DNA of 64,000 bases from Planktothrix tepida PCC 9214 (GTDB lineage: Bacteria > Cyanobacteriota > Cyanobacteriia > Cyanobacteriales > Microcoleaceae). Location of the stretch: assembly GCF_900009145.1 (NCBI RefSeq), contig NZ_LN889764.1:239994-303993 (forward strand), read 5' to 3'. The stretch's first letter is position 1. Every line of letters begins with the position of its first letter. Below the pieces are notes generated by a model. That model had not been told where the DNA came from and ran no database searches. It saw only the letters and a program-made list of their open reading frames with translations. The position numbers and the translations under genes are program-made. Positions 1-64,000 of the stretch are shown in pieces.

Positions 1-360
1 CAGCGCTTACAATTACCTAGGATGCTACGAAGAAGCGATATCCTGTTACCAGCAATCTCTGGAAATTCGACGAGAGATTGGTAATAGAGGAGGGGAAGCT
101 GATTCTTTATACAATTTAGGTAATGATTACAATTCCCTAGGACGCTACGAAGAAGCGATATCCTGTTACCAGCAATCTCTGGAAATTTACCGAGAGATTG
201 AGGATAGACAGGCGATAGCTATTTCTTTATTCTATTTAGGTAATGCTTACAATTCCCTAGGACGCTACGAAGATGCTATATCCTATCTCCAGCAATCTCT
301 GGAAATTCAACGAGAGATAGGGGATAGACGGGAGGTAGCTGATTCTCTACTCGTTTTAGG
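1..360 (+). repeat. 120-bp tandem repeats encoding TPR units
   Basis: Three consecutive 120-bp units are nearly identical at the DNA level (for example the segment around CTAGGACGCTACGAAGAAGC recurs every 120 bp). This recent homogenisation means the copy number is likely to vary between strains. Confidence 0.8.
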
Positions 361-628
361 TAATTTATATCACAAAACAGGCAGAATCAAAGAAGGATTT
401 GCTGCTTCTCAGCAAGCACAATTAATTTACCAAGAATTAGATTTATCTCTTGATGCTAACCCTTCTTATCCTAATTGGATGAAAAAAATTGCTAAATTCG
501 CCCAACGCAACAAATTTAATCTGATTTTGTGTTTTATTATTGGTGTTTTTGCCTTCCCCTTTGCCCTCATTTGGATTATTTTGCTTATGCTCTACGGTAT
601 TATTCGCAGTCGATTCCCCCATCGTTAA
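2..628 (+). CDS. TPR-repeat protein with C-terminal membrane anchor (5' end outside window)
   Basis: The reading frame is open from the left edge, so the N-terminus is missing. What remains is about three tetratricopeptide units of 40 residues of the type LGxxYxxLGRYEEAI.CYQQSLEI.REIGDR, then a linker, then one hydrophobic helix (FNLILCFIIGVFAFPFALIW) ending in a short basic tail. TPRs are protein-protein interaction scaffolds; the tail would anchor the C-terminus in a membrane. Such proteins are often the C-terminal part of larger NB-ARC, CHAT or kinase proteins in cyanobacteria, but the effector domain, if any, lies outside this window. Family assignment is firm, function unknown. Confidence 0.85.
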   Translation, partial: SAYNYLGCYEEAISCYQQSLEIRREIGNRGGEADSLYNLGNDYNSLGRYEEAISCYQQSLEIYREIEDRQAIAISLFYLGNAYNSLGRYEDAISYLQQSLEIQREIGDRREVADSLLVLGNLYHKTGRIKEGFAASQQAQLIYQELDLSLDANPSYPNWMKKIAKFAQRNKFNLILCFIIGVFAFPFALIWIILLMLYGIIRSRFPHR

Positions 629-687
629 TCTAAAATGGGTATATAGTTTTGTGCCTCTATTACCTTACCCCATTGAAAACTAAAATC

Positions 688-939
688 ATGAAACAAGAAC
701 TGATTCAAGAACTCGAAACTACACCCGACTTTGTAATTGAGGAAGTTTATCACTTCTTGATTTTCCTGAAAACCAGACTCAAAACCAGAAACACAACGGA
801 TTTAACCCTACCCAAACTTGATAATTCTATCCTAAATATGATCGATGAAATTATATCAGAAGTCCCTCCCGAAGAATGGGAAAAACTTCCTAAAGATTTT
901 GCCAAAAATATTGATTATTATTTGTATGGTGTGCGCTAG
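688..939 (+). CDS. Small antitoxin-like protein (DUF2281-like)
   Basis: An 83-residue protein starting MKQELIQELE, with a helix-rich N-terminus (PDFVIEEVYHFLIFLKTR) and a C-terminal segment VPPEEWEKLPKDFAKNIDYYLYG. This pattern resembles short cyanobacterial proteins annotated as DUF2281 or antitoxin-like partners of PIN or other toxins. The ATG was preferred over an upstream TTG because the extra residues are not protein-like. No toxin gene follows directly; the next genes are a small protein and a nucleotidyltransferase. The role as an antitoxin is inferred from size and context only. Confidence 0.5.
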   Translation: MKQELIQELETTPDFVIEEVYHFLIFLKTRLKTRNTTDLTLPKLDNSILNMIDEIISEVPPEEWEKLPKDFAKNIDYYLYGVR

Positions 940-944
940 GCTTT

Positions 945-985
945 ATTTTATCCCTCACAGACCTGGAAAATTTACAGGATCAATA
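945..985 (+). pseudogene. Relic of a nucleotidyltransferase 3' end
   Basis: The bases at 960-980 read DLENLQD in one frame. That is the same as the last seven residues of the intact nucleotidyltransferase that ends at 1610, and the preceding bases are also similar. It looks like the tail of a lost or duplicated paralogue. Confidence 0.35.
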
Positions 986-1012
986 TTTAATCTATATTTT
1001 AAGGAAAATAAA

Positions 1013-1219
1013 ATGGACTCACCGACTCAACGAAACATGATCATAACTTACACTAAAGTTAATCAAAAACAACAAAAAAACGACTTCACCTATTGGCAAA
1101 AACAACCCTATTTAGAACGCCTTGCAGCCCTAGAACAAATTCGTCAAGACTATCATCAATGGAAATATCATGCTGAACCAAGACTTCAAAGAATTTATAG
1201 AATTATTAAACAAAAATAA
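1013..1219 (+). CDS. Small protein paired with nucleotidyltransferase
   Basis: A 68-residue charged protein (MDSPTQRNMIITYTK...) whose C-terminus ends PRLQRIYRIIKQK. The start is an ATG preceded by AAGGA at a suitable distance; a longer upstream extension in the same frame is low-complexity and unlikely. Its 3' end overlaps the nucleotidyltransferase gene by 50 bp in another frame, which implies translational coupling. Short proteins translationally linked to a MNT/AbiEii-like nucleotidyltransferase are typically the partner subunit of a toxin-antitoxin pair. I do not recognise the family itself. Confidence 0.6.
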   Translation: MDSPTQRNMIITYTKVNQKQQKNDFTYWQKQPYLERLAALEQIRQDYHQWKYHAEPRLQRIYRIIKQK

Positions 1220-1610
1220 TGTGCGATATCTAGTAATTGGAGGTTATGCCGTTGCTATTCATGGTCATCCTCGTTATACTAAAGACATTGATATCTGGAT
1301 TGAAATGAAACCAGATAATGCAGAAAATTTGGTAAAAGCTTTAGATGAATTTGGGTTTGGTACATTAAACTTAAAACCAGAAGACTTTCTTGAAGCCGAT
1401 CAAATTATCCAATTAGGCTACCCACCAAGCCGGATTGATTTATTAACAACTCCCGATGGTGTTGATTTCCAAACCTGCTATCAAACACGCATTGAAATTA
1501 CAGTTAATGATGTAATTGTAAAATTCATAGATTTGGAAAATCTCAGAAAAAACAAACTCGCATCAGGAAGAAATCAAGACCTTGCAGATCTCGAAAATTT
1601 ACAAGATTAA
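1170..1610 (+). CDS. Nucleotidyltransferase (DUF6036/AbiEii-like)
   Basis: A 146-residue protein with the nucleotidyltransferase fold signature near the N-terminus: GGYAVAIHGHPRYTKDIDIW (Gly-Gly and the DxD metal-binding pair), followed by a helical region and a third acidic site near SRIDLL. Enzymes of this fold transfer nucleotides to RNA, proteins or antibiotics; short stand-alone versions in bacteria are usually toxins or toxin-neutralising enzymes (MNT, AbiEii, MenT). The gene overlaps the small upstream gene, suggesting a two-gene unit. It ends in DLADLENLQD, a sequence echoed upstream as a relic. Substrate unknown. Confidence 0.75.
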   Translation: MLNQDFKEFIELLNKNNVRYLVIGGYAVAIHGHPRYTKDIDIWIEMKPDNAENLVKALDEFGFGTLNLKPEDFLEADQIIQLGYPPSRIDLLTTPDGVDFQTCYQTRIEITVNDVIVKFIDLENLRKNKLASGRNQDLADLENLQD

Positions 1611-1661
1611 TGAAACAGCAATATTTAACTTCCCCCCAAAAACACAAAGACGCAAAGATTT

Positions 1662-2291
1662 TCAAGTTCCTTGACTTAGCCAAGCGATCGCACTCCTGAT
1701 CCATTCGTCAGAATTTGTTTGTTTAACTAAGCTAGAATCTTGACTGATGGCTTGTAACGCTTGCATGACTTCAGCACCTGTGTAACCGAGGGCGAGTAAG
1801 GTCATTTCGACTTCTTCCTGAATGTGGGGGGCTATTCCAGAGGGAGAGGAAAGGAGTCCCGCTTGATTTCGCCATTCCGAGAGTTTGGTTTTGAGTTCCA
1901 GGGCGATGCGTTCTGCGGTTTTGTTTCCGACGCCTGGGGTTTTAGCTAAAACACGAGTATTACCCCCGACGATGGCTTGAATGAGATCTTGAAGTCCCAG
2001 AGTATCCAGAAGGGCGATGGCCAGTTGAGTCCCAATACCACTAACGCTAATTAATTGGCGAAATAAATCCCGTTCAGCCATACTAGAAAAACCATACAAA
2101 ACCATTTGATCTTCTCGAACTTGTAGGTGAGTGAAGATTTGTGTGGTCTCGCCCAAGGGGGGTAATTCCATTCTCATGCGAGGTAAAATTTGCAGTTCGT
2201 ATCCGACGTTATTAACATTCAGTAATAACGTAACTCGATTTGCATTTCCTTTCTGAATATCTGCGATGATCCCTGTGAGAGAGCCAATCAT
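1662..2291 (-). CDS. ruvA: Holliday junction branch migration protein RuvA
   Basis: 209 residues, normal for RuvA. The N-terminal OB-fold starts MIGSLTGIIADI; the helix-hairpin-helix region carries LISVSGIGTQLAIALLD and AKTPGVGNKTAERIALELK; the C-terminal domain III (EEVEMTLLALGYTGAEVMQAL) contacts RuvB. RuvA binds four-way junctions as a tetramer and, with the RuvB motor, drives branch migration before RuvC cleavage. ruvB and ruvC are not adjacent, as is usual in cyanobacteria. The gene converges on the nucleotidyltransferase with about 50 bp between them. Confidence 0.97.
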   Translation of the reverse strand: MIGSLTGIIADIQKGNANRVTLLLNVNNVGYELQILPRMRMELPPLGETTQIFTHLQVREDQMVLYGFSSMAERDLFRQLISVSGIGTQLAIALLDTLGLQDLIQAIVGGNTRVLAKTPGVGNKTAERIALELKTKLSEWRNQAGLLSSPSGIAPHIQEEVEMTLLALGYTGAEVMQALQAISQDSSLVKQTNSDEWIRSAIAWLSQGT

Positions 2292-2524
2292 ATAAAATAA
2301 TAAAATAATGCCGATGAACTAAACATTTTTAGCTGAAAATTCAGTTAAAATTAGAGGCAGATTCAAGATCTGGATGTTGATTGGGTTCAAGCTTGACTCC
2401 GTAATAGGAATTAGAAGTTGAGCCGTTGTCCAAATCAAGTATTCTCTATTCTAAGGGCATTGACCCGATGAATTCAGTGTAAGGGTGTATTATACATTAT
2501 TCTCACTCATTATGCTGTTTTCAG

Positions 2525-5143
2525 ATGTCAAAAAGATTACTGAAAAGATGGGTAAATCAAATTGCTAGAGCCGTTCCTCTGCGATCAATTCTTGTTGTTC
2601 CTTTTGTTCTACAAACTTTTATTGCAGTGGGTTTAACAGGATGGTTATCCCTGCGAAATGGTCAAGAAGCTGTTAATGAAGTCGCAACCCAACTTCGCCA
2701 GGAAATTAGTAATAAAATAGAACAACATCTTGATTATTATCTGAAATTTCCTGTTTTTATTAATAAAATTGATTCTGAAGCCATTTATCACCGTCATTTT
2801 AATATTAATGATTTGGCTTCCATTGAAGAGCATTTATTGAATATAATTCAATTATTTCCTAACGTTAATTCAATTTTATTCGCTTCCGAGGAAAAAGTAT
2901 TTATAGAAGCTCGAAAGCTATCGGATAATCAAATTGTTCTCTTTAGTTCAAGCTCAGATACTAATTTTTCTTTATTTTACTATAACTTGGATTCCAAGTG
3001 GAATAAAATAAAGAGTTATAAAATGATAGATAATCTTGATCCGCGTCAAGAATTATGGTACAAAAATATTATTAATGGAAAAGGTAAAACAGTTTGGAGT
3101 AAAGTTTCTGAAGATTTAGAGTTTGAGGATGAATTAGCAATCATACAAGGAATTGCCCTTTATGATGAAAACCAAAATCTACTAGGGATCACAGGCGTTA
3201 AAATTTCTTTAAATCATATTAATCAGTTTTTACAAAATTTAAGAATTGGTCAATCAGGACAGACTTTTATTTTAGATCAAAGTGGGAAATTAATTGCAAG
3301 TTCTAGTCCTGAAATAAAAGCTTCATTTCAGTCTAAAAATTCTGTAAGTTATCAACAGAATTTAATTCAATCAACGATGCAATTCTTATTTAATAACTTT
3401 AGGGATTTCAAACAAATTAAAACCACTCAAAATCTGTGTTTTAAATTAAATGGAGAGCAACAATTTGTTCAGGTTGTCCCTTTTAATGATTCCTCTGGAT
3501 TGCAATGGTTAATCGTTGTGGTTATTCCTGAATCAGATTTTATGGATAAAATCTATGAAAATACTCGAATTACTATTTTACTCTGTATTACAGCTTTATT
3601 TGTTGCCATTTTATTGGGTTCAATTACGTCTCGTTGGGTGACCCAATCAATTCAATCTATGAGTCAAGCCGCTTCAGCAATTTCTCAAGGAGACTGGAAT
3701 AAAATTGTTATCGGAAGAACCAAGGAATTATTTGATTTAGCTCAACTTTTCAATAAAATGGCAAAGCAATTACAGCTTTCTTTTACTGCGTTAAAACAAA
3801 GAGAAGCGAATCTAACTGAAGCTCAAAAATTAGCTCATATTGGAAGTTGGGAATGGGATTTAAGAACCCACAATTTTACTTGTTCTGATGAGTTATTAAG
3901 GATTTTAGGACAAGAAGATAATGATTTAACATTTCATCACTATTATCAACTCATTCATCTTGATGATCAATACACCTATCAAGAGATGATTCATCAAGCC
4001 ATTGAAGAAGGATATAGTTTTGAATTAGATTATCGGATGATTAGGATAGATGGGTCTATTCGATATGTCTATGGAAAAGGTCAACCAACCGTTAATTCCC
4101 AAGGAAAAACAATTCGATTGTTGGGAACGGTTATGGATATTAGTGAACGAAAATTAGCAGAAAAAGCACTCAAAAATTCGGAAGCGGAATTAAAACAAAA
4201 AACCCAGCAACTTGAACAAACCTTAGAAGAACTTCAAAAAACCCAAGCGCATTTGATTCAAAGTGAAAAAATGTCAAGTTTAGGTCAGTTAGTGGCTGGA
4301 ATTGCCCATGAAATTAATAATCCGGTGAGTTTTATTTATGGTAATATTATTTTTGCCAAAGAATATGCCGAAAATTTAATTGAATTGATTGAAATTTATA
4401 AACACAGTTATCAACCCAACTCAGAAGTGATTGAAAAAACTGAAGCCATCGATTTAGAGTATTTATTACAGGATTTTCCTAAATTAATTGATTCTATGAA
4501 AATGGGTGCAGATCGAATTCAGTGTATTGTTAAATCCTTAAGAAATTTTTCTCGTTTAGATGAATCACCGATTAAAAATATTGATATTCATGAAGGTTTA
4601 GAAAACACGTTATTGATTTTGCAAAGTCGCCTAAAAAATTCTGTTGAGAAAGCTTCCATTGAAATTATTAAAGATTATGGTAATCTTCCCAAAGTGGAAT
4701 GTTATGCTGGGTTATTAAATCAAGTTTTTATGAATATTTTAGTCAATGCCATTGATGCAACGGAAGAATATAATAGCCACCGTTCAGAATTAGAACTTCA
4801 GAAACACCCCTCATGGATTAAAATTAAAACTGAATTTATTCAAAGTCAGCCTTTAGCTTCTTCAGGATTATATTCTCGATTTAACCGCTTTCAAATCGTG
4901 GCTCAGGATAGTATTAGAATTAGAATTCAAGATAATGGCCCCGGAATTTCTGAATCCACTCAAAAACGGCTTTTTGATCCCTTCTTTACAACAAAACCGT
5001 TAGGAAAAGGAACGGGATTAGGATTATCAATTAGTTATCAAATTATTACGGAAAAACATCGAGGTCAATTACAATGTTTATCGGAAACAGGAGTGGGAAC
5101 CGAATTTATTATTACAATTCCTGTGTCTCAAAGTCACGCTTAA
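2525..5143 (+). CDS. Membrane sensor histidine kinase (Cache-HAMP-PAS-HisKA-HATPase)
   Basis: 872 residues. A first transmembrane helix (about 17-42) and a second (about 349-369) bracket a periplasmic double-Cache-like sensor domain (QELWYKNIING, GQSGQTFILDQSGKLIASS). Then follow HAMP, a PAS fold (HIGSWEWDLRTHNFTCSDELLRIL) with PAC, a coiled coil, and the kinase core: the H-box QLVAGIAHEINNPV with phosphorylated His595, the N-box NQVFMNILVNAIDA, the G1 box IQDNGPGIS, and the G2 box GKGTGLGLSISYQII. It senses an extracellular ligand and autophosphorylates. No response regulator lies next to it, so it is an orphan kinase. The type is certain, the ligand unknown. Confidence 0.92.
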   Translation: MSKRLLKRWVNQIARAVPLRSILVVPFVLQTFIAVGLTGWLSLRNGQEAVNEVATQLRQEISNKIEQHLDYYLKFPVFINKIDSEAIYHRHFNINDLASIEEHLLNIIQLFPNVNSILFASEEKVFIEARKLSDNQIVLFSSSSDTNFSLFYYNLDSKWNKIKSYKMIDNLDPRQELWYKNIINGKGKTVWSKVSEDLEFEDELAIIQGIALYDENQNLLGITGVKISLNHINQFLQNLRIGQSGQTFILDQSGKLIASSSPEIKASFQSKNSVSYQQNLIQSTMQFLFNNFRDFKQIKTTQNLCFKLNGEQQFVQVVPFNDSSGLQWLIVVVIPESDFMDKIYENTRITILLCITALFVAILLGSITSRWVTQSIQSMSQAASAISQGDWNKIVIGRTKELFDLAQLFNKMAKQLQLSFTALKQREANLTEAQKLAHIGSWEWDLRTHNFTCSDELLRILGQEDNDLTFHHYYQLIHLDDQYTYQEMIHQAIEEGYSFELDYRMIRIDGSIRYVYGKGQPTVNSQGKTIRLLGTVMDISERKLAEKALKNSEAELKQKTQQLEQTLEELQKTQAHLIQSEKMSSLGQLVAGIAHEINNPVSFIYGNIIFAKEYAENLIELIEIYKHSYQPNSEVIEKTEAIDLEYLLQDFPKLIDSMKMGADRIQCIVKSLRNFSRLDESPIKNIDIHEGLENTLLILQSRLKNSVEKASIEIIKDYGNLPKVECYAGLLNQVFMNILVNAIDATEEYNSHRSELELQKHPSWIKIKTEFIQSQPLASSGLYSRFNRFQIVAQDSIRIRIQDNGPGISESTQKRLFDPFFTTKPLGKGTGLGLSISYQIITEKHRGQLQCLSETGVGTEFIITIPVSQSHA

Positions 5144-5277
5144 TAGCATCAAATGGAGAGCAGTTTTCTATTCCTCTTAATAGAACCCGATAGAACCTTA
5201 ATCCGCTATGATGGTTAAACCAGGATTAACGGGTTTCTGCGTTAGTCCTGTAAATATTGTATCAGGACACTCGAAAA

Positions 5278-6552
5278 ATGGGGTTCCGACGGAATCGTTT
5301 TTTAGGTTGGCTTCCTCAACTTAATCCTCAAATTTTTATTTTAGCAATCGGTCGATTACTATCCCAAACAGGGACAGGATTTACCTTGTTTTATGCTCCA
5401 ATTTTCTTTGTCAATCAAGTAGGATTATCCTCTACAGCCGTTGGATTAAGTTTAGGTTTAGCTCAAATTTCAGGAATTTTGGGTCGATTTTTAGCGGGTT
5501 CGTTATGTGATTCTCCCCGTTGGGGTCGTCGGTTTACCTTGTTAATTTCAGCCGTTATTTCAGCGATTTCTTCTTTTATTTTAGCCGTCGCGAATGATTT
5601 TACCGGAGTCGTTTTAGGGAATTTATTGCTGGGTTTAGGAATTGGACTATATTGGCCAGCGACAGAAGCAGTTGTTGCTGATTTAACAACAGGAAAACAG
5701 CGCAATGAAGCTTATGCGTTGACGAGATTAGGGGATAATGTCGGTTTACAATTGGGAATCATTTTAGGGGGATTAATTATTAGTACGTCTGGTAACTATC
5801 GAGCGTTATTTATCATTGATGGAATTTCTTTTATTGTGTTTTTTGGAGTAATTTTTGCAGCGATTCAAGAAACAAATACCACTTTAAATCAATCTCAGAC
5901 TGAGCAAAAAGGATGGGGGGCAAACTGGTGGGTTGCGTTACGCGATCGCACCTTGTTAATTTATGTTATTGTTAATATTATGTTTACTATTTATATTTCT
6001 CAAATAAATAGTACCCTTCCCCTTTATTTTAATAAATTTGTACAAGGAGGACTTTCTGCGGGGGTAATCAGTTGGTTATTTATTGGCTATACTGCCATTT
6101 CTGTTATCTTTTTATTACCGATTTCTCGATGGTTAAATCGGTTTAGCCATTCTCAAGCATTGAGCATTTCTGCTCTTTTGTGGGGAGTCGGATATATTGT
6201 GATTGCTTGGACGGGAATGGTAGAAAACCAGGCGTTAATTTTAGCCAGTTTAGGCTTAGGAATTTTAGCCATTGCGGTTGTTTGTTATACTCCTGCTTCT
6301 GCGTCGTTAGTCGCTGATTTAGCACCTGATTCTTTACGCGGAATTTACCTAGCCATTAATGCTCAATGTTGGGGAATCGGGTATTTAATTGGGCCACCTT
6401 TAGGCGGTTGGGCACTGGATCAAAGCCCTGAAATCGTGTATAATTTTTGGGTAAGTCTGGCGTTTAGTATTATTATTGCCCTATTCATTTTGAAAATTCT
6501 TGATCGTAAAATTAAACTTCAAAAGCAGGTTAATCTAAAGCCAGATTCATAA
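5278..6552 (+). CDS. Major facilitator superfamily transporter
   Basis: About 424 residues with 12 predicted membrane helices. The first half carries the MFS loop 2-3 signature in SLCDSPRWGRRFTLL and the second half repeats the six-helix bundle. The overall pattern (efflux-type MFS_1, drug:H+ antiporter-like) fits export of a small molecule. The ATG was chosen because AGGA lies about 10 bases upstream; an in-frame TTG seven codons earlier is also possible. Substrate cannot be read from the sequence. Confidence 0.85.
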   Translation: MGFRRNRFLGWLPQLNPQIFILAIGRLLSQTGTGFTLFYAPIFFVNQVGLSSTAVGLSLGLAQISGILGRFLAGSLCDSPRWGRRFTLLISAVISAISSFILAVANDFTGVVLGNLLLGLGIGLYWPATEAVVADLTTGKQRNEAYALTRLGDNVGLQLGIILGGLIISTSGNYRALFIIDGISFIVFFGVIFAAIQETNTTLNQSQTEQKGWGANWWVALRDRTLLIYVIVNIMFTIYISQINSTLPLYFNKFVQGGLSAGVISWLFIGYTAISVIFLLPISRWLNRFSHSQALSISALLWGVGYIVIAWTGMVENQALILASLGLGILAIAVVCYTPASASLVADLAPDSLRGIYLAINAQCWGIGYLIGPPLGGWALDQSPEIVYNFWVSLAFSIIIALFILKILDRKIKLQKQVNLKPDS

Positions 6553-6573
6553 AAATTTTGAGGATATAAATTC

Positions 6574-6765
6574 ATGGGAAAACAATCTAAACTCAAACAA
6601 AAACGGCAAGATTTAAAAAATAATCCTCCTGAAGTATTATCTGCTAAGGAGGATCTTGATCCGACTCATTTTGTCGAAACAATGGAAAAACAAGGTTATC
6701 AGTTAAAAACTTTCAATTCCTGTCCTAATCTTCCTGAAAAACAGGATGGAAAGCCTCAACTTTAA
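6574..6765 (+). CDS. Small conserved-looking hydrophilic protein
   Basis: 63 residues with a highly basic N-terminus (MGKQSKLKQKRQDLKNN) and an acidic centre (EVLSAKEDLDPTHFVETMEKQGYQ). It has no membrane segment. A GAGG Shine-Dalgarno sequence lies about 13 bases upstream, and the start is only 21 bp after the transporter stop, so the two are probably cotranscribed. I do not recognise a named family. Confidence 0.6.
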   Translation: MGKQSKLKQKRQDLKNNPPEVLSAKEDLDPTHFVETMEKQGYQLKTFNSCPNLPEKQDGKPQL

Positions 6766-6863
6766 TCTAAGATGAGCTTAACCGAGTCCTATACTTCAGT
6801 TTTGAAGGGACAGATAGAATATAGGGGTTGAAGATAGCCAAAACCCATCCTAATTGATGAGAA

Positions 6864-7166
6864 TTAGGGGGAAACATCAAAATCAAAAGCGATCAAATCA
6901 TCTAAATAATTTAAGACCATTGCTTTAACTTTCTCATGTTCAGGATGGGGTAAATAAGCATCTCGATGGTCGGCTGTTTCAAAGGTCATAATAAATCCAT
7001 GAGTGAAGCCTTGATTTAATCCTTCAGGACTAGAATAGGGGCCACCATTAAACCCAATTATCCCCGGAATTAAATGTTTAAGTTCAGCTAAATGAGTAAA
7101 TATCTGATCAATTTGGTCGGGAGTAACTTCGGGTTTAAACTTGAGCAAAACGAGGTGTTGAATCAT
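6864..7166 (-). CDS. Dabb (stress-responsive alpha/beta barrel) protein
   Basis: 100 residues beginning MIQHLVLLKFKPEVTPDQID, with the Dabb hallmarks HLVLLKFK at the N-terminus and FTHGFIMTFETADHRDAYLPHPEH in the second half. Dabb proteins are ferredoxin-fold dimers; some are enzymes, most are of unknown function. The ATG lies 2 bp after the stop codon of the flavoprotein gene upstream, so the genes form one operon. A longer in-frame extension into that gene is not credible. Confidence 0.88.
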   Translation of the reverse strand: MIQHLVLLKFKPEVTPDQIDQIFTHLAELKHLIPGIIGFNGGPYSSPEGLNQGFTHGFIMTFETADHRDAYLPHPEHEKVKAMVLNYLDDLIAFDFDVSP

Positions 7167-7168
7167 AA

Positions 7169-8416
7169 TTAAATGTCCTTTAATTTGCCTATAGATTGTC
7201 CAGCTAACCATCCGGTTGTCCAAGCACTTTGAAAGTTAAATCCTCCGGTAATTCCATCAATATCTAACACTTCTCCAGCTAAATATAACCCTGGACAACA
7301 ACGACTTTCCATCGTTTTAAAGTCAACTTCTTTTAAGTTTACACCGCCACAGGTAACAAATTCTTCTTTAAACACACCTTTTCCTATAATATTATAACTG
7401 CCTTGGGTTAACTCTTGAATCAGTTGATTGAGAGATTTATTAGAAATTTCAGACCAACGTTTCTCTTCATCAATACCAATATAATTAACTAATTGTTTCC
7501 ACAACCGACGGGGTAAATCAAAGGGACAATTAGCAGCAATTAATCGTTTAGGAAATTCAGATTTTAGGGCTAATAAGTGTTCTTTTAACTGTTCGGGATG
7601 TTCCTGGGGTAGCCAATTAATCTGTAGCGGGGATTTATAACCACAATCATATAAAACCCTTGCCCCCCAAGCCGATAATTTTAAGATTGCTGGCCCACTT
7701 AATCCCCAGTGGGTAATTAATAACGGCCCCGTTTGTTCTAGTTTCGCTTGAGGTAATCTAACCCGCACTGAACTAACTGAAACTCCAGCTAAATCTTGCA
7801 GCCTTTGATCTTTAATATTAAAGGTAAATAAAGAAGGAACGGGAGGAATAATTGTATGCCCTAAAGCTTTAGCAAAGCGATAACCAGAGGGATTATTTCC
7901 TGTTGCCAATAAGATGCGATCACTTTCTAAAATTTCTCCTGTTTTTAGTTGAATTTTAAAGGGATAAGTGTTAGACTGATCATAAGAAATAGCAGCAACA
8001 GGAACTTGAGTTTTAATCCTAACGCCTGCCTGTTCAGCAACCCGCATTAAACAGTTAACAATCGTCGCAGAATCATCCGTTGTCGGGAACATTCGTCCAT
8101 CAAATTCTGTTTTTAATTGCACCCCATGATCAGTAAACCATTCAACAGTATTTTTAGCTTGAAATCGACTAAAAGCCCCCCGTAATGCTTTACTTCCTCT
8201 GGGGTAATTCTGAACAAATTGAGTCGGTTCAAAACAAGCATGGGTGACATTACAGCGCCCCCCTCCAGAAATTCTAACTTTGGCAAGGGGTTGCTGTCCG
8301 GCTTCTAGCAAAATGACTTGAGTATGGGGGTGGTGAGTTGCACAAGTAATGGCACCAAAAAAACCAGCCGCACCGCCACCAATTACAATCACTTTTACCG
8401 GATGTAAACTAGACAA
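7169..8416 (-). CDS. HI0933-family NAD(P)/FAD-dependent oxidoreductase
   Basis: 415 residues. An N-terminal Rossmann motif VKVIVIGGGAAGFFGA binds FAD, followed by the family signature PLAKVRISGGGRCNVTHAC. The C-terminus has the second FAD contact GLYLAGEVLDIDGITGGFNFQSAWTTG. This is the HI0933/BaiN-like family, whose physiological substrates are mostly unknown. The start is a TTG, supported by an AGAGGA ribosome-binding site five bases away. It sits between rubredoxin and Dabb genes on the same strand, so rubredoxin could serve as its electron partner (inference). Confidence 0.88.
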   Translation of the reverse strand: MSSLHPVKVIVIGGGAAGFFGAITCATHHPHTQVILLEAGQQPLAKVRISGGGRCNVTHACFEPTQFVQNYPRGSKALRGAFSRFQAKNTVEWFTDHGVQLKTEFDGRMFPTTDDSATIVNCLMRVAEQAGVRIKTQVPVAAISYDQSNTYPFKIQLKTGEILESDRILLATGNNPSGYRFAKALGHTIIPPVPSLFTFNIKDQRLQDLAGVSVSSVRVRLPQAKLEQTGPLLITHWGLSGPAILKLSAWGARVLYDCGYKSPLQINWLPQEHPEQLKEHLLALKSEFPKRLIAANCPFDLPRRLWKQLVNYIGIDEEKRWSEISNKSLNQLIQELTQGSYNIIGKGVFKEEFVTCGGVNLKEVDFKTMESRCCPGLYLAGEVLDIDGITGGFNFQSAWTTGWLAGQSIGKLKDI

Positions 8417-8421
8417 ATTAA

Positions 8422-8427
8422 TCCTCT
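8422..8427 (-). promoter_or_regulatory. Ribosome-binding site that fixes a TTG start
   Basis: AGAGGA on the minus strand lies five bases before the TTG of the flavoprotein gene and overlaps the last codons of rubredoxin. No ATG is available in frame before the Rossmann fold. Confidence 0.6.
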
Positions 8428-8590
8428 ATTCTTCTATTACTTCAAAATCTTTTTTTTCAGCTTGGCAAAGCGGACAAATCCAATCTTCGGGGATCTCTTC
8501 AAAGGGTGTATCTGGATCAATACCGCCATCTGGATCACCGTATCCGGGATCGTAGGTATAGCCACAGACTGTACAAACGTACTTTTTCAT
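8426..8590 (-). CDS. Rubredoxin
   Basis: 54 residues, [20 protein letters not shown]..., with the two knuckles CTVCGY and CPLCQA that hold a mononuclear Fe(Cys)4 centre. Spacing and the central [12 protein letters not shown] match classical soluble rubredoxin. It lacks the C-terminal membrane helix of the photosystem-associated RubA of cyanobacteria, so it is a soluble electron carrier. It is the first gene of an operon with the flavoprotein, whose TTG start follows within 10 bp of the stop. An upstream TTG-type extension is not needed. Confidence 0.93.
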
Positions 8591-8685
8591 GGTTAAATTT
8601 GTCAATAAATTGCTGATCAATATCGTACATTTTTTGTAACCCTATTCGAGTTTATTTATGCAAAGTTTTGTAAACTTTAATTACC

Positions 8686-9390
8686 ATGAAACATCCTTTC
8701 CATTTTAAACTACAATTGGCTCCCTTTTTTCCCTATTTACATCCGCTTTTAACCCCAACTTTTCCCCGTTGTTTATGGACGGGGGATTTATCTCAACCTG
8801 AAATTTGTTTAACCTTTGATGATGGCCCCCATCCAGACTATACTTTAGCATTATTAAAAGTTTTAGATTCCTATCAGATTCCAGCCAGCTTTTTTTGGTT
8901 AGGACAATCGGTAGAACGCTATCCTGAAATTGCCCAAGCCGTCTATCAGCGAGGTCATTGGATTGGATTACATGGTTATCAACATCAATCCTTCCCTTTT
9001 TTAACAGAAATAGAATTAAAAAATAGCTTAGAAAAAACCCAAGATGCTATTTTAAAAGCCTGTGGTCTGGAGCCTAAATTTGTCTTAGATGTCCGTCCTC
9101 CCAACGGATTATTTTTACCGCAAACGTTAACGTTATTAACAAGCTGGGGATATCGTCCCGTGATGTGGAGTGTTGTACCGGAAGATTGGGTGCATCCTGG
9201 GGTTGATGTGGTGACTCATCGCGTGATCAAACAAACCCGAAATGGTTCAATTATTGTCCTCCATGATGGGGATCATGGGGGAAAAGATGTCGCAAAAACG
9301 GCTGAAAAAATTATTCCTAAATTGTTAGAACAAAACTATAGATTTGTAACAATTCCTAAATTTTGGCAGTCCGCAAAACCAGTGATATGA
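8686..9390 (+). CDS. Polysaccharide deacetylase (NodB homology, CE4)
   Basis: 234 residues. Motif 1 ICLTFDDGPHPDYT carries the catalytic base and metal Asp; motif 2 is GHWIGLHGYQHQ, with both metal histidines (HxxxH) present; motif 3 is DVRPPNGLF, where the usual Tyr is Asn; then MWSVVPEDW and a final IIVLHDGDHGG. These enzymes remove N-acetyl groups from peptidoglycan or exopolysaccharide. No obvious signal peptide is seen, although the N-terminus is hydrophobic. The gene diverges from the rubredoxin operon. Confidence 0.88.
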   Translation: MKHPFHFKLQLAPFFPYLHPLLTPTFPRCLWTGDLSQPEICLTFDDGPHPDYTLALLKVLDSYQIPASFFWLGQSVERYPEIAQAVYQRGHWIGLHGYQHQSFPFLTEIELKNSLEKTQDAILKACGLEPKFVLDVRPPNGLFLPQTLTLLTSWGYRPVMWSVVPEDWVHPGVDVVTHRVIKQTRNGSIIVLHDGDHGGKDVAKTAEKIIPKLLEQNYRFVTIPKFWQSAKPVI

Positions 9391-9433
9391 TCAGCAATGT
9401 TAGTGTTTTAATTTCAGTTCACCCAATGACATC

Positions 9434-11887
9434 ATGGTGCTAAAACCTGAAACCGATCCCACCACAGGTCAACTTCGCTTAGTCGGAGATAATACCCCCG
9501 AAGATGTGAGATTCTTCCCTGGAGAATTAGCAGTATTTCCATTAGGTGCTTTTTTATTAGGAGGAGATGATACGGTTCGAGGGTCATCTGATCCTGAACG
9601 AATTTATGGCAATTTAGATAATGATATCCTGTTTGGGGAAGGGGGAAATGATACCCTTTTTGGGGGGCAAGGAAACGATAAAATTTTAGGAAATCTTGGC
9701 AATGATCTCCTATTTGGAGAAGATGGAAATGATCAATTTGTTGGGTTTGTAAATCCAGATAACCCTTCTCAATTAGCAGGTGTTGAAGGAGATGATACCA
9801 TTTATGCGGGGTCAGGGAATGATCAAATTCGAGAGAATGAAGGCAAGGATTTAATATTCGGAGGTCAAGGCGATGATGAATTAAGATCGGGGATAGAAAA
9901 TGATATTGTTGAAGGCAATGACGGTAATGATTTTATCGGCCCAGGAGATGGGGATGATACCGTTTCTGGAGGGAATGGAAATGATCAGGTTCGAGGGGAT
10001 GCGGGAAATGATTTAGTCAAAGGAAATACCGGAGATGATCAGCTATCGGGGGGAACAGAAAATGATACTTTATTTGGGGGTCAAGGGAATGATCAATTGA
10101 CCGGAGATGGGGGAGATGATCGTTTATCAGGAGATGAAGGAATTGATACTTTAATGGGTGGAGATGGCAAAGATATTTTTGTTATAGATAGTAGTCAATT
10201 AGGCAGTAACCCGGAATCATCGGAAATAATTGTAGATTATAAACCCGGAGAAGATATTATTTTTTTAACGGGGGATTTGGGATTTGAAAATTTAACCCCT
10301 AAACCCGACCCTAGAACTGAAAATAGCACTATTTTAGAAGCTAAATCGGGAGGAATTGTTGCTGTATTACAAGGGATTAAACCCGATCAAATTAATCGAT
10401 CTAACTTTATTATTCCTGGAGTTGTAGAATTTAGTTCAGATGAATTTGCGGTTAATGAAAATGGGACAGCGATCAATCCCGTTACTGTTGTTAGAAATAG
10501 CGGAAATGATGGGGAAATTAGCGTCACCGTTGTTCCGGTTCGTACCCCCTTAACGCCCCCTGATAATCAAATTAATACAAATCCTGTTGTTGTGAAGTTT
10601 GGGAATGGAGATAATACTCCTAAAATTGTTACTATTCCCATTGTTAATAATAATGTTCCTAATTATGCAGCCAATGTTCGTTTAACATTAGAAAATCCCA
10701 CAAATTTTGCTCAACTCGGAACCCCCAATCAAGCTCTTTTAAACATTATTGATGATGAAATTCCCCCTGCTTCTGTAGGAACTTTAATCAATCCAATTCC
10801 TGAAACCTCTGCTGAATTTGGTTTTGCTTTATCCAGAGTTAGTAATAATTTTGCGGTAGTCGGTGCACCGGGTCAAACTAACAATCAAGGAATTGCTTAT
10901 TTATTTGATCTGACTACTCAACAACCCACATTAACCTTTCGTAACCCTTCCCCCAGCGCTGGGAATTCATTTTTTGGTGAATCCGTTACTACAATTTTAG
11001 GTGATAATGTTATTATTGGTGCGCCTCAAGATAATAGTTTAGCACCCAATTCAGGGGCAGTTTATGCCTTTAGTACCACCACAGGAACGCCCTATTTAGT
11101 CCTCAATAATCCTACCCCAGATGTCTTTGATTTATTTGGCTATTCCGTTGCTATTATCGGTAATAATATTATAGTCGGTGCGCCCAATGATTCCACATTA
11201 GTCCCCGGAGGAGGGACAGTTTATTTATTGGATGGAAATACAGGTCAATTATTACAAACTTTTTTCAATCCCAACCCTCAACCGAATGACTTTTTTGGAG
11301 CTTCTGTTGCTGCGGTGGGTGGAGATAGAATATTAATTGGTGCACCTGCTAGTTTAACACCAGGAGGAGGTCAGCAACCCGGTGAAGCTTATATTTTTGA
11401 TAGTGTTACCGGACAACTTTTACAAACCTTTAGAAATCCTAATCCAGGGTTAGATAATTTTGGTTATTCCGTCGCTTGGTCGGGAATTGGTCGAGATATT
11501 TTAATCGGTGCGCCTGGAGATGATTCAGGAGGAATCAATACCGGAACAGCGTTTTTATTGGATGGTATTACCGGAGCGATTTTACAAACCTATAAAGCTC
11601 CTAAAATCGAGGATAATAATCAATTTGGTCAAGCCTTATCCTTAATCGGAAATGATGTTTTAATCGGTTCCCCAGGTTATGGATTAGCGAATTTAGGAGG
11701 AACATTCCGCTATGAATTAAGAACCGGAAATTTACTTCAAACTTATTTAAGTCCCGTTACGGATAATTCCGATACAGACTTGAATTTTGGAGCATCTGTC
11801 ACCAGTGTTGGTAATCTTATATTGGTAGGTGTTCCGGGTTTGGATACAACCTTGGCGAGTGTCGGTGCTGTTTATCAATTTGTTTAA
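9434..11887 (+). CDS. RTX calcium-binding / Calx-beta / FG-GAP repeat protein
   Basis: 817 residues, acidic. Residues about 40-255 hold many RTX nonapeptides (GGxGxDxLx type, e.g. GEGGNDTLFGGQGNDKILG) that bind Ca2+. About 330-440 resemble a Calx-beta domain (VEFSSDEFAVNENG), and about 455-817 carry seven or so FG-GAP/beta-propeller repeats of the form FGxSVxxxGxxxxxGAP. No N-terminal signal peptide is visible, consistent with secretion by a type I system, though the RTX block is N-terminal rather than C-terminal. Probably a surface or extracellular adhesion protein. The SLH gene follows 12 bp later. Confidence 0.85.
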   Translation: MVLKPETDPTTGQLRLVGDNTPEDVRFFPGELAVFPLGAFLLGGDDTVRGSSDPERIYGNLDNDILFGEGGNDTLFGGQGNDKILGNLGNDLLFGEDGNDQFVGFVNPDNPSQLAGVEGDDTIYAGSGNDQIRENEGKDLIFGGQGDDELRSGIENDIVEGNDGNDFIGPGDGDDTVSGGNGNDQVRGDAGNDLVKGNTGDDQLSGGTENDTLFGGQGNDQLTGDGGDDRLSGDEGIDTLMGGDGKDIFVIDSSQLGSNPESSEIIVDYKPGEDIIFLTGDLGFENLTPKPDPRTENSTILEAKSGGIVAVLQGIKPDQINRSNFIIPGVVEFSSDEFAVNENGTAINPVTVVRNSGNDGEISVTVVPVRTPLTPPDNQINTNPVVVKFGNGDNTPKIVTIPIVNNNVPNYAANVRLTLENPTNFAQLGTPNQALLNIIDDEIPPASVGTLINPIPETSAEFGFALSRVSNNFAVVGAPGQTNNQGIAYLFDLTTQQPTLTFRNPSPSAGNSFFGESVTTILGDNVIIGAPQDNSLAPNSGAVYAFSTTTGTPYLVLNNPTPDVFDLFGYSVAIIGNNIIVGAPNDSTLVPGGGTVYLLDGNTGQLLQTFFNPNPQPNDFFGASVAAVGGDRILIGAPASLTPGGGQQPGEAYIFDSVTGQLLQTFRNPNPGLDNFGYSVAWSGIGRDILIGAPGDDSGGINTGTAFLLDGITGAILQTYKAPKIEDNNQFGQALSLIGNDVLIGSPGYGLANLGGTFRYELRTGNLLQTYLSPVTDNSDTDLNFGASVTSVGNLILVGVPGLDTTLASVGAVYQFV

Positions 11888-11899
11888 ATTAGGAGTAAT

Positions 11900-13477
11900 A
11901 TGAACAGAAAATTTTACCTTCCCCAGCTTAAATTATTTATTGTTGTTCTTTTAGGAGTCATCTTAACTCATAAATCTTTACCCTTAGTTTATCCTGTTTT
12001 AGCCCAAAATCCTAAAACCTTTGAGGATATAAAAGGTCATTGGGCGCAAAACTGTATTGAAGAATTAGCTCAAAAAAATATTGTTAAAGGCTATTATGAA
12101 GATGATACTTTTCGTCCCGATGAACCCGTAAATCGAGCCGAATTTGCAGCGATTATCAGTCAAGCTTTTCCTAAAATTCCTAAAATTGAAAAAGCTATCG
12201 ATTTTGTGGATGTTCCTACGGATTATTGGGCTTATAAAGCCATCCAAGATGTTAATCAAAGAGGGTTTATGTCAGGATATTTAGGAAGTGTTTTTAATCC
12301 TTTATTAAATATCCCTAGAGTGCAAGCCTTAGTTGCTTTAGTCAATGGTTTAGATTATAAACCGAGTCAAGTTTCCTCTCAACAATTAACCAAAATATTT
12401 GAGGATGGGTCAGATATTCCTGAATATGCAAAAAAAGCGATCGCAACAGCAACAGAAAATTGGTTAGTCGTTAATTATCCCAATGTTCGACGATTAAACC
12501 CCAATAAACCTGCGACTCGTGCTGAAGTTGCGACTTTCGTTTGTCAAGCCATTTCCGCAGATCAAAAACAAGCTTTAGTTCCCACTCAATATATTGCTAG
12601 AGTAGCAATTTCTGAACCTTCCCAAGCCCAGTCAGAACCCAAACCCAAACCATCAACCCCTGCGGTTACAATGCAACCCCAAACAACCCCTCCCATTGAA
12701 TCCAGACCGGAATCCTATCCCGAAATTAAGGATTTAAAGGTACAAAAAACTGCAAAATTAGGGGATATTAAAGCTGAATTATTAGCAGATTCCGATACTA
12801 CAATTCAGTTAATGCAAATTAAAATTACTAGAAAAGGAGATTTAGTCTCTGAAGATGTTGTGACAATGGCAACTTTAGCAGCACCAGGGGTTAAAACCGT
12901 TAAAACCGGGAGAGTCCTTGATTTTAAAGTGTTAGATTTAGATAACGATAAAGAACCTGAAATTTTAGTAGATTTATTAATTGATGAGGATAACAATCGT
13001 AAAAGTTACTCTTCGGTTATTTATCGATATAGCCCCATAAAAAAAGAATATAGAGATGTGCAACAAAAATGGGGTTTAACGTCCTATCGACTGAATACAG
13101 AGAACCTAGAAACCCCGATTTTGATTCATTATGATCAACGATTTAGCCAACAATTTCAAGCTTATACTCCAGAACTACTCCCGTTACAGATTTTTCGATA
13201 TCAGTTTGGAGAATTTCAAGATGTAACTCAACAATATAAGGAGTTTATCAAAGAACATAATGCTATTTTATTGCAAGAAATCAATAAACGTCGTCGTCTG
13301 AAACAAGATTTAAAAGCAGTGGTAGCCGCTTATTTAGCCCAACAGTATTTATTAGGCGACGTCAATGCAGGTTGGAAAACGATTGAAGAACTGTATCAAA
13401 ACCCTGACAGAAATCAATTTTTTCCTCAACTTCGCCAATGGTTGAAAAAGACAGGATACACTGAAGGATCTTCATGA
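11900..13477 (+). CDS. SLH-domain surface protein
   Basis: 525 residues with a signal peptide (LFIVVLLGVILTHKSLPLVYPVLAQ), then two to three S-layer homology modules (FEDIKGHWAQNCIEELAQKN, FRPDEPVNRAEFAAI; VPTDYWAYKAIQDVNQRG), a Pro-rich linker, and a C-terminal region with no recognised domain. SLH modules anchor proteins to pyruvylated cell-wall polymers. The gene starts 12 bp after the RTX/FG-GAP gene behind a GGAG site, so the two are probably coexpressed; the SLH protein could tether the RTX protein (inference). Confidence 0.88.
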   Translation: MNRKFYLPQLKLFIVVLLGVILTHKSLPLVYPVLAQNPKTFEDIKGHWAQNCIEELAQKNIVKGYYEDDTFRPDEPVNRAEFAAIISQAFPKIPKIEKAIDFVDVPTDYWAYKAIQDVNQRGFMSGYLGSVFNPLLNIPRVQALVALVNGLDYKPSQVSSQQLTKIFEDGSDIPEYAKKAIATATENWLVVNYPNVRRLNPNKPATRAEVATFVCQAISADQKQALVPTQYIARVAISEPSQAQSEPKPKPSTPAVTMQPQTTPPIESRPESYPEIKDLKVQKTAKLGDIKAELLADSDTTIQLMQIKITRKGDLVSEDVVTMATLAAPGVKTVKTGRVLDFKVLDLDNDKEPEILVDLLIDEDNNRKSYSSVIYRYSPIKKEYRDVQQKWGLTSYRLNTENLETPILIHYDQRFSQQFQAYTPELLPLQIFRYQFGEFQDVTQQYKEFIKEHNAILLQEINKRRRLKQDLKAVVAAYLAQQYLLGDVNAGWKTIEELYQNPDRNQFFPQLRQWLKKTGYTEGSS

Positions 13478-13527
13478 AACATTTTATGATAGCTTAAGAC
13501 TTGCTATATATCATTCATTTTCAAACC

Positions 13528-14478
13528 ATGATTAATGCCAAACTAAAACCAGACTGGGCAGGAGAAGATTTTCTGTCTCAAATTGTTAACATTTTAATTC
13601 AAACTAAACCGCTTTATAACTTAATGAAGCTTCAAGCGAGACAAGTGTTAATTAAAACGGCAGAAAAAAATGGAGTTCAGTGGCGAAAAACTTGCCAAGA
13701 ATTAGACAAAGCAGGCGCGAAGGAACTGTTAGAAAGTGTTACTAATCCTAATATTCAATATCCCGATTATTATCAAGTTCCCTTTCATGCTTATGATGAA
13801 GGAAATCTCTGTTGGTTAGCCGCCTTTGAAGCTGAACCTGCAACAAAAGCAATGGGGTTGCGAGTTTGGCCGAAAGAGCAAATTACCTGGGAAACCGCAG
13901 AACATCGGTTACGGTCTAGCTTCCATGAAATCTTAGGACAATATTGTCCTGAAAGCGTGGAGAATGTATTAGATATTGGTTGTTCTGTGGGGATGTCAAC
14001 TCTCCCATTACATCGCTATTTAGTTCAAAAATATGGTCATCCTATTAGAACAGTAGGGTTAGATTTATCACCCTATATGTTAGCGGTGGCAAAAGTTCGA
14101 GATACCCAGGGAGAAATCGCCGAATGGAGACAGGAACTCGCTGAAAATACGAGTTTTCCTGATAATAGTTTTGATGTTGTTACCCTGCAATTTTTGTTAC
14201 ATGAACTTCCCAATAAACCCAGTCGAGATATTTTTCAGGAAGCGTTCAGAATTGTACGTCCAGGGGGTTGTTTAGCTATTGTGGATAATAATCCGAAATC
14301 TGAAGTGATTCAAAATTTACCTCCCGCGTTATTTATTCTGATGAAAAGTACCGAACCCTGGAGTGATGAATATTACACTTTTGATGTGGAAAAAACCTTA
14401 CAAGAGGTTGGGTTTGATTATAAAATAACGGTTCCTAGTGACCCCCGCCATCGCACCATTATTGCGATGAAACCTTAA
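13528..14478 (+). CDS. Class I SAM-dependent methyltransferase
   Basis: About 316 residues. The SAM-binding motif I is VENVLDIGCSVGMSTLPLH, motif II is TVGLDLSPYMLAVAK, and post-motif I is SFDVVTLQFLLHELP, followed by AFRIVRPGGCLAIVDNN. This is the Methyltransf_11/25 type that acts on small molecules or lipids. The ATG MINAKLKPDW is preferred to an upstream TTG. The N-terminal 130 residues are a family-specific extension (YHAYDEGNLCWLAAFEAEP) seen in cyanobacterial homologues. Substrate unknown. Confidence 0.88.
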   Translation: MINAKLKPDWAGEDFLSQIVNILIQTKPLYNLMKLQARQVLIKTAEKNGVQWRKTCQELDKAGAKELLESVTNPNIQYPDYYQVPFHAYDEGNLCWLAAFEAEPATKAMGLRVWPKEQITWETAEHRLRSSFHEILGQYCPESVENVLDIGCSVGMSTLPLHRYLVQKYGHPIRTVGLDLSPYMLAVAKVRDTQGEIAEWRQELAENTSFPDNSFDVVTLQFLLHELPNKPSRDIFQEAFRIVRPGGCLAIVDNNPKSEVIQNLPPALFILMKSTEPWSDEYYTFDVEKTLQEVGFDYKITVPSDPRHRTIIAMKP

Positions 14479-14484
14479 GTCCGT

Positions 14485-14549
14485 AGAAACCGGGTTTCTA
14501 AAACTATCTTGATTTGATTGAATTAATCTTAAAAAGAAACCCGGTTTCT
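14485..14549 (+). repeat. 65-bp inverted-repeat element, copy 1
   Basis: AGAAACCGGGTTTCT at one end and its exact reverse complement AGAAACCCGGTTTCT at the other, enclosing a 35-bp A+T-rich core. It lies in the gap between convergent genes. The same 65-bp architecture recurs five more times in the window. Confidence 0.75.
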
Positions 14550-14722
14550 CTGGGATTATTTGCTACGGTTAATTAGTATTTGCAAAGAAGTTGAAGATTA
14601 TGAAAACGTTAGCGCAATTGTATGATGAATATTAAGGGGATTTTATTGATTTGATTAATGAGAATACAAAAAGCTTTGTGTCTCAAGTTTTTACCCAAAC
14701 CTTAGCTACAAAGTTATGGGGA

Positions 14723-15145
14723 TTAAACGGCCACCAAAATCAGATCGCCGTCAATCTTAACATCATAGGTGTTCAGGGGTGCAGTGGCAGGGCCTCGCAC
14801 CACGTCTCCACCTTGATCAAAACGAGAATTGTGGCAAGGACAAACAAAGCTAGATTGACTGGAATTCCAGTCCACAGTACAGCCTTGATGTGTACAGGTG
14901 GGATTAACTGCGATCACATTAGTGGCATTTTGAGGATTAGGAAGCACCAGCAACACAGGGGTAGGGACTCCTGACTTGATCAAGATTTTGCCACTACTTT
15001 TTAATTGGGAGACTGTAGCAAGTTGCTTATAGTCAGCCGCATTAGCAGGTTGCTGATCTTTTAGAGAAAAAGTTGCAAGTACCACAGGGAAAGAACTTGC
15101 TAGGCATCCAACCCCGACCCAATTTAAAAAAGTTCGTCTATCCAT
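14723..15145 (-). CDS. Small Rieske [2Fe-2S] protein (PetC3-like)
   Basis: 140 residues with a Tat-like N-terminus (RRTFLNWVG plus a hydrophobic stretch). The cluster ligands are Cys84-His86 (CTHQGC) and Cys102-His105 (CPCH), with Cys89 and Cys104 forming the stabilising disulfide. It is much shorter than the main PetC of the cytochrome b6f complex (about 180) and close in size to the alternative Rieske proteins such as PetC3 of Synechocystis, thought to act outside the thylakoid b6f. No petA follows, which supports a non-b6f role. The exact paralogue is an inference. Confidence 0.8.
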   Translation of the reverse strand: MDRRTFLNWVGVGCLASSFPVVLATFSLKDQQPANAADYKQLATVSQLKSSGKILIKSGVPTPVLLVLPNPQNATNVIAVNPTCTHQGCTVDWNSSQSSFVCPCHNSRFDQGGDVVRGPATAPLNTYDVKIDGDLILVAV

Positions 15146-15366
15146 AAAGGTGAAATTTTAGCGATTTTTTAGCTTTCTCAATTATAAAATAATGGTGATG
15201 GAAAATCAAGCCGAAACCTTCAGCAAAAAAGGTACATAAAATTAAGCCCAATGGTTAAAAAACGTTGCCAACAAACTCTCAACCCAATATCAAATTTCCC
15301 CGTGACTTCCTGTCATTAATGTATCAATTTTTAACCTGATTAGAAACGGGTTTAGGAAAACGAAAA

Positions 15367-15633
15367 GTGTTATTAAAAGCCCAAGATCATATACGCACGA
15401 TTACCATTCAAGCGTTACAACAAATTCCCCTAGGTTGTCATATTCTTGATGAGTTTATTGAGGAAAGAGTGATTCCCAAAGGGTTTATCGAAAATAACCC
15501 CAATTATCAATTATTATCCCATGCCTATTTTTGGGGTGCATCGTTTGCGATCGCTTCCTATATCATCTCAATGAGACTGTCTATTAAAGATTATATTGAA
15601 AATTGTTTAATCTTACCAAGGACTACCAATTAA
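15367..15633 (+). CDS. Hypothetical protein, possibly a relic
   Basis: An open frame of up to 88 residues from a GTG start (VLLKAQDHIRTITIQALQQIPLGCH...NPNYQLLSHAYFWGASFAIASYIISMRL) with codon choice like neighbouring genes and one short hydrophobic segment. It has no clear ribosome-binding site, its frame extends only a few codons further upstream to a stop, and its end overlaps the stop of the large CHAT gene on the other strand. It may be the 3' remnant of a longer gene. I recognise no family. Confidence 0.3.
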   Translation: MLLKAQDHIRTITIQALQQIPLGCHILDEFIEERVIPKGFIENNPNYQLLSHAYFWGASFAIASYIISMRLSIKDYIENCLILPRTTN

Positions 15634-18600
15634 CGTAAAACCTGCCCAATAAAAAGGATGAGATAAATTAACATTTCCACGAGAGGCAATTTCTGGAGGA
15701 AGGGGAATTTTAGCGGTTTTTGTTCCAGTTTCATCGATTAAATAACCCTGTTGTAAACGGACTTTTCCTTGTAACATTGCGAGTTGAGATTGTCGCAATG
15801 CTTCTGCTTTAATCGGACTCGTTGATAAGGCTTCATAAAAGGTATTCATTAACCCTAATGTCCCCGCATCACTGACATACCATAAACTCGCTAAAGCTGA
15901 TTTAACCCCGGCTTGAACCGCTAACCCCGCAAAGCCTAATTCTGCTTTTTCATCCCCCACAGCCGTTGTACAAGCACTCAAAACTAATAATTCAACGGGA
16001 GGTTGATGTAATTTCAACTTTCTGAGTTCAGTTAAGCGTAATTTTTGATCCCAAAATTGAATATAAGATTGATCAGACCCTCCCGTTTGAAATTCTCCGT
16101 GTGTTGCTAAGTGAACAATTGAAAATTGATGTTGATTGCGTTGGGATGTGAGATTATCAATTGTAAATTTATCATTTAAAAAGGAAAGTCCTTGCCAAAT
16201 ATTTTGATGAACAATTAAGTTCAATTCCAGGGGAACCGCCGGGAGAGGTTGTTGATCAGAATTGGGAAAAATAGAAGCTCCCATCGCTAAAACTTTTGAA
16301 TTTTTAATATTAACATAGCGCGTATCAGTTAAACTTAAACTCGGAATAAGCCCTAAACTATAGCGTTCTACAAGAAACTGTTTACCATTATATAATGCTG
16401 CTAATGGTAGAGTTCTTAATCCTGTATCCATTGAAAAAACAAGGGTATTAATTCCTTCGGCTTCTAATTGGCTTTCCAGAGGTTCTATTAACCAATCATA
16501 TAATTGTTTACCATTTTCTTTATAACGGGTATCCTCTAAATTTTCGGGAGAGCGAATTTGATTAGAAAAAGCTCTTGCGGTTTCTAATACGGTTTGTCTG
16601 GAAACAGGGATACTTTTAAAAATCGGTTGTCCTTCAGGTAAAATCAACCTTAATTCTAACTGATCAGATTGAGCCGATACATATACAATAGCAGATTTAG
16701 AGTTTGTTAATTTATAAATTTCATTTAAAGTTTTACGAATACTTTGATCTGTAACGGGAGGATTTTTTAAGTTTGAACCTAAATAATTAGAAAATTCAAT
16801 CCCTCGAAACGTATCAATTTGAGCTAAAGAGGAAATCACAGAGCCTGAACTAATTTGATCCGTGGGAATGGTGGGAGTATTTAAAGGAATAATTGGGTTT
16901 TCTGAGATTTCTTGCGGTTTGGATGATGGTTCCGAGGTAGAATTTAAGGAAGAATCCGATGTAGAATTTGTTAAAACTGGGGTTGTACTTCCATCTGTTT
17001 GAGGGGTTATAGGTGGAGTTGGGTTCTCTTGATTATTAACTTGTAATTCGGAATTAATTTGATTAACAACCGCTTGTGTTGATCCGGTTGTTCCCGTAGA
17101 ATTAGAGTTAGTATTAGTCTGAGGTAAAATGGTAACTAAATTACCATCGGTAATCGCTCCAGTGGTTCCATTTAAAGTTGCATTTCCGACGGTAAAGGGA
17201 ATATTACTACATTCAGAAGTGCTACAATAATTGCCACCTTGTTGAATAACAATAGATCCCCCTTCTTCTCCGCCTACACTGGAAATACTGGCATTCATTT
17301 GATTGCGACTATTAAAGGTTCCTGTTACTCTAAATAAGCCATGAGTGGCAATTCCAATATCACCACCTTGGGTTTTTCCTTCCCCCCGAATAGAAATAAC
17401 ATCAATATCTTGGGACGCATTTAAGCCGATATTTCCACTGCTTCCTTCGGGAGAACTCGCATCAATTTTTCCGGTATTAATACGATCGCCTGCAACAACA
17501 GTAATAGTCCCCCCCCGCGTAATTCCGACGGTATTTAAGTCTCCTGACTGTACACTCCCCGTGAAACTATTAAGAGTAATATTACTACTCATTCCCGAAG
17601 GCGTTGTAGTATTAATATTATCCGTTTTAATACCCCTATATCCTGTTAAACTAATTCCTTGACTTTTTTCTATTCCTTGCAAGGTTTGTAGATTTCCCGT
17701 GATAATTTGACCTTGAGAACTGGTGAGATTAATCCCCCGATAGGCAGTAATATTTCCGGTTATAATTGCTCCGGGTGCAAACAATTCGATAGCGACTGCA
17801 TCACCCTGTAAAGATGAATTATTAATCTCACTATTGACTCTAATGGTTCCATTGCGACTGATTAAATTAATATCTTGACCATTAAGGGAAAGGTTACTAT
17901 TCCCTGTAATTTTTTCCACAGAATTAACCCGAATTTCTCCGGTTTCAATATTTCCGGCTGCTGATAAATTAATATCTCCAATTCCGGGATTTCCAGAAAC
18001 TAATTGTAATGCGCCAGTCCGAATATTTCCTTGGGAACTACTGAGTTGAATCGTTCCTCCTTGGGTACTCATATCCCCAATTAAAATATCAGATCCGGCG
18101 GATAAAGTCAGAGAAGCGTTATCAATACCAGTGAGACGACCTGTTCCTAAAATAGATTGTGCTTGTAAATTGAGCGGATCAGAAATAGTAGAATTTCCCG
18201 CTAAAGTTAGGGTACTGATACTATCTGTACGACCGATTTTAATGGAACTAAATCCGTCGGCAAAAGTTTCTAAATCTCGGCTACTAATATCAAAGCTAGA
18301 AGACTGTTCCGACCCCGCTAACGTTATGGCTTGTGTGTTACGACTCGGTTGTAAAAGCAGTGTTCCTAAACCCTGAATAGAATTTAATCCTCCTAATAAA
18401 TTAATTTCTGTTCCTGTTAATTGAATTGTAGCAGAGGCAGAATTCCCTGTGGATAACTTTTGGGTAGAAATAGTTCCCAATTGACTGGTAATTAAAATGT
18501 TCTGGCCGTTGGTGTTCAGGGTTCCCAAGGTAATATTATCTGAGGCAAATAGCTTTAAACTGGCATCATCTAATCCTGTAAGCGTATAAAACTGTTCACG

Positions 18601-21084
18601 CAATGGCGTTCCACTGGCAATTCCGCCTTGAGGAGATTGGATGACAACGGGATCTTGAAATGAAATATTCCCAGCAATAAAAATTGTACCCTTGCTTTGA
18701 GCTCCTCCAATAATAATTTCTGTAAACCCATTTTCTAAACTGTTTAAATCACTAGAAGATAAATTTAATGTGAGTTCTGCATTATTATTTTGACCTGCGA
18801 TTTCAATATCTTGAGCATTAGTTGCAGGTTGTAACAAAATTTGACCTTTGCCTTGAATTGAGTTTTGACCCCCTGTGAAATTAATTTCATCACTGGTAAT
18901 TTCGATATTACCAGTCGCATTTTCTAAACCATTAAATGTCCCGGTACGCAGTCCTTGAATTTCCGTCGCTAACTCTGCATTTAAGATAATATTTCCTCCG
19001 GTTTCCTGACCTCTAGTATCAATTAAATTCGTGGTCAAAGTCCGAGAAGTATTCACCAAAATATTCCCTCCTGAACCCTGACTAGAAGTAGCATCAATAC
19101 TATAGGAATCTCCCTCTAAAATAATATCTCCTTGTAAACTGCTGAGGGTAATATCTCCAGCTTGAACTTGACCAGAGGTATTAATATTATTGGTTTGAAT
19201 TCGGTTTAATGTACTTAAATTAACTGTCCCCCCGCTTCCATTTCTATTAGAAAAAGTGGAAATCTTATCGGTGACAATATCCCGATCACTTTTAATGGTT
19301 AAATTTCCACCATTTCCTAGGTTAGAAGTGGATAAATTTTCTGTCCGAATTCCCCCATTATTTGTTGCAGTTAGGTCTAAATTTCCCCCTTGAGTGATTA
19401 TATCTCCGGTGACTAAATTAACACCTGTAATCGCAATAGCAGCACCGGATGTGCGGAGGGTATCCCCCGAATTCATGGTAAATCCACCACTCCCTGATTG
19501 ATCTGCATCGGCGGTAAAAGTTAAGCTTCCTGTGGTGGCTGGAAACCTTAATTCATTATCGGCTAGATTCGCAATAGTAATATTATTTTTAGCTTCTATA
19601 ATCACATTTGCTGTGGTGGCGAAATCTTCTAGGGTTTGATCAGATAGGGTAAGATTAGCATTGCTTTGATCCTTATTCCCAATATTAATTTCTGCTGCAT
19701 TAATCACTAAATTACCTGGCTTTCCATCGCTTCCTTTGAGGTTGATATTTCCAGCTATATTAAGATTATTTTGACTAAAAATAGTAGCAGACCCTCCTAA
19801 TCCTTGACTCGTTTGGGAGTTGGAAGATCCTTGGGTACTAATATTTCCCAAAAATCGAGTTAAATCATGGGAACCAATGCTTACTCGTCCCCCATTTCCA
19901 TTGGTCAAGGCATCCGCTATAATTGTGGATTGATCATTAATGAAGGTACGCGAAGCCGTAGGAAAAAAACCATTTCCTTGATAGTCACTCCCAATTCTAA
20001 TGGTTCCCCCTCCATTGGCAGCAGAAGCATCAATTTCTGCGTTCGATAATTGAATATCATTGCCAATAATATTGATTTGGGGAAGCGTTGAGGATGATGA
20101 ATCTAAACTGGTATTTCTGGTATTCAAAAAACCTGAAATTAAAGCCATCCCTCCTTTGGGAGGTAAATTAGCACTCGAAGCAGTGAGTTTTACGGTTCCA
20201 TCCGGTAAAATATTCACAATAGAAGCTTGATTATTTTCTCCTGTTCCTGTTAATAATTCGGGTAATGAAAGAGGATTAATAACAGATTGTTCGGTCTCAG
20301 AAGTGGGGGTAACGGCTGCAATTTCTAAATTGAGTAAATAGCCCTCTTGACTAATTCTAACTAAGTTATTTCCTTCAATCGCTGCAATTGTGATTTGTCC
20401 TCCCGGTGCGTTTAGGGTTCCGGTATTAATCACATTTCCTCCAACTAACCTTAAGGTTTGTCCAGAGGAAACGGTGAGTTCTCCCGCATTAATAATATTA
20501 CCCGGATTGGAGGTGGAAAAAAGAAAGGTATTCGGTTCACCCGAAAGGGCGTTATAATTATTAGAATCTACAGCATTAAAAAACCCTGAATTAAATCCAA
20601 TTCCTGTAGCAGTTGTAGCAGTAAATGCAGCAGGAACATCTAAACGAGCTCCCGCTCCAAAAATGATTCCGGCTGGATTTAAAATGAAGAGATTAGAATT
20701 GCCTCCGGTGACTTGAATTAACCCTTCAATTAATGAAGGTTGTCCTCCTACTACACGGCTGAGAATATTTTGAATTGAAGGATTAGAAACAAAATTGGCT
20801 GTTTGACCTTGGGGAACGTTAAATTGAGTAAAACTATGAAATAAATTTCCCCCATCTCCTGAAGCTTGACCTCCGGTAATATCAACACGATTTCCCACCG
20901 AATTGGTTAGGGTATTGGTACTATTCGCTTCAGGAATAATAGATTGTGCTAAAACTCTATTTAGGGAAAAAATAACTTTCTGATTCCCCCTGAATATTTC
21001 CCAAACTCCATTCATCCCAATCGTCCATAATCCTGTCAACGGAAGGGAGATTAAAACTAACTTGAAAAAACGTCCAGGCTGCAT
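15613..21084 (-). CDS. Two-partner-secretion filamentous adhesin with C-terminal CHAT protease
   Basis: 1823 residues. The N-terminus has a signal peptide and the haemagglutination-activity (TPS) domain: NSVGNRVDITGGQASGDGGNLFHSF, then NPAGIIFGAGARLDVPAAF. About 1100 residues of beta-helix repeats follow (LSSLQGDIILEG-type, GSGG/NINT motifs). After a Ser/Thr/Pro-rich linker comes a C-terminal CHAT domain with His1662 (VHLATHGEF) and Cys1705 (VLSACTTAVG), both intact, ending SHPFYWAGFTLIGSPW. TPS adhesins are exported across the outer membrane by a TpsB partner, not seen here. CHAT domains are caspase-fold peptidases, so this would be an exported or surface protease. Confidence 0.92.
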   Translation of the reverse strand: MQPGRFFKLVLISLPLTGLWTIGMNGVWEIFRGNQKVIFSLNRVLAQSIIPEANSTNTLTNSVGNRVDITGGQASGDGGNLFHSFTQFNVPQGQTANFVSNPSIQNILSRVVGGQPSLIEGLIQVTGGNSNLFILNPAGIIFGAGARLDVPAAFTATTATGIGFNSGFFNAVDSNNYNALSGEPNTFLFSTSNPGNIINAGELTVSSGQTLRLVGGNVINTGTLNAPGGQITIAAIEGNNLVRISQEGYLLNLEIAAVTPTSETEQSVINPLSLPELLTGTGENNQASIVNILPDGTVKLTASSANLPPKGGMALISGFLNTRNTSLDSSSSTLPQINIIGNDIQLSNAEIDASAANGGGTIRIGSDYQGNGFFPTASRTFINDQSTIIADALTNGNGGRVSIGSHDLTRFLGNISTQGSSNSQTSQGLGGSATIFSQNNLNIAGNINLKGSDGKPGNLVINAAEINIGNKDQSNANLTLSDQTLEDFATTANVIIEAKNNITIANLADNELRFPATTGSLTFTADADQSGSGGFTMNSGDTLRTSGAAIAITGVNLVTGDIITQGGNLDLTATNNGGIRTENLSTSNLGNGGNLTIKSDRDIVTDKISTFSNRNGSGGTVNLSTLNRIQTNNINTSGQVQAGDITLSSLQGDIILEGDSYSIDATSSQGSGGNILVNTSRTLTTNLIDTRGQETGGNIILNAELATEIQGLRTGTFNGLENATGNIEITSDEINFTGGQNSIQGKGQILLQPATNAQDIEIAGQNNNAELTLNLSSSDLNSLENGFTEIIIGGAQSKGTIFIAGNISFQDPVVIQSPQGGIASGTPLREQFYTLTGLDDASLKLFASDNITLGTLNTNGQNILITSQLGTISTQKLSTGNSASATIQLTGTEINLLGGLNSIQGLGTLLLQPSRNTQAITLAGSEQSSSFDISSRDLETFADGFSSIKIGRTDSISTLTLAGNSTISDPLNLQAQSILGTGRLTGIDNASLTLSAGSDILIGDMSTQGGTIQLSSSQGNIRTGALQLVSGNPGIGDINLSAAGNIETGEIRVNSVEKITGNSNLSLNGQDINLISRNGTIRVNSEINNSSLQGDAVAIELFAPGAIITGNITAYRGINLTSSQGQIITGNLQTLQGIEKSQGISLTGYRGIKTDNINTTTPSGMSSNITLNSFTGSVQSGDLNTVGITRGGTITVVAGDRINTGKIDASSPEGSSGNIGLNASQDIDVISIRGEGKTQGGDIGIATHGLFRVTGTFNSRNQMNASISSVGGEEGGSIVIQQGGNYCSTSECSNIPFTVGNATLNGTTGAITDGNLVTILPQTNTNSNSTGTTGSTQAVVNQINSELQVNNQENPTPPITPQTDGSTTPVLTNSTSDSSLNSTSEPSSKPQEISENPIIPLNTPTIPTDQISSGSVISSLAQIDTFRGIEFSNYLGSNLKNPPVTDQSIRKTLNEIYKLTNSKSAIVYVSAQSDQLELRLILPEGQPIFKSIPVSRQTVLETARAFSNQIRSPENLEDTRYKENGKQLYDWLIEPLESQLEAEGINTLVFSMDTGLRTLPLAALYNGKQFLVERYSLGLIPSLSLTDTRYVNIKNSKVLAMGASIFPNSDQQPLPAVPLELNLIVHQNIWQGLSFLNDKFTIDNLTSQRNQHQFSIVHLATHGEFQTGGSDQSYIQFWDQKLRLTELRKLKLHQPPVELLVLSACTTAVGDEKAELGFAGLAVQAGVKSALASLWYVSDAGTLGLMNTFYEALSTSPIKAEALRQSQLAMLQGKVRLQQGYLIDETGTKTAKIPLPPEIASRGNVNLSHPFYWAGFTLIGSPW

Positions 21085-21212
21085 AGGGGTTTATGCCTTT
21101 AACGAACAATTACCAACCGGAAATCTACGACTAATATCTCGACAGAAGCTACCCAAATGGATTATTCTGATTAAAACGGCATTAATAATATTATAGATTG
21201 AAAAACCAAAGT

Positions 21213-21848
21213 ATGCGTTTAATTGGTCTGACCGGAGGGATAGGAACTGGTAAAACGACTGTATCCAACTATCTTGCTAACACTTACCAACTCCCCATTT
21301 GGGATGCGGATTTATATGCTAGGGAAGCAGTGAAACCCGGTTCACCCATTCTCCAGTCAATTATTCAGCGTTATGGGAACGATATTTTACTTTTTGATGG
21401 TAACTTAAACCGCCAACGATTAGCCAGTCTGATTTTTTCAGACTCATCAGCAAGAACCTGGGTAGAACAACAGATTCATCCCTTTGTTCGCCATTGTTTT
21501 GTTAACAATATTCAACAATTAAACGCGAAAATTCTCCAAAATCCTGATAGGAACACCCCCCAATATGCGGATGGAGTGTTAGTCATTCCGTTATTATTTG
21601 AATCCAAAATGACGGATTTAGTGACTGAAATTTGGGTGGTTTATTCTCCTCCCGAACAACAATATTCTCGGTTGATCCAACGAGAAAAAATGATTTCTAA
21701 TCGAATTTTAACTTTTGAAGAAGCTCAAGCTCGAATTCAAAGTCAAATGTCATTAGAAGAAAAGTGTCAGCAGGCGGACGTAATTTTATATAATTCTTCA
21801 ACTCCAGAGGAACTTTTTAAACAAGTAGATGCAGCACTCCAAGGTTAA
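21213..21848 (+). CDS. coaE: Dephospho-CoA kinase
   Basis: About 211 residues. The P-loop is LIGLTGGIGTGKTTVSNYL, followed by the family motif WDADLYAREAV and, later, VLVIPLLFESKM and the lid region RLIQREKM. It phosphorylates the 3'-hydroxyl of dephospho-CoA with ATP, the last step of coenzyme A synthesis, in the cytosol. ATG at the fifth codon after an upstream TTG was chosen as the likely start because homologues begin with a short leader before LIGLTGG. Complete and ordinary. Confidence 0.95.
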   Translation: MRLIGLTGGIGTGKTTVSNYLANTYQLPIWDADLYAREAVKPGSPILQSIIQRYGNDILLFDGNLNRQRLASLIFSDSSARTWVEQQIHPFVRHCFVNNIQQLNAKILQNPDRNTPQYADGVLVIPLLFESKMTDLVTEIWVVYSPPEQQYSRLIQREKMISNRILTFEEAQARIQSQMSLEEKCQQADVILYNSSTPEELFKQVDAALQG

Positions 21849-21961
21849 TGAAGTAGTCAAAATCAGAAAATAGGGGGTAAAATAAACATCAGTAAGGTTA
21901 GGGATAAACAGTGAGTCTCCTCACCTTCCTTCATGCTTCTATCTCTAGGCATAAATAGCTA

Positions 21962-22591
21962 ATGATGTATATTAATCAAATTCATACCAGTGCTTCTCAA
22001 ATTCGATTGGAAAAATTAATCAAGGAACGTTTAAACCCTGATGCTGATACCGAAAAAATTGATGCTCAGATCTGGGATTTATTTGGAGAAGTTTGGGCAA
22101 TCATGTTTACGGATTTATGCGGGTTTTCACGAGGGGTTGAAAAATTTGGAATCATTCACTTTTTACAACTCATTTATGAGTCTGAACGATTATTTGTTCC
22201 TTGTATTGATGAACATAATGGAATTTTAATCAAATCTGAAGGAGATAGTTTAATGATTATTTTTCGCTGGGTTAATAAAGCCATAGATTGTGCGATCACT
22301 ATGCAAAAAGCAGCCCAAGCTTATAATCAAGATAAAACCGATGAAGAAAAAATTCTATTATCCATTGGATTAGGCTATGGGAGAATCTTAAAAATTGGCG
22401 ATGCTGATATTTTCGGGGCTGAAGTTAATGCGGCGAGTAAATTGGGAGAAGATATCGGAAAAGCTTGGGAAATTTTAGCCACCGTAGCCGTTACTGAACA
22501 AATCAAAAAACGTTCGGATCTTCAACTCGAACTCCTCTCAACCAGTATCCCTGGTACATCACAAGCCTTTAAAATTATTTATCAATTGTAA
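21962..22591 (+). CDS. Class III nucleotidyl cyclase homology domain protein
   Basis: 209 residues, a single stand-alone CHD. Metal-binding Asp51 (MFTDLCGFS) and Asp95 (KSEGDSLMIIF) are both present, as is Lys91 at the usual purine-selecting position. In FGAEVNAASKLGED, Asn156 is retained but the transition-state Arg is replaced by Lys160. This could reduce activity or make it a nucleotide sensor. No sensory or membrane domain is fused. Cyclic nucleotide signalling is supported by a cNMP-binding protein at 49 kb, but that link is only suggestive. Confidence 0.82.
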   Translation: MMYINQIHTSASQIRLEKLIKERLNPDADTEKIDAQIWDLFGEVWAIMFTDLCGFSRGVEKFGIIHFLQLIYESERLFVPCIDEHNGILIKSEGDSLMIIFRWVNKAIDCAITMQKAAQAYNQDKTDEEKILLSIGLGYGRILKIGDADIFGAEVNAASKLGEDIGKAWEILATVAVTEQIKKRSDLQLELLSTSIPGTSQAFKIIYQL

Positions 22592-22727
22592 ATTAACAGG
22601 CGGAATTGCTTATCAAAATAGGTCAAATCCGCTCAAATCATGCTTGATTCAATAAGTTTTTTTTCAGTGAATTGAGCTTTTCGGAAAAACCAGATAAGCT
22701 AGAATAAAATACTAGAGGGAAAATGCT

Positions 22728-23078
22728 ATGACAACCTCTGTACAATTTATTGATGGATTAGATGAAGAAATTAGTGGGATTAGTTTGCGGAAACTCAAAC
22801 ATTCCCAGACCAAAATCGTTGTCTTGGTATTTGAGCACCTTCAAGCCATAGAACGATTAAGAGCCTATCGCAAGCAAATCACGAATTTGTGGCTTCGGGA
22901 TGAAGAAGGACAAATTAAAGTCACCCCCAGTGGCGTTAAATTCTTTTTTGCTGAGAATGAGGATCTATCTAAAGTTGAATGTACCTTTGAAGTAGACTCA
23001 GAGGAAGTATTTGAACGAGTCATGCGGTTTTTACACCGTTATGCAGATGAAAATGAATTTCAATTTCAGTCTACTTAA
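22728..23078 (+). CDS. psb28: Photosystem II assembly protein Psb28 (Psb28-2 type)
   Basis: 116 residues with the Psb28 pattern: N-terminal VQFIDGLDEEI, middle ITNLWLRDEEGQIKVTPSGVKFFF, and C-terminal EEVFERVMRFLHRYADENEFQFQST. Psb28 binds the cytoplasmic face of CP47 and cytochrome b559 in assembling photosystem II and is absent from the mature dimer. The sequence differs from canonical Psb28-1 (short ENP/AxE region), fitting the Psb28-2 paralogue. It strongly supports a cyanobacterial origin for the window. It appears to be monocistronic. Confidence 0.88.
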   Translation: MTTSVQFIDGLDEEISGISLRKLKHSQTKIVVLVFEHLQAIERLRAYRKQITNLWLRDEEGQIKVTPSGVKFFFAENEDLSKVECTFEVDSEEVFERVMRFLHRYADENEFQFQST

Positions 23079-23124
23079 AAGAAACTGATTCATTGATATT
23101 CAATTCTTAAAAGCTGAGGTTCAA

Positions 23125-23625
23125 ATGCGCGAATTAATCAAAATTCAACAGTTATCTGCTGAATGGATTACTCCTGAACAATTTAAACCCTATGGACAAG
23201 TCATTTCAGCCTCGGCTGATGATAAATTATATAACGAGGAGGATGCCCAACTCAATTTAAACAACGGTATCCCTCGTTTTTATATTATGCGGGTTCAACA
23301 AAAAGGTTTAAAATTTCATCACATTACTCGCCACAGTCAATGTACTCAATGTTTAGGATCATTAGAAGGAAAAGATTGGTTTATGGCTGTTTGTCCTCCC
23401 TCTAAACATGATCAACCCTCCTTAAAGGATTTAGTCGCGTTTCATATTCCAGGCAATTGTTTTATTAAATTAGAAGTCGGAACGTGGCACGCAGGGCCGT
23501 ATTTTACCCATGAAACAGTTGATTTTTATAACTTAGAATTAATCGATACTAATCTTGTTGATCACTTTACCCACAGTTTTGCTAAAAGTCATTACTTAGA
23601 ATTTGAAATTGTAGAGAGTAAGTAA
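23125..23625 (+). CDS. Ureidoglycolate lyase-like protein
   Basis: 166 residues of the AllA/ureidoglycolate lyase cupin family: EWITPEQFKPYGQVIS at the start, then HHITRHSQCTQCLGSLEGKDWFM, then KLEVGTWHAGPYFTHETVDFYNLELIDTN. The histidines and the HAGP segment occupy the usual cupin positions. The E. coli enzyme splits ureidoglycolate to glyoxylate and urea in purine catabolism; cyanobacterial homologues are annotated this way without direct proof. It lies 46 bp after psb28 on the same strand. No other allantoin genes are nearby, so its real substrate is open. Confidence 0.75.
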   Translation: MRELIKIQQLSAEWITPEQFKPYGQVISASADDKLYNEEDAQLNLNNGIPRFYIMRVQQKGLKFHHITRHSQCTQCLGSLEGKDWFMAVCPPSKHDQPSLKDLVAFHIPGNCFIKLEVGTWHAGPYFTHETVDFYNLELIDTNLVDHFTHSFAKSHYLEFEIVESK

Positions 23626-23628
23626 TAG

Positions 23629-23737
23629 GCAATAGGCAATGGGTAATAGAAAAGACAGAAAATAAAAGTTTTCTTCCCCATTCCCTATTCGTAATTCGTA
23701 ATTCGTAATTCGTAATTGCCCATTGCCCATTGCCCCT
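23629..23737 (+). repeat. Low-complexity inverted and tandem repeats
   Basis: Reiterated GGCAATAGGCAATGGG-like units, four ATTCGTA-type units and an inverted block TTGCCCATTGCCCATTGCCC. Together they can fold into a hairpin between two convergent genes. This is a common cyanobacterial intergenic filler; no function is assigned. Confidence 0.6.
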
Positions 23738-23740
23738 GTC

Positions 23741-23848
23741 CTATTTCTCCAATTGTTTCAACGCTTGAAACGTCACGAAGAAAAATCCCAAAGAACCAAT
23801 AACTGTAATAACTTGAGCAATTAAATTAGCTGTTGCCATTTCATCCAT
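23741..23848 (-). CDS. 35-residue single-helix membrane miniprotein
   Basis: MDEMATANLIAQVITVIGSL followed by GFFFVTFQALKQLEK: a short acidic N-terminus, one hydrophobic helix, and a basic amphipathic tail. The start codon is preceded by a strong GGGAGG ribosome-binding site seven bases away, which random frames rarely have. Topology and length resemble the small subunits of photosystems, cytochrome b6f and NDH-1, but I cannot match it to any named one. A second in-frame Met at codon 4 is an alternative start. It is convergent with the ureidoglycolate lyase-like gene. Confidence 0.65.
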   Translation of the reverse strand: MDEMATANLIAQVITVIGSLGFFFVTFQALKQLEK

Positions 23849-24068
23849 TGTTCATCCTCCCATCAAACTAAACTTAGGATTTCCTATTCTTAAGTTTACC
23901 GGATCAAATCAACCTATGGTTTAAGAACTTAGGACAACTTCTTTCTACACAGAACTAAACAAATTGAATCTCGTATTTCATCCCCGTGTTGAGAAATAAT
24001 ACAAACCCTCGTTTTCCTGACCTCAAAAGTGTTACAACAAAGGAAAAATCACCAGGAGAAATCTCACC

Positions 24069-24515
24069 ATGCAATTTCAAACCGCAATGCACGAAGCTTG
24101 TTACAACAAAGTTGCCACCTGGATGCGAGAATTATACGGCAAATTCCCGTGCGCTAGGGAAGATGTCCCTGGATTAGCAATGGTCATGGGTTCAGCATTG
24201 GTTGAGGTATTTGTGTTTCCTTGGGAAAAAGATGATGCTGTTATTAATGCCCGGTCTTATGTTGTAACCGATGTAGAACTTTCCCCAGATTTACTACATT
24301 TTCTGCTTCGAGAAAATAACATTATGAGATTCGGGGCTTTTGGAATTGATGAACACGGAGACATTGTTTTTGAACATACCATTGTTGGCTCAACTTGTGA
24401 TAAACTGGAGTTAGAAGCTTCTGTGAATGCGGTGTTAGAAATTGCCGATGAATATGATGATAAAATCGTAGAACGTTGGGGAGGAAAAAGAGCATTAGAT
24501 CGCATAGCAAGTTAA
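24069..24515 (+). CDS. YbjN-domain protein
   Basis: 148 residues starting MQFQTAMHEACYNKVATWMRELYG, with the YbjN (type III secretion chaperone-like) fold pattern: VFVFPWEKDDAVINARSYVV, then LLHFLLRENNIMRFGAFGIDEHGDIVFEHTIVG. YbjN proteins are stress-linked regulators or chaperones in enterobacteria; the cyanobacterial form is conserved but uncharacterised. A CAGGAG site lies upstream of the ATG. The preceding 220 bp contain no gene apart from the miniprotein on the other strand. Confidence 0.8.
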   Translation: MQFQTAMHEACYNKVATWMRELYGKFPCAREDVPGLAMVMGSALVEVFVFPWEKDDAVINARSYVVTDVELSPDLLHFLLRENNIMRFGAFGIDEHGDIVFEHTIVGSTCDKLELEASVNAVLEIADEYDDKIVERWGGKRALDRIAS

Positions 24516-24555
24516 AAGAAACTATCATTTTAGGGGCGGTTTTACTTCTATTTTT

Positions 24556-24684
24556 TCATTCTTGATTAATTTGATAAATCCGCCCATCGTCATCATATTT
24601 TAAAGCGAGAATGGTGCTGAACTTAGCATCATTAAATCATTCATTCCCCTGAGAACCTCTTCGTCGATATTGTCGAACCGAGCC
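24556..24684 (-). pseudogene. Frameshifted 3' fragment of an unknown gene
   Basis: On the minus strand two frames join into one plausible C-terminus: ARFDNIDEEVLRGMND in one, then AKFSTILALKYDDDGRIYQI and NQE-stop in the next. A single indel between them explains the break, and no start or promoter remains. The parent family was not recognised. Confidence 0.35.
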
Positions 24685-24793
24685 TAAAAAAATTTTAATT
24701 AATCCTGAAAACTTCCGTTTAGAATATGAATGATTAATATAACATCAGATTCAATCAACCCCTTAACTTAATATTTAGATTGCACCTTCAACC

Positions 24794-26209
24794 ATGAAAA
24801 AATATTTAGCCGGACTGATCTTACCCGTTCTTTATTTCTTATCCCCAACGGTAGCGAATGCTCAAGTTGAAACCACCCTACAACCTAACCAAATTACAAT
24901 TACAGGAAATCGCCTCGAAAAACAACCCCCACGTCAAATTTTTGTGCAAACAAATAGCCCAATTCAGGATTTACGGGTGCTGGTATTAGATTTGAATCGT
25001 CAAGATGGAACTACTGTTTTTCCAGCATCGGGGATTGTTTCTAATAAGCAAAATTGGCAGACAATTAAACCCAACCAAATGTTAATTCCACTTGAATTTA
25101 ACTTAAGTCAAGCCCCCAGTAGTGGCGAATATAATGGAACCATCCGTTTTAGTTATACCGGAGGAGAATTAACCCTACCGATTACCTTACAAGTTAAGGA
25201 TTTTTGGTTACTTCCTGTATTGGTATTATTTCTGGGAACTGGATTAGGAATTCTGGTTTCAGTTTATCGTGCTCAAGGAAGACCCCGTGATGAAATTTTA
25301 GTGCGGGTTGGACAATTACAAACTCAGATCCAGGAAGATATAGAATTTGGAAAAATAACGGCATTTAAACAATATATTGAAGGGTGTTTAATTGAGATTA
25401 AAATGGATTTGCAAACTGAAAAGTGGGAACAAGCGATCGCCACTTTAGAACAAGCTGAAAATGTTTGGAAACGATGGGTAAAAGGACGAAATGATTGGTT
25501 ACAACAATTCGATTATTGTCAACAACTCAAACATCAGTTAGAAGATAAAAATCCCAATGATTTAGAAGTAAAAGCCATATTGCGGGATTTAGAAGCAACA
25601 ATTAATGATGTCCCAGAACTTGAAACCCCCGAACAATTCCGAGAACGGTTAGAAAAAATTGCTCAACAGATGAATCAGTCCATTTTGGAGAATCAAAAGC
25701 AAGATTTAAAAGCGTTAATTGCCGAAATTCCCTTAGAAAAACGGACTACTATCCTTCCTGAATTTGAACAATTAGAAGCAAAAATTGCCACTGAATCTCT
25801 GGCTAATCCCAAACAATTTAAAGCGTTAACAACAGAGTTAAATGATTTAACTGTAAAAGCCCAAGACATCGGAAATGAATCTTCAGCAAGAGGAGTAATT
25901 TCTAAAAGTCTGTTTGGGTTTACTGGGGTTATGTCTCCGCCTCCAGTAACGAATCGTTCCATAACTTCAACGCCGGAAACAACCAAAGCGGGAGTGCGAT
26001 TAAAGTTATTTACTTGGACAAGTTATGCGATCGCCGTTATCTTTTTAGCCGGAACCGGATTCAGTCAATTATACATTGATAATCCCACCTTTGGCGCCAA
26101 TCCCTGGAAGGATTATTTTGCATTAATGGCTTGGGGTTTCGGTGCAGAAGCCACCCGTGATGCGATTACAAAAGTTGTTCAAAGTTGGAATTTACCGGGG
26201 TTGAAGTAA
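24794..26209 (+). CDS. Membrane-anchored protein with N-terminal beta domain and coiled coil
   Basis: 471 residues. A signal peptide ends near VANAQ; residues 25-138 look like an immunoglobulin-type beta domain (TNSPIQDLRVLVLDLNR, GEYNGTIRFSYTGGELTLPI); a membrane helix (WLLPVLVLFLGTGLGILVSVY) follows; then about 230 residues of charged coiled coil, a Ser/Thr-rich linker and a second hydrophobic segment near residue 410. The layout places the beta domain outside the cytoplasmic membrane and the coiled coil inside. It has no recognisable family and no catalytic motif. It converges on the papain-like protease gene. Confidence 0.7.
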   Translation: MKKYLAGLILPVLYFLSPTVANAQVETTLQPNQITITGNRLEKQPPRQIFVQTNSPIQDLRVLVLDLNRQDGTTVFPASGIVSNKQNWQTIKPNQMLIPLEFNLSQAPSSGEYNGTIRFSYTGGELTLPITLQVKDFWLLPVLVLFLGTGLGILVSVYRAQGRPRDEILVRVGQLQTQIQEDIEFGKITAFKQYIEGCLIEIKMDLQTEKWEQAIATLEQAENVWKRWVKGRNDWLQQFDYCQQLKHQLEDKNPNDLEVKAILRDLEATINDVPELETPEQFRERLEKIAQQMNQSILENQKQDLKALIAEIPLEKRTTILPEFEQLEAKIATESLANPKQFKALTTELNDLTVKAQDIGNESSARGVISKSLFGFTGVMSPPPVTNRSITSTPETTKAGVRLKLFTWTSYAIAVIFLAGTGFSQLYIDNPTFGANPWKDYFALMAWGFGAEATRDAITKVVQSWNLPGLK

Positions 26210-26268
26210 TTGAATCAAGCTGATAAAAAAACTAACAACCCAGTAATCTAAATATTATGAAGACAGAG

Positions 26269-27915
26269 CTAACGTGTTGGTTTTGGTGGTGGTGTTGGTG
26301 GTGGTGTTGTTGACGAACTGTTTCCTCTGTTCTCATCACCAGGGCTGCTGGTATCATTATGCTTCCAATCATCAAGCCCCAAACCAAAATTCTTAGTTTC
26401 AAACCACTCTGCTTTTATCAAAGACCACCAATCTGATGTTAATCCCTTAAGAATATAATCATAAGGTAACCAACCATAACCCTGTTCACCCCAATTAGTC
26501 CCCCAAGAATTTCTGATCAGCAGCGCACCGACTGAGGTTCCAATAATTTTAGTATCATCATAGCCAACTGCTACAACAGCATGACCCCCTTGCACATTAT
26601 CTTTTGAGTGAGGTATGGGAATATAACCTTTTTTGTAGTTAGCCTCTTCATAAATGGAACTGTAAATCGTTAACCCAAACATAGAAGGAAGACCAGCCAC
26701 TAAAGTCATTTTAATTTGAGCCAATAAATGGGTTGCAGGAAGACCCGGAGTGTCGAGCCTGAAATATTTAATTGTCTGATAAATCTGACCATAGGAGTAA
26801 CAAAAACCACTCGGTTCTTCATCAATTTTACTTGGTTCATAAGGCCAATATTCTTCCGGTGGAATTCCAAATAAGACCATTGCTTTCATTGTTTCCCGAA
26901 TGGATGCACCCACATCTCCTTGACGGTGCATGAGTTTTCGCGTTACTTTATACAAAAAAAGGACTGAAGCATTGGTATATTCGCCATAAATTTTGTTCTG
27001 AAAATATTCGACTAAAGCAATGGCGGAACAGGCTGTACATGAGCTTAAAGGTTCTTGATTTCTAACGGGAGAACACCAATAGCTTAAATCAACAAACTCA
27101 GGTAAACAGAAATAAACGGATGTGTAAGATTGTTCATACTTGTCGATACTGTTTTTAAATTCAGTAAGTAATGGAACTGATAATTGATGATCTTGATCTG
27201 ATAATTGATTAGGCTCTCCATCAGGACATTTTTTCAGAATTGTAGTTTGATTTTTCTTGGGAAAAAAATCAAACTGATTTTCATCTTGATTTGATCTATC
27301 TCTTGAATTTTTATTTTTTCCATTTGAGAAATCAGATAGAGCTTTGGTTTTAATGTCTTTTATTTTTGCTTTTAAATTATCCCACTTATTCTTCTCTCCT
27401 TCTGAAGTTTTGGCTTCTATCTTATCAATCATCCATTCAATTTTATCAAGAGTTATGAAAATTGAATAATTTAACCTTTTTCTTTCTATTGTAGACAGAG
27501 ATTTATAAATTAACATCACATCGATCTCACCCGCACGTTCTTTTCTTCCTCGCAGAAATTCAAGAAAAAATTTTGTATTCATATCATAATTATCTAAAAA
27601 TTGGGGTTGTTGAGGGTGATTTTCTGGATCTTCATCTAAAAGTGGTTCAGCCAAAAAACTATTTATTAACTCTATAACGTGGGGTATCGCTTGTTCATAA
27701 TTTAATTGACCATGAATGCCAATTTCCGAAATTTGTTTGATTACCAACTGGATCAATGGATCAATAATAGCAATAATATCGTTAGGAAGCGGATCATTAC
27801 TCGATTGATTTTTTATTTCTAAAGTTTGAGCTTCTTGATGATTTTCAAGTTTGAGTCGAATTTTATCTTGAAAATCTTTTTTGATGTTTTTAGAAATAGG
27901 GTTTTGAATACTCAA
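26269..27915 (-). CDS. Papain-like (C1) cysteine protease
   Basis: 548 residues. The first 270 are charged and helical without a known domain. The C1 catalytic domain starts at LPEFVDLSYWCSPVRNQ, with oxyanion Gln287, nucleophile Cys296 (SSCTACSAIA), His445 (GGHAVVAVGYDD) and Asn469 (IRNSWGTNWGEQGYGWLPYDY), a complete catalytic set. The C-terminus is low complexity (TTPPPTPPPK). There is no signal peptide, so it probably acts in the cytosol unless exported otherwise. It is the last gene of a same-strand block with a peptidoglycan-binding-like protein, a TIR-STAND-WD40 protein and a caspase-TIR protein. Confidence 0.85.
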   Translation of the reverse strand: MSIQNPISKNIKKDFQDKIRLKLENHQEAQTLEIKNQSSNDPLPNDIIAIIDPLIQLVIKQISEIGIHGQLNYEQAIPHVIELINSFLAEPLLDEDPENHPQQPQFLDNYDMNTKFFLEFLRGRKERAGEIDVMLIYKSLSTIERKRLNYSIFITLDKIEWMIDKIEAKTSEGEKNKWDNLKAKIKDIKTKALSDFSNGKNKNSRDRSNQDENQFDFFPKKNQTTILKKCPDGEPNQLSDQDHQLSVPLLTEFKNSIDKYEQSYTSVYFCLPEFVDLSYWCSPVRNQEPLSSCTACSAIALVEYFQNKIYGEYTNASVLFLYKVTRKLMHRQGDVGASIRETMKAMVLFGIPPEEYWPYEPSKIDEEPSGFCYSYGQIYQTIKYFRLDTPGLPATHLLAQIKMTLVAGLPSMFGLTIYSSIYEEANYKKGYIPIPHSKDNVQGGHAVVAVGYDDTKIIGTSVGALLIRNSWGTNWGEQGYGWLPYDYILKGLTSDWWSLIKAEWFETKNFGLGLDDWKHNDTSSPGDENRGNSSSTTPPPTPPPKPTR

Positions 27916-28005
27916 TAAAATAGGATTTTTTTTCTCTTTATTTTGGATAAAATCTTGATTCTTATATTCAAGAAAAGTAAATAATTGCTCTCGAAAACAC
28001 TGTTT

Positions 28006-29145
28006 TTAATCTTCAGCCTTCTCAATAATCTGTCTTAAAAATTCTTGAATAGTTAAAAGTTGTGATTGTTCCTCAGATTTACTTACAGTGATTTCATCGA
28101 TGACTTTTTCAGTAACCTCATCGAAGATTCCGTTGATTTTAATCTCTTCTTTTCTAAAATCATTCCTGAGTCTTTTTTGTATATAAATGATTGAAAAGGC
28201 TTTAAGATTCTTGATATCGTTTACTTGTGATATATTTATTACCTTATTATTTTTTTGGCATAACTTTCGCCAAGTAGAAGGCCCAACTATACCATCAGCT
28301 TGTAAACCATTAATCCCTTGAAAAAATTCAACAATTAAATCTGTCTTAAAGCCAAAAAAGGAGCTACATTTTTCATCTTCTGAAAAGAATATCCCATATC
28401 CTAGTTCTTCTAATTTATTTTTAATAAGATTTACTATCTTCCCATAATCTCCTATCTTGATTTCTGGAAAATCGTTAGTATCTTTTTCTTCTTGACAATT
28501 TCTACAAATTTCTTCATAATTTTCAATTTCTTTTTTATTCTTAATTCTATTATGAATTGTGTTTAAAACTTTATAAATAGTGACCTTAGAATCGTATTGA
28601 TAAAATTCTTCTTCTTGGTTGGCTTTAGTCTCATCATCTACATCTAAAATGCTATCTTTGTTAGGAATCTCCCATATAGCTTTGAATTTAATTATGAGTT
28701 TATGTGTAACTTCTCCAAAATAACCATTTTCTAATTTTAACTTTTCTAAATCCTTTTTAATCTCTGTACTTGACTCTGGGTCTAAATATGAACAACACTT
28801 GTCCAAAATAGAAAACAATTTGCCTTGAATTTCTTTAACTTTTGCATTCTTAATTCCTCTGTATAAAAAATATTTATTTTCTTTTTGTACTGTTAAAAAA
28901 CAAATTTCATCCCGGTTTTTTTGAATTATACTTTCCAGCCTTTCATCTAAAGATGTTTTTCCCTTTTGATCAGTGTTGGAGACTATTTTTTTAATTAATT
29001 CGGCTAATTCAAGAATTTGTGATGCTGTATATTCTGAATTCTGAGACTGATCTTTGATGATATTTTTGTTCAGATCACTTAGTTTCAGATCTCTCTGGTC
29101 AGGATAGTCGGGTAACCAGCCTAATGAATTCTGGTTTAAGGGCAT
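28006..29145 (-). CDS. Peptidoglycan-binding-like protein with protease propeptide motif
   Basis: 379 residues, A+T-rich and lysine-rich. The N-terminus LGWLPDYPDQRDL is the motif that usually opens bacterial C1 protease precursors. At least one PG_binding_1 repeat is clear (FFQGINGLQADGIVGPSTWRKL, about 275-300) and two degenerate ones are likely (NGYFGEVTHKLIIKFKAIW; KINGIFDEVTEKVID). No signal peptide or catalytic residue is seen. It lies 90 bp upstream of the C1 protease gene. The two together have the domain order of a single precursor, so this may be the detached pro-half, or a regulator, of the protease. Confidence 0.65.
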   Translation of the reverse strand: MPLNQNSLGWLPDYPDQRDLKLSDLNKNIIKDQSQNSEYTASQILELAELIKKIVSNTDQKGKTSLDERLESIIQKNRDEICFLTVQKENKYFLYRGIKNAKVKEIQGKLFSILDKCCSYLDPESSTEIKKDLEKLKLENGYFGEVTHKLIIKFKAIWEIPNKDSILDVDDETKANQEEEFYQYDSKVTIYKVLNTIHNRIKNKKEIENYEEICRNCQEEKDTNDFPEIKIGDYGKIVNLIKNKLEELGYGIFFSEDEKCSSFFGFKTDLIVEFFQGINGLQADGIVGPSTWRKLCQKNNKVINISQVNDIKNLKAFSIIYIQKRLRNDFRKEEIKINGIFDEVTEKVIDEITVSKSEEQSQLLTIQEFLRQIIEKAED

Positions 29146-29275
29146 AATTCAAATCCTTGTTTTCTCTAAAAATTTAAGGTGCTATTTTTAATAGTATGTT
29201 GAAATAACACCATTTATAGGAAATTAATTTTTTCTTTAGGATCTTCTAAGCCAGAGTAGTGAAAAATACATTTTA

Positions 29276-32200
29276 TTAGCCTTTAGGAGCAGGACAAAGT
29301 TGTTTATTTTTGTTTGGATCATTAAAAGTAAAATAATTTTTAAGCCAACTGCATCCTCCTTCTAAAAGCTTATCCAAATCGGTAACTTGCTCCACATCCC
29401 AAAGAATCACTGTTTTGTCTGAACTAGCGGAAGCTAGGATACGACCACTCTTACTAAAACTAACATCATTGACTTCATCCTGATGGCCCTTGAGAGTAAC
29501 AATAGGAGTCCTCCTATCCCAATCCCAAAGTCTGACGGTCTTATCATCACTAGCAGAAGCAATAATTTTATTTTTAGGATTAGGATTAAAAACCACTCCC
29601 CAAATAGGAGATTCATGTCCTTCAAATTTTTTAATAAGTTTACCCTTTATATCCCACAGATCAACCATTTTATTTTGACCGCCTATAGCGATAAGTTGAT
29701 CATTAGGGCTAAAAGCGACACTATAAACTGAGCTTTCATTCTCGATGATTAACGGATTTTTATCGCTAATTTTTAAGGGCTGATGATTAGTTTTTAGAGT
29801 CCAAATTCTGACGGTTTTATCTTCACTGGCTGTTGCCATTAAAAGTGCTTTATGACTAAATCTTACATTATAAACCCGCCCATTATGTTCATTAAGTTCC
29901 TGTATTTCTTTTCCATTATCCTGATTCCAAAGTTTGATTTGTCCATCATAACTTGTTGTAGCAATCCATTGGTTATCAAAACTAAAATCAATACTTCTAA
30001 CTTCTTCCGAATGACCTCGTAGAGTATGTTCTATTTTACCAGCTTTAAAATTCCAAAGTAATGCTTGTTTATCTTTACTGGCTGTTCCCAATATATTCCC
30101 ATCAGCAGTAAAATTAATATCCTTAACTATACCCTTATGAGTATCTAAAGAATTTTGCAATTCCCCATCTTGGTTCCACAACTTGACTTCTACATCATCT
30201 CCATTGGAAGTTGCTAGTAGTTGTTCATCTACAGGACTAAAGCTAACATTTGCGACAAGATGATTAAACTTTTTAATTTGTTTGATCTTAGAATTGCGAA
30301 ACTGCCAAATCTTAACCATGTTATCATCACTAACTGAGGCTAAAATTTGATTTTCTGATCTTGGCTTGAAATCAATAGCATTAATTCGATTTTGATGCGC
30401 TATAACACTGCTGATTTCCTGACCTTGGAGAGTCCAAGTTTTAATGATATTATCTTCACTTGCTGAAGCCAAAATTTTACCGTCAGGACTAAATGAAACA
30501 CTTAAAACTCCACTCTTGTGACCCTTTAAAGCATCAAATTTTGGAGTCCCATCTAAATTCCAGAGCCTTACCGTTTTGTCAAGACTAGCACTCGCTAAGG
30601 TTTGACCATCAGGGCTAAATGAAACACTATATACTTCATGGTTATGTTTTAATTTGGTTTTGACAGACCATTGGTTAATATTTTTTCTTGTCCATAAAAT
30701 GATAGTTTGATCAGCACTTCCAGACGCGAGAGTTTGACCATCAGGGCTAAAACTAAGGCTACGAACTATTCCTTGATGCCCTGTTAAAGTAGTAATTGGT
30801 TTACCGTCTTTTGTCCACAGTTTAATTTTTCCATTTTCCAAACCTGCTGCAATTAAGTCTTCCTTGCCACTAAAACTAATACTATGGCAGGGTGAATCAT
30901 GTCTCAATAATAGATCTTGAGGAATTTTTTTCCAATCTTCCCCTTGTTTTTCCCAAAGTCTGACAGTTCCATCTAAACTAGCAGTTGCCATCATTTTTCC
31001 ATCGGAACTAAAGCTAATATTTCTGATAGCATCCTGATGTCCTGATAATTCTTGTAAAAGACTTCCATCTTGATTCCAAAGTTTAACGATCTTGTCATAA
31101 CCTCCCGTTGCCAAGATTTCACCATCAGGGCTAAAGCTAACGGTTTGAATTGCATCCGTATGTCCCTGCCAACGATTTTGTTCTTTAACCCAATTAATTC
31201 CTTGAGCTAATACAGTTAAAACATCAGCCTTCAGTTGAGGGTTATTCCGATTAAAAATCGATTTCTTGAAAAGTTCTCCCGCTTCTAATGCTGCGACTAA
31301 TGAATCAAAGGTATCAGGATTTTCCGTAAACCGAGCATTAGCTGTTTCAATTTTAGCAATAATTTGACCTTTATCTGCTTCTTGCCATTGATGTTTTGCA
31401 ATTCCAGCAACTCCGATAGCAACAGTAGCAACTCCTGTAATTACCGTCAAGGCAACTCTAGTAATCCATAAATTTTTTTGGCTTAGTTTTAATTCCCGTT
31501 CTTGAGCTTCTTTTTCTCTTTGTTTTTCGGCTTCTATTGCCGTTTTACTTGATTCAACTAACGCTACTAATTGATCATCACTCCCTAATTCGATTGCATC
31601 AGAACTCTCTAACCAATGTTGGGCTTCAGCGAGTTCAAACTCATCCAATAATCCTCCTTTATCTTTCCCTAATCTCCCCCATTCTTCCACTTTTGCGATC
31701 AGTCGGCGACGGGTTTGTTCAGCTTCTCGACGTTCAATAATCCAATTTTGTAACTGGGGCCAACTACTAATTAAAATTTCATGGGCAATATCAACTTTTC
31801 GAGTTTTATCCTCTTTTCCACTTAAGGTTAATAATCGACGATCGGCTAAATAACGTAAGGTTTCTTCAAAGATTTGATCATTATCTCCCCTGGCTTTTAA
31901 AGCTTCTACAGATTCTTGTCGTCGGGTATCTGCCCGCCCTTCTCCAAACTGAATTAAACGTAAAAATACCCGACGGGCGATGATTTGTTGTTCATCAGTT
32001 AAACGAGCGATCGCAGCATCCCCCTGTCGCGCGATCGCCACTTGAATTCCAGTCAATTGATTATTAGTATTAGAGACGGTATTATGATAAGATAAGACTA
32101 AGGCTTCATAGGCTCTTAACGGTAAATATCGCCGTTCTATTTTTTGCCATAATAAGACTAATGTTTCTTGTAATAACGGTAAAACTCCAGGTTCGCTCGC

Positions 32201-33262
32201 GGCTGTTATAATTAATCGTTCTAATAATGCCGATTCGATAAAAACACCCGCCTTTTCCGCAGGTTTAAGAATGGCTTCTTGCAGTCCCGTTTGATCTAAG
32301 GGTAAAACTTCATAGCGATGGGCTTTAATTTCTCGCCAGAAAGTAGGAGATTCCATCAGTTGAGGATAAAAATCTGCTCGAACGGTTATAACAACATAAA
32401 CATTAGGCTGTTTATAGAGATTTAATAGGATTTCTTCAAAGGAATTTGCTTCTTGAGGAGATTGGGTAAAAACTTCTTCAAATTGATCAATGACTAATAG
32501 GAATTTTTGGGAAGGATGGAATTTTGTTGTGATAGCTTCATCAGAAGTTGGATCACAGCCTAATGTTGCGGTTAATGTGGTTATGGGTGTTGTACCTGGA
32601 CGCATGGAATAGATTTGCCAGGGTTCTTTTCCTAATAATTGGGTTTTTTGCAGTTGCGGAATTAACCCAGCGAAAACAAGGGAAGATTTACCGCTTCCTG
32701 ATGCTCCAATGACGGCTAAAAAGGGAAATAATCGTAACTGTTGAATTATATCATTAACTTCTTGTTGTCGTCCAAAAAAGCGATCGCTATCTTCTGGTTT
32801 AAAGGGAACCATCCCCGGATAGGGACAATCAGGAATAGTGGCTAAAGTCGGAACTGGTTTTTTGAAATCTTCACAAATTCGTTGAATGACTTCCTGTTGT
32901 TTTGTCGCATCCGTCGCATCCAGATACCCTAACATTTCTAGGCGCATGGGTAATTCTTGAACAGGATGCAAAATAATCACAACAGTCGGCCAAATATCCG
33001 TATGGCGTCCGTAGATTTGGGAGAGTAAATTAACAAATTCTGCAAAATTATCGTTTAAATAGGCGGGGGAAATCACTAATAAGGTTCGTTCACTATTTTT
33101 AACCGCACTTTCAAATTCAATTAATCGCGGTACACCTAACCGAAACATCGCCTCGGAATGACAGGTTAACCCGGCTTCTTCTAAAGCATTTAATAAATAA
33201 CCTTCTACCCAGGCGCCATCCTCGTCTGCGTAGGAAACAAATACAGAATATTGTTTTGACAT
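29276..33262 (-). CDS. TIR - STAND NTPase - WD40 protein
   Basis: 1328 residues from an ATG behind GAGGG. Residues 1-135 are a TIR domain (YSVFVSYADEDGAWVEGYL; VISPAYLNDNFAEFV). Then the nSTAND1 NTPase starts at CPYPGMVPFKPEDSDRFFGR, with Walker A GASGSGKS (186-193) and Walker B FLLVIDQFEEVF. A winged-helix/helical arm and a hydrophobic segment (VALTVITGVATVAIGVAGI) follow. The C-terminal half holds 14 WD40 repeats, enough for two seven-bladed propellers. This is the layout of NLR-like signal-transducing NTPases: the propellers sense, the NTPase oligomerises and TIR signals. The position of the usual TIR glutamate is not obviously filled. Confidence 0.92.
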   Translation of the reverse strand: MSKQYSVFVSYADEDGAWVEGYLLNALEEAGLTCHSEAMFRLGVPRLIEFESAVKNSERTLLVISPAYLNDNFAEFVNLLSQIYGRHTDIWPTVVIILHPVQELPMRLEMLGYLDATDATKQQEVIQRICEDFKKPVPTLATIPDCPYPGMVPFKPEDSDRFFGRQQEVNDIIQQLRLFPFLAVIGASGSGKSSLVFAGLIPQLQKTQLLGKEPWQIYSMRPGTTPITTLTATLGCDPTSDEAITTKFHPSQKFLLVIDQFEEVFTQSPQEANSFEEILLNLYKQPNVYVVITVRADFYPQLMESPTFWREIKAHRYEVLPLDQTGLQEAILKPAEKAGVFIESALLERLIITAASEPGVLPLLQETLVLLWQKIERRYLPLRAYEALVLSYHNTVSNTNNQLTGIQVAIARQGDAAIARLTDEQQIIARRVFLRLIQFGEGRADTRRQESVEALKARGDNDQIFEETLRYLADRRLLTLSGKEDKTRKVDIAHEILISSWPQLQNWIIERREAEQTRRRLIAKVEEWGRLGKDKGGLLDEFELAEAQHWLESSDAIELGSDDQLVALVESSKTAIEAEKQREKEAQERELKLSQKNLWITRVALTVITGVATVAIGVAGIAKHQWQEADKGQIIAKIETANARFTENPDTFDSLVAALEAGELFKKSIFNRNNPQLKADVLTVLAQGINWVKEQNRWQGHTDAIQTVSFSPDGEILATGGYDKIVKLWNQDGSLLQELSGHQDAIRNISFSSDGKMMATASLDGTVRLWEKQGEDWKKIPQDLLLRHDSPCHSISFSGKEDLIAAGLENGKIKLWTKDGKPITTLTGHQGIVRSLSFSPDGQTLASGSADQTIILWTRKNINQWSVKTKLKHNHEVYSVSFSPDGQTLASASLDKTVRLWNLDGTPKFDALKGHKSGVLSVSFSPDGKILASASEDNIIKTWTLQGQEISSVIAHQNRINAIDFKPRSENQILASVSDDNMVKIWQFRNSKIKQIKKFNHLVANVSFSPVDEQLLATSNGDDVEVKLWNQDGELQNSLDTHKGIVKDINFTADGNILGTASKDKQALLWNFKAGKIEHTLRGHSEEVRSIDFSFDNQWIATTSYDGQIKLWNQDNGKEIQELNEHNGRVYNVRFSHKALLMATASEDKTVRIWTLKTNHQPLKISDKNPLIIENESSVYSVAFSPNDQLIAIGGQNKMVDLWDIKGKLIKKFEGHESPIWGVVFNPNPKNKIIASASDDKTVRLWDWDRRTPIVTLKGHQDEVNDVSFSKSGRILASASSDKTVILWDVEQVTDLDKLLEGGCSWLKNYFTFNDPNKNKQLCPAPKG

Positions 33263-33407
33263 AGCAATCCCTCTGGTTTGTTTTGGGGTGAAAACGGTAT
33301 TCAATGCGATCAATTCACCTGCTTTCTATTACAGTGCTATAAAAGGAAATTCCTGTACAATTGTTTGCGATCGCTTTTGAGATAGCCTTCCCTGATATTT
33401 TCCTTCT

Positions 33408-33435
33408 GTAGAGACGTGCCATGGCACGTCTCTAC
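33408..33435 (+). repeat. 28-bp perfect palindrome (CATG-centred), copy 1
   Basis: Half-site GTAGAGACGTGCCA followed by its exact reverse complement. Same length and same outer bases as the palindromes at 50916 and 56046, with a different middle. Confidence 0.7.
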
Positions 33436-33471
33436 GTTATCTGGTCTTCCTTAACCCGTTTTAAAGGGTTT

Positions 33472-33498
33472 GTAGGGGCGAGGGAACCTCGCCCTTAC
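33472..33498 (+). repeat. Imperfect GC-rich palindrome
   Basis: GTAGGGGCGAGG, a GAA loop, then CCTCGCCCTTAC. It shares the GTAG...TAC ends with the 28-bp family. The whole gap from 33263 to 33661 holds only these repeats and a GCGATCGC site; no gene was seen. Confidence 0.55.
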
Positions 33499-33661
33499 GC
33501 CTGAAATTTATTTCAAGGCTTTTAGAATTAAGTTGACACCGATGGTTCTGTGTTAACCTTTCCAATCCTTACCCCCAAAATTATTAACTAACCCTGCGAG
33601 TTAGGATCGATTAATCACAAGTCTATGACAACACTATAACAGAATTATTGATTGATTTCAA

Positions 33662-34936
33662 TCATTCGTAAAGTCCCGATTCGGTGCGATGATACAGAGG
33701 TTGTTTTAACTGTTCAATTAAATTTTGTAAATTTCGTTCACCGCGTCGAGAATCGTCAAGCTTCCGTGGTTTTTCTAATTGTAGGCGTTCGGGCAGTTTA
33801 GACAGATCAACGTCCTCTTTTTGTGTATAAATCAAACGAGCTTTCTTTTCTTTAATTCCCAAGTTTTGAACTAAAACATTTTCAAATTCCGCCATACTAT
33901 TATCTAAGTATAAATTCGATAAAATGACAAGGGTTCGTTTAGAAAATTTAACACCCCGTTCTATATTAATCACCCGTGCGACCCCTAATAAATCCACATC
34001 TCCTGAAACCGCAACTTTTAGGTTTTCTGCTTCTAATTTTGGCACTAAGAAATCCCAAACCCAAGTTGAATCTGGTTCTTCATCCACATAACTAATATAA
34101 ACATCATAGCGGAATTCTTCTTGAGGTTGAGGAGAAACCGGACTCACCCCTTTTTGCCCGCCTAAATAGAGGGTTAGGGGAAAATTTTCCTCAATATCAG
34201 ATTTAAAAATCGGGTGTTGATTCGGTTGTTCGGCGGTAACTTTCGGTTGTAAATATTCAAAAATATCAAAGATTCTAATTAATCCATCATTGCTAGTAAT
34301 TCCTCCTTTTAACCCGGCGATTAAATGTTGAGTAAAAACACTATTATTTGCGCCCCGATTCACATAGGATTGTTCTGTATTCCGAGAGGAGGCAAATATA
34401 ACCCGACCTTTTCCTTGCACTAATTGATCATAATAATTATCCGGTAATCCTCCTTTGATTTCGGGTATGGTTGGATCTTTGGGTTGACCAATTCCTCCAG
34501 AGTGACAACAATCAAAAATTACAACTAATTTTCGGGCGGGAATTGCTTTTAATGCGTCTGTAAATTGGGTTCCTGAAATAGCGGTTTCTACTAAGGATGC
34601 ACCGGAGGTATAAACCGTATCAACGAGTAATAAATATTCTCCCGCAGTCGGGCCAAATTCAACTTGTGCTCCATGTCCTGAAAAATAAATTAATACCGTT
34701 GAATCTGGGTTTGTTTTAGTCGATAAATCAGTTAACGCTTGAGTTAAAGCTGATTTTGTGGCTTTTTCATCTAATAATAATTCCACATTTTCAATTAAAT
34801 AACCACAGAATGAAGGTTCTGTTAATAAACTATAAATATCCTTAGCATCGTTGAGAACCGTTGACGGCAAAGGTTTGATTTTTTGATAATTAGAAATTCC
34901 GATAATTAGAGCGTAACAGTTGTTTAGGGTTGTCAT
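33662..34936 (-). CDS. Caspase (C14) - TIR fusion protein
   Basis: 424 residues. The N-terminal caspase p20 domain has His88 (IYFSGHGAQ) and Cys144 (VIFDCCHSGG), the catalytic dyad, plus the strand CYALIIGISNYQ. Residues about 277-400 form a TIR domain (YDVYISYVDEEPDSTWVWDFL; VILSNLYLDNSMAEFENVL), which keeps a glutamate where TIR NADases have theirs. Prokaryotic caspases of this type cut after basic residues, and activation is often coupled to Ca2+ or oligomerisation. The gene is upstream of, and on the same strand as, the TIR-STAND-WD40 gene, so TIR-TIR contact between the two proteins is a natural inference. Confidence 0.9.
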   Translation of the reverse strand: MTTLNNCYALIIGISNYQKIKPLPSTVLNDAKDIYSLLTEPSFCGYLIENVELLLDEKATKSALTQALTDLSTKTNPDSTVLIYFSGHGAQVEFGPTAGEYLLLVDTVYTSGASLVETAISGTQFTDALKAIPARKLVVIFDCCHSGGIGQPKDPTIPEIKGGLPDNYYDQLVQGKGRVIFASSRNTEQSYVNRGANNSVFTQHLIAGLKGGITSNDGLIRIFDIFEYLQPKVTAEQPNQHPIFKSDIEENFPLTLYLGGQKGVSPVSPQPQEEFRYDVYISYVDEEPDSTWVWDFLVPKLEAENLKVAVSGDVDLLGVARVINIERGVKFSKRTLVILSNLYLDNSMAEFENVLVQNLGIKEKKARLIYTQKEDVDLSKLPERLQLEKPRKLDDSRRGERNLQNLIEQLKQPLYHRTESGLYE

Positions 34937-34948
34937 ATTATTAGGATG

Positions 34949-34976
34949 GGTGGGCGGGAAGACCCCGCCCCTACGG
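34949..34976 (+). repeat. GC-rich interrupted palindrome
   Basis: GGTGGGCGGGAAGACCCCGCCCC: a short hairpin in the 44-bp gap between the caspase-TIR start and the prfB stop. It resembles the other GTAGGGG-type intergenic repeats and may act as a transcript end for prfB. Confidence 0.4.
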
Positions 34977-34980
34977 TAAT

Positions 34981-36103
34981 TTAGGCAGTTTGGGGTTCTA
35001 GGAGTTGGTGTTCTTGACGTAAATAGGCTTGAATGAAAGCATCTAATTCTCCATTCATCACATCTTGAATGGCTGTTGTTTCTTCAGATGTGCGTAAATC
35101 CTTCACCATTTGATAGGGATGAAAGACATAGTTTCGGATTTGATTTCCCCAAGCCGCTTCGACTAAATCCCCTCGAATTTCTGCGATCGCTTTTGCCCGT
35201 TGTTCTTGAGCAATAATTAATAATTTTGCCTTTAACAACGCTAAAGCTTTTTCTTTATTTTGTAATTGAGATCGTTCTTGGGTACAACGGACTGCAATTC
35301 CCGTTGGTAGGTGAACAATCCGCACGGCTGTTTCCACTTTGTTAACGTTTTGACCGCCTTTTCCGCCTGACCGAGTGGTGGTAATTTCTAAATCCTTATC
35401 AGGAATATCTAACTCAATAGAATCATCCAAAATCGGCATAATTTCTACCCCAGCAAAACTGGTTTGTCGCTTACCATTGGCATTAAAAGGTGAAATTCTA
35501 ACTAAACGGTGAGTGCCTTTTTCTCCTTTTAAATATCCATAGGCATAACGACCTTCAATTTCCAAAGAAGCAGATTTAATTCCGGCTTCATCTCCTTCAG
35601 AAATTTCGGTTAAATGTACTTTATACCCCTGAGATTCTCCCCAACGAGTATACATTCGCAGCAGCATTTCTGCCCAGTCTTGAGCATCGGTTCCACCTGC
35701 GCCTGCATTAATCGTTAAAACTGCACCATGTTGATCATAAATTCCTGAAAGCAGTTGTTGTAATTCCCAGTGATCAAATTCTCGGTTGAGTCGAGAAACC
35801 GTAGCTGTTGCTTCTTCTAAGAGAGCATCATCGGTTTCTAACTCCAACAGTTCTAAGATGGCTTTGGTATCTTCGAGGGCTTGCTGCCAATCATCCTGTT
35901 GCTGCACAATTGATTTAAGATCATTCAACTGTTGAAGGGTTTGTTGTGCTGTTTTTTGTTCATCCCAAAAGTCGGGTTGTGCTGCAATTTGCTCTAAATC
36001 TTGAATTTTGGCTTGAAGTGCAGGCAGGTCAAAGATAGTCCTGGGTTTTACCCAGGTGCTCAGATAACAGTTCGATTTCCCGTTTAATTTCTAAAACATC
36101 CAT
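34981..36103 (-). CDS. prfB: Peptide chain release factor 2 (programmed +1 frameshift)
   Basis: Two frames make one protein of about 373 residues. Frame one starts [20 protein letters not shown] and runs 24 codons to an in-frame TGA; a +1 slip at CTT TGA C continues [15 protein letters not shown] and on to the main 349-codon frame. The protein has the stop-codon reading motif SPF ([12 protein letters not shown]) and the catalytic GGQ ([11 protein letters not shown]). RF2 ends translation at UGA and UAA. The internal UGA gives autoregulation: little RF2 means more frameshifting. The apparent start at the internal [13 protein letters not shown] would give only 315 residues and is not the true start. 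Confidence 0.95.
36028..36043 (-). promoter_or_regulatory. prfB: prfB programmed frameshift site
   Basis: On the coding strand: CAGGACTATCTTTGAC. An AGGA Shine-Dalgarno-like element precedes the slippery CTT and the UGA stop, as in the classical E. coli site, although the purine run is shorter. Confidence 0.85.
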
Positions 36104-36225
36104 TGCGATCGCTAACCGTTTTTCTATGAGTACACTGGCAGGATGCCAATGCTACAAGGTACACTTTTAATTTTAGCGGGAATGATTGCAAATTTGAGTG
36201 ATCTATTGTTAGTTTTCCCCAGTCG

Positions 36226-36259
36226 GTCAACCGTCAACCGTCAACCGCCAACCGTCAAC
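36226..36259 (+). repeat. Heptamer tandem repeat upstream of GT39 gene
   Basis: About five head-to-tail copies of TCAACCG, one with a single change. They end 10 bases before the ATG of the glycosyltransferase. Such repeats are prone to slippage and could change the spacing of its leader. Confidence 0.6.
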
Positions 36260-36268
36260 ACCTAAATT

Positions 36269-37951
36269 ATGTCGCGTCAAATTTTCACTGGGAATCGTCC
36301 TTTGCGTCAAATGCGCCCCCTTGATCGTTGGGTTGATTTATTATGGTTTTTGGGTTTATTAATAGCAGCACTAACCCTCTATGGGTTACATTTAGGGGGA
36401 GTCCCTTTGCGAGATTGGGATGAAGGATTAGTCGCTCAAGTCGCCCGTGAAATTCCAAGAGGACAACAAAATTGGCTGTATCCAACTCTGCATGGAGTTC
36501 CCTATTTTAATAAACCTCCGTTAGTGCATTGGTTAATCGCTTTTGCCTATCAAATTGGGGGTGTAAATGAATGGATGGCGCGATTTCCTTCTGCATTATT
36601 AACGGCGATTTCTGTTCCTTTATTATATGGGATAGGTTTAGAATTATTTCGCCATCGCACCTCGGCAATTTTTTCGGCTTTAGTTTATCTAACCTTATTA
36701 CCCGTGATCCGTCAAGGACGGTTGGCAATGTTAGATGGAACGATTCTATTTTTATGGTTAATTTTAGTGTGGTGTGTGTTACGTTCCCGACGAGATTTAC
36801 GCTTTGCATTAGGGTCGGGATTAGCCTTTGGTTTATTATGTTTAACGAAGGGTATTTTTTTGGGATTATTATTCGGAGCGATCGCGTTTTTCTTCCTGTT
36901 ATGGGATACTCCTCGCTTGTTAACAGCGCCTTATCTTTGGTTGGGTTTAGGATTAGGTTTTCTTCCCGTTTCTCTGTGGTATGGGGCGCAATGGCTTCAT
37001 TATGGACAAGGATTTATTCTGGGAAATTTATTCAATCAATCCTTACAACGGGTTTGGCAACCGGTTGAAAACCATTCCGGGCCGATTTGGTATTATGGGT
37101 TAGAAATTTTAAAATATGGCTGGCCGTGGCTACTATTTTGGCCCCAAGGATTACGGTTAGCTTGGCAAAATCGGAATTTAAGTTGGGCTAAATTAATATT
37201 AGTTTGGACAGGGATTTATTTTGGTGCTATTTCGGTGATGACAACCAAATTACCTTGGTATGTTTTACCCATTTATCCGGCTTTAGCCTTAGCCGTGGGA
37301 CGATATTTGGCGGACGTTTGGCGGGAAGGAGATCGAGATATTGGACTGTGGAAATTAGGAAAAGTAGAACGCGGAAAGCATGAACATTTTGTTAAACCGA
37401 CACCGGATCAGCTTGTCCCCATTTTTATTTTATTAGCCATTATTTCTGGCTTTGGATACTGTTATTTTGGAGGAATGTTTTATTTTATTAATTCTAATTT
37501 TATCCCCCTAAGAGATTTACAGTTCACCTTTGGGTCATTAATGTTAACTTTTTCTTTTGTAGGCGTTTTAATTAGTCAAAAAGATAGACAGTTTTTAATC
37601 GTTTTATTTTGGGGAATGTATTTATCTCTGCTGCTATTTTTTACGTCAAATTATTGGGTTTGGGAACTTAATGAAGATTTTCCCGTTAAACCAGTAGCCG
37701 TTATTATTCGAGAAGGAACTCCCCCAGGACAAGAAATTTATCTGGATCATCCCTTTGGACGGCCTTCGTTAAATTTTTATAGCGATCGCCATATTTACGC
37801 CGTTGACCATACCACCCTTAAAACGAAATGGCAAACCCTGGATCAACCTTACTTTTTAGTCAAAGCAGATAACCTGAATAAATTACAGTTAAACCCGGTT
37901 GAAAAAATTTCTCAAACAGCAGATTGGATATTAATCACGAAGAAACGTTAG
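36269..37951 (+). CDS. Glycosyltransferase family 39 (ArnT/PMT-like) membrane protein
   Basis: 560 residues with about 11-12 membrane helices. The first loop has the GT-C signature GGVPLRDWDEGLVAQVAREI (the DxD/E catalytic acid region), followed by NKPPLVHWLIA and RFPSALLTAISV. GT39 enzymes move sugars from lipid carriers to proteins, lipid A or glycans at the outer face of the membrane. The C-terminal 60 residues form a soluble domain ending ISQTADWILITKKR. A degraded copy of exactly this end lies 2.2 kb downstream, beyond a lectin array. Confidence 0.88.
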   Translation: MSRQIFTGNRPLRQMRPLDRWVDLLWFLGLLIAALTLYGLHLGGVPLRDWDEGLVAQVAREIPRGQQNWLYPTLHGVPYFNKPPLVHWLIAFAYQIGGVNEWMARFPSALLTAISVPLLYGIGLELFRHRTSAIFSALVYLTLLPVIRQGRLAMLDGTILFLWLILVWCVLRSRRDLRFALGSGLAFGLLCLTKGIFLGLLFGAIAFFFLLWDTPRLLTAPYLWLGLGLGFLPVSLWYGAQWLHYGQGFILGNLFNQSLQRVWQPVENHSGPIWYYGLEILKYGWPWLLFWPQGLRLAWQNRNLSWAKLILVWTGIYFGAISVMTTKLPWYVLPIYPALALAVGRYLADVWREGDRDIGLWKLGKVERGKHEHFVKPTPDQLVPIFILLAIISGFGYCYFGGMFYFINSNFIPLRDLQFTFGSLMLTFSFVGVLISQKDRQFLIVLFWGMYLSLLLFFTSNYWVWELNEDFPVKPVAVIIREGTPPGQEIYLDHPFGRPSLNFYSDRHIYAVDHTTLKTKWQTLDQPYFLVKADNLNKLQLNPVEKISQTADWILITKKR

Positions 37952-38421
37952 CAGAAAGAGAACATCATTAACTCAAAGGCTTGTCCGCACTGGTTCCGGT
38001 CATCTTATAGTGGTGTGCATTGTTTAAACACTATTTTTAATTAATCAGTTCAGAAAATTTTAAACAATGGACAATCGACAATAGGCTCTTTATTGAGAAT
38101 TTTTTCTAGGAGTAAAAAGGCGATTTTATCCTGTTTTCATCAAAAGAAAATTAAGCGATTTTATGTTAGATACTTTCCTCAAATAAAAAATTATATTAAA
38201 AATTAAATTTTTGCTAAAAAATGGGAAGTTCAGAAATATCTCTCTACAATAGTAATTTATAAAATCTGAGTCTATTAGCCAAATTAAATCACTTGTCATA
38301 AATAATAAGGTTTGGGCCGAAACCCTAAAGGAAGGGGCTATTCATGAATAGTTCCTAGGACAATTTATTGAGAGGCACTACAGACTCTGTTTTTGATTAA
38401 CCAGTAAAAGGATTGTAAGTT
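37952..38421 (+). other. Intergenic region without gene
   Basis: 470 bp, A+T-rich, between the glycosyltransferase and the first lectin gene. I see no open frame of substance. It contains a near-palindrome centred on CTATTCATGAATAG at about 38338-38354 that resembles the CATG-centred palindromes elsewhere. Promoter for the lectin array is likely here but not assigned. Confidence 0.6.
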
Positions 38422-38862
38422 ATGGATCATCAATACGTTCTCAGTTTTGATGGTAAGGATGATTATGTCTCCATACCTACGATGAATGTTGATTACTCTC
38501 AAGGTTTAACCGTAGTGGGTACACCTTATCGTGAGGCGACAACAGGGGCGGTAGATAGCAAAAATCCCCTTCAACGTTGGATTATTACACCCGATGGCGT
38601 GATTAAAAATGAAGCGGGTTTTGTACTCGATTATCAAGACTATGGAATCACTCCCTATTATGTCGTGATGGCGAATCGCATTCAGGAAAATCACGGTTCA
38701 CCATCTCAACAATGGCGAGCCGAAAATGGGGTAATTAAGAATAAACACAATGCAGATTTAGTGTTAGATATTGCTGGCTGTAATCGGGAACCCAATACGA
38801 CGATTTTAGCCTCTCCTTGGCTGGGTGGATTAAATCAAGAATGGGAATTTGTGTTGGCTTAA
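38422..38862 (+). CDS. Ricin-type lectin protein with internally deleted LamG domain
   Basis: 146 residues. The first 32 match the start of the longer neighbour (YVLSFDGKDD, SQGLTV), then the sequence jumps to VGTPYREATTGAVDSKNP and the beta-trefoil lectin domain (QRWIITPDGVIKNEAGFVLD, QQWRAENGVIKN, LDIAGCNREPNTTI). Compared with the next gene, about 225 residues of LamG-like domain are missing in frame. It may still fold as a single lectin domain that binds glycan. No signal peptide is seen. Confidence 0.75.
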   Translation: MDHQYVLSFDGKDDYVSIPTMNVDYSQGLTVVGTPYREATTGAVDSKNPLQRWIITPDGVIKNEAGFVLDYQDYGITPYYVVMANRIQENHGSPSQQWRAENGVIKNKHNADLVLDIAGCNREPNTTILASPWLGGLNQEWEFVLA

Positions 38863-38869
38863 AAATTGA

Positions 38870-38897
38870 TTTTCTCCCCTGAATTCAGGGGAGAAAA
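38870..38897 (+). repeat. 28-bp perfect palindrome after lectin gene 1
   Basis: Half-site TTTTCTCCCCTGAA with its exact reverse complement, centred on an EcoRI-like GAATTC. It starts seven bases after the stop codon. A hairpin here could protect or end the transcript, but no T-run follows on the plus strand. The identical palindrome follows the second lectin gene. Confidence 0.75.
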
Positions 38898-38938
38898 TAG
38901 AGTCTAAGTTTTTGATAAAAGAATAAGAATGTTAACTC

Positions 38939-40024
38939 ATGGATAATCAATACGTTCTCAGTTTTGACGGTAAGGATGATGATGTGGGCGTACCCCTCAA
39001 GATGTATATAAATTTCTCTCAAGGTTTCACCGTAGAAGCCTGGGTGTTATATCACAGTTTCCCGAATCGCTCAATCATCATCTCTTTTGTCAACACCAGT
39101 GATGGCTATCAGTTTTTTCAGTTGATGAATTATCAAACAACAAGAAAGTTAGCATTGCATTTCCAATGCTTGCCATCGCACAGTCGCCTTGCCGTGGACG
39201 GCTACGTGATTTCAGATTATGAAATACTAGAGACAGGGATTTGGATGCACATAGCAGCCACGGTTAATAGCTCAAACAATGTCACCTTCTATAAAAATGG
39301 TGAGGTTGTGAAAACCGGGTCTTTACCTCTTCCACCGGTATGGTCTGGGCAATGGGAGCACTTGTCTATTAGTCATGGGAGGTCATCAAACGATAGTCTC
39401 TTTCAGGGTTGCATAACTGAGGTTCGACTCTGGAATGTTGTGCGTTCTGTGGATGAGATTCGCGCCGATAAAAATCGTCGGTTAAATGGAGATGAAAAGG
39501 GATTAGTCAGTTATTGGCCCTTAAATGAAATTAGTGGAAATAGAGTAGTGAATAAAGCCAATAATAGTCATTCTGGCGAAGTTCATGGAGGTGCTACAAT
39601 TGTTGAGGCGAACCCCCCACTTGAGTTCAGACCGAAAACTTATTTAATTAAGAGCAAACTCAATGGTTTAGCTTTAGTCGGTACACCCAATAAGCCAGCA
39701 ACAACAGGAGCGGTAGATAGCCAAAATCCCATTCAACGTTGGATTATTACTGCCGATGGCGTGATTAAAAATGAAGCGGGTTTTGTACTCGATTATCAAG
39801 ACTATGGAAGCACTCTCTATTATGTGGTGATGGCTAATCGCATACAAGGAACTCAGGGTTCACCATCTCAACAATGGCAAATCGAAAATGGAGTGATTAA
39901 GAATAAACACAAAGCTGATTTAGTCGTAGATATTGCTGGTAGTAATCCCGCTCCCAATACGACAATTTTAGCGGCTCATGGCATGGGTGGATTAAATCAA
40001 CAATGGGAAATGGTGTTGGTTTAA
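38939..40024 (+). CDS. LamG-like / ricin B-type lectin protein
   Basis: 361 residues. Residues 1-205 form a LamG/concanavalin-like domain (VLSFDGKDDDVGVP, FTVEAWVLY, WMHIAATVNSSNNVTFYKNGEVV, FQGCITEVRLWNVVRSVDEI, SYWPLNE). Residues about 225-361 form a beta-trefoil lectin with repeats QRWIITADG, QQWQIENG and NQQWEMVLV, the QxW signature of ricin B folds. Both are sugar-binding modules. No signal peptide or secretion signal is evident. It lies next to a glycosyltransferase, so a glycan-related role is plausible. Confidence 0.85.
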   Translation: MDNQYVLSFDGKDDDVGVPLKMYINFSQGFTVEAWVLYHSFPNRSIIISFVNTSDGYQFFQLMNYQTTRKLALHFQCLPSHSRLAVDGYVISDYEILETGIWMHIAATVNSSNNVTFYKNGEVVKTGSLPLPPVWSGQWEHLSISHGRSSNDSLFQGCITEVRLWNVVRSVDEIRADKNRRLNGDEKGLVSYWPLNEISGNRVVNKANNSHSGEVHGGATIVEANPPLEFRPKTYLIKSKLNGLALVGTPNKPATTGAVDSQNPIQRWIITADGVIKNEAGFVLDYQDYGSTLYYVVMANRIQGTQGSPSQQWQIENGVIKNKHKADLVVDIAGSNPAPNTTILAAHGMGGLNQQWEMVLV

Positions 40025-40031
40025 AAATTGA

Positions 40032-40059
40032 TTTTCTCCCCTGAATTCAGGGGAGAAAA
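40032..40059 (+). repeat. 28-bp perfect palindrome after lectin gene 2
   Basis: Same palindrome as at 38870. The surrounding 78-bp intergenic block, including the next ATG context, is almost identical in both places, so the gap was duplicated with the gene. Confidence 0.75.
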
Positions 40060-40100
40060 TAGAATCTAAGTTTTTAATAAAAGAATAAGGATGTTAACTC

Positions 40101-40163
40101 ATGGATAATCAATGCGTTCTCAGTTTTGACGGTAAGGATAATAACGAAGGTGAAAAAAATTGA
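40101..40163 (+). pseudogene. Third lectin gene, 20-codon stub
   Basis: MDNQCVLSFDGKDNNEGEKN and a stop. The first 13 residues match the starts of the two lectin genes and the upstream gap is also conserved; the rest of the gene is gone. Confidence 0.7.
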
Positions 40164-40224
40164 TCAAACTCCTGATTGGATATTAATTCCAAAACGGAAA
40201 GGACACATAACAATAGAAATATGA
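40150..40224 (+). pseudogene. Relic of a GT39 glycosyltransferase 3' end
   Basis: One frame reads VKKIDQTPDWILIPKRKG, closely matching the C-terminus VEKISQTADWILITKKR of the GT39 gene that ends at 37951. It overlaps the lectin stub in another frame, so a junction between the two lies near 40150. Confidence 0.65.
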
Positions 40225-40261
40225 CAACAAACTTATTTTAACAACAGGATTTGCAGAAATC

Positions 40262-40957
40262 CTAAACTTTATTTTTCTTCATTAACTCACTGATTTTACC
40301 AATTTTTTTCTTAGGGTTTTGGGGGGAGAAGCGTTTAGTTTCAGCAGAATAATTCCAAGGGATGGCTTCTGGGTCACGTTGATAACTCCAGTCAGGAAAT
40401 TCCGGTTTCGTTTTCCACTTACTCAGAGTCGTAGGATGTACGCCTAACCGTTGGGCGAGTTCCGACTGGTTCAATGTCGAGGGTAAAATGGTACTGGATG
40501 TAGGTTTAACTGGAAATAAAACCACTGATTTCGGGTTTTCCACAGGAGGAGAAGGGAGAGGGTCATCAGGGGTTGTGGAGGGTTGGGCGGTAGGAAAATA
40601 ATAAATCATTCCCCCAGTATCGGTAATTTCATACTGAGCGGCGAACTCGGTGGCGCGTTGGTCGAGATAGGCTTGGACTTTCGTACCCGACTGTTTCGAG
40701 TGCATGGCTAAATCTAACGCCGTGATGCGTCCTTGGTTTTCCCGAATGAGTCGATAAAAAACTTCATCCAAGGTCGCTAATTGATGCTGCTGACGCTGTT
40801 GATAATATTTCCACATCTGCCAAGACCCCCATCCCCCAACGGTTAAAATGGCTAAGGGGAATGCTTTCTGAAGGATAAACAAAACCACCGCAACGGGGAG
40901 GAGAAGCGTTAAATATCCGCGTTCAGGGGTCTTTAGGTTTGGGTTTGAGTCTGACAT
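40262..40957 (-). CDS. Membrane protein with C-terminal helix-turn-helix
   Basis: 231 residues. Two hydrophobic stretches near the N-terminus (YLTLLLPVAVVLFILQKAFPLAILTVGGWGSW) anchor it. The middle has a winged-helix-like segment (LDEVFYRLIRENQGRITALDLAMHS). A Pro-rich linker leads to a C-terminal HTH (LNQSELAQRLGVHPTTLSKWKTKPEFPDW). The layout suggests a membrane-tethered DNA-binding or scaffolding protein. Similar proteins are widespread in filamentous cyanobacteria without an assigned role. Confidence 0.7.
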   Translation of the reverse strand: MSDSNPNLKTPERGYLTLLLPVAVVLFILQKAFPLAILTVGGWGSWQMWKYYQQRQQHQLATLDEVFYRLIRENQGRITALDLAMHSKQSGTKVQAYLDQRATEFAAQYEITDTGGMIYYFPTAQPSTTPDDPLPSPPVENPKSVVLFPVKPTSSTILPSTLNQSELAQRLGVHPTTLSKWKTKPEFPDWSYQRDPEAIPWNYSAETKRFSPQNPKKKIGKISELMKKNKV

Positions 40958-41110
40958 GGATAGGACGTTAGCAAAGGTAACATCTTCAAATATTGAATAA
41001 AAAGTCTATTTTTGCAAGGTGCGTGTTGATAACCGTAACCTATCCCATCAGTTATCTATATATTAGCAAAGACTATCTCGTTAAGTAACCCTCTTCAAAA
41101 ATAACTTAAC

Positions 41111-41139
41111 TTTTAGTATAACTTAAGCTGTAGTATAAT
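41111..41139 (+). promoter_or_regulatory. Candidate promoter of metacaspase gene
   Basis: A TATAAT hexamer sits 12 bases before the ATG, with a weak T-rich -35 region upstream. The spacing would leave a very short leader, close to leaderless. No convincing Shine-Dalgarno is present, which fits. Confidence 0.3.
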
Positions 41140-41150
41140 AAAATTTTAAA

Positions 41151-42386
41151 ATGACTCGTAATACTCGTCGTCATTTCCTCAAATTTGCCAGTTCAGCACT
41201 AGCAACTCTGGGAATGAATCAATTCCTATTCCAACAAAAAGCCGAACAAGCTGGCAAAGTCCTTGCCCAAAGTACACCCCGCAAATTAGCTTTATTAGTA
41301 GGGATTAATCAATATCCTTCCTCACCCTTAGAAGGATGTATCAACGATATTGATTTACAACGCTATTTGTTAATTCATCGATTCGGGTTTAATCCCAAAG
41401 ATATTTATATTCTACCCCAAACAGAAGCCACCCGGACAGGAATTTTAACCGCTTTTGAAGAACATTTAATTAAACAAGCCAAACCCGGAGATATTGTGGT
41501 TTATCACTATTCCGGGCATGGTTCGCTCATTTTTGATCCCGCTCCAATTATAACCCGATTAGGAAATAGACAAGGATTAAATGGAACCTTTGTTCCTATT
41601 AATAGTAAATTACCTGCCGGATATCCTGAAGTGGGGGGAGTTGTCCAAGATATTATGGGGCATACCTTATTTTTATTAATGTCAGCCCTGAAAACCGAAA
41701 ATGTGACGGTGGTTTTAGATAGTTGTTTTTCCGGTGGAGCCACGCGAGAAGTCCGAGTACGTTCCCGCGAAGGAGGTGAAAATATTTTAGTTTCTTCTGA
41801 TGAAAAAAACTATCAGCAACAGTGGTTATCTCGATTAAATTTATCTCCTGAACAATTTGTTAAAGGCTATCAAACTGGAGTTGCTAAAGGGGTAGTATTA
41901 GCGGCAACGGCCCCGAATCAACTGGCGCGGGAAGAAAATCTTAATGGTTTTCCTTGTGGTTTATTCAGTTATTTACTAACTTATTATCTCTGGCAGGAAG
42001 ACAACAATATTAAACAGATATTTCAAAAGATTCTCCCAGAAATTCCTGAAACATATAACCAAGTTCCCCGTTATGAAGTTAAAGTGGGGAGTGGGTATCA
42101 ACAACAACTGCCCTATTTTATTAATTCTCCCAAATCTCCCGCCCAAGCAGTTGTAACGGCAGTCAGTGGTGACACAGCCCAATTATGGTTAGGGGGAATT
42201 GACTTAAGAAAGGTGACAACGGGAACAATATTTGCTGCTATTAATGGTACAGGACAAGTGAAAATGATTTCCCGTGAGGGGTTAGTAGGACAGGTAAAGA
42301 TTGAGAAACCATTGACACTCCCACCCCTGCGCTACGCTAAAGGGGTGGGATTCTCGTATCTAGTCCAGTCAAGCAGAGACAGTTGA
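41151..42386 (+). pseudogene. Metacaspase/orthocaspase, 3' end replaced by IS200/IS605 end
   Basis: 411 residues. The Tat-like signal (TRRHFLKFASSALATLGM) is followed by a caspase p20 domain with His123 (VVYHYSGHGS) and Cys192 (VVLDSCFSGGAT), both intact. The coding frame continues normally to about VKIEKPLTLP, then runs into the transposon end (PPLRYAKGVGFSYLVQSSRDS). The C-terminal part seen in longer cyanobacterial metacaspases is therefore absent. The protease domain is complete, so a truncated but active product is possible. Such enzymes cleave after Arg or Lys. Confidence 0.8.
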
Positions 42387-43558
42387 ATATACTCTTGTTT
42401 GACTGTATTCACCGAGTTCAGGGGTGTGCCAAGCACCCCATCAGTTAAACCGGATGAATCCATTACAGAAGCATCTCTCTGTAGGTCTAACTGACAAGAA
42501 AAACCGTCCCATTGAGCTAGGTTTTTCGCAGCATTCAAATCAGAGTTATGGTAGTGACCATTAGGGCAATTGAAATCATGTCGATTTCTTTTACCAATAA
42601 AACCACAGGTTGAACAGGATTTGGAAGTGTATGGCGCAGGTCTTTTAATTAATTTCAATCCTTTAAGAGCCAACTTATAATTAAGTTTCTGTTCCAAAGA
42701 ATAATAAGACCAATTATGTCGAGATTCACCGGAATCAGAACGAGATTTTTGGCTCTGTTTCATTGTGCTTCGACATCCTTCTAAATCCTCAATAACAACA
42801 TCAGCATTATGGTATTCGGCAAAACGAACAATTCGACGGCTGATTGTATGATTGATTGCATCCATCCATCGTCGTTCTTTTTTGTCCCATTTCTTTAATG
42901 CTCGAAACTTTTTAGCTTCTTGAAGTTGTTTTCTTCGTTGTTGAAAATAACGTCTCCGATGCTTAACGCTTTGACCATTAAAGAACTTACCAAAACCCTG
43001 TTTAGGTGCAACTACCGCTAAATTATTCTGTCCTCGGTCACATCCTAATCTTTTCTCCGTCTTAACTTCTGGAACATCCTCAGTAATTGACAGATAGGCA
43101 TACCACTTATTTCGATGTTTAATTAATTTAAAAGAACCCCCTTGAATTGTTCCCTCTAACAATCCGTCTAAAACAGGTTGCCAATGGGGAGATGCAACTT
43201 CAATGGGAATTCTTTTTTCACCTTTAAGGGTTGGAAAACTAATTGAATAAGTATTCCCTTTTAGGGTTAACTTCCAGTTTTGGTTGTTAACTTCCACAGG
43301 AAGAACTTTATATTGTTTGGTTTTACGACCTGTGGGTGATGTGGTATGTCGGATTACTTGGTTAACAAGGGCAGATTTTAACTCGGACATAATTTTAGCT
43401 GTTGTCATTTTACGCCGTTCTTTAATCGGCAATGACAACAGCTTGTTGGCAACCCGTGTGTTTTCTGCCGTCATTTGCTCAAACACCTGAGCTTTACAAC
43501 GGTTGAGATCCACGAATTTCAATTTAATCGTCCGAGTTATTTTTGTCATGTCATCCAT
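42332..43558 (-). CDS. tnpB: TnpB RNA-guided nuclease (IS605 OrfB)
   Basis: 408 residues from MDDMTKITRTIKLKF; a longer upstream start in the same frame is unlikely. RuvC-like residues are intact: Asp174 (LGCDRGQNNLAVV), Glu257 (VVIEDLEG) and Asp340 (NSDLNAAKN). The zinc-finger region has Cys315/Cys318 (CSTCG), but its second half reads CPNGHYH, so one cysteine is replaced. TnpB proteins are programmed by an RNA made from the transposon end plus flanking sequence and cut DNA next to a short target motif. Here the guide would come from metacaspase sequence left of the element. Confidence 0.9.
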   Translation of the reverse strand: MDDMTKITRTIKLKFVDLNRCKAQVFEQMTAENTRVANKLLSLPIKERRKMTTAKIMSELKSALVNQVIRHTTSPTGRKTKQYKVLPVEVNNQNWKLTLKGNTYSISFPTLKGEKRIPIEVASPHWQPVLDGLLEGTIQGGSFKLIKHRNKWYAYLSITEDVPEVKTEKRLGCDRGQNNLAVVAPKQGFGKFFNGQSVKHRRRYFQQRRKQLQEAKKFRALKKWDKKERRWMDAINHTISRRIVRFAEYHNADVVIEDLEGCRSTMKQSQKSRSDSGESRHNWSYYSLEQKLNYKLALKGLKLIKRPAPYTSKSCSTCGFIGKRNRHDFNCPNGHYHNSDLNAAKNLAQWDGFSCQLDLQRDASVMDSSGLTDGVLGTPLNSVNTVKQEYIQLSLLDWTRYENPTPLA

Positions 43559-43593
43559 GATAACATAAGGTTGATGAATCGTGTGTATCGACA

Positions 43594-43992
43594 ATGACAG
43601 AAAATCAATATAGAAGAAAAAACACATCAGTTAGTCTGATCAACTATCATTTTGTCTTTTGCCCAAAAAGGAGGAAAAGGGTGTTGGTTAACGGAGTGAG
43701 CAGAAGATTAGAGGAAATTATCTACCAAAAAGCAAAAGAGCTAGAATGTGATGTCCTAGCTCTGGAGATAATGCCTGATCATGTGCATTTATTTATTAGT
43801 TGTCACCCTTTGATTGCTCCACATCAAATTATGTTCAGAATCAAAGGGGCATCATCAAGAATATTAAGAAAAGAATTTCCTCATTTACTTAAACTACCTT
43901 CTTTGTGGAGTCGAAGCTATTATTGTGGGACGGCTGGTTCTGTTTCTAGTGAAACTATCAAAAAGTATATTGCTAACCAAAACTCTCACTAG
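43594..43992 (+). CDS. tnpA: IS200-type Y1 transposase TnpA
   Basis: 132 residues. The HUH motif is His63-Val-His65 (MPDHVHLFISCHP) and the nucleophile is Tyr125 (TIKKYIANQ); both are present, as is the N-terminal INYHFVFCPKRRKRVL. The dimer excises and inserts single-stranded DNA at hairpin ends. The gene is complete and could still mobilise the element. It is divergent from tnpB with about 35 bp between start codons. Confidence 0.92.
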   Translation: MTENQYRRKNTSVSLINYHFVFCPKRRKRVLVNGVSRRLEEIIYQKAKELECDVLALEIMPDHVHLFISCHPLIAPHQIMFRIKGASSRILRKEFPHLLKLPSLWSRSYYCGTAGSVSSETIKKYIANQNSH

Positions 43993-44062
43993 CCTTCACT
44001 CCGCCTAAAGGCGGGTATTCTACATCCCACGCTTGAAAGACGTGGGCTTTGAATACGGTTAT

Positions 44063-44239
44063 TGTAATAAACGCACAGCTTTCATGGCGATGTATGTTTT
44101 TCTGGGGTTAAATGGCTATTTATTAGAAGTTCCAGAAATCGAGGTTGTGCAAATCATGGAAGGGTTGGCAACTGACCCAGAAACTCAAGACTCTTTAGCC
44201 CAATGGTTAAGGAAAAATTCTGTATTAGAATTGATGTAA
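44063..44239 (+). pseudogene. Doc/Fic toxin fragment cut by the IS element
   Basis: The frame reads CNKRTAFMAMYVFLGLNGYL and ends ETQDSLAQWLRKNSVLELM. It matches the second half of death-on-curing (Fic-fold) toxins from the HxFxDGNKR motif on; the Gly is now Cys at the transposon junction, and the catalytic His and everything N-terminal are lost. No antitoxin gene remains. Not expected to be active. Confidence 0.75.
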
Positions 44240-44266
44240 ATGCAAATCAGGGGAAGGGGTAAAAAA

Positions 44267-45484
44267 ATGGAAATAAAAACAAGTCAGAACCAATTAGTTT
44301 TTGCGTTCCTCAAGGGCGTTTCCGTATCAGGAATTATCAGTGTCGCGTTGCTATCAAAGTCAGGGATGGCAACACCCAAACCCTCAGAAACAGAGTTTCT
44401 TCTCACTATATCTAATCACCAACCCACTGAACTCAAGAAACCCGGTTTCTTACCCCAAACCCTCATCACCCAAAATAGCAACAACTCAGAAGCGGATAAA
44501 CTGTTGCAAGAGGGAACAGAACTATTGCAGCAAGGAACAGCAGAATCATTACGGGCTGCTTTAGGAAAGTTAGAAGCCGCCCGCCAACTCTATCACGCCG
44601 CCGGGGATAAAGGAAAAAAAGCCCTCACACTGCTGGGTATGGGCAGAATAAATGACGATTTAGGAGAAAAGCAGCAAGCCCTAGACTACTACAACCAAGC
44701 TTTACCCCTATCAAGGGTAGTGGGAGATAGGGAGGGGGAAGCTGCTACTCTCTTTAATTTTGCTTACCTCAAACGTAATCAAGGCAACCTCAGCGAAGCT
44801 CTTACAGACATCGAAACTGCCATTACTATTGTTGAAGACCTCCGCACTAAAATCGGTTCCCAAGAACTTCGTCAATCCTTCTTTGCCACCGTTCAAAATT
44901 ATTACCAATTCTACATTGATTTATTAATGCAACTGCATCAACAAAACCCCCAAAAAGGATATGATGCTTTAGCTTTTCACGCCAGCGAACGTTCTCGCGC
45001 CAGAAGTCTGGTAGAACTCCTGACCGAAGCCGGTGCTAATATCCGCCAAGGTGCTGACCCCAAACTATTAGAACAAGAACAGAATTTACAACAACAACTC
45101 AACACGGTCGAAAATCAACGATATCAACTCACTCAGGGTAACTATACTCAACAACAACTTGATGAAATTAAACAACAATCTCAATCTTTACTCAATCAAC
45201 TCGACAAATTAGAAGCGAAAATTCGCCTTACCAGTCCCCGTTATGCTAACCTCAAATATCCCCAGCCTCTCACCCTGCAACAAATTCAAGAAAAAGTCCT
45301 TGATGATGATACCTTACTATTAGAATATTCCTTGGGAGAAGAGCGCAGTTATCTCTGGGCTGTGACTAAAAATAGTATTACCAGCTATGTTTTACCGAAA
45401 CAAAGTGAAATAGAAGAAATTGCCCAACCTTGGCGAGAGATGAATGAAACAGCCCTGCGTAGAAAGCGGACTCCCCCTCAGTGA
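44267..45484 (+). pseudogene. TPR-CHAT protein, N-terminal part (frameshifted)
   Basis: About 405 residues from an ATG behind AAGGGG. A signal-like hydrophobic stretch ([19 protein letters not shown]) is followed by TPR repeats ([50 protein letters not shown]), a coiled coil, and the linker typical of CHAT proteins ([35 protein letters not shown]). It then runs out of frame after [17 protein letters not shown]. The CHAT catalytic domain continues in another frame from 45444. A 65-bp inverted-repeat element lies inside this part, near its N-terminus. Confidence 0.75.
44386..44450 (+). repeat. 65-bp inverted-repeat element, copy 2 (inside a coding region)
   Basis: Ends AGAAACAGAGTTTCT and AGAAACCCGGTTTCT, 65 bp overall, the same as the intergenic copies. 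It is translated as part of the TPR-CHAT protein ([20 protein letters not shown]). A 12-bp direct repeat CCCAAACCCTCA lies at both sides, 79 bp apart. Confidence 0.7.
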
Positions 45485-46424
45485 AATATTACTAAAACCC
45501 GTCGCTTCTCAACTGGGAAATAAACGTTTATTAATTGTGGGGGATGGGGTATTACAATATATTCCCTTTGCCGCTTTACCCATTCCATCTCAACCGAATA
45601 CACCCCTTTTAGTAGAGCATGAAATTGTTACCGCTCCCTCAATTTCAACCATTGCTATTCAACGGGAACAACTACAAAATCGCCCCACGGTAGCCAAAAC
45701 TGTCGCAGTATTAGCAGACCCCGTTTTCAGCCTTAATGACTTTCGCGTTACTAGAAATGCACCCCAACAAAACCCGCAAACCCTCAACAACTTAGCCCTG
45801 ACTCGTGCGGCGCGTAATTTAGGTATTGGGGAAGGGGCGAAAACATATAGCCGTCTGGAGTATACCCGCACCGAAGCCGAGGAAATTATAGCATTAGTTC
45901 CCGAAAATCAAAGGTTACAAGCCCTAGACTTTCAAGCCTCACTTGAACAAGCAAAAAATCCTAATTTATCTGAATATCAAATCGTTCATTTTGCTACTCA
46001 TGGTTTACTGGATTCTGTTAATCCTGAACTATCGGGAGTGGTGTTATCCTTATTTAATCAACAAGGACAAGCTGAGGATGGATTTTTGCGTCTTCAAGAT
46101 ATTTTTAACTTAAATTTACCTGCGGAATTAGTGGTATTAAGTGCTTGTCAAACGGGCTTAGGGAAAGAGACGAAAGGCGAAGGTTTAGTGGGAATAACTA
46201 GGGGATTTATGTATGCTGGTGCGCGGCGGGTTGTTGTTAGTTTATGGAGTGTTAATGATGCTTCGACTTCTGAGTTAATGAGTCGATTTTATCAGCCGAT
46301 ATTGAAGGAAGGTAAGAATCCAATTATCGCTTTAAGAGAGGCTCAGTTAGAGATGTGGAAATCGGGAAAATGGCAATCTCCCTATTATTGGGCAGCGTTT
46401 ACAGTTCAGGGAGATTGGCGGTAG
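45444..46424 (+). pseudogene. TPR-CHAT protein, C-terminal CHAT part
   Basis: Open frame shifted relative to the preceding TPR part and overlapping it by 41 bp. It carries the CHAT peptidase domain: KRLLIVGDGVLQYIPFAALP, the His in IVHFATHGLLDS, the Cys in LVVLSACQTGLG, then SLWSVNDASTSELMSRFY and PYYWAAFTVQGDW. Catalytic residues are intact. It would make a functional protease only by frameshift or by internal initiation at MKQPCVESG, for which I see no strong ribosome-binding site. Confidence 0.8.
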
Positions 46425-46448
46425 AGTATTAACCTGCACCCAGTTCTT

Positions 46449-46513
46449 AGAAACCGAGTTTCTGTATTAGATTCATTGTAGGAAATGAAGATATCTTGAG
46501 AAACCCGGTTTCT
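46449..46513 (-). repeat. 65-bp inverted-repeat element, copy 3
   Basis: AGAAACCGAGTTTCT and AGAAACCCGGTTTCT at its ends. The 35-bp core matches the other copies better when read on the minus strand. It fills the gap between two convergent genes. Confidence 0.7.
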
Positions 46514-46522
46514 GTGAATTAT

Positions 46523-47868
<1,346 letters not shown>

Positions 47869-49023
47869 ATGAACAAACGTAAACGGATTGGCATTTTAAC
47901 CAGTGGAGGAGACTGTCCCGGTCTCAATGCCGTGATTCGAGCCGTTGTCAATCATGCCACATCTGAATATAACTGGGAAGTGCGAGGCATTCCCTATGCG
48001 ACTCAGGGGCTCATTGAACGGAAAAGTGTTGTATTAAATTCTTATGGTTTAGAACGGCATGGTACTGATCCTTTATTAAGTATGGGCGGAACGATTTTAG
48101 GTTCCATTAATAAAGGAGATACAGAAGGCAATACAGATGATGTTATTCAGGGATATTATGATTTAGGACTTGATGCCCTGATCGCCATTGGCGGTGATGG
48201 TAGCCTTGCTATTTTGCAGAAACTGGCTGAAAAAGGCAATTGGAATTTAGTCGGTGTTCCCAAAACTATTGATAATGATGTCGCCCATACAGAATTATCC
48301 GTTGGGTTTAACTCCGCCGTTACGACGATTTTAGATTGTTTAGATCGATTGAGTTATACCGCCGCCAGCCATGACCGGGTGATGGTGGTGGAAGTTATGG
48401 GACGAACAACGGGACATTTAGCCTTAAATTCGGGGATTGTTGGGGGGGCGGATGCGATTTTAATCCCAGAAATTCCCTATTCGATTAAAACCCTATGTAA
48501 ACAGATTCGAGAACTCCGCAACCTCTATGGACGAAAATTCGCCATTGTGGTGGTTGCAGAAGGAGCAAAAACCGCCGACGGGGAAAGTCGATATTATAAA
48601 GATGCCCTCGGAGAAGTGCGACTGCGGGGAATTGGGGAATATATTGCCACGGAAATTGAAAATAATATTGGGGTAGAAGCGCGAGTGACTGTCCTGGGTC
48701 ATGTTCAACGGGGTGGAGCGCCTTCAGCTTTGGATCGATTAATTGGAACAGCCTTCGGAAAAGTAGCTGTAGATTTAATTGCGGAGGAAAAATATGGCGT
48801 GATGGTGGCTTGGAAAAACAACACTGTCGCCACCGTTCCCCTGGCGCGGGTGTTTGCAGATAGCCCCCGACTGCTCAATCCTAACGGATTTTGGGTGGAA
48901 ACCGCTAGATCCCTGGGAATTTATGTCGGTGAAGAAGTCGATTGTAGTGAGGATGGTTCAGGGATCTCAAATCTCAATGGTTTGAAACCCTCTGAATTAG
49001 AAGTGATGAATCAGATTAATTAA
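47869..49023 (+). CDS. pfkA: 6-phosphofructokinase
   Basis: 384 residues. ILTSGGDCPGLNAVIR at the start binds the nucleotide phosphate; IAIGGDGSLAIL has Gly at the position that separates ATP from pyrophosphate enzymes; GVPKTIDNDV carries catalytic Asp residues, with Lys where E. coli PfkA has Gly; VEVMGRTTGHLAL and the C-terminal VLGHVQRGG complete the active site. This Gly/Lys combination defines the longer ATP-type PFKs rather than the E. coli type. It phosphorylates fructose 6-phosphate. The true phosphoryl donor should be tested. Confidence 0.92.
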   Translation: MNKRKRIGILTSGGDCPGLNAVIRAVVNHATSEYNWEVRGIPYATQGLIERKSVVLNSYGLERHGTDPLLSMGGTILGSINKGDTEGNTDDVIQGYYDLGLDALIAIGGDGSLAILQKLAEKGNWNLVGVPKTIDNDVAHTELSVGFNSAVTTILDCLDRLSYTAASHDRVMVVEVMGRTTGHLALNSGIVGGADAILIPEIPYSIKTLCKQIRELRNLYGRKFAIVVVAEGAKTADGESRYYKDALGEVRLRGIGEYIATEIENNIGVEARVTVLGHVQRGGAPSALDRLIGTAFGKVAVDLIAEEKYGVMVAWKNNTVATVPLARVFADSPRLLNPNGFWVETARSLGIYVGEEVDCSEDGSGISNLNGLKPSELEVMNQIN

Positions 49024-49025
49024 GT

Positions 49026-49394
49026 TTAAAGAGAACGTTTCATCCGACGTAAACGATCCGAATAACTTTTGAGAACTTCTAAGGCAAACATGGGCGTTTG
49101 CTGAACTGCAAACAAAAATCGAGATTGATCCATAATTGCTAAAAGACAATCGGTTTTAGCAATAGCAGTAGACGCTCGTGTTCTATCGGGTTGAACTAAG
49201 GCTCCTTCCCCAAATACATCTCCCGCAATCAAGGTTTCTACCACTTTCCCATTCACCCATAATTCAATTTCACCTTGGAGGATGCCAAACATGACATCCC
49301 CCAATTTGCCCTCTTCAAAAATAACTTGACCTGCAGCATAATGTTGTTCGGGTTGTTTAACAAACAGTTTGACGGTTTCGGCGGGTTGCAGCAT
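49026..49394 (-). CDS. Single-domain cyclic nucleotide-binding protein
   Basis: 122 residues forming one cNMP-binding beta-barrel: YAAGQVIFEEGKLGDVMFGIL at the start, and the phosphate-binding cassette GDVFGEGALVQPDRTRASTAIA with the conserved Glu and Arg. There is no HTH, so it is not a CRP-type regulator; it probably binds cAMP or cGMP and acts through partners. It converges on pfkA with 2 bp between the stops. Confidence 0.85.
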   Translation of the reverse strand: MLQPAETVKLFVKQPEQHYAAGQVIFEEGKLGDVMFGILQGEIELWVNGKVVETLIAGDVFGEGALVQPDRTRASTAIAKTDCLLAIMDQSRFLFAVQQTPMFALEVLKSYSDRLRRMKRSL

Positions 49395-49560
49395 TGAATT
49401 GAAACTCCCATTCAGTGAAAATAGAGATTCTTATTAATTTTTCCTTAATAATATCCCAATTTCATAAATGTTTTTTCGTTAAAATCAACCGCCCAGCGAT
49501 CGCTGTTGATCCTAAAAAGAGCGATCGCTCTTGAATTGAACTAAAACTGGGGTTTCTTTT

Positions 49561-50133
49561 TTAATTAAAATTCAAAACCTCAGAAACCTTCAAGTTGAGT
49601 TTCCCAAATCCAGGCGATCGCACTAAATCATCGTTACTAAAATTACCTACCGTTGTATAAATATTATCCATCAGTTCTAATACCAAGATAGTTTGAGTTT
49701 GGGGATCAATAATCCAATATTCAGGAATACAACAATCTTGATACTGAATTCTTTTAGCAATGTAGTCCCTCTCCCTTTGTATCTCTCCAGGGCTAACTAT
49801 TTCCATAACCAACAGAGGCGGGGCCATGTTCAGACGAATGGTGTTACGCTTTGATAGTTGTTGAATATGTTCTTCTCGGATAATAGTTAGATCAGGATAG
49901 CGGTTTTTGGGTTCGCCTCTGACTTCTAGTTCCAACCCGTGTCCTCTAACGCGATCGCTTCCTAACATTAAGGCAAAAACCATAAAGAGACGATTAGCAA
50001 TTTGGATATTAAACCCTGATTCTGGCGGCACTTCTATCAATTCTCCATTAAATAGTTCATAGAGTTTTTCCGAATTATCGTCATATTTTAGGTATTCTTC
50101 AAAGGTTTCAAAGCGAGGTTTAATCGTTAGCAT
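49561..50133 (-). CDS. Uma2-family (DUF820) putative endonuclease
   Basis: 190 residues with the PD-(D/E)xK-like core of the family: NRYPDLTIIREEH, PPLLVMEIVSP, and the downstream QYQDCCIPEYWIIDPQTQTILVLEL. Start motif FETFEEYLKYDD matches the family. Uma2 genes occur in large numbers in cyanobacteria and probably derive from mobile-element nucleases; cellular role unknown. A paralogue lies immediately upstream in the same orientation. Confidence 0.85.
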   Translation of the reverse strand: MLTIKPRFETFEEYLKYDDNSEKLYELFNGELIEVPPESGFNIQIANRLFMVFALMLGSDRVRGHGLELEVRGEPKNRYPDLTIIREEHIQQLSKRNTIRLNMAPPLLVMEIVSPGEIQRERDYIAKRIQYQDCCIPEYWIIDPQTQTILVLELMDNIYTTVGNFSNDDLVRSPGFGKLNLKVSEVLNFN

Positions 50134-50233
50134 CTCATATCTATTCCCTGAACGTTTACCCCATTATAGCTTAACTCAATAGCATCCTGTTTTTCTATCA
50201 CTAGGGAACAGCTTAGAAGACTATTGTGTCATT

Positions 50234-50812
50234 TTAAAATAGAGGTAAGTTTAAAATAAAGTCTGGTAAGACATTTTCCCCTGATAAAGTTGTGGGTAAT
50301 TGGACAATTTCAAGAGGTTGATGAAGACGATAAATTTCTACTTGTTGTGCTTGAGGATTAATTAACCAACCTAAACGCAAACCACTGTTAAGATATTCCT
50401 GCATTTTTGCTTGAAGTTGGGTTAGGGAGTCAGTACGAGAACGTAATTCAATTACAAAATCAGGACATAAGGGGGGGAATTTTTCTTGTTCTTCTGCTGT
50501 TAGTAATTCCCAACGTTCCTTCGCAACCCAAGCCACATCAGGAGAGCGATCGCCACCATTAGGTAAACGAAAGATAGTAGAAGAACTAAATACTTTTCCG
50601 AGTTGAGTTTGACGATTCCAAATGACTAAATCAGCATTCAAATCTGATTCTCGATTACCACTGACTCCACCAACGGGGGGCATAATTATCAATTCTCCTT
50701 TAGCGGTTCTTTCCAACTGCCAATTTTCATTATCTTGGCAAAGTTGATAAAATTGATCATTGCTTAAGGTAACATTTTTGAAACTTAAAATAATAGGTTC
50801 TGAAGTAATCAT
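50234..50812 (-). CDS. Uma2-family (DUF820) putative endonuclease
   Basis: 192 residues: NDQFYQLCQDNENWQLERTAKGELIIMPPVGG at the start, GDRSPDVAWVAKERW and CPDFVIELRSRTD as the catalytic strands, then KMQEYLNSGLRLGWLINPQAQQVEIYR. In ELRSRTD the usual Ser is Arg, a small departure from the consensus. It is about 100 bp from the other Uma2 gene and clearly divergent from it, so this is an old rather than recent duplication. Confidence 0.87.
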   Translation of the reverse strand: MITSEPIILSFKNVTLSNDQFYQLCQDNENWQLERTAKGELIIMPPVGGVSGNRESDLNADLVIWNRQTQLGKVFSSSTIFRLPNGGDRSPDVAWVAKERWELLTAEEQEKFPPLCPDFVIELRSRTDSLTQLQAKMQEYLNSGLRLGWLINPQAQQVEIYRLHQPLEIVQLPTTLSGENVLPDFILNLPLF

Positions 50813-50891
50813 TTTGCCCTCCCAATACTAGGGTATACATAATAATCGTTTTATTGTACTGATTTTTAATAAATATTGGCTGCAATTTATA

Positions 50892-50994
50892 TATAGCAAT
50901 CCTATTTGATTTGTGGTAGGGGTAATTCATGAATTACCCCTACGGTAAGGGTTTTAGTCATAGAGGTTATTACAACCTATTTGGGATTGCTATA
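50892..50994. mobile_element. 103-bp MITE-like element with 11-bp inverted ends
   Basis: TATAGCAATCC at the left and its exact complement GGATTGCTATA at the right, with partial pairing further in. TA at both ends could be the target duplication seen with IS630/mariner-type elements. A 28-bp palindrome is nested inside. It carries no coding sequence. Confidence 0.65.
50916..50943 (+). repeat. 28-bp perfect palindrome (CATG-centred), copy 2
   Basis: Half-site GTAGGGGTAATTCA followed by its exact reverse complement. Same length, ends and CATG centre as the copies at 33408 and 56046, but different in between. Confidence 0.7.
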
Positions 50995-51094
50995 TTGTAA
51001 CATTTTATTTAAAAAAGTGCTATTCCTTGTGACCCTAAAGAAGTAGAAGAATAGGAGAGAATATTAAAGAATTGAGATGGCACCCTGATTAACT

Positions 51095-52993
51095 TTAGCA
51101 ATCCGCTAAAACAATAATCCGATCTTGAGGGGAAAATTTTACCAATTCATCTTTCTTTGGATTCAGTACAATTCCATAACCTCTGGCTAAATTTTGAGCA
51201 TCTTTTAAACAGCGATAACCAATGGCTGATTCTCCCCGTTGTTTGGCAGCTTCAACAACAGTATAAAAATTAATCGGTTCGTTAAGATTCACATAGTTAC
51301 TAACCGGTTTGAGGTAAATTTCCGACCCTTCAGGACTAAATAATTCAGCAAATACAGAATTTAAGCTTTTCTGTTCTGAAACTTGGGCTAACATCCGACT
51401 AATAATTTGTTCGGTAATCACAAAATCATCGGGACGTGCTACCTGAGCTAAGGCTTGATTGCGGGTATCTAACATTTCAGTTACAATCTGTAGGTTAGGA
51501 TTTTTGCGATCAGCAATATCTCGAAGATAGATTAAGGTAATTAACGTTTGAGCGTCGGCTTCTTCGGGATCTAAATCAGGATTAGATAACACAATAACAT
51601 GGTGATATTTTTCTAAACTCAGAGACTCTAAAACGTTCCGTTCTGTGATTGATCCTTGATAATAATGGAGGGTTTGTTGTTCCAAATTCAAGGTCTTTAA
51701 ACAGTCGATGATGTCAGTTTCAGGGAAGGGTGAAACGAGAGTTACACTGGAGTTGCTGGCAACGTATTGATCGAGTTGAACCAAAATCCGAGGAATCCGA
51801 TCATTCCATCCTAACATTAACGTATGTTCAGACGTTGCGATCGCTGTTTTTTGAGTGAGTTGAATACCCTGGTGATTAATCGCAGATTTGGAAACACCTG
51901 ATAAACGAATCGTGCTATCATCTTCACTTAAAAGCACTAATTTTTCTGCGGGTTGCAAGATTCTCTCGATTGACGGATTGAGTTGAATTGTTCCATCCGT
52001 TAATTGCATTCCTATCACCGCAGAATCTTTATAAGCTAGGAGAATATCTCCATAGGATTGCCCCTGTAAAGAAGGTTCTTCGTGAATATAAATTTCAACC
52101 CCGGTAAAATCCAATAATTCCAAATAAACAATCGATAAACCCGATTGACGGCAGGTTTGAACAATAATCCGGGAAATTAAATCTTGAGTGAGTAATCCTT
52201 CAATTTCATCCTGTCCAATCAGTTGAATAATATCGAGGGTATTAATATCTTGAACTTGTGCTACAATATGATAGGGTTGAGACTCTAACCGAGGTAAATT
52301 TTTAATCGCTAAAAGAATCTTAATTAAATTAATATCTGATTTGGCGGGAGACTCATTTAAAATAATAATTGAGCGGGCTGCCTGAATATTCACCATGCCT
52401 AAATCGGCTAAATTACTGGGATTTCCCGTGCGACAAACAAGGCGAACTTGACGCAATTTCCCTAACTCATCATACAGATGATCTTCCATCTGAACTTTAT
52501 CTTCAGGACTGAGAATCACAATGCAAGTATCTGAACGATTAGCATTAGCTAAAATCAGTTGATTAATTAAAGTGATAATTTGTAATGACCAACCCAGGAT
52601 CACAATATGATCCGTTTCAATCACCCGTGAACGTCCCTTCCGTAGGTCTTCTAACTTGGTATCAATGCCACTACTGAGCACACCAATGAGGGTACTAATA
52701 ATAAAGATGCCCCCAAAGGTAACAAAGAGCATCGCCAGACGAAATGACCACCCCTGGTCTCCTCCCATTGTTCCTGCGTCTAAGGTACGCATTAAAACAG
52801 CCCACATCGCCTCAAAAGGATTCAACCCTGTATCGCCTAGGGGTGCAATTCTGGCGAGGCTGACAAAAAATCCCATGAGCACAATAAAGGCTAAGGACAC
52901 CAATGCTAAACCACTGACTAAAGCAATGGTTCCTTTTGACATGAAATTATCAAATCTGTAGCGAAACTGCTCTGCAAACGTAATCTTACTCAT
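51095..52993 (-). CDS. CASTOR/POLLUX-type ion channel with TrkA-N (RCK) domains
   Basis: 632 residues. Two or three N-terminal helices (TIALVSGLALVSLAFIVLMGFFV; FRLAMLFVTFGGIFIISTLIGVLSS) flank a pore-like loop (FEAMWAVLMRTLDAGTMGGDQGW). Two RCK-like NAD-binding units follow (HIVILGWSLQIITLINQLI...; HTLMLGWNDRIPRILVQLD), each Rossmann-like. This is the layout of the plant CASTOR/POLLUX cation channels and bacterial relatives. Ion is likely K+ or Ca2+. The pore does not carry a classical TVGYG filter. Gated by a cytosolic ligand (inference). Confidence 0.85.
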   Translation of the reverse strand: MSKITFAEQFRYRFDNFMSKGTIALVSGLALVSLAFIVLMGFFVSLARIAPLGDTGLNPFEAMWAVLMRTLDAGTMGGDQGWSFRLAMLFVTFGGIFIISTLIGVLSSGIDTKLEDLRKGRSRVIETDHIVILGWSLQIITLINQLILANANRSDTCIVILSPEDKVQMEDHLYDELGKLRQVRLVCRTGNPSNLADLGMVNIQAARSIIILNESPAKSDINLIKILLAIKNLPRLESQPYHIVAQVQDINTLDIIQLIGQDEIEGLLTQDLISRIIVQTCRQSGLSIVYLELLDFTGVEIYIHEEPSLQGQSYGDILLAYKDSAVIGMQLTDGTIQLNPSIERILQPAEKLVLLSEDDSTIRLSGVSKSAINHQGIQLTQKTAIATSEHTLMLGWNDRIPRILVQLDQYVASNSSVTLVSPFPETDIIDCLKTLNLEQQTLHYYQGSITERNVLESLSLEKYHHVIVLSNPDLDPEEADAQTLITLIYLRDIADRKNPNLQIVTEMLDTRNQALAQVARPDDFVITEQIISRMLAQVSEQKSLNSVFAELFSPEGSEIYLKPVSNYVNLNEPINFYTVVEAAKQRGESAIGYRCLKDAQNLARGYGIVLNPKKDELVKFSPQDRIIVLADC

Positions 52994-53065
52994 TCGGTTG
53001 CGATCTCCTCTGGGATATCAACTTAGCAGGTTAAACGGGGTACAAAACTTAAAATTGATAATAAC

Positions 53066-55549
53066 CTAAACCGGATGAATATGCCAAATATTCTCAGAGT
53101 AGGTTTGGACAATTGCATCGGAAGAAAAACGACCTAAACGAGCCACATTTAAAATTGACATTCGCGTCCACTTTTCCCAATTTTGATAGGTTTGGATGAC
53201 TTGATCTTGACAATCCATATAGGATTGATAATCCGCAAAAAGCATATATTCATCATGATATAATAAGGCATCAATCAAGGTTTTAAATAAATTGGGATCG
53301 CCTTGGGAAAAATAACCCGATGCAATTTGATCAATACATTGTCGGAGATTTTCATTTCCATGATAATAACTCCAAGGATTATAACCTTTTGCTTTTAACG
53401 CTTCTGTTTCGGGTAAATTTAAGCCAAAATCAAAGAAATTTTCTTCTCCCACAGCATGGCGTAATTCTGCACTTGCACCATCTACAATTCCCATTGTTAA
53501 TGCGCCATTGAGAGCAGGTTTCAAAATTGCCAGTCCTCCAGCTTTTTTACCCGCCATCGCTAAATGTTCAGACACATCGGCGGCTGGATAGATACGTTGA
53601 CTTAAGGTTATATTAACATTGGGAATAAATACGACTTTTAAGCGATCGCCAATGATCGAATCTGAATTCACCACTTGACCCACCGCATGAATTAATTTAA
53701 TCATTAATTTCCCCATCACATAACCGGGGGCTGTTTTTCCACCAAAAATAAAGGTTTGAGGAACATAATCCCCGTTAGGATTTTTCCGAATGCGGTTATA
53801 AAGGGTAATAATCTTCAAAATATTAAGATGTTGGCGTTTATATTCTTGAATCCGTTCTATTTGAATATCAAAAATAGAATCAGGGTTAACTTTTATCCCA
53901 CAATTTAGTTTAATATAACTGGCGAGTTGTTGTTTGTTTTCTTCTTTGATTTTACGCCAAGCCAATCGGAATTCGGGTTGATCTAATTCTGCTTCTAAGC
54001 GATGCAAATCTGTTAAGTTTTTAATCCAGCTATTGCCAATTTTAGAAGTAATTAAGTGGGTTAAATTGGAATTAGCTAAGACCAACCAACGCCTTGGGGT
54101 GATTCCACTGCTAATTGTTCTAAATTTTTCCGGTGATAATTCATAGAAATCAGGAATAATTGCTTGTTGCAAGCGTTCAGTTTGCCAGTTAGAAATCCCA
54201 TTAATGGCATAGCTTCCCACACAAGCTAAATGAGTCATCCGCACATATCGTTCTCCCGTTTCATCAATTAAAGATAATTTAGCTAATTTACTAAAGTCTC
54301 CCGGATATTGGCTGCGAATATTAATTAAAAACCGATTATTAATTTCATAGATAATTTCTAAGTGACGGGGTAATAAACTTCCTAATAATCCAATCGGCCA
54401 TTTCTCTTGAAGTTCGGGTAATAGTGTGGGGTTGACATAGGTAAAGGTTTGTCGGGTAATTGACCAAGCTTGTTCCCACTCTAAACCATATTCATCAATC
54501 AATAATCGCATTAATTCTGCAATTGCGATCGCACTGGGAGTATCATGAAGTTGAATTGTATAAGACTGATCAAAGGTGTCTAACGTCTTTCCCGTTGCTA
54601 AATGATGCCGAATCATATCTTGCAGGGAACAGGACACAAAAAAGAATTGTTGTTCTAAACGCAGTTGTTTTTCTTGAATCGGTTCATCATGGGGATATAA
54701 GACTTTTGTGAGTAATTCCACATAAGGTTTTCCCTGAACTGTTCCATAATAATCCTCAAGATTAAAATCTTGATAATTCAGGGAAACAATGGGTTCTGCT
54801 TTCCATAATCGTAAGGTATTAATTCGATGGCTTTGATAACCGGAAATCGGGGTATCATAAGGAACACCCTTAATCCGACGAAGGGATATCCAACGCACTC
54901 GATAGCGTCCTTGCTCATCATAATAAGCTTCCGTATGACCTCCTAATTTAACTTCTACCATTGCTTCTGGACGAGCAATTTCCCAAGGATTTCCATAACG
55001 TAACCATTTATCCACTTTTTCGACTTGCCAACCTTGATGAATTTCTTGATCAAAAACGCCAAATTCATAGCGAATTCCATAGGCAATAGCCGGAAGATTT
55101 AAAGTAGAAAGAGAGTCTAATTGATCTATGGGTAATTGGGAAACATTTCCATAGCCTAAACTGGGTTGAATTTCTTGATCAATTAAGTCTTGTAATTTTA
55201 AATTAAAGGCTTCTAAGCTTTGTTGTAGCGGTTCCCACAAATTGAAATTAATCAGATGATTAGCGAGATGACATCCTAATGCGTATTCTGTCGAAAAATA
55301 ACAAACTCGTTTAACCTTGTTTTGAGCATCCTGTTGAATTGTTTTCACCCAATCAGGCATTAATACTTGTCGAATTGTATAGGCTAATGCTTGATATAAT
55401 TCTTGAGGGGTTGCTGTTGTTGGTAATTGACCTTGAAGATAGAGAAGATTGGCTGCAAACTTTCGTTGCAAATCGTCTAAAGAAAGCGTCGTTTGAGGAT
55501 CAACCGCCATGAGATCGCTCACAATCGAATCAGGACTCAATGGATTCAT
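53066..55549 (-). CDS. Divergent alpha-glucan phosphorylase (GT35), active site degenerate
   Basis: 827 residues, full length and alignable end to end with glycogen phosphorylase (e.g. YGIRYEFGVFDQ, WLRYGNPWE, GITPRRWLV, RIQEYKRQHLNIL, GGKTAPGYVMGKLMIKLI). The PLP lysine is kept (Lys677 in AILKPALNGALTMG). Yet most glucose- and phosphate-contact positions are changed: the glycine loop GNGGLGR reads GYGNVSQ; NHT with the catalytic-site His reads NPT; TNGITP reads SSGITP; and GTEASGTGNMK reads GKKAGGLAILK. Probably not a working phosphorylase; perhaps a glycogen-binding or regulatory paralogue. Confidence 0.8.
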   Translation of the reverse strand: MNPLSPDSIVSDLMAVDPQTTLSLDDLQRKFAANLLYLQGQLPTTATPQELYQALAYTIRQVLMPDWVKTIQQDAQNKVKRVCYFSTEYALGCHLANHLINFNLWEPLQQSLEAFNLKLQDLIDQEIQPSLGYGNVSQLPIDQLDSLSTLNLPAIAYGIRYEFGVFDQEIHQGWQVEKVDKWLRYGNPWEIARPEAMVEVKLGGHTEAYYDEQGRYRVRWISLRRIKGVPYDTPISGYQSHRINTLRLWKAEPIVSLNYQDFNLEDYYGTVQGKPYVELLTKVLYPHDEPIQEKQLRLEQQFFFVSCSLQDMIRHHLATGKTLDTFDQSYTIQLHDTPSAIAIAELMRLLIDEYGLEWEQAWSITRQTFTYVNPTLLPELQEKWPIGLLGSLLPRHLEIIYEINNRFLINIRSQYPGDFSKLAKLSLIDETGERYVRMTHLACVGSYAINGISNWQTERLQQAIIPDFYELSPEKFRTISSGITPRRWLVLANSNLTHLITSKIGNSWIKNLTDLHRLEAELDQPEFRLAWRKIKEENKQQLASYIKLNCGIKVNPDSIFDIQIERIQEYKRQHLNILKIITLYNRIRKNPNGDYVPQTFIFGGKTAPGYVMGKLMIKLIHAVGQVVNSDSIIGDRLKVVFIPNVNITLSQRIYPAADVSEHLAMAGKKAGGLAILKPALNGALTMGIVDGASAELRHAVGEENFFDFGLNLPETEALKAKGYNPWSYYHGNENLRQCIDQIASGYFSQGDPNLFKTLIDALLYHDEYMLFADYQSYMDCQDQVIQTYQNWEKWTRMSILNVARLGRFSSDAIVQTYSENIWHIHPV

Positions 55550-55700
55550 ATTTGTAAAATAATTACCCGTAAGGGCATTCAGTATTTAACGATAGATTTG
55601 ATGATAATAAAACGTTATGGCGCATCAGTCATCCGTACAATTAATAAAAAATCGGTTTAAAGCCTGATCTTTCTGGCTATATCTTGATGACCTTCCCTAT

Positions 55701-55919
55701 TTAAGCCACAGTAAAAGATATATTTTCCAGCACTACATTAGGGAGATTTCCAGCACCTAAAACTTCCGTACCATCTAAAACTTCTATCCCTACTAATAAC
55801 TCATTTTCACCAATATTTAAAGCAATTTCCTCAGTTAACTGCAAACTGCGACACTGATGCTGACCTTCTACAAGTCTAATGTAAAGAGCATCAATTTCTG
55901 AATCATAACTAATCTTCAT
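55701..55919 (-). CDS. DUF2283 small protein
   Basis: 72 residues, MKISYDSEIDALYIRLVEGQ followed by LTEEIALNIGENELLVGIEVLDGTEVLG. This is the DUF2283 pattern (small beta-rich domain, YDxEADALYIRL). Often found next to DUF4258 proteins as a toxin-antitoxin-like pair, but no partner is adjacent here. Function unknown. Confidence 0.85.
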   Translation of the reverse strand: MKISYDSEIDALYIRLVEGQHQCRSLQLTEEIALNIGENELLVGIEVLDGTEVLGAGNLPNVVLENISFTVA

Positions 55920-56045
55920 CAACTTTTACCTCAAAAATAAAAAGTATAAACTGTGATCACGACTAACTCCGTATCAGTCTCGACAACAATCGGTACTACT
56001 TTCTTGAGAGAGTATAATTTACCCTGCCAATCATTATTATACTGA

Positions 56046-56073
56046 GTAGAGACGTTTCATGAAACGTCTCTAC
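56046..56073 (+). repeat. 28-bp perfect palindrome (CATG-centred), copy 3
   Basis: Half-site GTAGAGACGTTTCA with its exact reverse complement. It differs from the copy at 33408 only in the three bases before the centre on each side, and the changes are compensated. It lies 23 bp downstream of the transaldolase stop. Confidence 0.7.
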
Positions 56074-56096
56074 AACTTTTTGAGAGGTTTGGGTGT

Positions 56097-57275
56097 TTAA
56101 ACTGTGGCTAAATGGAAAGATACCCCCAACCCAGCCGCCATTTCTTCAACGGTAATTTGACCATCATTATCTTGATCTAACGCATCAAAAACAGCATCGG
56201 TTCCTGACCATTCTTCACGGGTAATATAGCCATCTCCATCTAAATCATAAGCGCGAAAAATATCTTCCGCCGCATGACTAATCACGTCTTCCCCTTCTAA
56301 ACGAGCTAAACGTTCAGCTAAGAATTTTTCCAAGGCTTCTAAGGCTTTAGAAAACCCTTTAATTCCTTCTTCTAATTTTTCCGAAGCCATCCGATCTTCG
56401 GCGTGCATTCGGTTAAAGGTGTCTTGATCAATGGAGATTTTTTCCATCTCAAAAGTTGTAGCAGTTTCGGGATTGAGTTTGCGAGGTAACTCACCAATAG
56501 TTGATTGTAATTCCTCTAATAAAGCTGGAGAAATCGTTAGTAAATCACAACCTGCTAACTCGGTAATTTCCCCAATATTGCGGAAACTTGCCCCCATGAC
56601 TTCTGTTTGATAGCCGAATTTTTTATAATAATTATAAATTCGGGTGACAGATAACACACCGGGGTCTTCCTCTGGGGGATAGGAATCTCGTCCACTTTCT
56701 TTTTTATACCAATCTAAAATCCGCCCTACAAAGGGAGAAATTAAAGTTGCACCCGCTTCGGCACAGGCGATGGCTTGATGAATCCCAAACAATAGGGTTA
56801 AATTACAATGAATCCCTTCTTTTTCCAAAACTTCTGCGGCTTTAATTCCTTCCCAAGTGGAGGCAATTTTAATTAAAATGCGATCGCGAGAAATGCCATT
56901 GGCTTCATATTGTTCAATTAAATAACGACCTTTAGCAATGGTGGCTTCCGTATCATAGGATAACCGAGCATCCACTTCCGTTGACACCCGCCCTGGAATA
57001 ATTTCTAATATTTTTAAGCCAAAGGCAACGGCTAATCGTTCAAAGGCTAAAGTGGCAACTTCTGAAGGGGAAGCACTTTTCCCTAACTCCTGACGCGCTT
57101 TTTTGAGGGTATTATCCACAATTTCCTCATATTGAGGCATTTGGGCAGCGGCGGTAATTAAGGAAGGGTTGGTGGTTGCATCTCTGGGGGTATACATTTC
57201 AATGGCTTGGATATCTCCCGTATCCGCCACTACAACGGTCATTTCGCGTAGTTGTTCGAGTAGAGTCTGTCCCAT
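56097..57275 (-). CDS. tal: Transaldolase with C-terminal EF-hand pair
   Basis: 392 residues. The transaldolase barrel (1-~325) has DATTNPSLI near the start, the Schiff-base Lys in [18 protein letters not shown], and [27 protein letters not shown]. The extra C-terminal 60 residues carry two canonical calcium loops: [12 protein letters not shown] (344-355) and [12 protein letters not shown] (367-378). Transaldolase moves dihydroxyacetone units between sugar phosphates in the pentose phosphate pathway. The EF-hands suggest direct control by Ca2+. Confidence 0.95.
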
Positions 57276-57495
57276 TGTTTTCCGTCCTCTATAATTAGGT
57301 CGTTAACCGTTAACGGTCGGCTATTTTAATATAAATGCTAAAGTAAAGTATATCAAATCTTGCTTTTTTGACACTCTACTAAATGCTTCAATTCTGATAC
57401 AATCAGAACAATTATGATCAAAATTTATACGATTATAAACGATTATAAAAACTCTAAGGCTAATCTTTATAAAAAAATTAGAATTGTTAAAAATC

Positions 57496-57523
57496 GGGTG
57501 CGTCAGCTTTGTTTTACGCACCC
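57496..57523 (-). terminator. Rho-independent terminator-like hairpin
   Basis: On the minus strand GGGTGCGT, a 12-base loop, ACGCACCC, then GATTTTTAA. It lies about 57 bp after the DUF1269 stop and before the transaldolase start. An A+T-rich gap with no gene surrounds it. Confidence 0.6.
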
Positions 57524-57579
57524 TTAAAGCAGTTTTAGCTAATTTTACCTATGGCACAGAATGGAATTCAAACAGTGGA

Positions 57580-58077
57580 TTAAACCGTTACGCCTCGGTT
57601 CGTGAGAACTTCCTGTAATTGGGCTTCTTCATCTTTACTCAGGGAGGTTCTTAATACTTTCCCTCCATAGGGTGCGACTTCTTCTAACACTTTATCGGGG
57701 GTAACTTTCCGCACTAAAACAAACAGCGCAGAGGTTCCGGGCTGCATTGTTTCCCCCAAAGACTTCATAAAGTTATCATCAACACCAATATCACTTAATG
57801 CGCCACTAGCAGCCCCAGCAGCAGCACCAACAGCAGCCCCTAAAACTGGACTCAGAAATAAAGTTCCAATTAATAAACCCCAAAACCCACCACTGACCGC
57901 ACCAGCCGTTGTTAAGTCAACAGCCTGTTTGAGTTTAACTTTCCCTTCAGCATTCTTGACAACAACTGCTGCGTCTTCTAATTCGATTAAATGTTCTTTT
58001 TGTAATTTAATCAAGGTTAGACGCACTTCTTCGGCTTTGTATTCGTCATCGTAAGCGATCGCAATTAAGTCACTCAT
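57580..58077 (-). CDS. DUF1269 membrane-associated protein
   Basis: 165 residues: N-terminal MSDLIAIAYDDEYKAEEVR, a central glycine/alanine-rich hydrophobic hairpin (GAVSGGFWGLLIGTLFLSPVLGAAVGAAAGAASGAL), and a C-terminal SALFVLVRKVTPDKVLEEVAPYGGKVLRTSLS. This is the DUF1269 family, whose hydrophobic hairpin resembles stress-related membrane proteins. No enzymatic motif. The gene is probably monocistronic, with the terminator-like hairpin downstream. Confidence 0.85.
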   Translation of the reverse strand: MSDLIAIAYDDEYKAEEVRLTLIKLQKEHLIELEDAAVVVKNAEGKVKLKQAVDLTTAGAVSGGFWGLLIGTLFLSPVLGAAVGAAAGAASGALSDIGVDDNFMKSLGETMQPGTSALFVLVRKVTPDKVLEEVAPYGGKVLRTSLSKDEEAQLQEVLTNRGVTV

Positions 58078-58214
58078 GGTAAAACAATAATAAAATTAGT
58101 CTTTAAGACTTTAGCACACAATCGCTTTTTTGCCCCTAACAAAATTATTAATTTAACATCCTCCTTAAGGAATATTTTATCAATTTTATATGAAATCCCA
58201 TTAAGAACGCTACA

Positions 58215-58435
58215 GATGATCCCCCCCAACCCCAGGGGGTTTTCATTTTCTCTCAAAAACCTCTGTGACCTAACCCCCCAACCCCCTTCCCTATTAGGGA
58301 AGGGGGAGTCATTAATAATTTTTGATGTTTAATAGTAATAATTAGTCCCCCTCTCCTTGCAGGAGAGGGGGTTAGGGGGAGAGGTCATACAAATTTTGGG
58401 AGAAAATGAAACAGCCCTGGGGGGGCTTAAAAAGG
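58215..58435. repeat. Long imperfect inverted repeat, about 220 bp
   Basis: The left arm (TTTTCATTTTCTCTCAAAA... then TAACCCCCCAACCCCC) pairs with the right arm (...GGGGGTTAGGGGGAGAGG, TTTTGGGAGAAAATGAAA). Each arm holds its own smaller palindrome (CCCTTCCCTATTAGGGAAGG; CCTCTCCTTGCAGGAGAGG). It fills the space between the RTX metalloprotease stop and the DUF1269 start, which holds no gene. Confidence 0.6.
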
Positions 58436-58502
58436 GGGGAGATGTGTAGCAAACATTTAAAAATTTGATATTACCTCTCAGTTAGAAAAATGCTATAACC
58501 TC

Positions 58503-58535
58503 AGAAACCCAGTTTCTACCAGAAACCGGGTTTCT
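58503..58535. repeat. Two AGAAAC..GTTTCT palindromes three bases apart
   Basis: AGAAACCCAGTTTCT and AGAAACCGGGTTTCT, the end-sequence of the 65-bp element family without the core. It lies just after the RTX metalloprotease stop. Confidence 0.6.
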
Positions 58536-58553
58536 CTATCTCTCAATTGAGAA

Positions 58554-61500
58554 TTAGGCTTGAATTACAAATTGAGTTGCTGTCAGTACAGGTTTAGTGG
58601 TTAAGGTTAAGAATTTAGCACCTGTGCCAAAACCTGCGGCTGTGCTATTCTGATTGTAGAATAATCCTCCGGTTGCAGTGTTATACACAATATCTGCCGC
58701 ACTGGTCGCAGCTAACGCATCGGTGGTCACTTTGGCAAATTCAGTGGTGACAGAAAATCCCGTTCCTGCAATACTGCTAATACTGGTAAAGGTGGTTTTA
58801 TCTAAGACAATTTGATCCGTTTGTGAGATATTAAAATCTGCAATCGTATCTACACCCACAGCAGAAGTTGCAAATACGGCATTGGTATTGTAGATAAATT
58901 TATCTGCACCGAGTCCACCTGTAAGTAGATCGTTACCTGCTCCTCCATTGAGGGTATCAATTCCATCACCGCCATTTAAACTATCATTACCACCATTACC
59001 CAAAAGTTGATCATTTCCCCCTAAACCATTAATGGTTTCTGGGTTGGCTGTTCCGGTGAGAATATCATTATTAACCGTACCATTAATGGGAGGAAATCCC
59101 TGAGTTTTGAAGTTCCAGGTACTATTTCCGGTAATACCCACATAATTGTTACCTGCAATATCTTTAATTGCACCATTAGCGATTTCAACGTAGTAACTTG
59201 TACCCGTTACTAAATTTGCTGTTGGGTTAGTGGTGAGTTGATTGCCATTGAGTATGACATTAGTGGCAGTTACGGCGATGGTTTCTACCACTGAGTTATC
59301 AGAAAGTTTCTTGATAACAATATTACCTGTGCCTTTTTTAATCGCTTCGCTGAAGTTAACGACTAGGTTAGCATCAACCGCAACGATGGTGGAATTATCA
59401 CCAGGGGTGAAACTGCTGGCTTTGGGTGGGGTTGTGTCTGAAGTGGTGGTCGTATTTTTGTACAGTTTTGAGATGTAGTTGTATGAACTATCGGAACCCG
59501 TCAGCAGGAAGTCGGGTTTGCCATCTCCATTGTAGTCAGCCCAGGCTACGGAACTCCCGTAAACACCAGGAAGGGAAACACTGGTATCTTCGCTGAAACC
59601 ACTGCCTGTATTTTTGTACAGTTTTGAGATGTAGTTGTATGAATTATCGTAACCCGTCAACAGGAAGTCGGGTTTGCCGTCTCCGTTGTAGTCAGCCCAG
59701 GCGACCGAACCTTGCCAAACACCAGGAAGGGAAATACTGGTATCTTCAATAAAACCACTGCCTGTGTTTTTGTACAGTTTTGAGATGTAGTTGTATGAAC
59801 TATCGGAACCCGTCAGCAGGAAGTCGGATTTGCCATCTCCGTTGTAGTCAGACCAGGCGACGGAACCGTACAAAACACCAGGAAGGGAAATACTGGTATC
59901 TTCAATAAAACCACTGCCTGTGTTTTTGTACAATTTCGAGATGGGGTTCCATGAATTATCGTAACCCGTCAACAGGAAGTCCTGTTTACCATCTCCATTG
60001 TAGTCAGACCAGGCGACGGAACTAGCGGAAACACCAGGCGGAGAAACACTGGTATCTGGGGTAAAGGAACTTAGCGTCTGAGTTTTGAAATTCCAGGTGC
60101 TATTTCCGGTAATACCCGCATAATTATTTCCAGCAGTATCTTTGATTGCACCATTAGCGATGCCAATATAGTAATCTGTGTTTTGAGCTAAATTTGCTGT
60201 TGGGTTAATGGTGAGTTGAGAACCACTTACGGTGATATTAGTAGCAGTTACCGCAATGGTTTCGACTACTGAGTTATCAGACAGTTTCTTAATAACAAGA
60301 TTGCCACTCCCTTTTTGAATCGCTTCGCTGAAATTGACAACTAAGTTAGCAGCAACCGCAACTCCTGTGGCATTATCAGCCGGAGTGAAACTGTTAGCTG
60401 TGGGTGGAGTTGTATCCGTAGGGAGGACGGTTTTGAAATTCCAGGTACTATTTCCGGTAATACCCGCATAATTGTTACCTGCAATATCTTTAATTGCACC
60501 ATTGGCAATTCCAATGTAGTAATCTGTACCCTGTAATAAATTTGCTGTTGGGTTAATGGTGAGTTGAGAGCCACTCACGGTGATATTAGCAGCAGTTACG
60601 GCAATGGTTTCGACTACTGAGTTATCAGACAGTTTCTTAATAACAAGATTGCCACTCCCTTTTTTAATCGCTTCGTTGAAATTAACAACTAAGTTAGCGC
60701 CAACCGCAACTCCTGTGGCATTATCAGCCGGAGTGAAACTGTTAGCTATGGGTGGAGTTGTATCGCCAGACGGGACTGTGCCACTAATACTATATTGACC
60801 GACTCGTCCGTACTGACCATTACTTTTAACAGAGACAAAATAAGTCCCTGCACTGACTGAGGCATTCAGGTTAGCGAACAGGTTGCTGCTAGAATTACTC
60901 GAAGCAATGACAGTCCCACTACTATCGAGCAGTTGGGCTAGAATATCAAGATTTGGCCCGTATTGGGCGGGATTAATCGTAAAATTAACTGACCCTGCAC
61001 CCGTTTGAAATGAAAATACATCAACGTCTGAGGTGCGCGTAATAATACCAGAACGTGTTAATGTTGTTGTTCCTGACAAGGGAGTGGCTGAAGCGATTGT
61101 GTTTCCATAATCGTCACTTCGATAACCGCCAAAACCATTATTTGTTGCCGAGATGACACTCATATCATCTTGGTAAGTCGTCGAGCCTAAACTACTGGTT
61201 CCATTGTGCCAAGTTGTTAGATTTTGGTAGTAGCCTTTACCCATGATGGGAGCCCAACCCGTTTCTCCAGTTCCAGAACCCGAACTGTACTCTGCCGTCT
61301 TATTACCATTGGCATCATAGGTACTCTGATGATACAACCCTAAACTATGACCGACTTCGTGAGAAATGGCTTCTGCTGTATATTTAGGATCACCATTCCC
61401 CAGGTTTTCTTCAAATACAAAAACAGGTGTATCGTTGTTGTATCGCCATGAAGTCAGGTAAGCAACTCCTCCTGCTCCTCCCGATTCCTCAAACCATTGA

Positions 61501-62027
61501 TCCCAACTTCCCCCAATCACCGCCCGAATGTTATAGGCTGAGTTTAAGTTCCCCGGATCAATAGTCGTTACATCAACATTAAACGGTGCATAGTCTTCAG
61601 CAACTCGCTTCCAGATTTGTTCTATATTGGCAATTTCTGTTGTAGAAAAGGTTGCGGTATCCGCGTCAATGCTGTATGCAGGTGTGACAATATTTGCGCC
61701 GCCATTGCGATAAGTATTCCAATCTGTTCCCGAAGTTGTGTGACCATTAAAATCGAGGAAGATTTTTGATGTCGCATTGGGATTACTACTCAGAAGTGGA
61801 AGCGATCCGAGTGTAACTGTTGCACCTACCACAGGGGCAGGTGCTAGGGGATATTTGTTAATCAATAGGCTGCGACAACCTTCACAGATACAGCCTCCTA
61901 AGTGATTTTTTAGGGTTAATTGATTCTCCAGGCTGTTTCCTGGGAGGCTAACATTGCTTGTTTCACTTCCTATATCCGTGGGTTTCCTTTGGACAATTAC
62001 ACCCTCTGAGCTAAAATTCGTACCCAT
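58554..62027 (-). CDS. Secreted RTX zinc metalloprotease with Ig-like and VCBS repeats
   Basis: 1157 residues. The metzincin-like site is HEVGHSLGLYH (His223, Glu224, His227, His233). A PPC domain follows (SDVDVFSFQTGAGSVNFTINP, YFVSVKSNGQYG). Then come two nearly identical Big_5 Ig-like domains (PPIANSFTPADNATGVAV...), four 52-residue VCBS/FG-GAP units (SVAWSDYNGDGKxDFLLTG), a third Big_5, an RTX block (GNDQLLGNGGNDSLNGGDG) and a C-terminal domain (SVTTEFAKVTTDALAATSAA) typical of type I secreted cyanobacterial proteins. No signal peptide, as expected for type I export. Likely an extracellular calcium-dependent protease. Confidence 0.92.
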   Translation of the reverse strand: MGTNFSSEGVIVQRKPTDIGSETSNVSLPGNSLENQLTLKNHLGGCICEGCRSLLINKYPLAPAPVVGATVTLGSLPLLSSNPNATSKIFLDFNGHTTSGTDWNTYRNGGANIVTPAYSIDADTATFSTTEIANIEQIWKRVAEDYAPFNVDVTTIDPGNLNSAYNIRAVIGGSWDQWFEESGGAGGVAYLTSWRYNNDTPVFVFEENLGNGDPKYTAEAISHEVGHSLGLYHQSTYDANGNKTAEYSSGSGTGETGWAPIMGKGYYQNLTTWHNGTSSLGSTTYQDDMSVISATNNGFGGYRSDDYGNTIASATPLSGTTTLTRSGIITRTSDVDVFSFQTGAGSVNFTINPAQYGPNLDILAQLLDSSGTVIASSNSSSNLFANLNASVSAGTYFVSVKSNGQYGRVGQYSISGTVPSGDTTPPIANSFTPADNATGVAVGANLVVNFNEAIKKGSGNLVIKKLSDNSVVETIAVTAANITVSGSQLTINPTANLLQGTDYYIGIANGAIKDIAGNNYAGITGNSTWNFKTVLPTDTTPPTANSFTPADNATGVAVAANLVVNFSEAIQKGSGNLVIKKLSDNSVVETIAVTATNITVSGSQLTINPTANLAQNTDYYIGIANGAIKDTAGNNYAGITGNSTWNFKTQTLSSFTPDTSVSPPGVSASSVAWSDYNGDGKQDFLLTGYDNSWNPISKLYKNTGSGFIEDTSISLPGVLYGSVAWSDYNGDGKSDFLLTGSDSSYNYISKLYKNTGSGFIEDTSISLPGVWQGSVAWADYNGDGKPDFLLTGYDNSYNYISKLYKNTGSGFSEDTSVSLPGVYGSSVAWADYNGDGKPDFLLTGSDSSYNYISKLYKNTTTTSDTTPPKASSFTPGDNSTIVAVDANLVVNFSEAIKKGTGNIVIKKLSDNSVVETIAVTATNVILNGNQLTTNPTANLVTGTSYYVEIANGAIKDIAGNNYVGITGNSTWNFKTQGFPPINGTVNNDILTGTANPETINGLGGNDQLLGNGGNDSLNGGDGIDTLNGGAGNDLLTGGLGADKFIYNTNAVFATSAVGVDTIADFNISQTDQIVLDKTTFTSISSIAGTGFSVTTEFAKVTTDALAATSAADIVYNTATGGLFYNQNSTAAGFGTGAKFLTLTTKPVLTATQFVIQA
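59452..60075 (-). repeat. 156-bp tandem repeats (VCBS units) in the metalloprotease
   Basis: Four units with a period of 156 bp, for example the segment around TTTTTGTACAGTTTTGAGAT recurring at 59454, 59610, 59766 and 59922. Near identity at the DNA level implies recent duplication. The Ig-like domains at 60080 and 60430 repeat with a 348-bp period. Confidence 0.8.
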
Positions 62028-62244
62028 GATGATCCAACTCCTATACTAATTATGAACTGGTGGAAATAGACTCTGGCAGAAATAGTATTTACTCTCACTT
62101 TTGGTTTGTTCCGTTTCAGCAAACCAACCTTTAATAAAACCTCTACAAGTATTGATCTGAGTTTGATGCGCTAAATCAAATTCATGGTTTAATTGAGTTA
62201 GTCAAAATTTATTATCACTTCAGGCTTAAATACTGACTTAATTT

Positions 62245-62430
62245 CTATCCCTTTTTCCGGGGCGGATGGAGAACATAAACGGCTGTATTAGGCTGGACTC
62301 CCGCAAGTAACTCATCTAAATCTTGAACTTGGGAGTCAATAAACAGGACTTGTTGCGTTGTTGTTGCGGTGGAAGTATTCATAAGTTGTGCAATCCCTGA
62401 GTGAATGTTGATGTCTGGTGAGTGGGACAT
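62245..62430 (-). pseudogene. N-terminal stub of a DUF4347 protein
   Basis: 61 residues. TTQQVLFIDSQVQDLDELLA followed by GVQPNTAVYVLHP is the opening strand-helix-strand of DUF4347, which normally starts very large cyanobacterial surface proteins. The frame stops right after this unit (PPRKKG-stop), where over 100 further residues of the domain are expected. It lies 217 bp upstream of the metalloprotease on the same strand and looks like a broken leader. Confidence 0.65.
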
Positions 62431-62758
62431 TGTTAAGCCTTCTATCTCAATAGAAACTATTATATCACTAAAATAAACTCATGCTTGATATTTTTTAAAT
62501 ACCAAAAAAAGAGGTGAGGTGATATGAAAGTGTTATTTATGAAAAATGTTAAAACCCCATCCCGGCAAGAATTAAGAGCTATTTTTAATTTTATTTGGTT
62601 AAAGGTAATTTTTAATGCTTGTAAACAAATTAAAGTTAGTGAAATTACGGAATTTTGAAAAAAATTAATACAATAATAGGGGATACGCAACGGGAATATC
62701 TGTCAAACTCCCCGGTTTTATGGTGGTTGTAGAGGGATCTTAATATATGTTAATAATG

Positions 62759-63032
62759 AGAAACCGAGTTTCTGGGGGACTTAGTGCGGGTCTACAGAAA
62801 CCGGGTTTCTGAAGTTATCCTGATTTCTGACAACAAATTGAACAGAGAAACCCGGTTTCTAACAACTTACTGCTGACTCACAGAAACCGGGTTTCTGAAA
62901 TTATCCTGATTTCTGACAACAAATTGAACAGAGAAACCCGGTTTCTAACAACTTAGTGCTGACTCACAGAAACCGGGTTTCTAAAGTTATCCTGATTTCT
63001 GACAACAAATCTACCAGAGAAACTCAGTTTCT
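62759..63032. repeat. Tandem array of 65-bp inverted-repeat elements (copies 4-6)
   Basis: Three units at 62796-62860, 62882-62946 and 62968-63032, each with AGAAAC..GTTTCT palindromes at both ends and the core TTATCCTGATTTCTGACAAC. The period is exactly 86 bp, with a 21-bp spacer (ACTTACTGCTGACTCAC-like). A single extra palindrome precedes them at 62759. The array lies after the cysE stop. The rest of the 62431-62758 gap shows no gene. Confidence 0.75.
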
Positions 63033-63042
63033 AGGAATTGAT

Positions 63043-63864
63043 TTAAATCCCTGCTCCATTCAGAAATTCTTCAATAATTTCGTTAGCCTGAATATTAGCG
63101 AGCGCATCTTGTTGCGAGCTATCTGGAACTTCAGTAACCGAGGTTAAAGCCTTTAAACTAGCTAATTCCTGTTCTAAAAGTTTAATTCGTTCAAACAAAT
63201 TCCGAATCACTGTAGCTTCAGGATCAGGTAAATGATCGGATAATTGTAAATCATCCGTTTCTTTAGAATTGCGCGTAATCCGCCCCGGAACACCAACAAC
63301 TGTACAATGACTGGGAACATCTCTTAAGACCACCGAACCCGCACCAATGCGAACCTGATCCCCAATATAAATATTACCTAATAATTTAGCACCTGCTCCC
63401 ACCATTACATGATGACCTAAAGTAGGATGTCGTTTGCCTTTTTCCTTCCCCGTTCCGCCTAAAGTTGCCCCTTGATAAATTAAAGCATAATCCCCAACAA
63501 TTGCAGTTTCTCCAATCACAACTCCCATGCCATGATCAATAAAAACCCCTTTACCAATCTTAGCACCGGGATGAATTTCAATTCCTGTGAACCAACGGCT
63601 CAGATGAGAGAGAAAACGGGGTAAAAATGGAATCCCCCAACGATATAAACGATGGGCAATTCGATGCCACCAAATCGCGTGTAATCCAGGGTAACAAAAT
63701 AGGATCTCTAACCAATTGCGGGCAGCCGGATCACGTTTGGAAATGGTTTTTAAATCTTCCAAAAACATCTGAAAAGCATTGGCTTTATTGGGCAAGCTAT
63801 CAGAATGTTGGCTGGGAATTGCAGAGGTTTTTTGAGGGGTATTGAGCAAACTGGAATTAGACAT
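63043..63864 (-). CDS. cysE: Serine O-acetyltransferase
   Basis: 273 residues. The N-terminal helical domain (FQMFLEDLKTISKRDPAARNWLEILFCYPGLHAIWWHRIAHRLY) is followed by the left-handed beta-helix of hexapeptide repeats: IEIHPGAKIGKGVFIDHGMGVVIGETAIVGD, with the catalytic Asp-His in FIDHGMG and the His in KRHPTLGHHVMVGAGAKLLG. It makes O-acetylserine from serine and acetyl-CoA, the entry step of cysteine synthesis, and usually pairs with CysK. The variable C-terminal 60 residues are a coiled region that differs from the E. coli tail. Confidence 0.94.
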   Translation of the reverse strand: MSNSSLLNTPQKTSAIPSQHSDSLPNKANAFQMFLEDLKTISKRDPAARNWLEILFCYPGLHAIWWHRIAHRLYRWGIPFLPRFLSHLSRWFTGIEIHPGAKIGKGVFIDHGMGVVIGETAIVGDYALIYQGATLGGTGKEKGKRHPTLGHHVMVGAGAKLLGNIYIGDQVRIGAGSVVLRDVPSHCTVVGVPGRITRNSKETDDLQLSDHLPDPEATVIRNLFERIKLLEQELASLKALTSVTEVPDSSQQDALANIQANEIIEEFLNGAGI

Positions 63865-64000
63865 AATAGCGGTTTTTCGGTAGGTAATGTACAGAGATTT
63901 TTTTCAGAAGCCACAAAGATACAAAGACACGAAGAATGACTCAGGGGGTATTTAAGATTGATTGGGTTTTTTAGGGAAACAGGACTTACGCACTGCCTCT

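What the first reader, a model, noticed from the sequence alone, without database searches (positions are those of the whole stretch)
26269..34936. Candidate conflict/cell-death module: caspase-TIR, TIR-STAND-WD40, PG-binding-like and papain-like protease genes
Four same-strand genes combine a caspase fused to TIR, a TIR-NTPase with 14 WD40 repeats (NLR-like), a protein with a C1-protease propeptide motif, and an intact papain-like protease. TIR is present in both signalling proteins, so TIR-TIR contact could relay activation from the WD40 sensor to the caspase and then to the papain-like enzyme. STAND, TIR, caspase and CHAT domains are known in predicted conflict systems of multicellular bacteria; the four-gene combination with a split C1 protease is what I have not seen described.
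Basis: partly seen in the sequence, partly recalled or inferred. Interest (0 to 1): 0.8.

Follow-up and report, generated by a model that had tools for sequence, protein, structure and literature searches.

The report
Paired-TIR protease receptor island in Planktothrix
A mobile gene island in the filamentous cyanobacterium Planktothrix pairs a probable membrane sensor with a caspase through matching TIR domains and adds a second protease; its sensor and protease part has been exchanged between species, which looks like a self/non-self or anti-phage death switch.

Summary
The locus is real, but "four genes with a split C1 protease" is wrong: the 379-aa and 548-aa ORFs are one gene with one in-frame stop; four same-genus relatives have it whole. 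The island is caspase-TIR, TIR-nSTAND1-TM-WD40, PGB-papain and a convergent membrane protein, p471, in 5 of 10 Planktothrix genomes.

The widespread core is the TIR pair. Of 44 distinct effector-TIR genes outside the window, 28 have a TIR-nSTAND gene within 8 kb and 9 another N-terminal TIR gene. The effector is caspase, CHAT or trypsin. STAND-side TIRs lack the TIR glutamate (0 of 35); caspase-side TIRs mostly keep it (34 of 40). 44 of 48 TIR-nSTAND proteins have a predicted membrane helix after the NTPase, suggesting a periplasmic WD40 sensor.

The WD40-protease region is hypervariable between species, yet has only 2 differences in 4,954 bp from one relative that is 77-88% identical in long matches elsewhere: a recently exchanged block.

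Likely mechanism: a transmembrane STAND receptor recruits the caspase by TIR-TIR contact; the caspase may activate the papain zymogen. Mechanism inferred from sequence. New variant of a known kind.

The parts
33662..34936 (-). caspase-TIR gene, 424 aa: caspase domain about 34142-34936, TIR about 33665-34126 (glutamate E352)
   Evidence: Pfam; E352 invariant in 16 of 16 aligned caspase-TIR proteins, catalytic His column kept in 15 of 16; SGHG and DCCHS present
29276..33313 (-). TIR-nSTAND1-TM-WD40 gene; likely start ATG at 33262 (1328 aa)
   Evidence: Pfam; A1 alignment of the TIR; start as in three of four relatives
32819..33262 (-). platform TIR domain, Val in the glutamate column
31658..32824 (-). 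nSTAND1 NTPase domain
   Evidence: Pfam PF20703, residues 164-552; Walker A GASGSGKS
31400..31456 (-). predicted membrane helix, residues 603-621
   Evidence: hydropathy 2.22; helix at this place in 44 of 48 TIR-nSTAND proteins outside the window
29279..30964 (-). WD40 repeat region (approximate limits)
   Evidence: Pfam WD40 417 bits; blade motifs
26269..29145 (-).
   Evidence: one frame; whole in four relatives
28261..28437 (-). PG_binding_1 domain
   Evidence: Pfam 47.7 bits, residues 237-295 of the 379-aa ORF
26470..27078 (-). Peptidase_C1 catalytic domain
   Evidence: Pfam 52.7 bits; Cys, His and Asn in invariant columns of five aligned relatives
24794..26209 (+). p471, 471-aa membrane protein convergent with the papain gene; candidate extra component
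   Evidence: at 79-100% identity in exactly the 5 island genomes of 10 in the genus, plus a 42% paralogue in G047; hydropathy peaks at 5-23, 139-157 and 405-423, the first and last weak
26213..31166 (.). exchanged block (WD40 plus protease): 2 mismatches to G045
   Evidence: background

Best explanation
The island encodes a membrane-anchored NLR-like receptor with a proteolytic output. (1) The WD40 propellers of the TIR-nSTAND1 protein lie outside the cytoplasmic membrane and sense a ligand (phage, envelope damage or a non-kin cell). (2) ATP-dependent oligomerisation of nSTAND1 clusters its degenerate cytoplasmic TIR. (3) That TIR platform recruits the TIR of the caspase by homotypic contact and activates the caspase by proximity. 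(4) In Planktothrix the caspase then releases a leaderless papain-like zymogen (PGB/linker part plus C1 domain), and proteolysis stops or kills the cell. p471 may be an anchor or a target. Shown by sequence: gene order, TIR pairing and asymmetry, effector swapping, predicted helix, hypervariability and block exchange. Inferred: every functional step 1-4.
For: TIR pairing: 28 of 44 effector-TIR genes with TIR-nSTAND within 8 kb, 9 more with another TIR gene, median gap to the STAND gene 164 bp. Effector swapping on one kind of TIR: 16 caspase, 3 CHAT, 2 trypsin among 21 in the window and the cyanobacterial loci, CHAT and trypsin rows among caspase rows in the tree. Platform TIR without glutamate 0 of 35, caspase TIR with it 34 of 40. 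Membrane helix in 44 of 48, K+R richer before it in 30 of 34 distinct. Same three-gene order plus p471 in 5 of 10 Planktothrix genomes. C1 catalytic domain conserved at 81-86% while the rest of the protease is 40-47%. Papain relatives beside STAND or WD40 genes in 5 of 11 places. Precedents from papers seen in passages: caspase-activated pro-nuclease (PMC12799240), two required peptidases in LypABC (PMC13236601).
Against: 7 of 44 effector-TIR genes had no TIR partner at 80 bits (5 with at least 4 kb on both sides; 2 of the 7, L238 and L245, have weaker TIR-nSTAND neighbours). G002 has a TIR-nSTAND gene and no effector TIR found. No papain beside TIR pairs outside Planktothrix. The papain protein has no evident signal peptide, so a periplasmic WD40 could not touch it directly. 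The topology rests on hydropathy and charge only. The protease is interrupted in this genome. G052 and G048 have similar WD40 (72%) but unlike protease N-halves (45%), so the two do not always travel together. The structure model of the protease failed (pLDDT 37).
Confidence: 0.5

Rival explanations
1. Enzymatic-TIR model: the STAND platform assembles the caspase-side TIR, which keeps the glutamate, into an active NADase; NAD+ loss or an ADP-ribose signal is the output and may switch on the fused caspase in cis.
For: Glutamate kept in 34 of 40 caspase TIRs and 5 of 6 other effector TIRs against 0 of 35 platform TIRs; in L233, L234 and L235 the polarity is reversed, the partner TIR having E. 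E352 invariant in 16 of 16 aligned.
Against: The Trp of WxxxE is kept in only 4 of 40 caspase TIRs. Animal TLR TIRs align an E at the same place, so the column is no proof of activity. The pair of L093 has E in neither TIR (Q and T).
Confidence: 0.2
2. Allorecognition model: the exchanged WD40-protease block is a strain-specificity determinant that kills or arrests cells in contact with a filament carrying another allele, like fungal NLR-WD40 incompatibility genes (comparison recalled).
For: W-G051: caspase, prfB, nSTAND and p471 dS 0.07-0.20 but WD40 1.06 and protease N-half 0.74; dN/dS about 0.3-0.75 in N-half and linker. Predicted outward sensor.
Against: An arms race with phages gives the same pattern; only five genomes; no population or contact data. 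Not exclusive of the best explanation, of which it is one choice of ligand.
Confidence: 0.2
3. Chance neighbours: caspase-TIR and TIR-STAND form the system, while papain and p471 are passengers of the same insertion.
For: No papain at TIR pairs outside Planktothrix among the loci examined; only 16 of 28 examined p471 places adjoin a caspase or STAND gene; the protease is interrupted here and, at another place, in G425.
Against: Papain kept next to the STAND gene in 5 of 5 island genomes with a conserved C1 domain, and beside TIR-less STAND/WD40 genes in 5 of 11 other places; WD40 and protease moved together in the G045 exchange.
Confidence: 0.3

Closest known systems
EAD-coupled STAND and ternary conflict systems (Kaur et al. 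2020 PMC7159879, 2021 PMC8195603; passages seen)
   Same: Adjacent genes share a small domain thought to join a peptidase effector to an NTPase; repeats as sensor; multicellular bacteria
   Different: The shared domain here is a TIR, not an EAD or Death-like domain; platform and effector copies differ in the glutamate; predicted membrane helix between NTPase and sensor
Type IV Thoeris, TIR signal to caspase-like effector (Rousset et al. 2025; title seen only in a reference list; content recalled)
   Same: TIR linked to a caspase-like protease
   Different: As recalled, a separate TIR enzyme makes a diffusible signal; here the TIR is fused to the caspase and pairs with a STAND TIR lacking the glutamate
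CARD-NLR systems including LypABC (PMC13236601; passages)
   Same: NLR-like NTPase plus two peptidases
   Different: No CARD match in the window proteins, TIR instead; trypsin-like proteases there, caspase and papain here
Canu caspase-nuclease (PMC12799240; passages)
   Same: Caspase acting on a downstream proenzyme
   Different: The possible proenzyme here is a papain-like protease; no nuclease match in the four ORFs
Cyanobacterial orthocaspases with TIR or NACHT/WD40 (PMC3501461, PMC8283722, PMC2853523; passages)
   Same: Single proteins with these domains are in print, including a caspase with TIR
   Different: The passages describe single proteins, not a paired TIR gene
Animal apoptosome and Toll receptors (general knowledge; apoptosome also in PMC7159879 passages)
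   Same: WD40 NTPase platform activating caspase; TIR-TIR adaptor contact
   Different: TIR replaces CARD; order of parts differs; TLR similarity of these TIRs is shared by ordinary bacterial TIRs

Membership tests
EAD-coupled STAND conflict systems | Same small domain on the NTPase and on an adjacent peptidase effector | tested here: met
   TIR on both; 28 of 44 effector-TIR genes with TIR-nSTAND within 8 kb
EAD-coupled STAND conflict systems | The shared domain is one of the described EADs or Death-like domains | tested here: not met
   No EAD family among Pfam matches of the caspase-TIR and protease ORFs; for the STAND ORF only 25 of 64 families were shown, and the shared domain aligns as TIR
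EAD-coupled STAND conflict systems | Superstructure-forming repeats on the NTPase | tested here: met
   WD40, 417 bits
EAD-coupled STAND conflict systems | Enrichment in multicellular bacteria | tested here: inconclusive
   Many carriers are filamentous by general knowledge; no statistical test made
Type IV Thoeris | Separate TIR enzyme making a signal for a caspase-like effector | not testable with these tools
   No Thoeris model hit in PADLOC 2023, a release older than the description of type IV; chemistry cannot be tested here
CARD-NLR / LypABC | CARD-like domain and trypsin-like peptidases | tested here: not met
   No CARD or trypsin among Pfam matches shown for the window ORFs
EACC1-caspase system | NCBIfam caspase_w_EACC1 above cut-off | tested here: not met
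   116.7 bits against a cut-off of 140
Canu | Caspase with a gated nuclease | tested here: not met
   No nuclease family in the window ORFs at E 0.01
Caspase (C14) peptidase | His-Cys dyad | tested here: met
   SGHG and DCCHS; Pfam 84 bits
Papain (C1) peptidase | Cys, His, Asn catalytic segments | tested here: met
   reading frame interrupted upstream of the domain in this genome
TIR NADase | WxxxE motif with catalytic Glu | tested here: inconclusive
   Window caspase TIR has E but Met at the W place; STAND TIR has neither

The most novel reading that the evidence does not exclude
A bacterial counterpart of Toll-receptor signalling built on an NLR chassis: an outward WD40 sensor, one membrane helix, a STAND NTPase and a pseudo-TIR form the receptor, and a TIR-caspase (or TIR-CHAT, TIR-trypsin) is the cytosolic effector. 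In Planktothrix the sensor and a papain zymogen form one hypervariable block exchanged between species, acting as a non-self recognition specificity.
Probability: 0.25. Interest if true: 0.85.

Novelty: new variant of a known kind. Interest (0 to 1): 0.6.

Why it matters
It would show TIR domains used in bacteria as an asymmetric adaptor pair (degenerate platform TIR, conserved effector TIR) that plugs different proteases into one receptor, as Death-fold domains do in animals. It predicts a transmembrane STAND receptor, which is easy to test, and offers a natural series of sensor alleles exchanged between Planktothrix species from which the ligand could be sought.

Tried and rejected
Split C1 protease as a two-subunit design: rejected (one frame, one stop, whole gene in four relatives).

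Special kinship of these TIRs to animal Toll-like receptors: the profile hits TLR structures best (E about 1e-20), but two other bacterial TIRs, L138 and L215, also hit TLRs best, so it is not special.

Convergent genes after the STAND gene as a general component: L124 and L128 match a porin family, L137 is OprB, L135 has no Pfam match but is similar to L124 and L128; ordinary neighbours.

p471 as an obligatory component: 16 of 28 places examined have a caspase or STAND gene of the island type next to it or one small ORF away. The 28 are the 5 island genomes, G047, G501, G515 and 20 fetched; one search listed 34 matches, so 6 were not examined. Kept as a candidate.

Structure of the papain fusion: mean pLDDT 37 with 5 rows; not used, no fold search run. 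The caspase-TIR structure job was never accepted. The first genome-contig scan with the papain ORF found no relative. No Rfam match at gathering threshold and no tRNA in the window.

Full report
Setting. The window lies in a 6.78-Mb genome. One same-genus genome, G052, has the island on a contig of 710,824 bases, the length of the record titled Planktothrix sp. PCC 11201 in the named search, so I call the genus Planktothrix.

Observation. The caspase-TIR, nSTAND1-WD40, PG_binding_1 and Peptidase_C1 ORFs are at the stated places. The STAND protein's TIR is shown by alignment with the other TIRs and by TIR structures in a PDB search. The last two ORFs are one gene: they share a frame and only one TAA (28006-28008) separates them. 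In G045, G048, G051 and G052 the gene is one ORF of 958, 913, 1015 and 959 aa with both domains. Whole copies exist; the window's copy is interrupted, or misread in assembly. In the more distant G425 a homologue is interrupted by a stop at another place.

Island. Of 10 genomes of the genus (own included), 5 carry the set in the same order: caspase-TIR, TIR-nSTAND1-WD40, PGB-papain, convergent p471, next to prfB. p471 at 79-100% identity occurs in exactly these 5; G047 has a 42% paralogue beside another caspase. prfB is in 10 of 10. In G049 prfB is followed directly by a 605-aa gene and then a 148-aa gene; genes of the same lengths and order lie beyond p471 in G048 (matched by order and length, not aligned). 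The block thus seems to come and go as one insertion.

The TIR pair. A profile of both TIRs matched 23 of 388 genomes of the order, 21 of them two or more times (the 10 best candidates per genome were scored). G002 has only the STAND-side TIR, and G597 one weak match. A named scan of GTDB contigs kept the best 80 of 109 relatives of the caspase-TIR protein. Those in which the TIR was confirmed include cyanobacteria, Chloroflexota, Thiothrix, Halobeggiatoa, Frankia, Humibacillus and a KSB1 bacterium. Of 44 distinct effector-TIR genes outside the window with a TIR score of 80 bits or more, 28 have a TIR-nSTAND gene within 8 kb, 9 only another N-terminal TIR gene, and 7 neither. Two of those 7, L238 and L245, have a TIR-nSTAND neighbour at 70-74 bits, and two others have short flanks. 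The median gap between effector and STAND genes is 164 bp, duplicate records included.

Effector swapping. In the window and the cyanobacterial loci, 21 effector-TIR genes comprise 16 caspase, 3 CHAT (L079, L124, L130) and 2 trypsin (L092, L093). In a 97-row tree the 35 STAND TIRs fall together with two other N-terminal TIR rows, opposite the effector TIRs; CHAT and trypsin rows lie among caspase rows. For L079 the branch is well supported (100/98), others weakly; the root is a midpoint and the deepest split has support 93/68. L276, an EAD7-TIR-TPR protein, falls outside.

Asymmetry. In the deduplicated alignment the glutamate column holds E in 0 of 35 STAND TIRs, 34 of 40 caspase TIRs (4 D, 2 A), 5 of 6 other effector TIRs and 13 of 16 other N-terminal TIRs. 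A naive Fisher test on STAND against caspase rows gives p = 1.5e-15, but related rows are not independent. In L233, L234 and L235 the partner TIR has E and the caspase TIR does not; in L093 neither has. The Trp four places earlier is kept in 4 of 40 caspase TIRs. Animal Toll-like receptor TIRs align an E at the same place, so this column alone does not show NADase activity.

Membrane topology. By hydropathy, 44 of 48 TIR-nSTAND proteins (duplicate records included, window not) have a helix after the NTPase; the four without (L134, L211, one of two in L220, L243) have 365-643 aa. The window protein has it too. Among 34 distinct helices, the window's included, K+R is higher before than after in 30, equal in 3 and lower in 1. 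TIR and NTPase would be cytoplasmic and the WD40 periplasmic. Downstream of STANDs without WD40 lie related 460-478-aa proteins (L092, L093, L129, L133) and a 440-aa CAP-domain protein (L132); L092, L093 and L132 have an N-terminal hydrophobic stretch, L129 and L133 fall below my threshold.

Hypervariable, exchanged block. Against G051, which is 94-97% identical in the best matches of 1 kb or more in window 1-20000 and 44001-64000, the window has dS 0.07 in the caspase, 0.13 in prfB, 0.20 in nSTAND and 0.18 in p471, but 1.06 in WD40, 0.74 in the protease N-half, 0.55 in the linker and 0.46 in C1. The effector TIR is also raised (0.45). Against G045 the pattern inverts: caspase 0.34, prfB 0.47, nSTAND 0.36, p471 0.42, but 0.000 in WD40, N-half, linker and C1, with 2 mismatches over 26213-31166 (4,954 bp). 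The best G045 matches of 1 kb or more in the two searched 20-kb pieces are 77-88% identical; pieces below 1 kb reach 96%. So sensor and protease were moved between species recently as a block. Against one inseparable unit: G052 and G048 have WD40 at 72% but protease N-half at 45%. The C1 domain itself is 81-86% identical between unlike alleles.

Papain elsewhere. In 386 genomes of the phylum, 41 have a C1 match at E <= 1e-5. Of the 11 strongest non-Planktothrix places, all fetched, 5 adjoin a WD40, nSTAND-WD40 or caspase-nSTAND-WD40 gene (G425, G388, G379, G252, G338) and 6 do not (G291, G156, G065, G230, G121, G093); blastp found no TIR of this kind beside any. In G065 and G230 a lanthipeptide synthetase lies next to it.

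Mechanism. The best reading is a membrane STAND receptor whose platform TIR recruits caspase-TIR, with a papain zymogen as an added step in Planktothrix. Shown by sequence: order, pairing, swapping, asymmetry, predicted helix, exchanged block. Inferred: ligand sensing, oligomerisation, TIR contact, caspase activation, papain cleavage, cell death. Precedents: canu caspase-proenzyme systems (PMC12799240, passages) and LypABC with two required peptidases (PMC13236601, passages).

Novelty. Caspases with TIR and caspases with NACHT/WD40 are in print as single proteins (PMC3501461; PMC8283722; PMC2853523; passages). Kaur et al. describe homotypic EAD coupling, and in the passages I read TIR appears as an enzyme or effector (PMC7159879; PMC8195603). 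DGR-diversified STAND sensors with TIR or peptidase domains are described in PMC10907252 (passages). I found no description of the paired TIR arrangement in the paper searches; these cover open-licence papers only, I opened eight of the papers and read passages, and no supplements.

Noticed in passing
window 41151-42386 (+): A second caspase gene in the window (Peptidase_C14, 63.9 bits) with a near-cut-off Tat-signal match, next to an IS605-type transposase gene at 42332-43627.
   Followed up: no
window 15613-21084 (-): 1823-aa secreted-type protein with TPS secretion domain at the N-terminus and a full CHAT protease domain at the C-terminus.
   Followed up: no
window 24794-26209 (+) and homologues: The p471 membrane-protein family recurs beside caspase or nSTAND genes in 16 of 28 places examined; it may be a general caspase partner.
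   Followed up: partly
L088:5631-10468, L089:5199-9992, L090:8627-12672: Caspase-nSTAND-WD40 protein (in L090 in two ORFs) convergent with a papain gene, nearly touching or overlapping, in three genomes: a TIR-less version of the same pairing.
   Followed up: partly
L085:9177-13464 and L086:9175-13478: A papain-like gene next to a lanthipeptide synthetase (DUF4135 + LANC_like); possibly a leader-processing protease.
   Followed up: no
L081:8385-10970: The papain fusion homologue of G425 is also interrupted by one in-frame stop, at a different place from the window's; interruption may be recurrent.
   Followed up: no
L125:2985-4346; L211:6924-8438; L210:321-2108; L215:1838-3508: Other N-terminal TIR proteins beside caspase-TIR genes: TIR-FGE-sulfatase, TIR-AAA_35, TIR-BNR/Vps10-like; alternative sensors or platforms.
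   Followed up: partly
window 56097-57275 (-): Transaldolase with a C-terminal EF-hand motif.
   Followed up: no
window 38422-38862 and 38939-40024 (+): Tandem related genes: a Laminin_G_3 + ricin-B lectin protein and a shorter copy without the Laminin_G_3 match.
   Followed up: no
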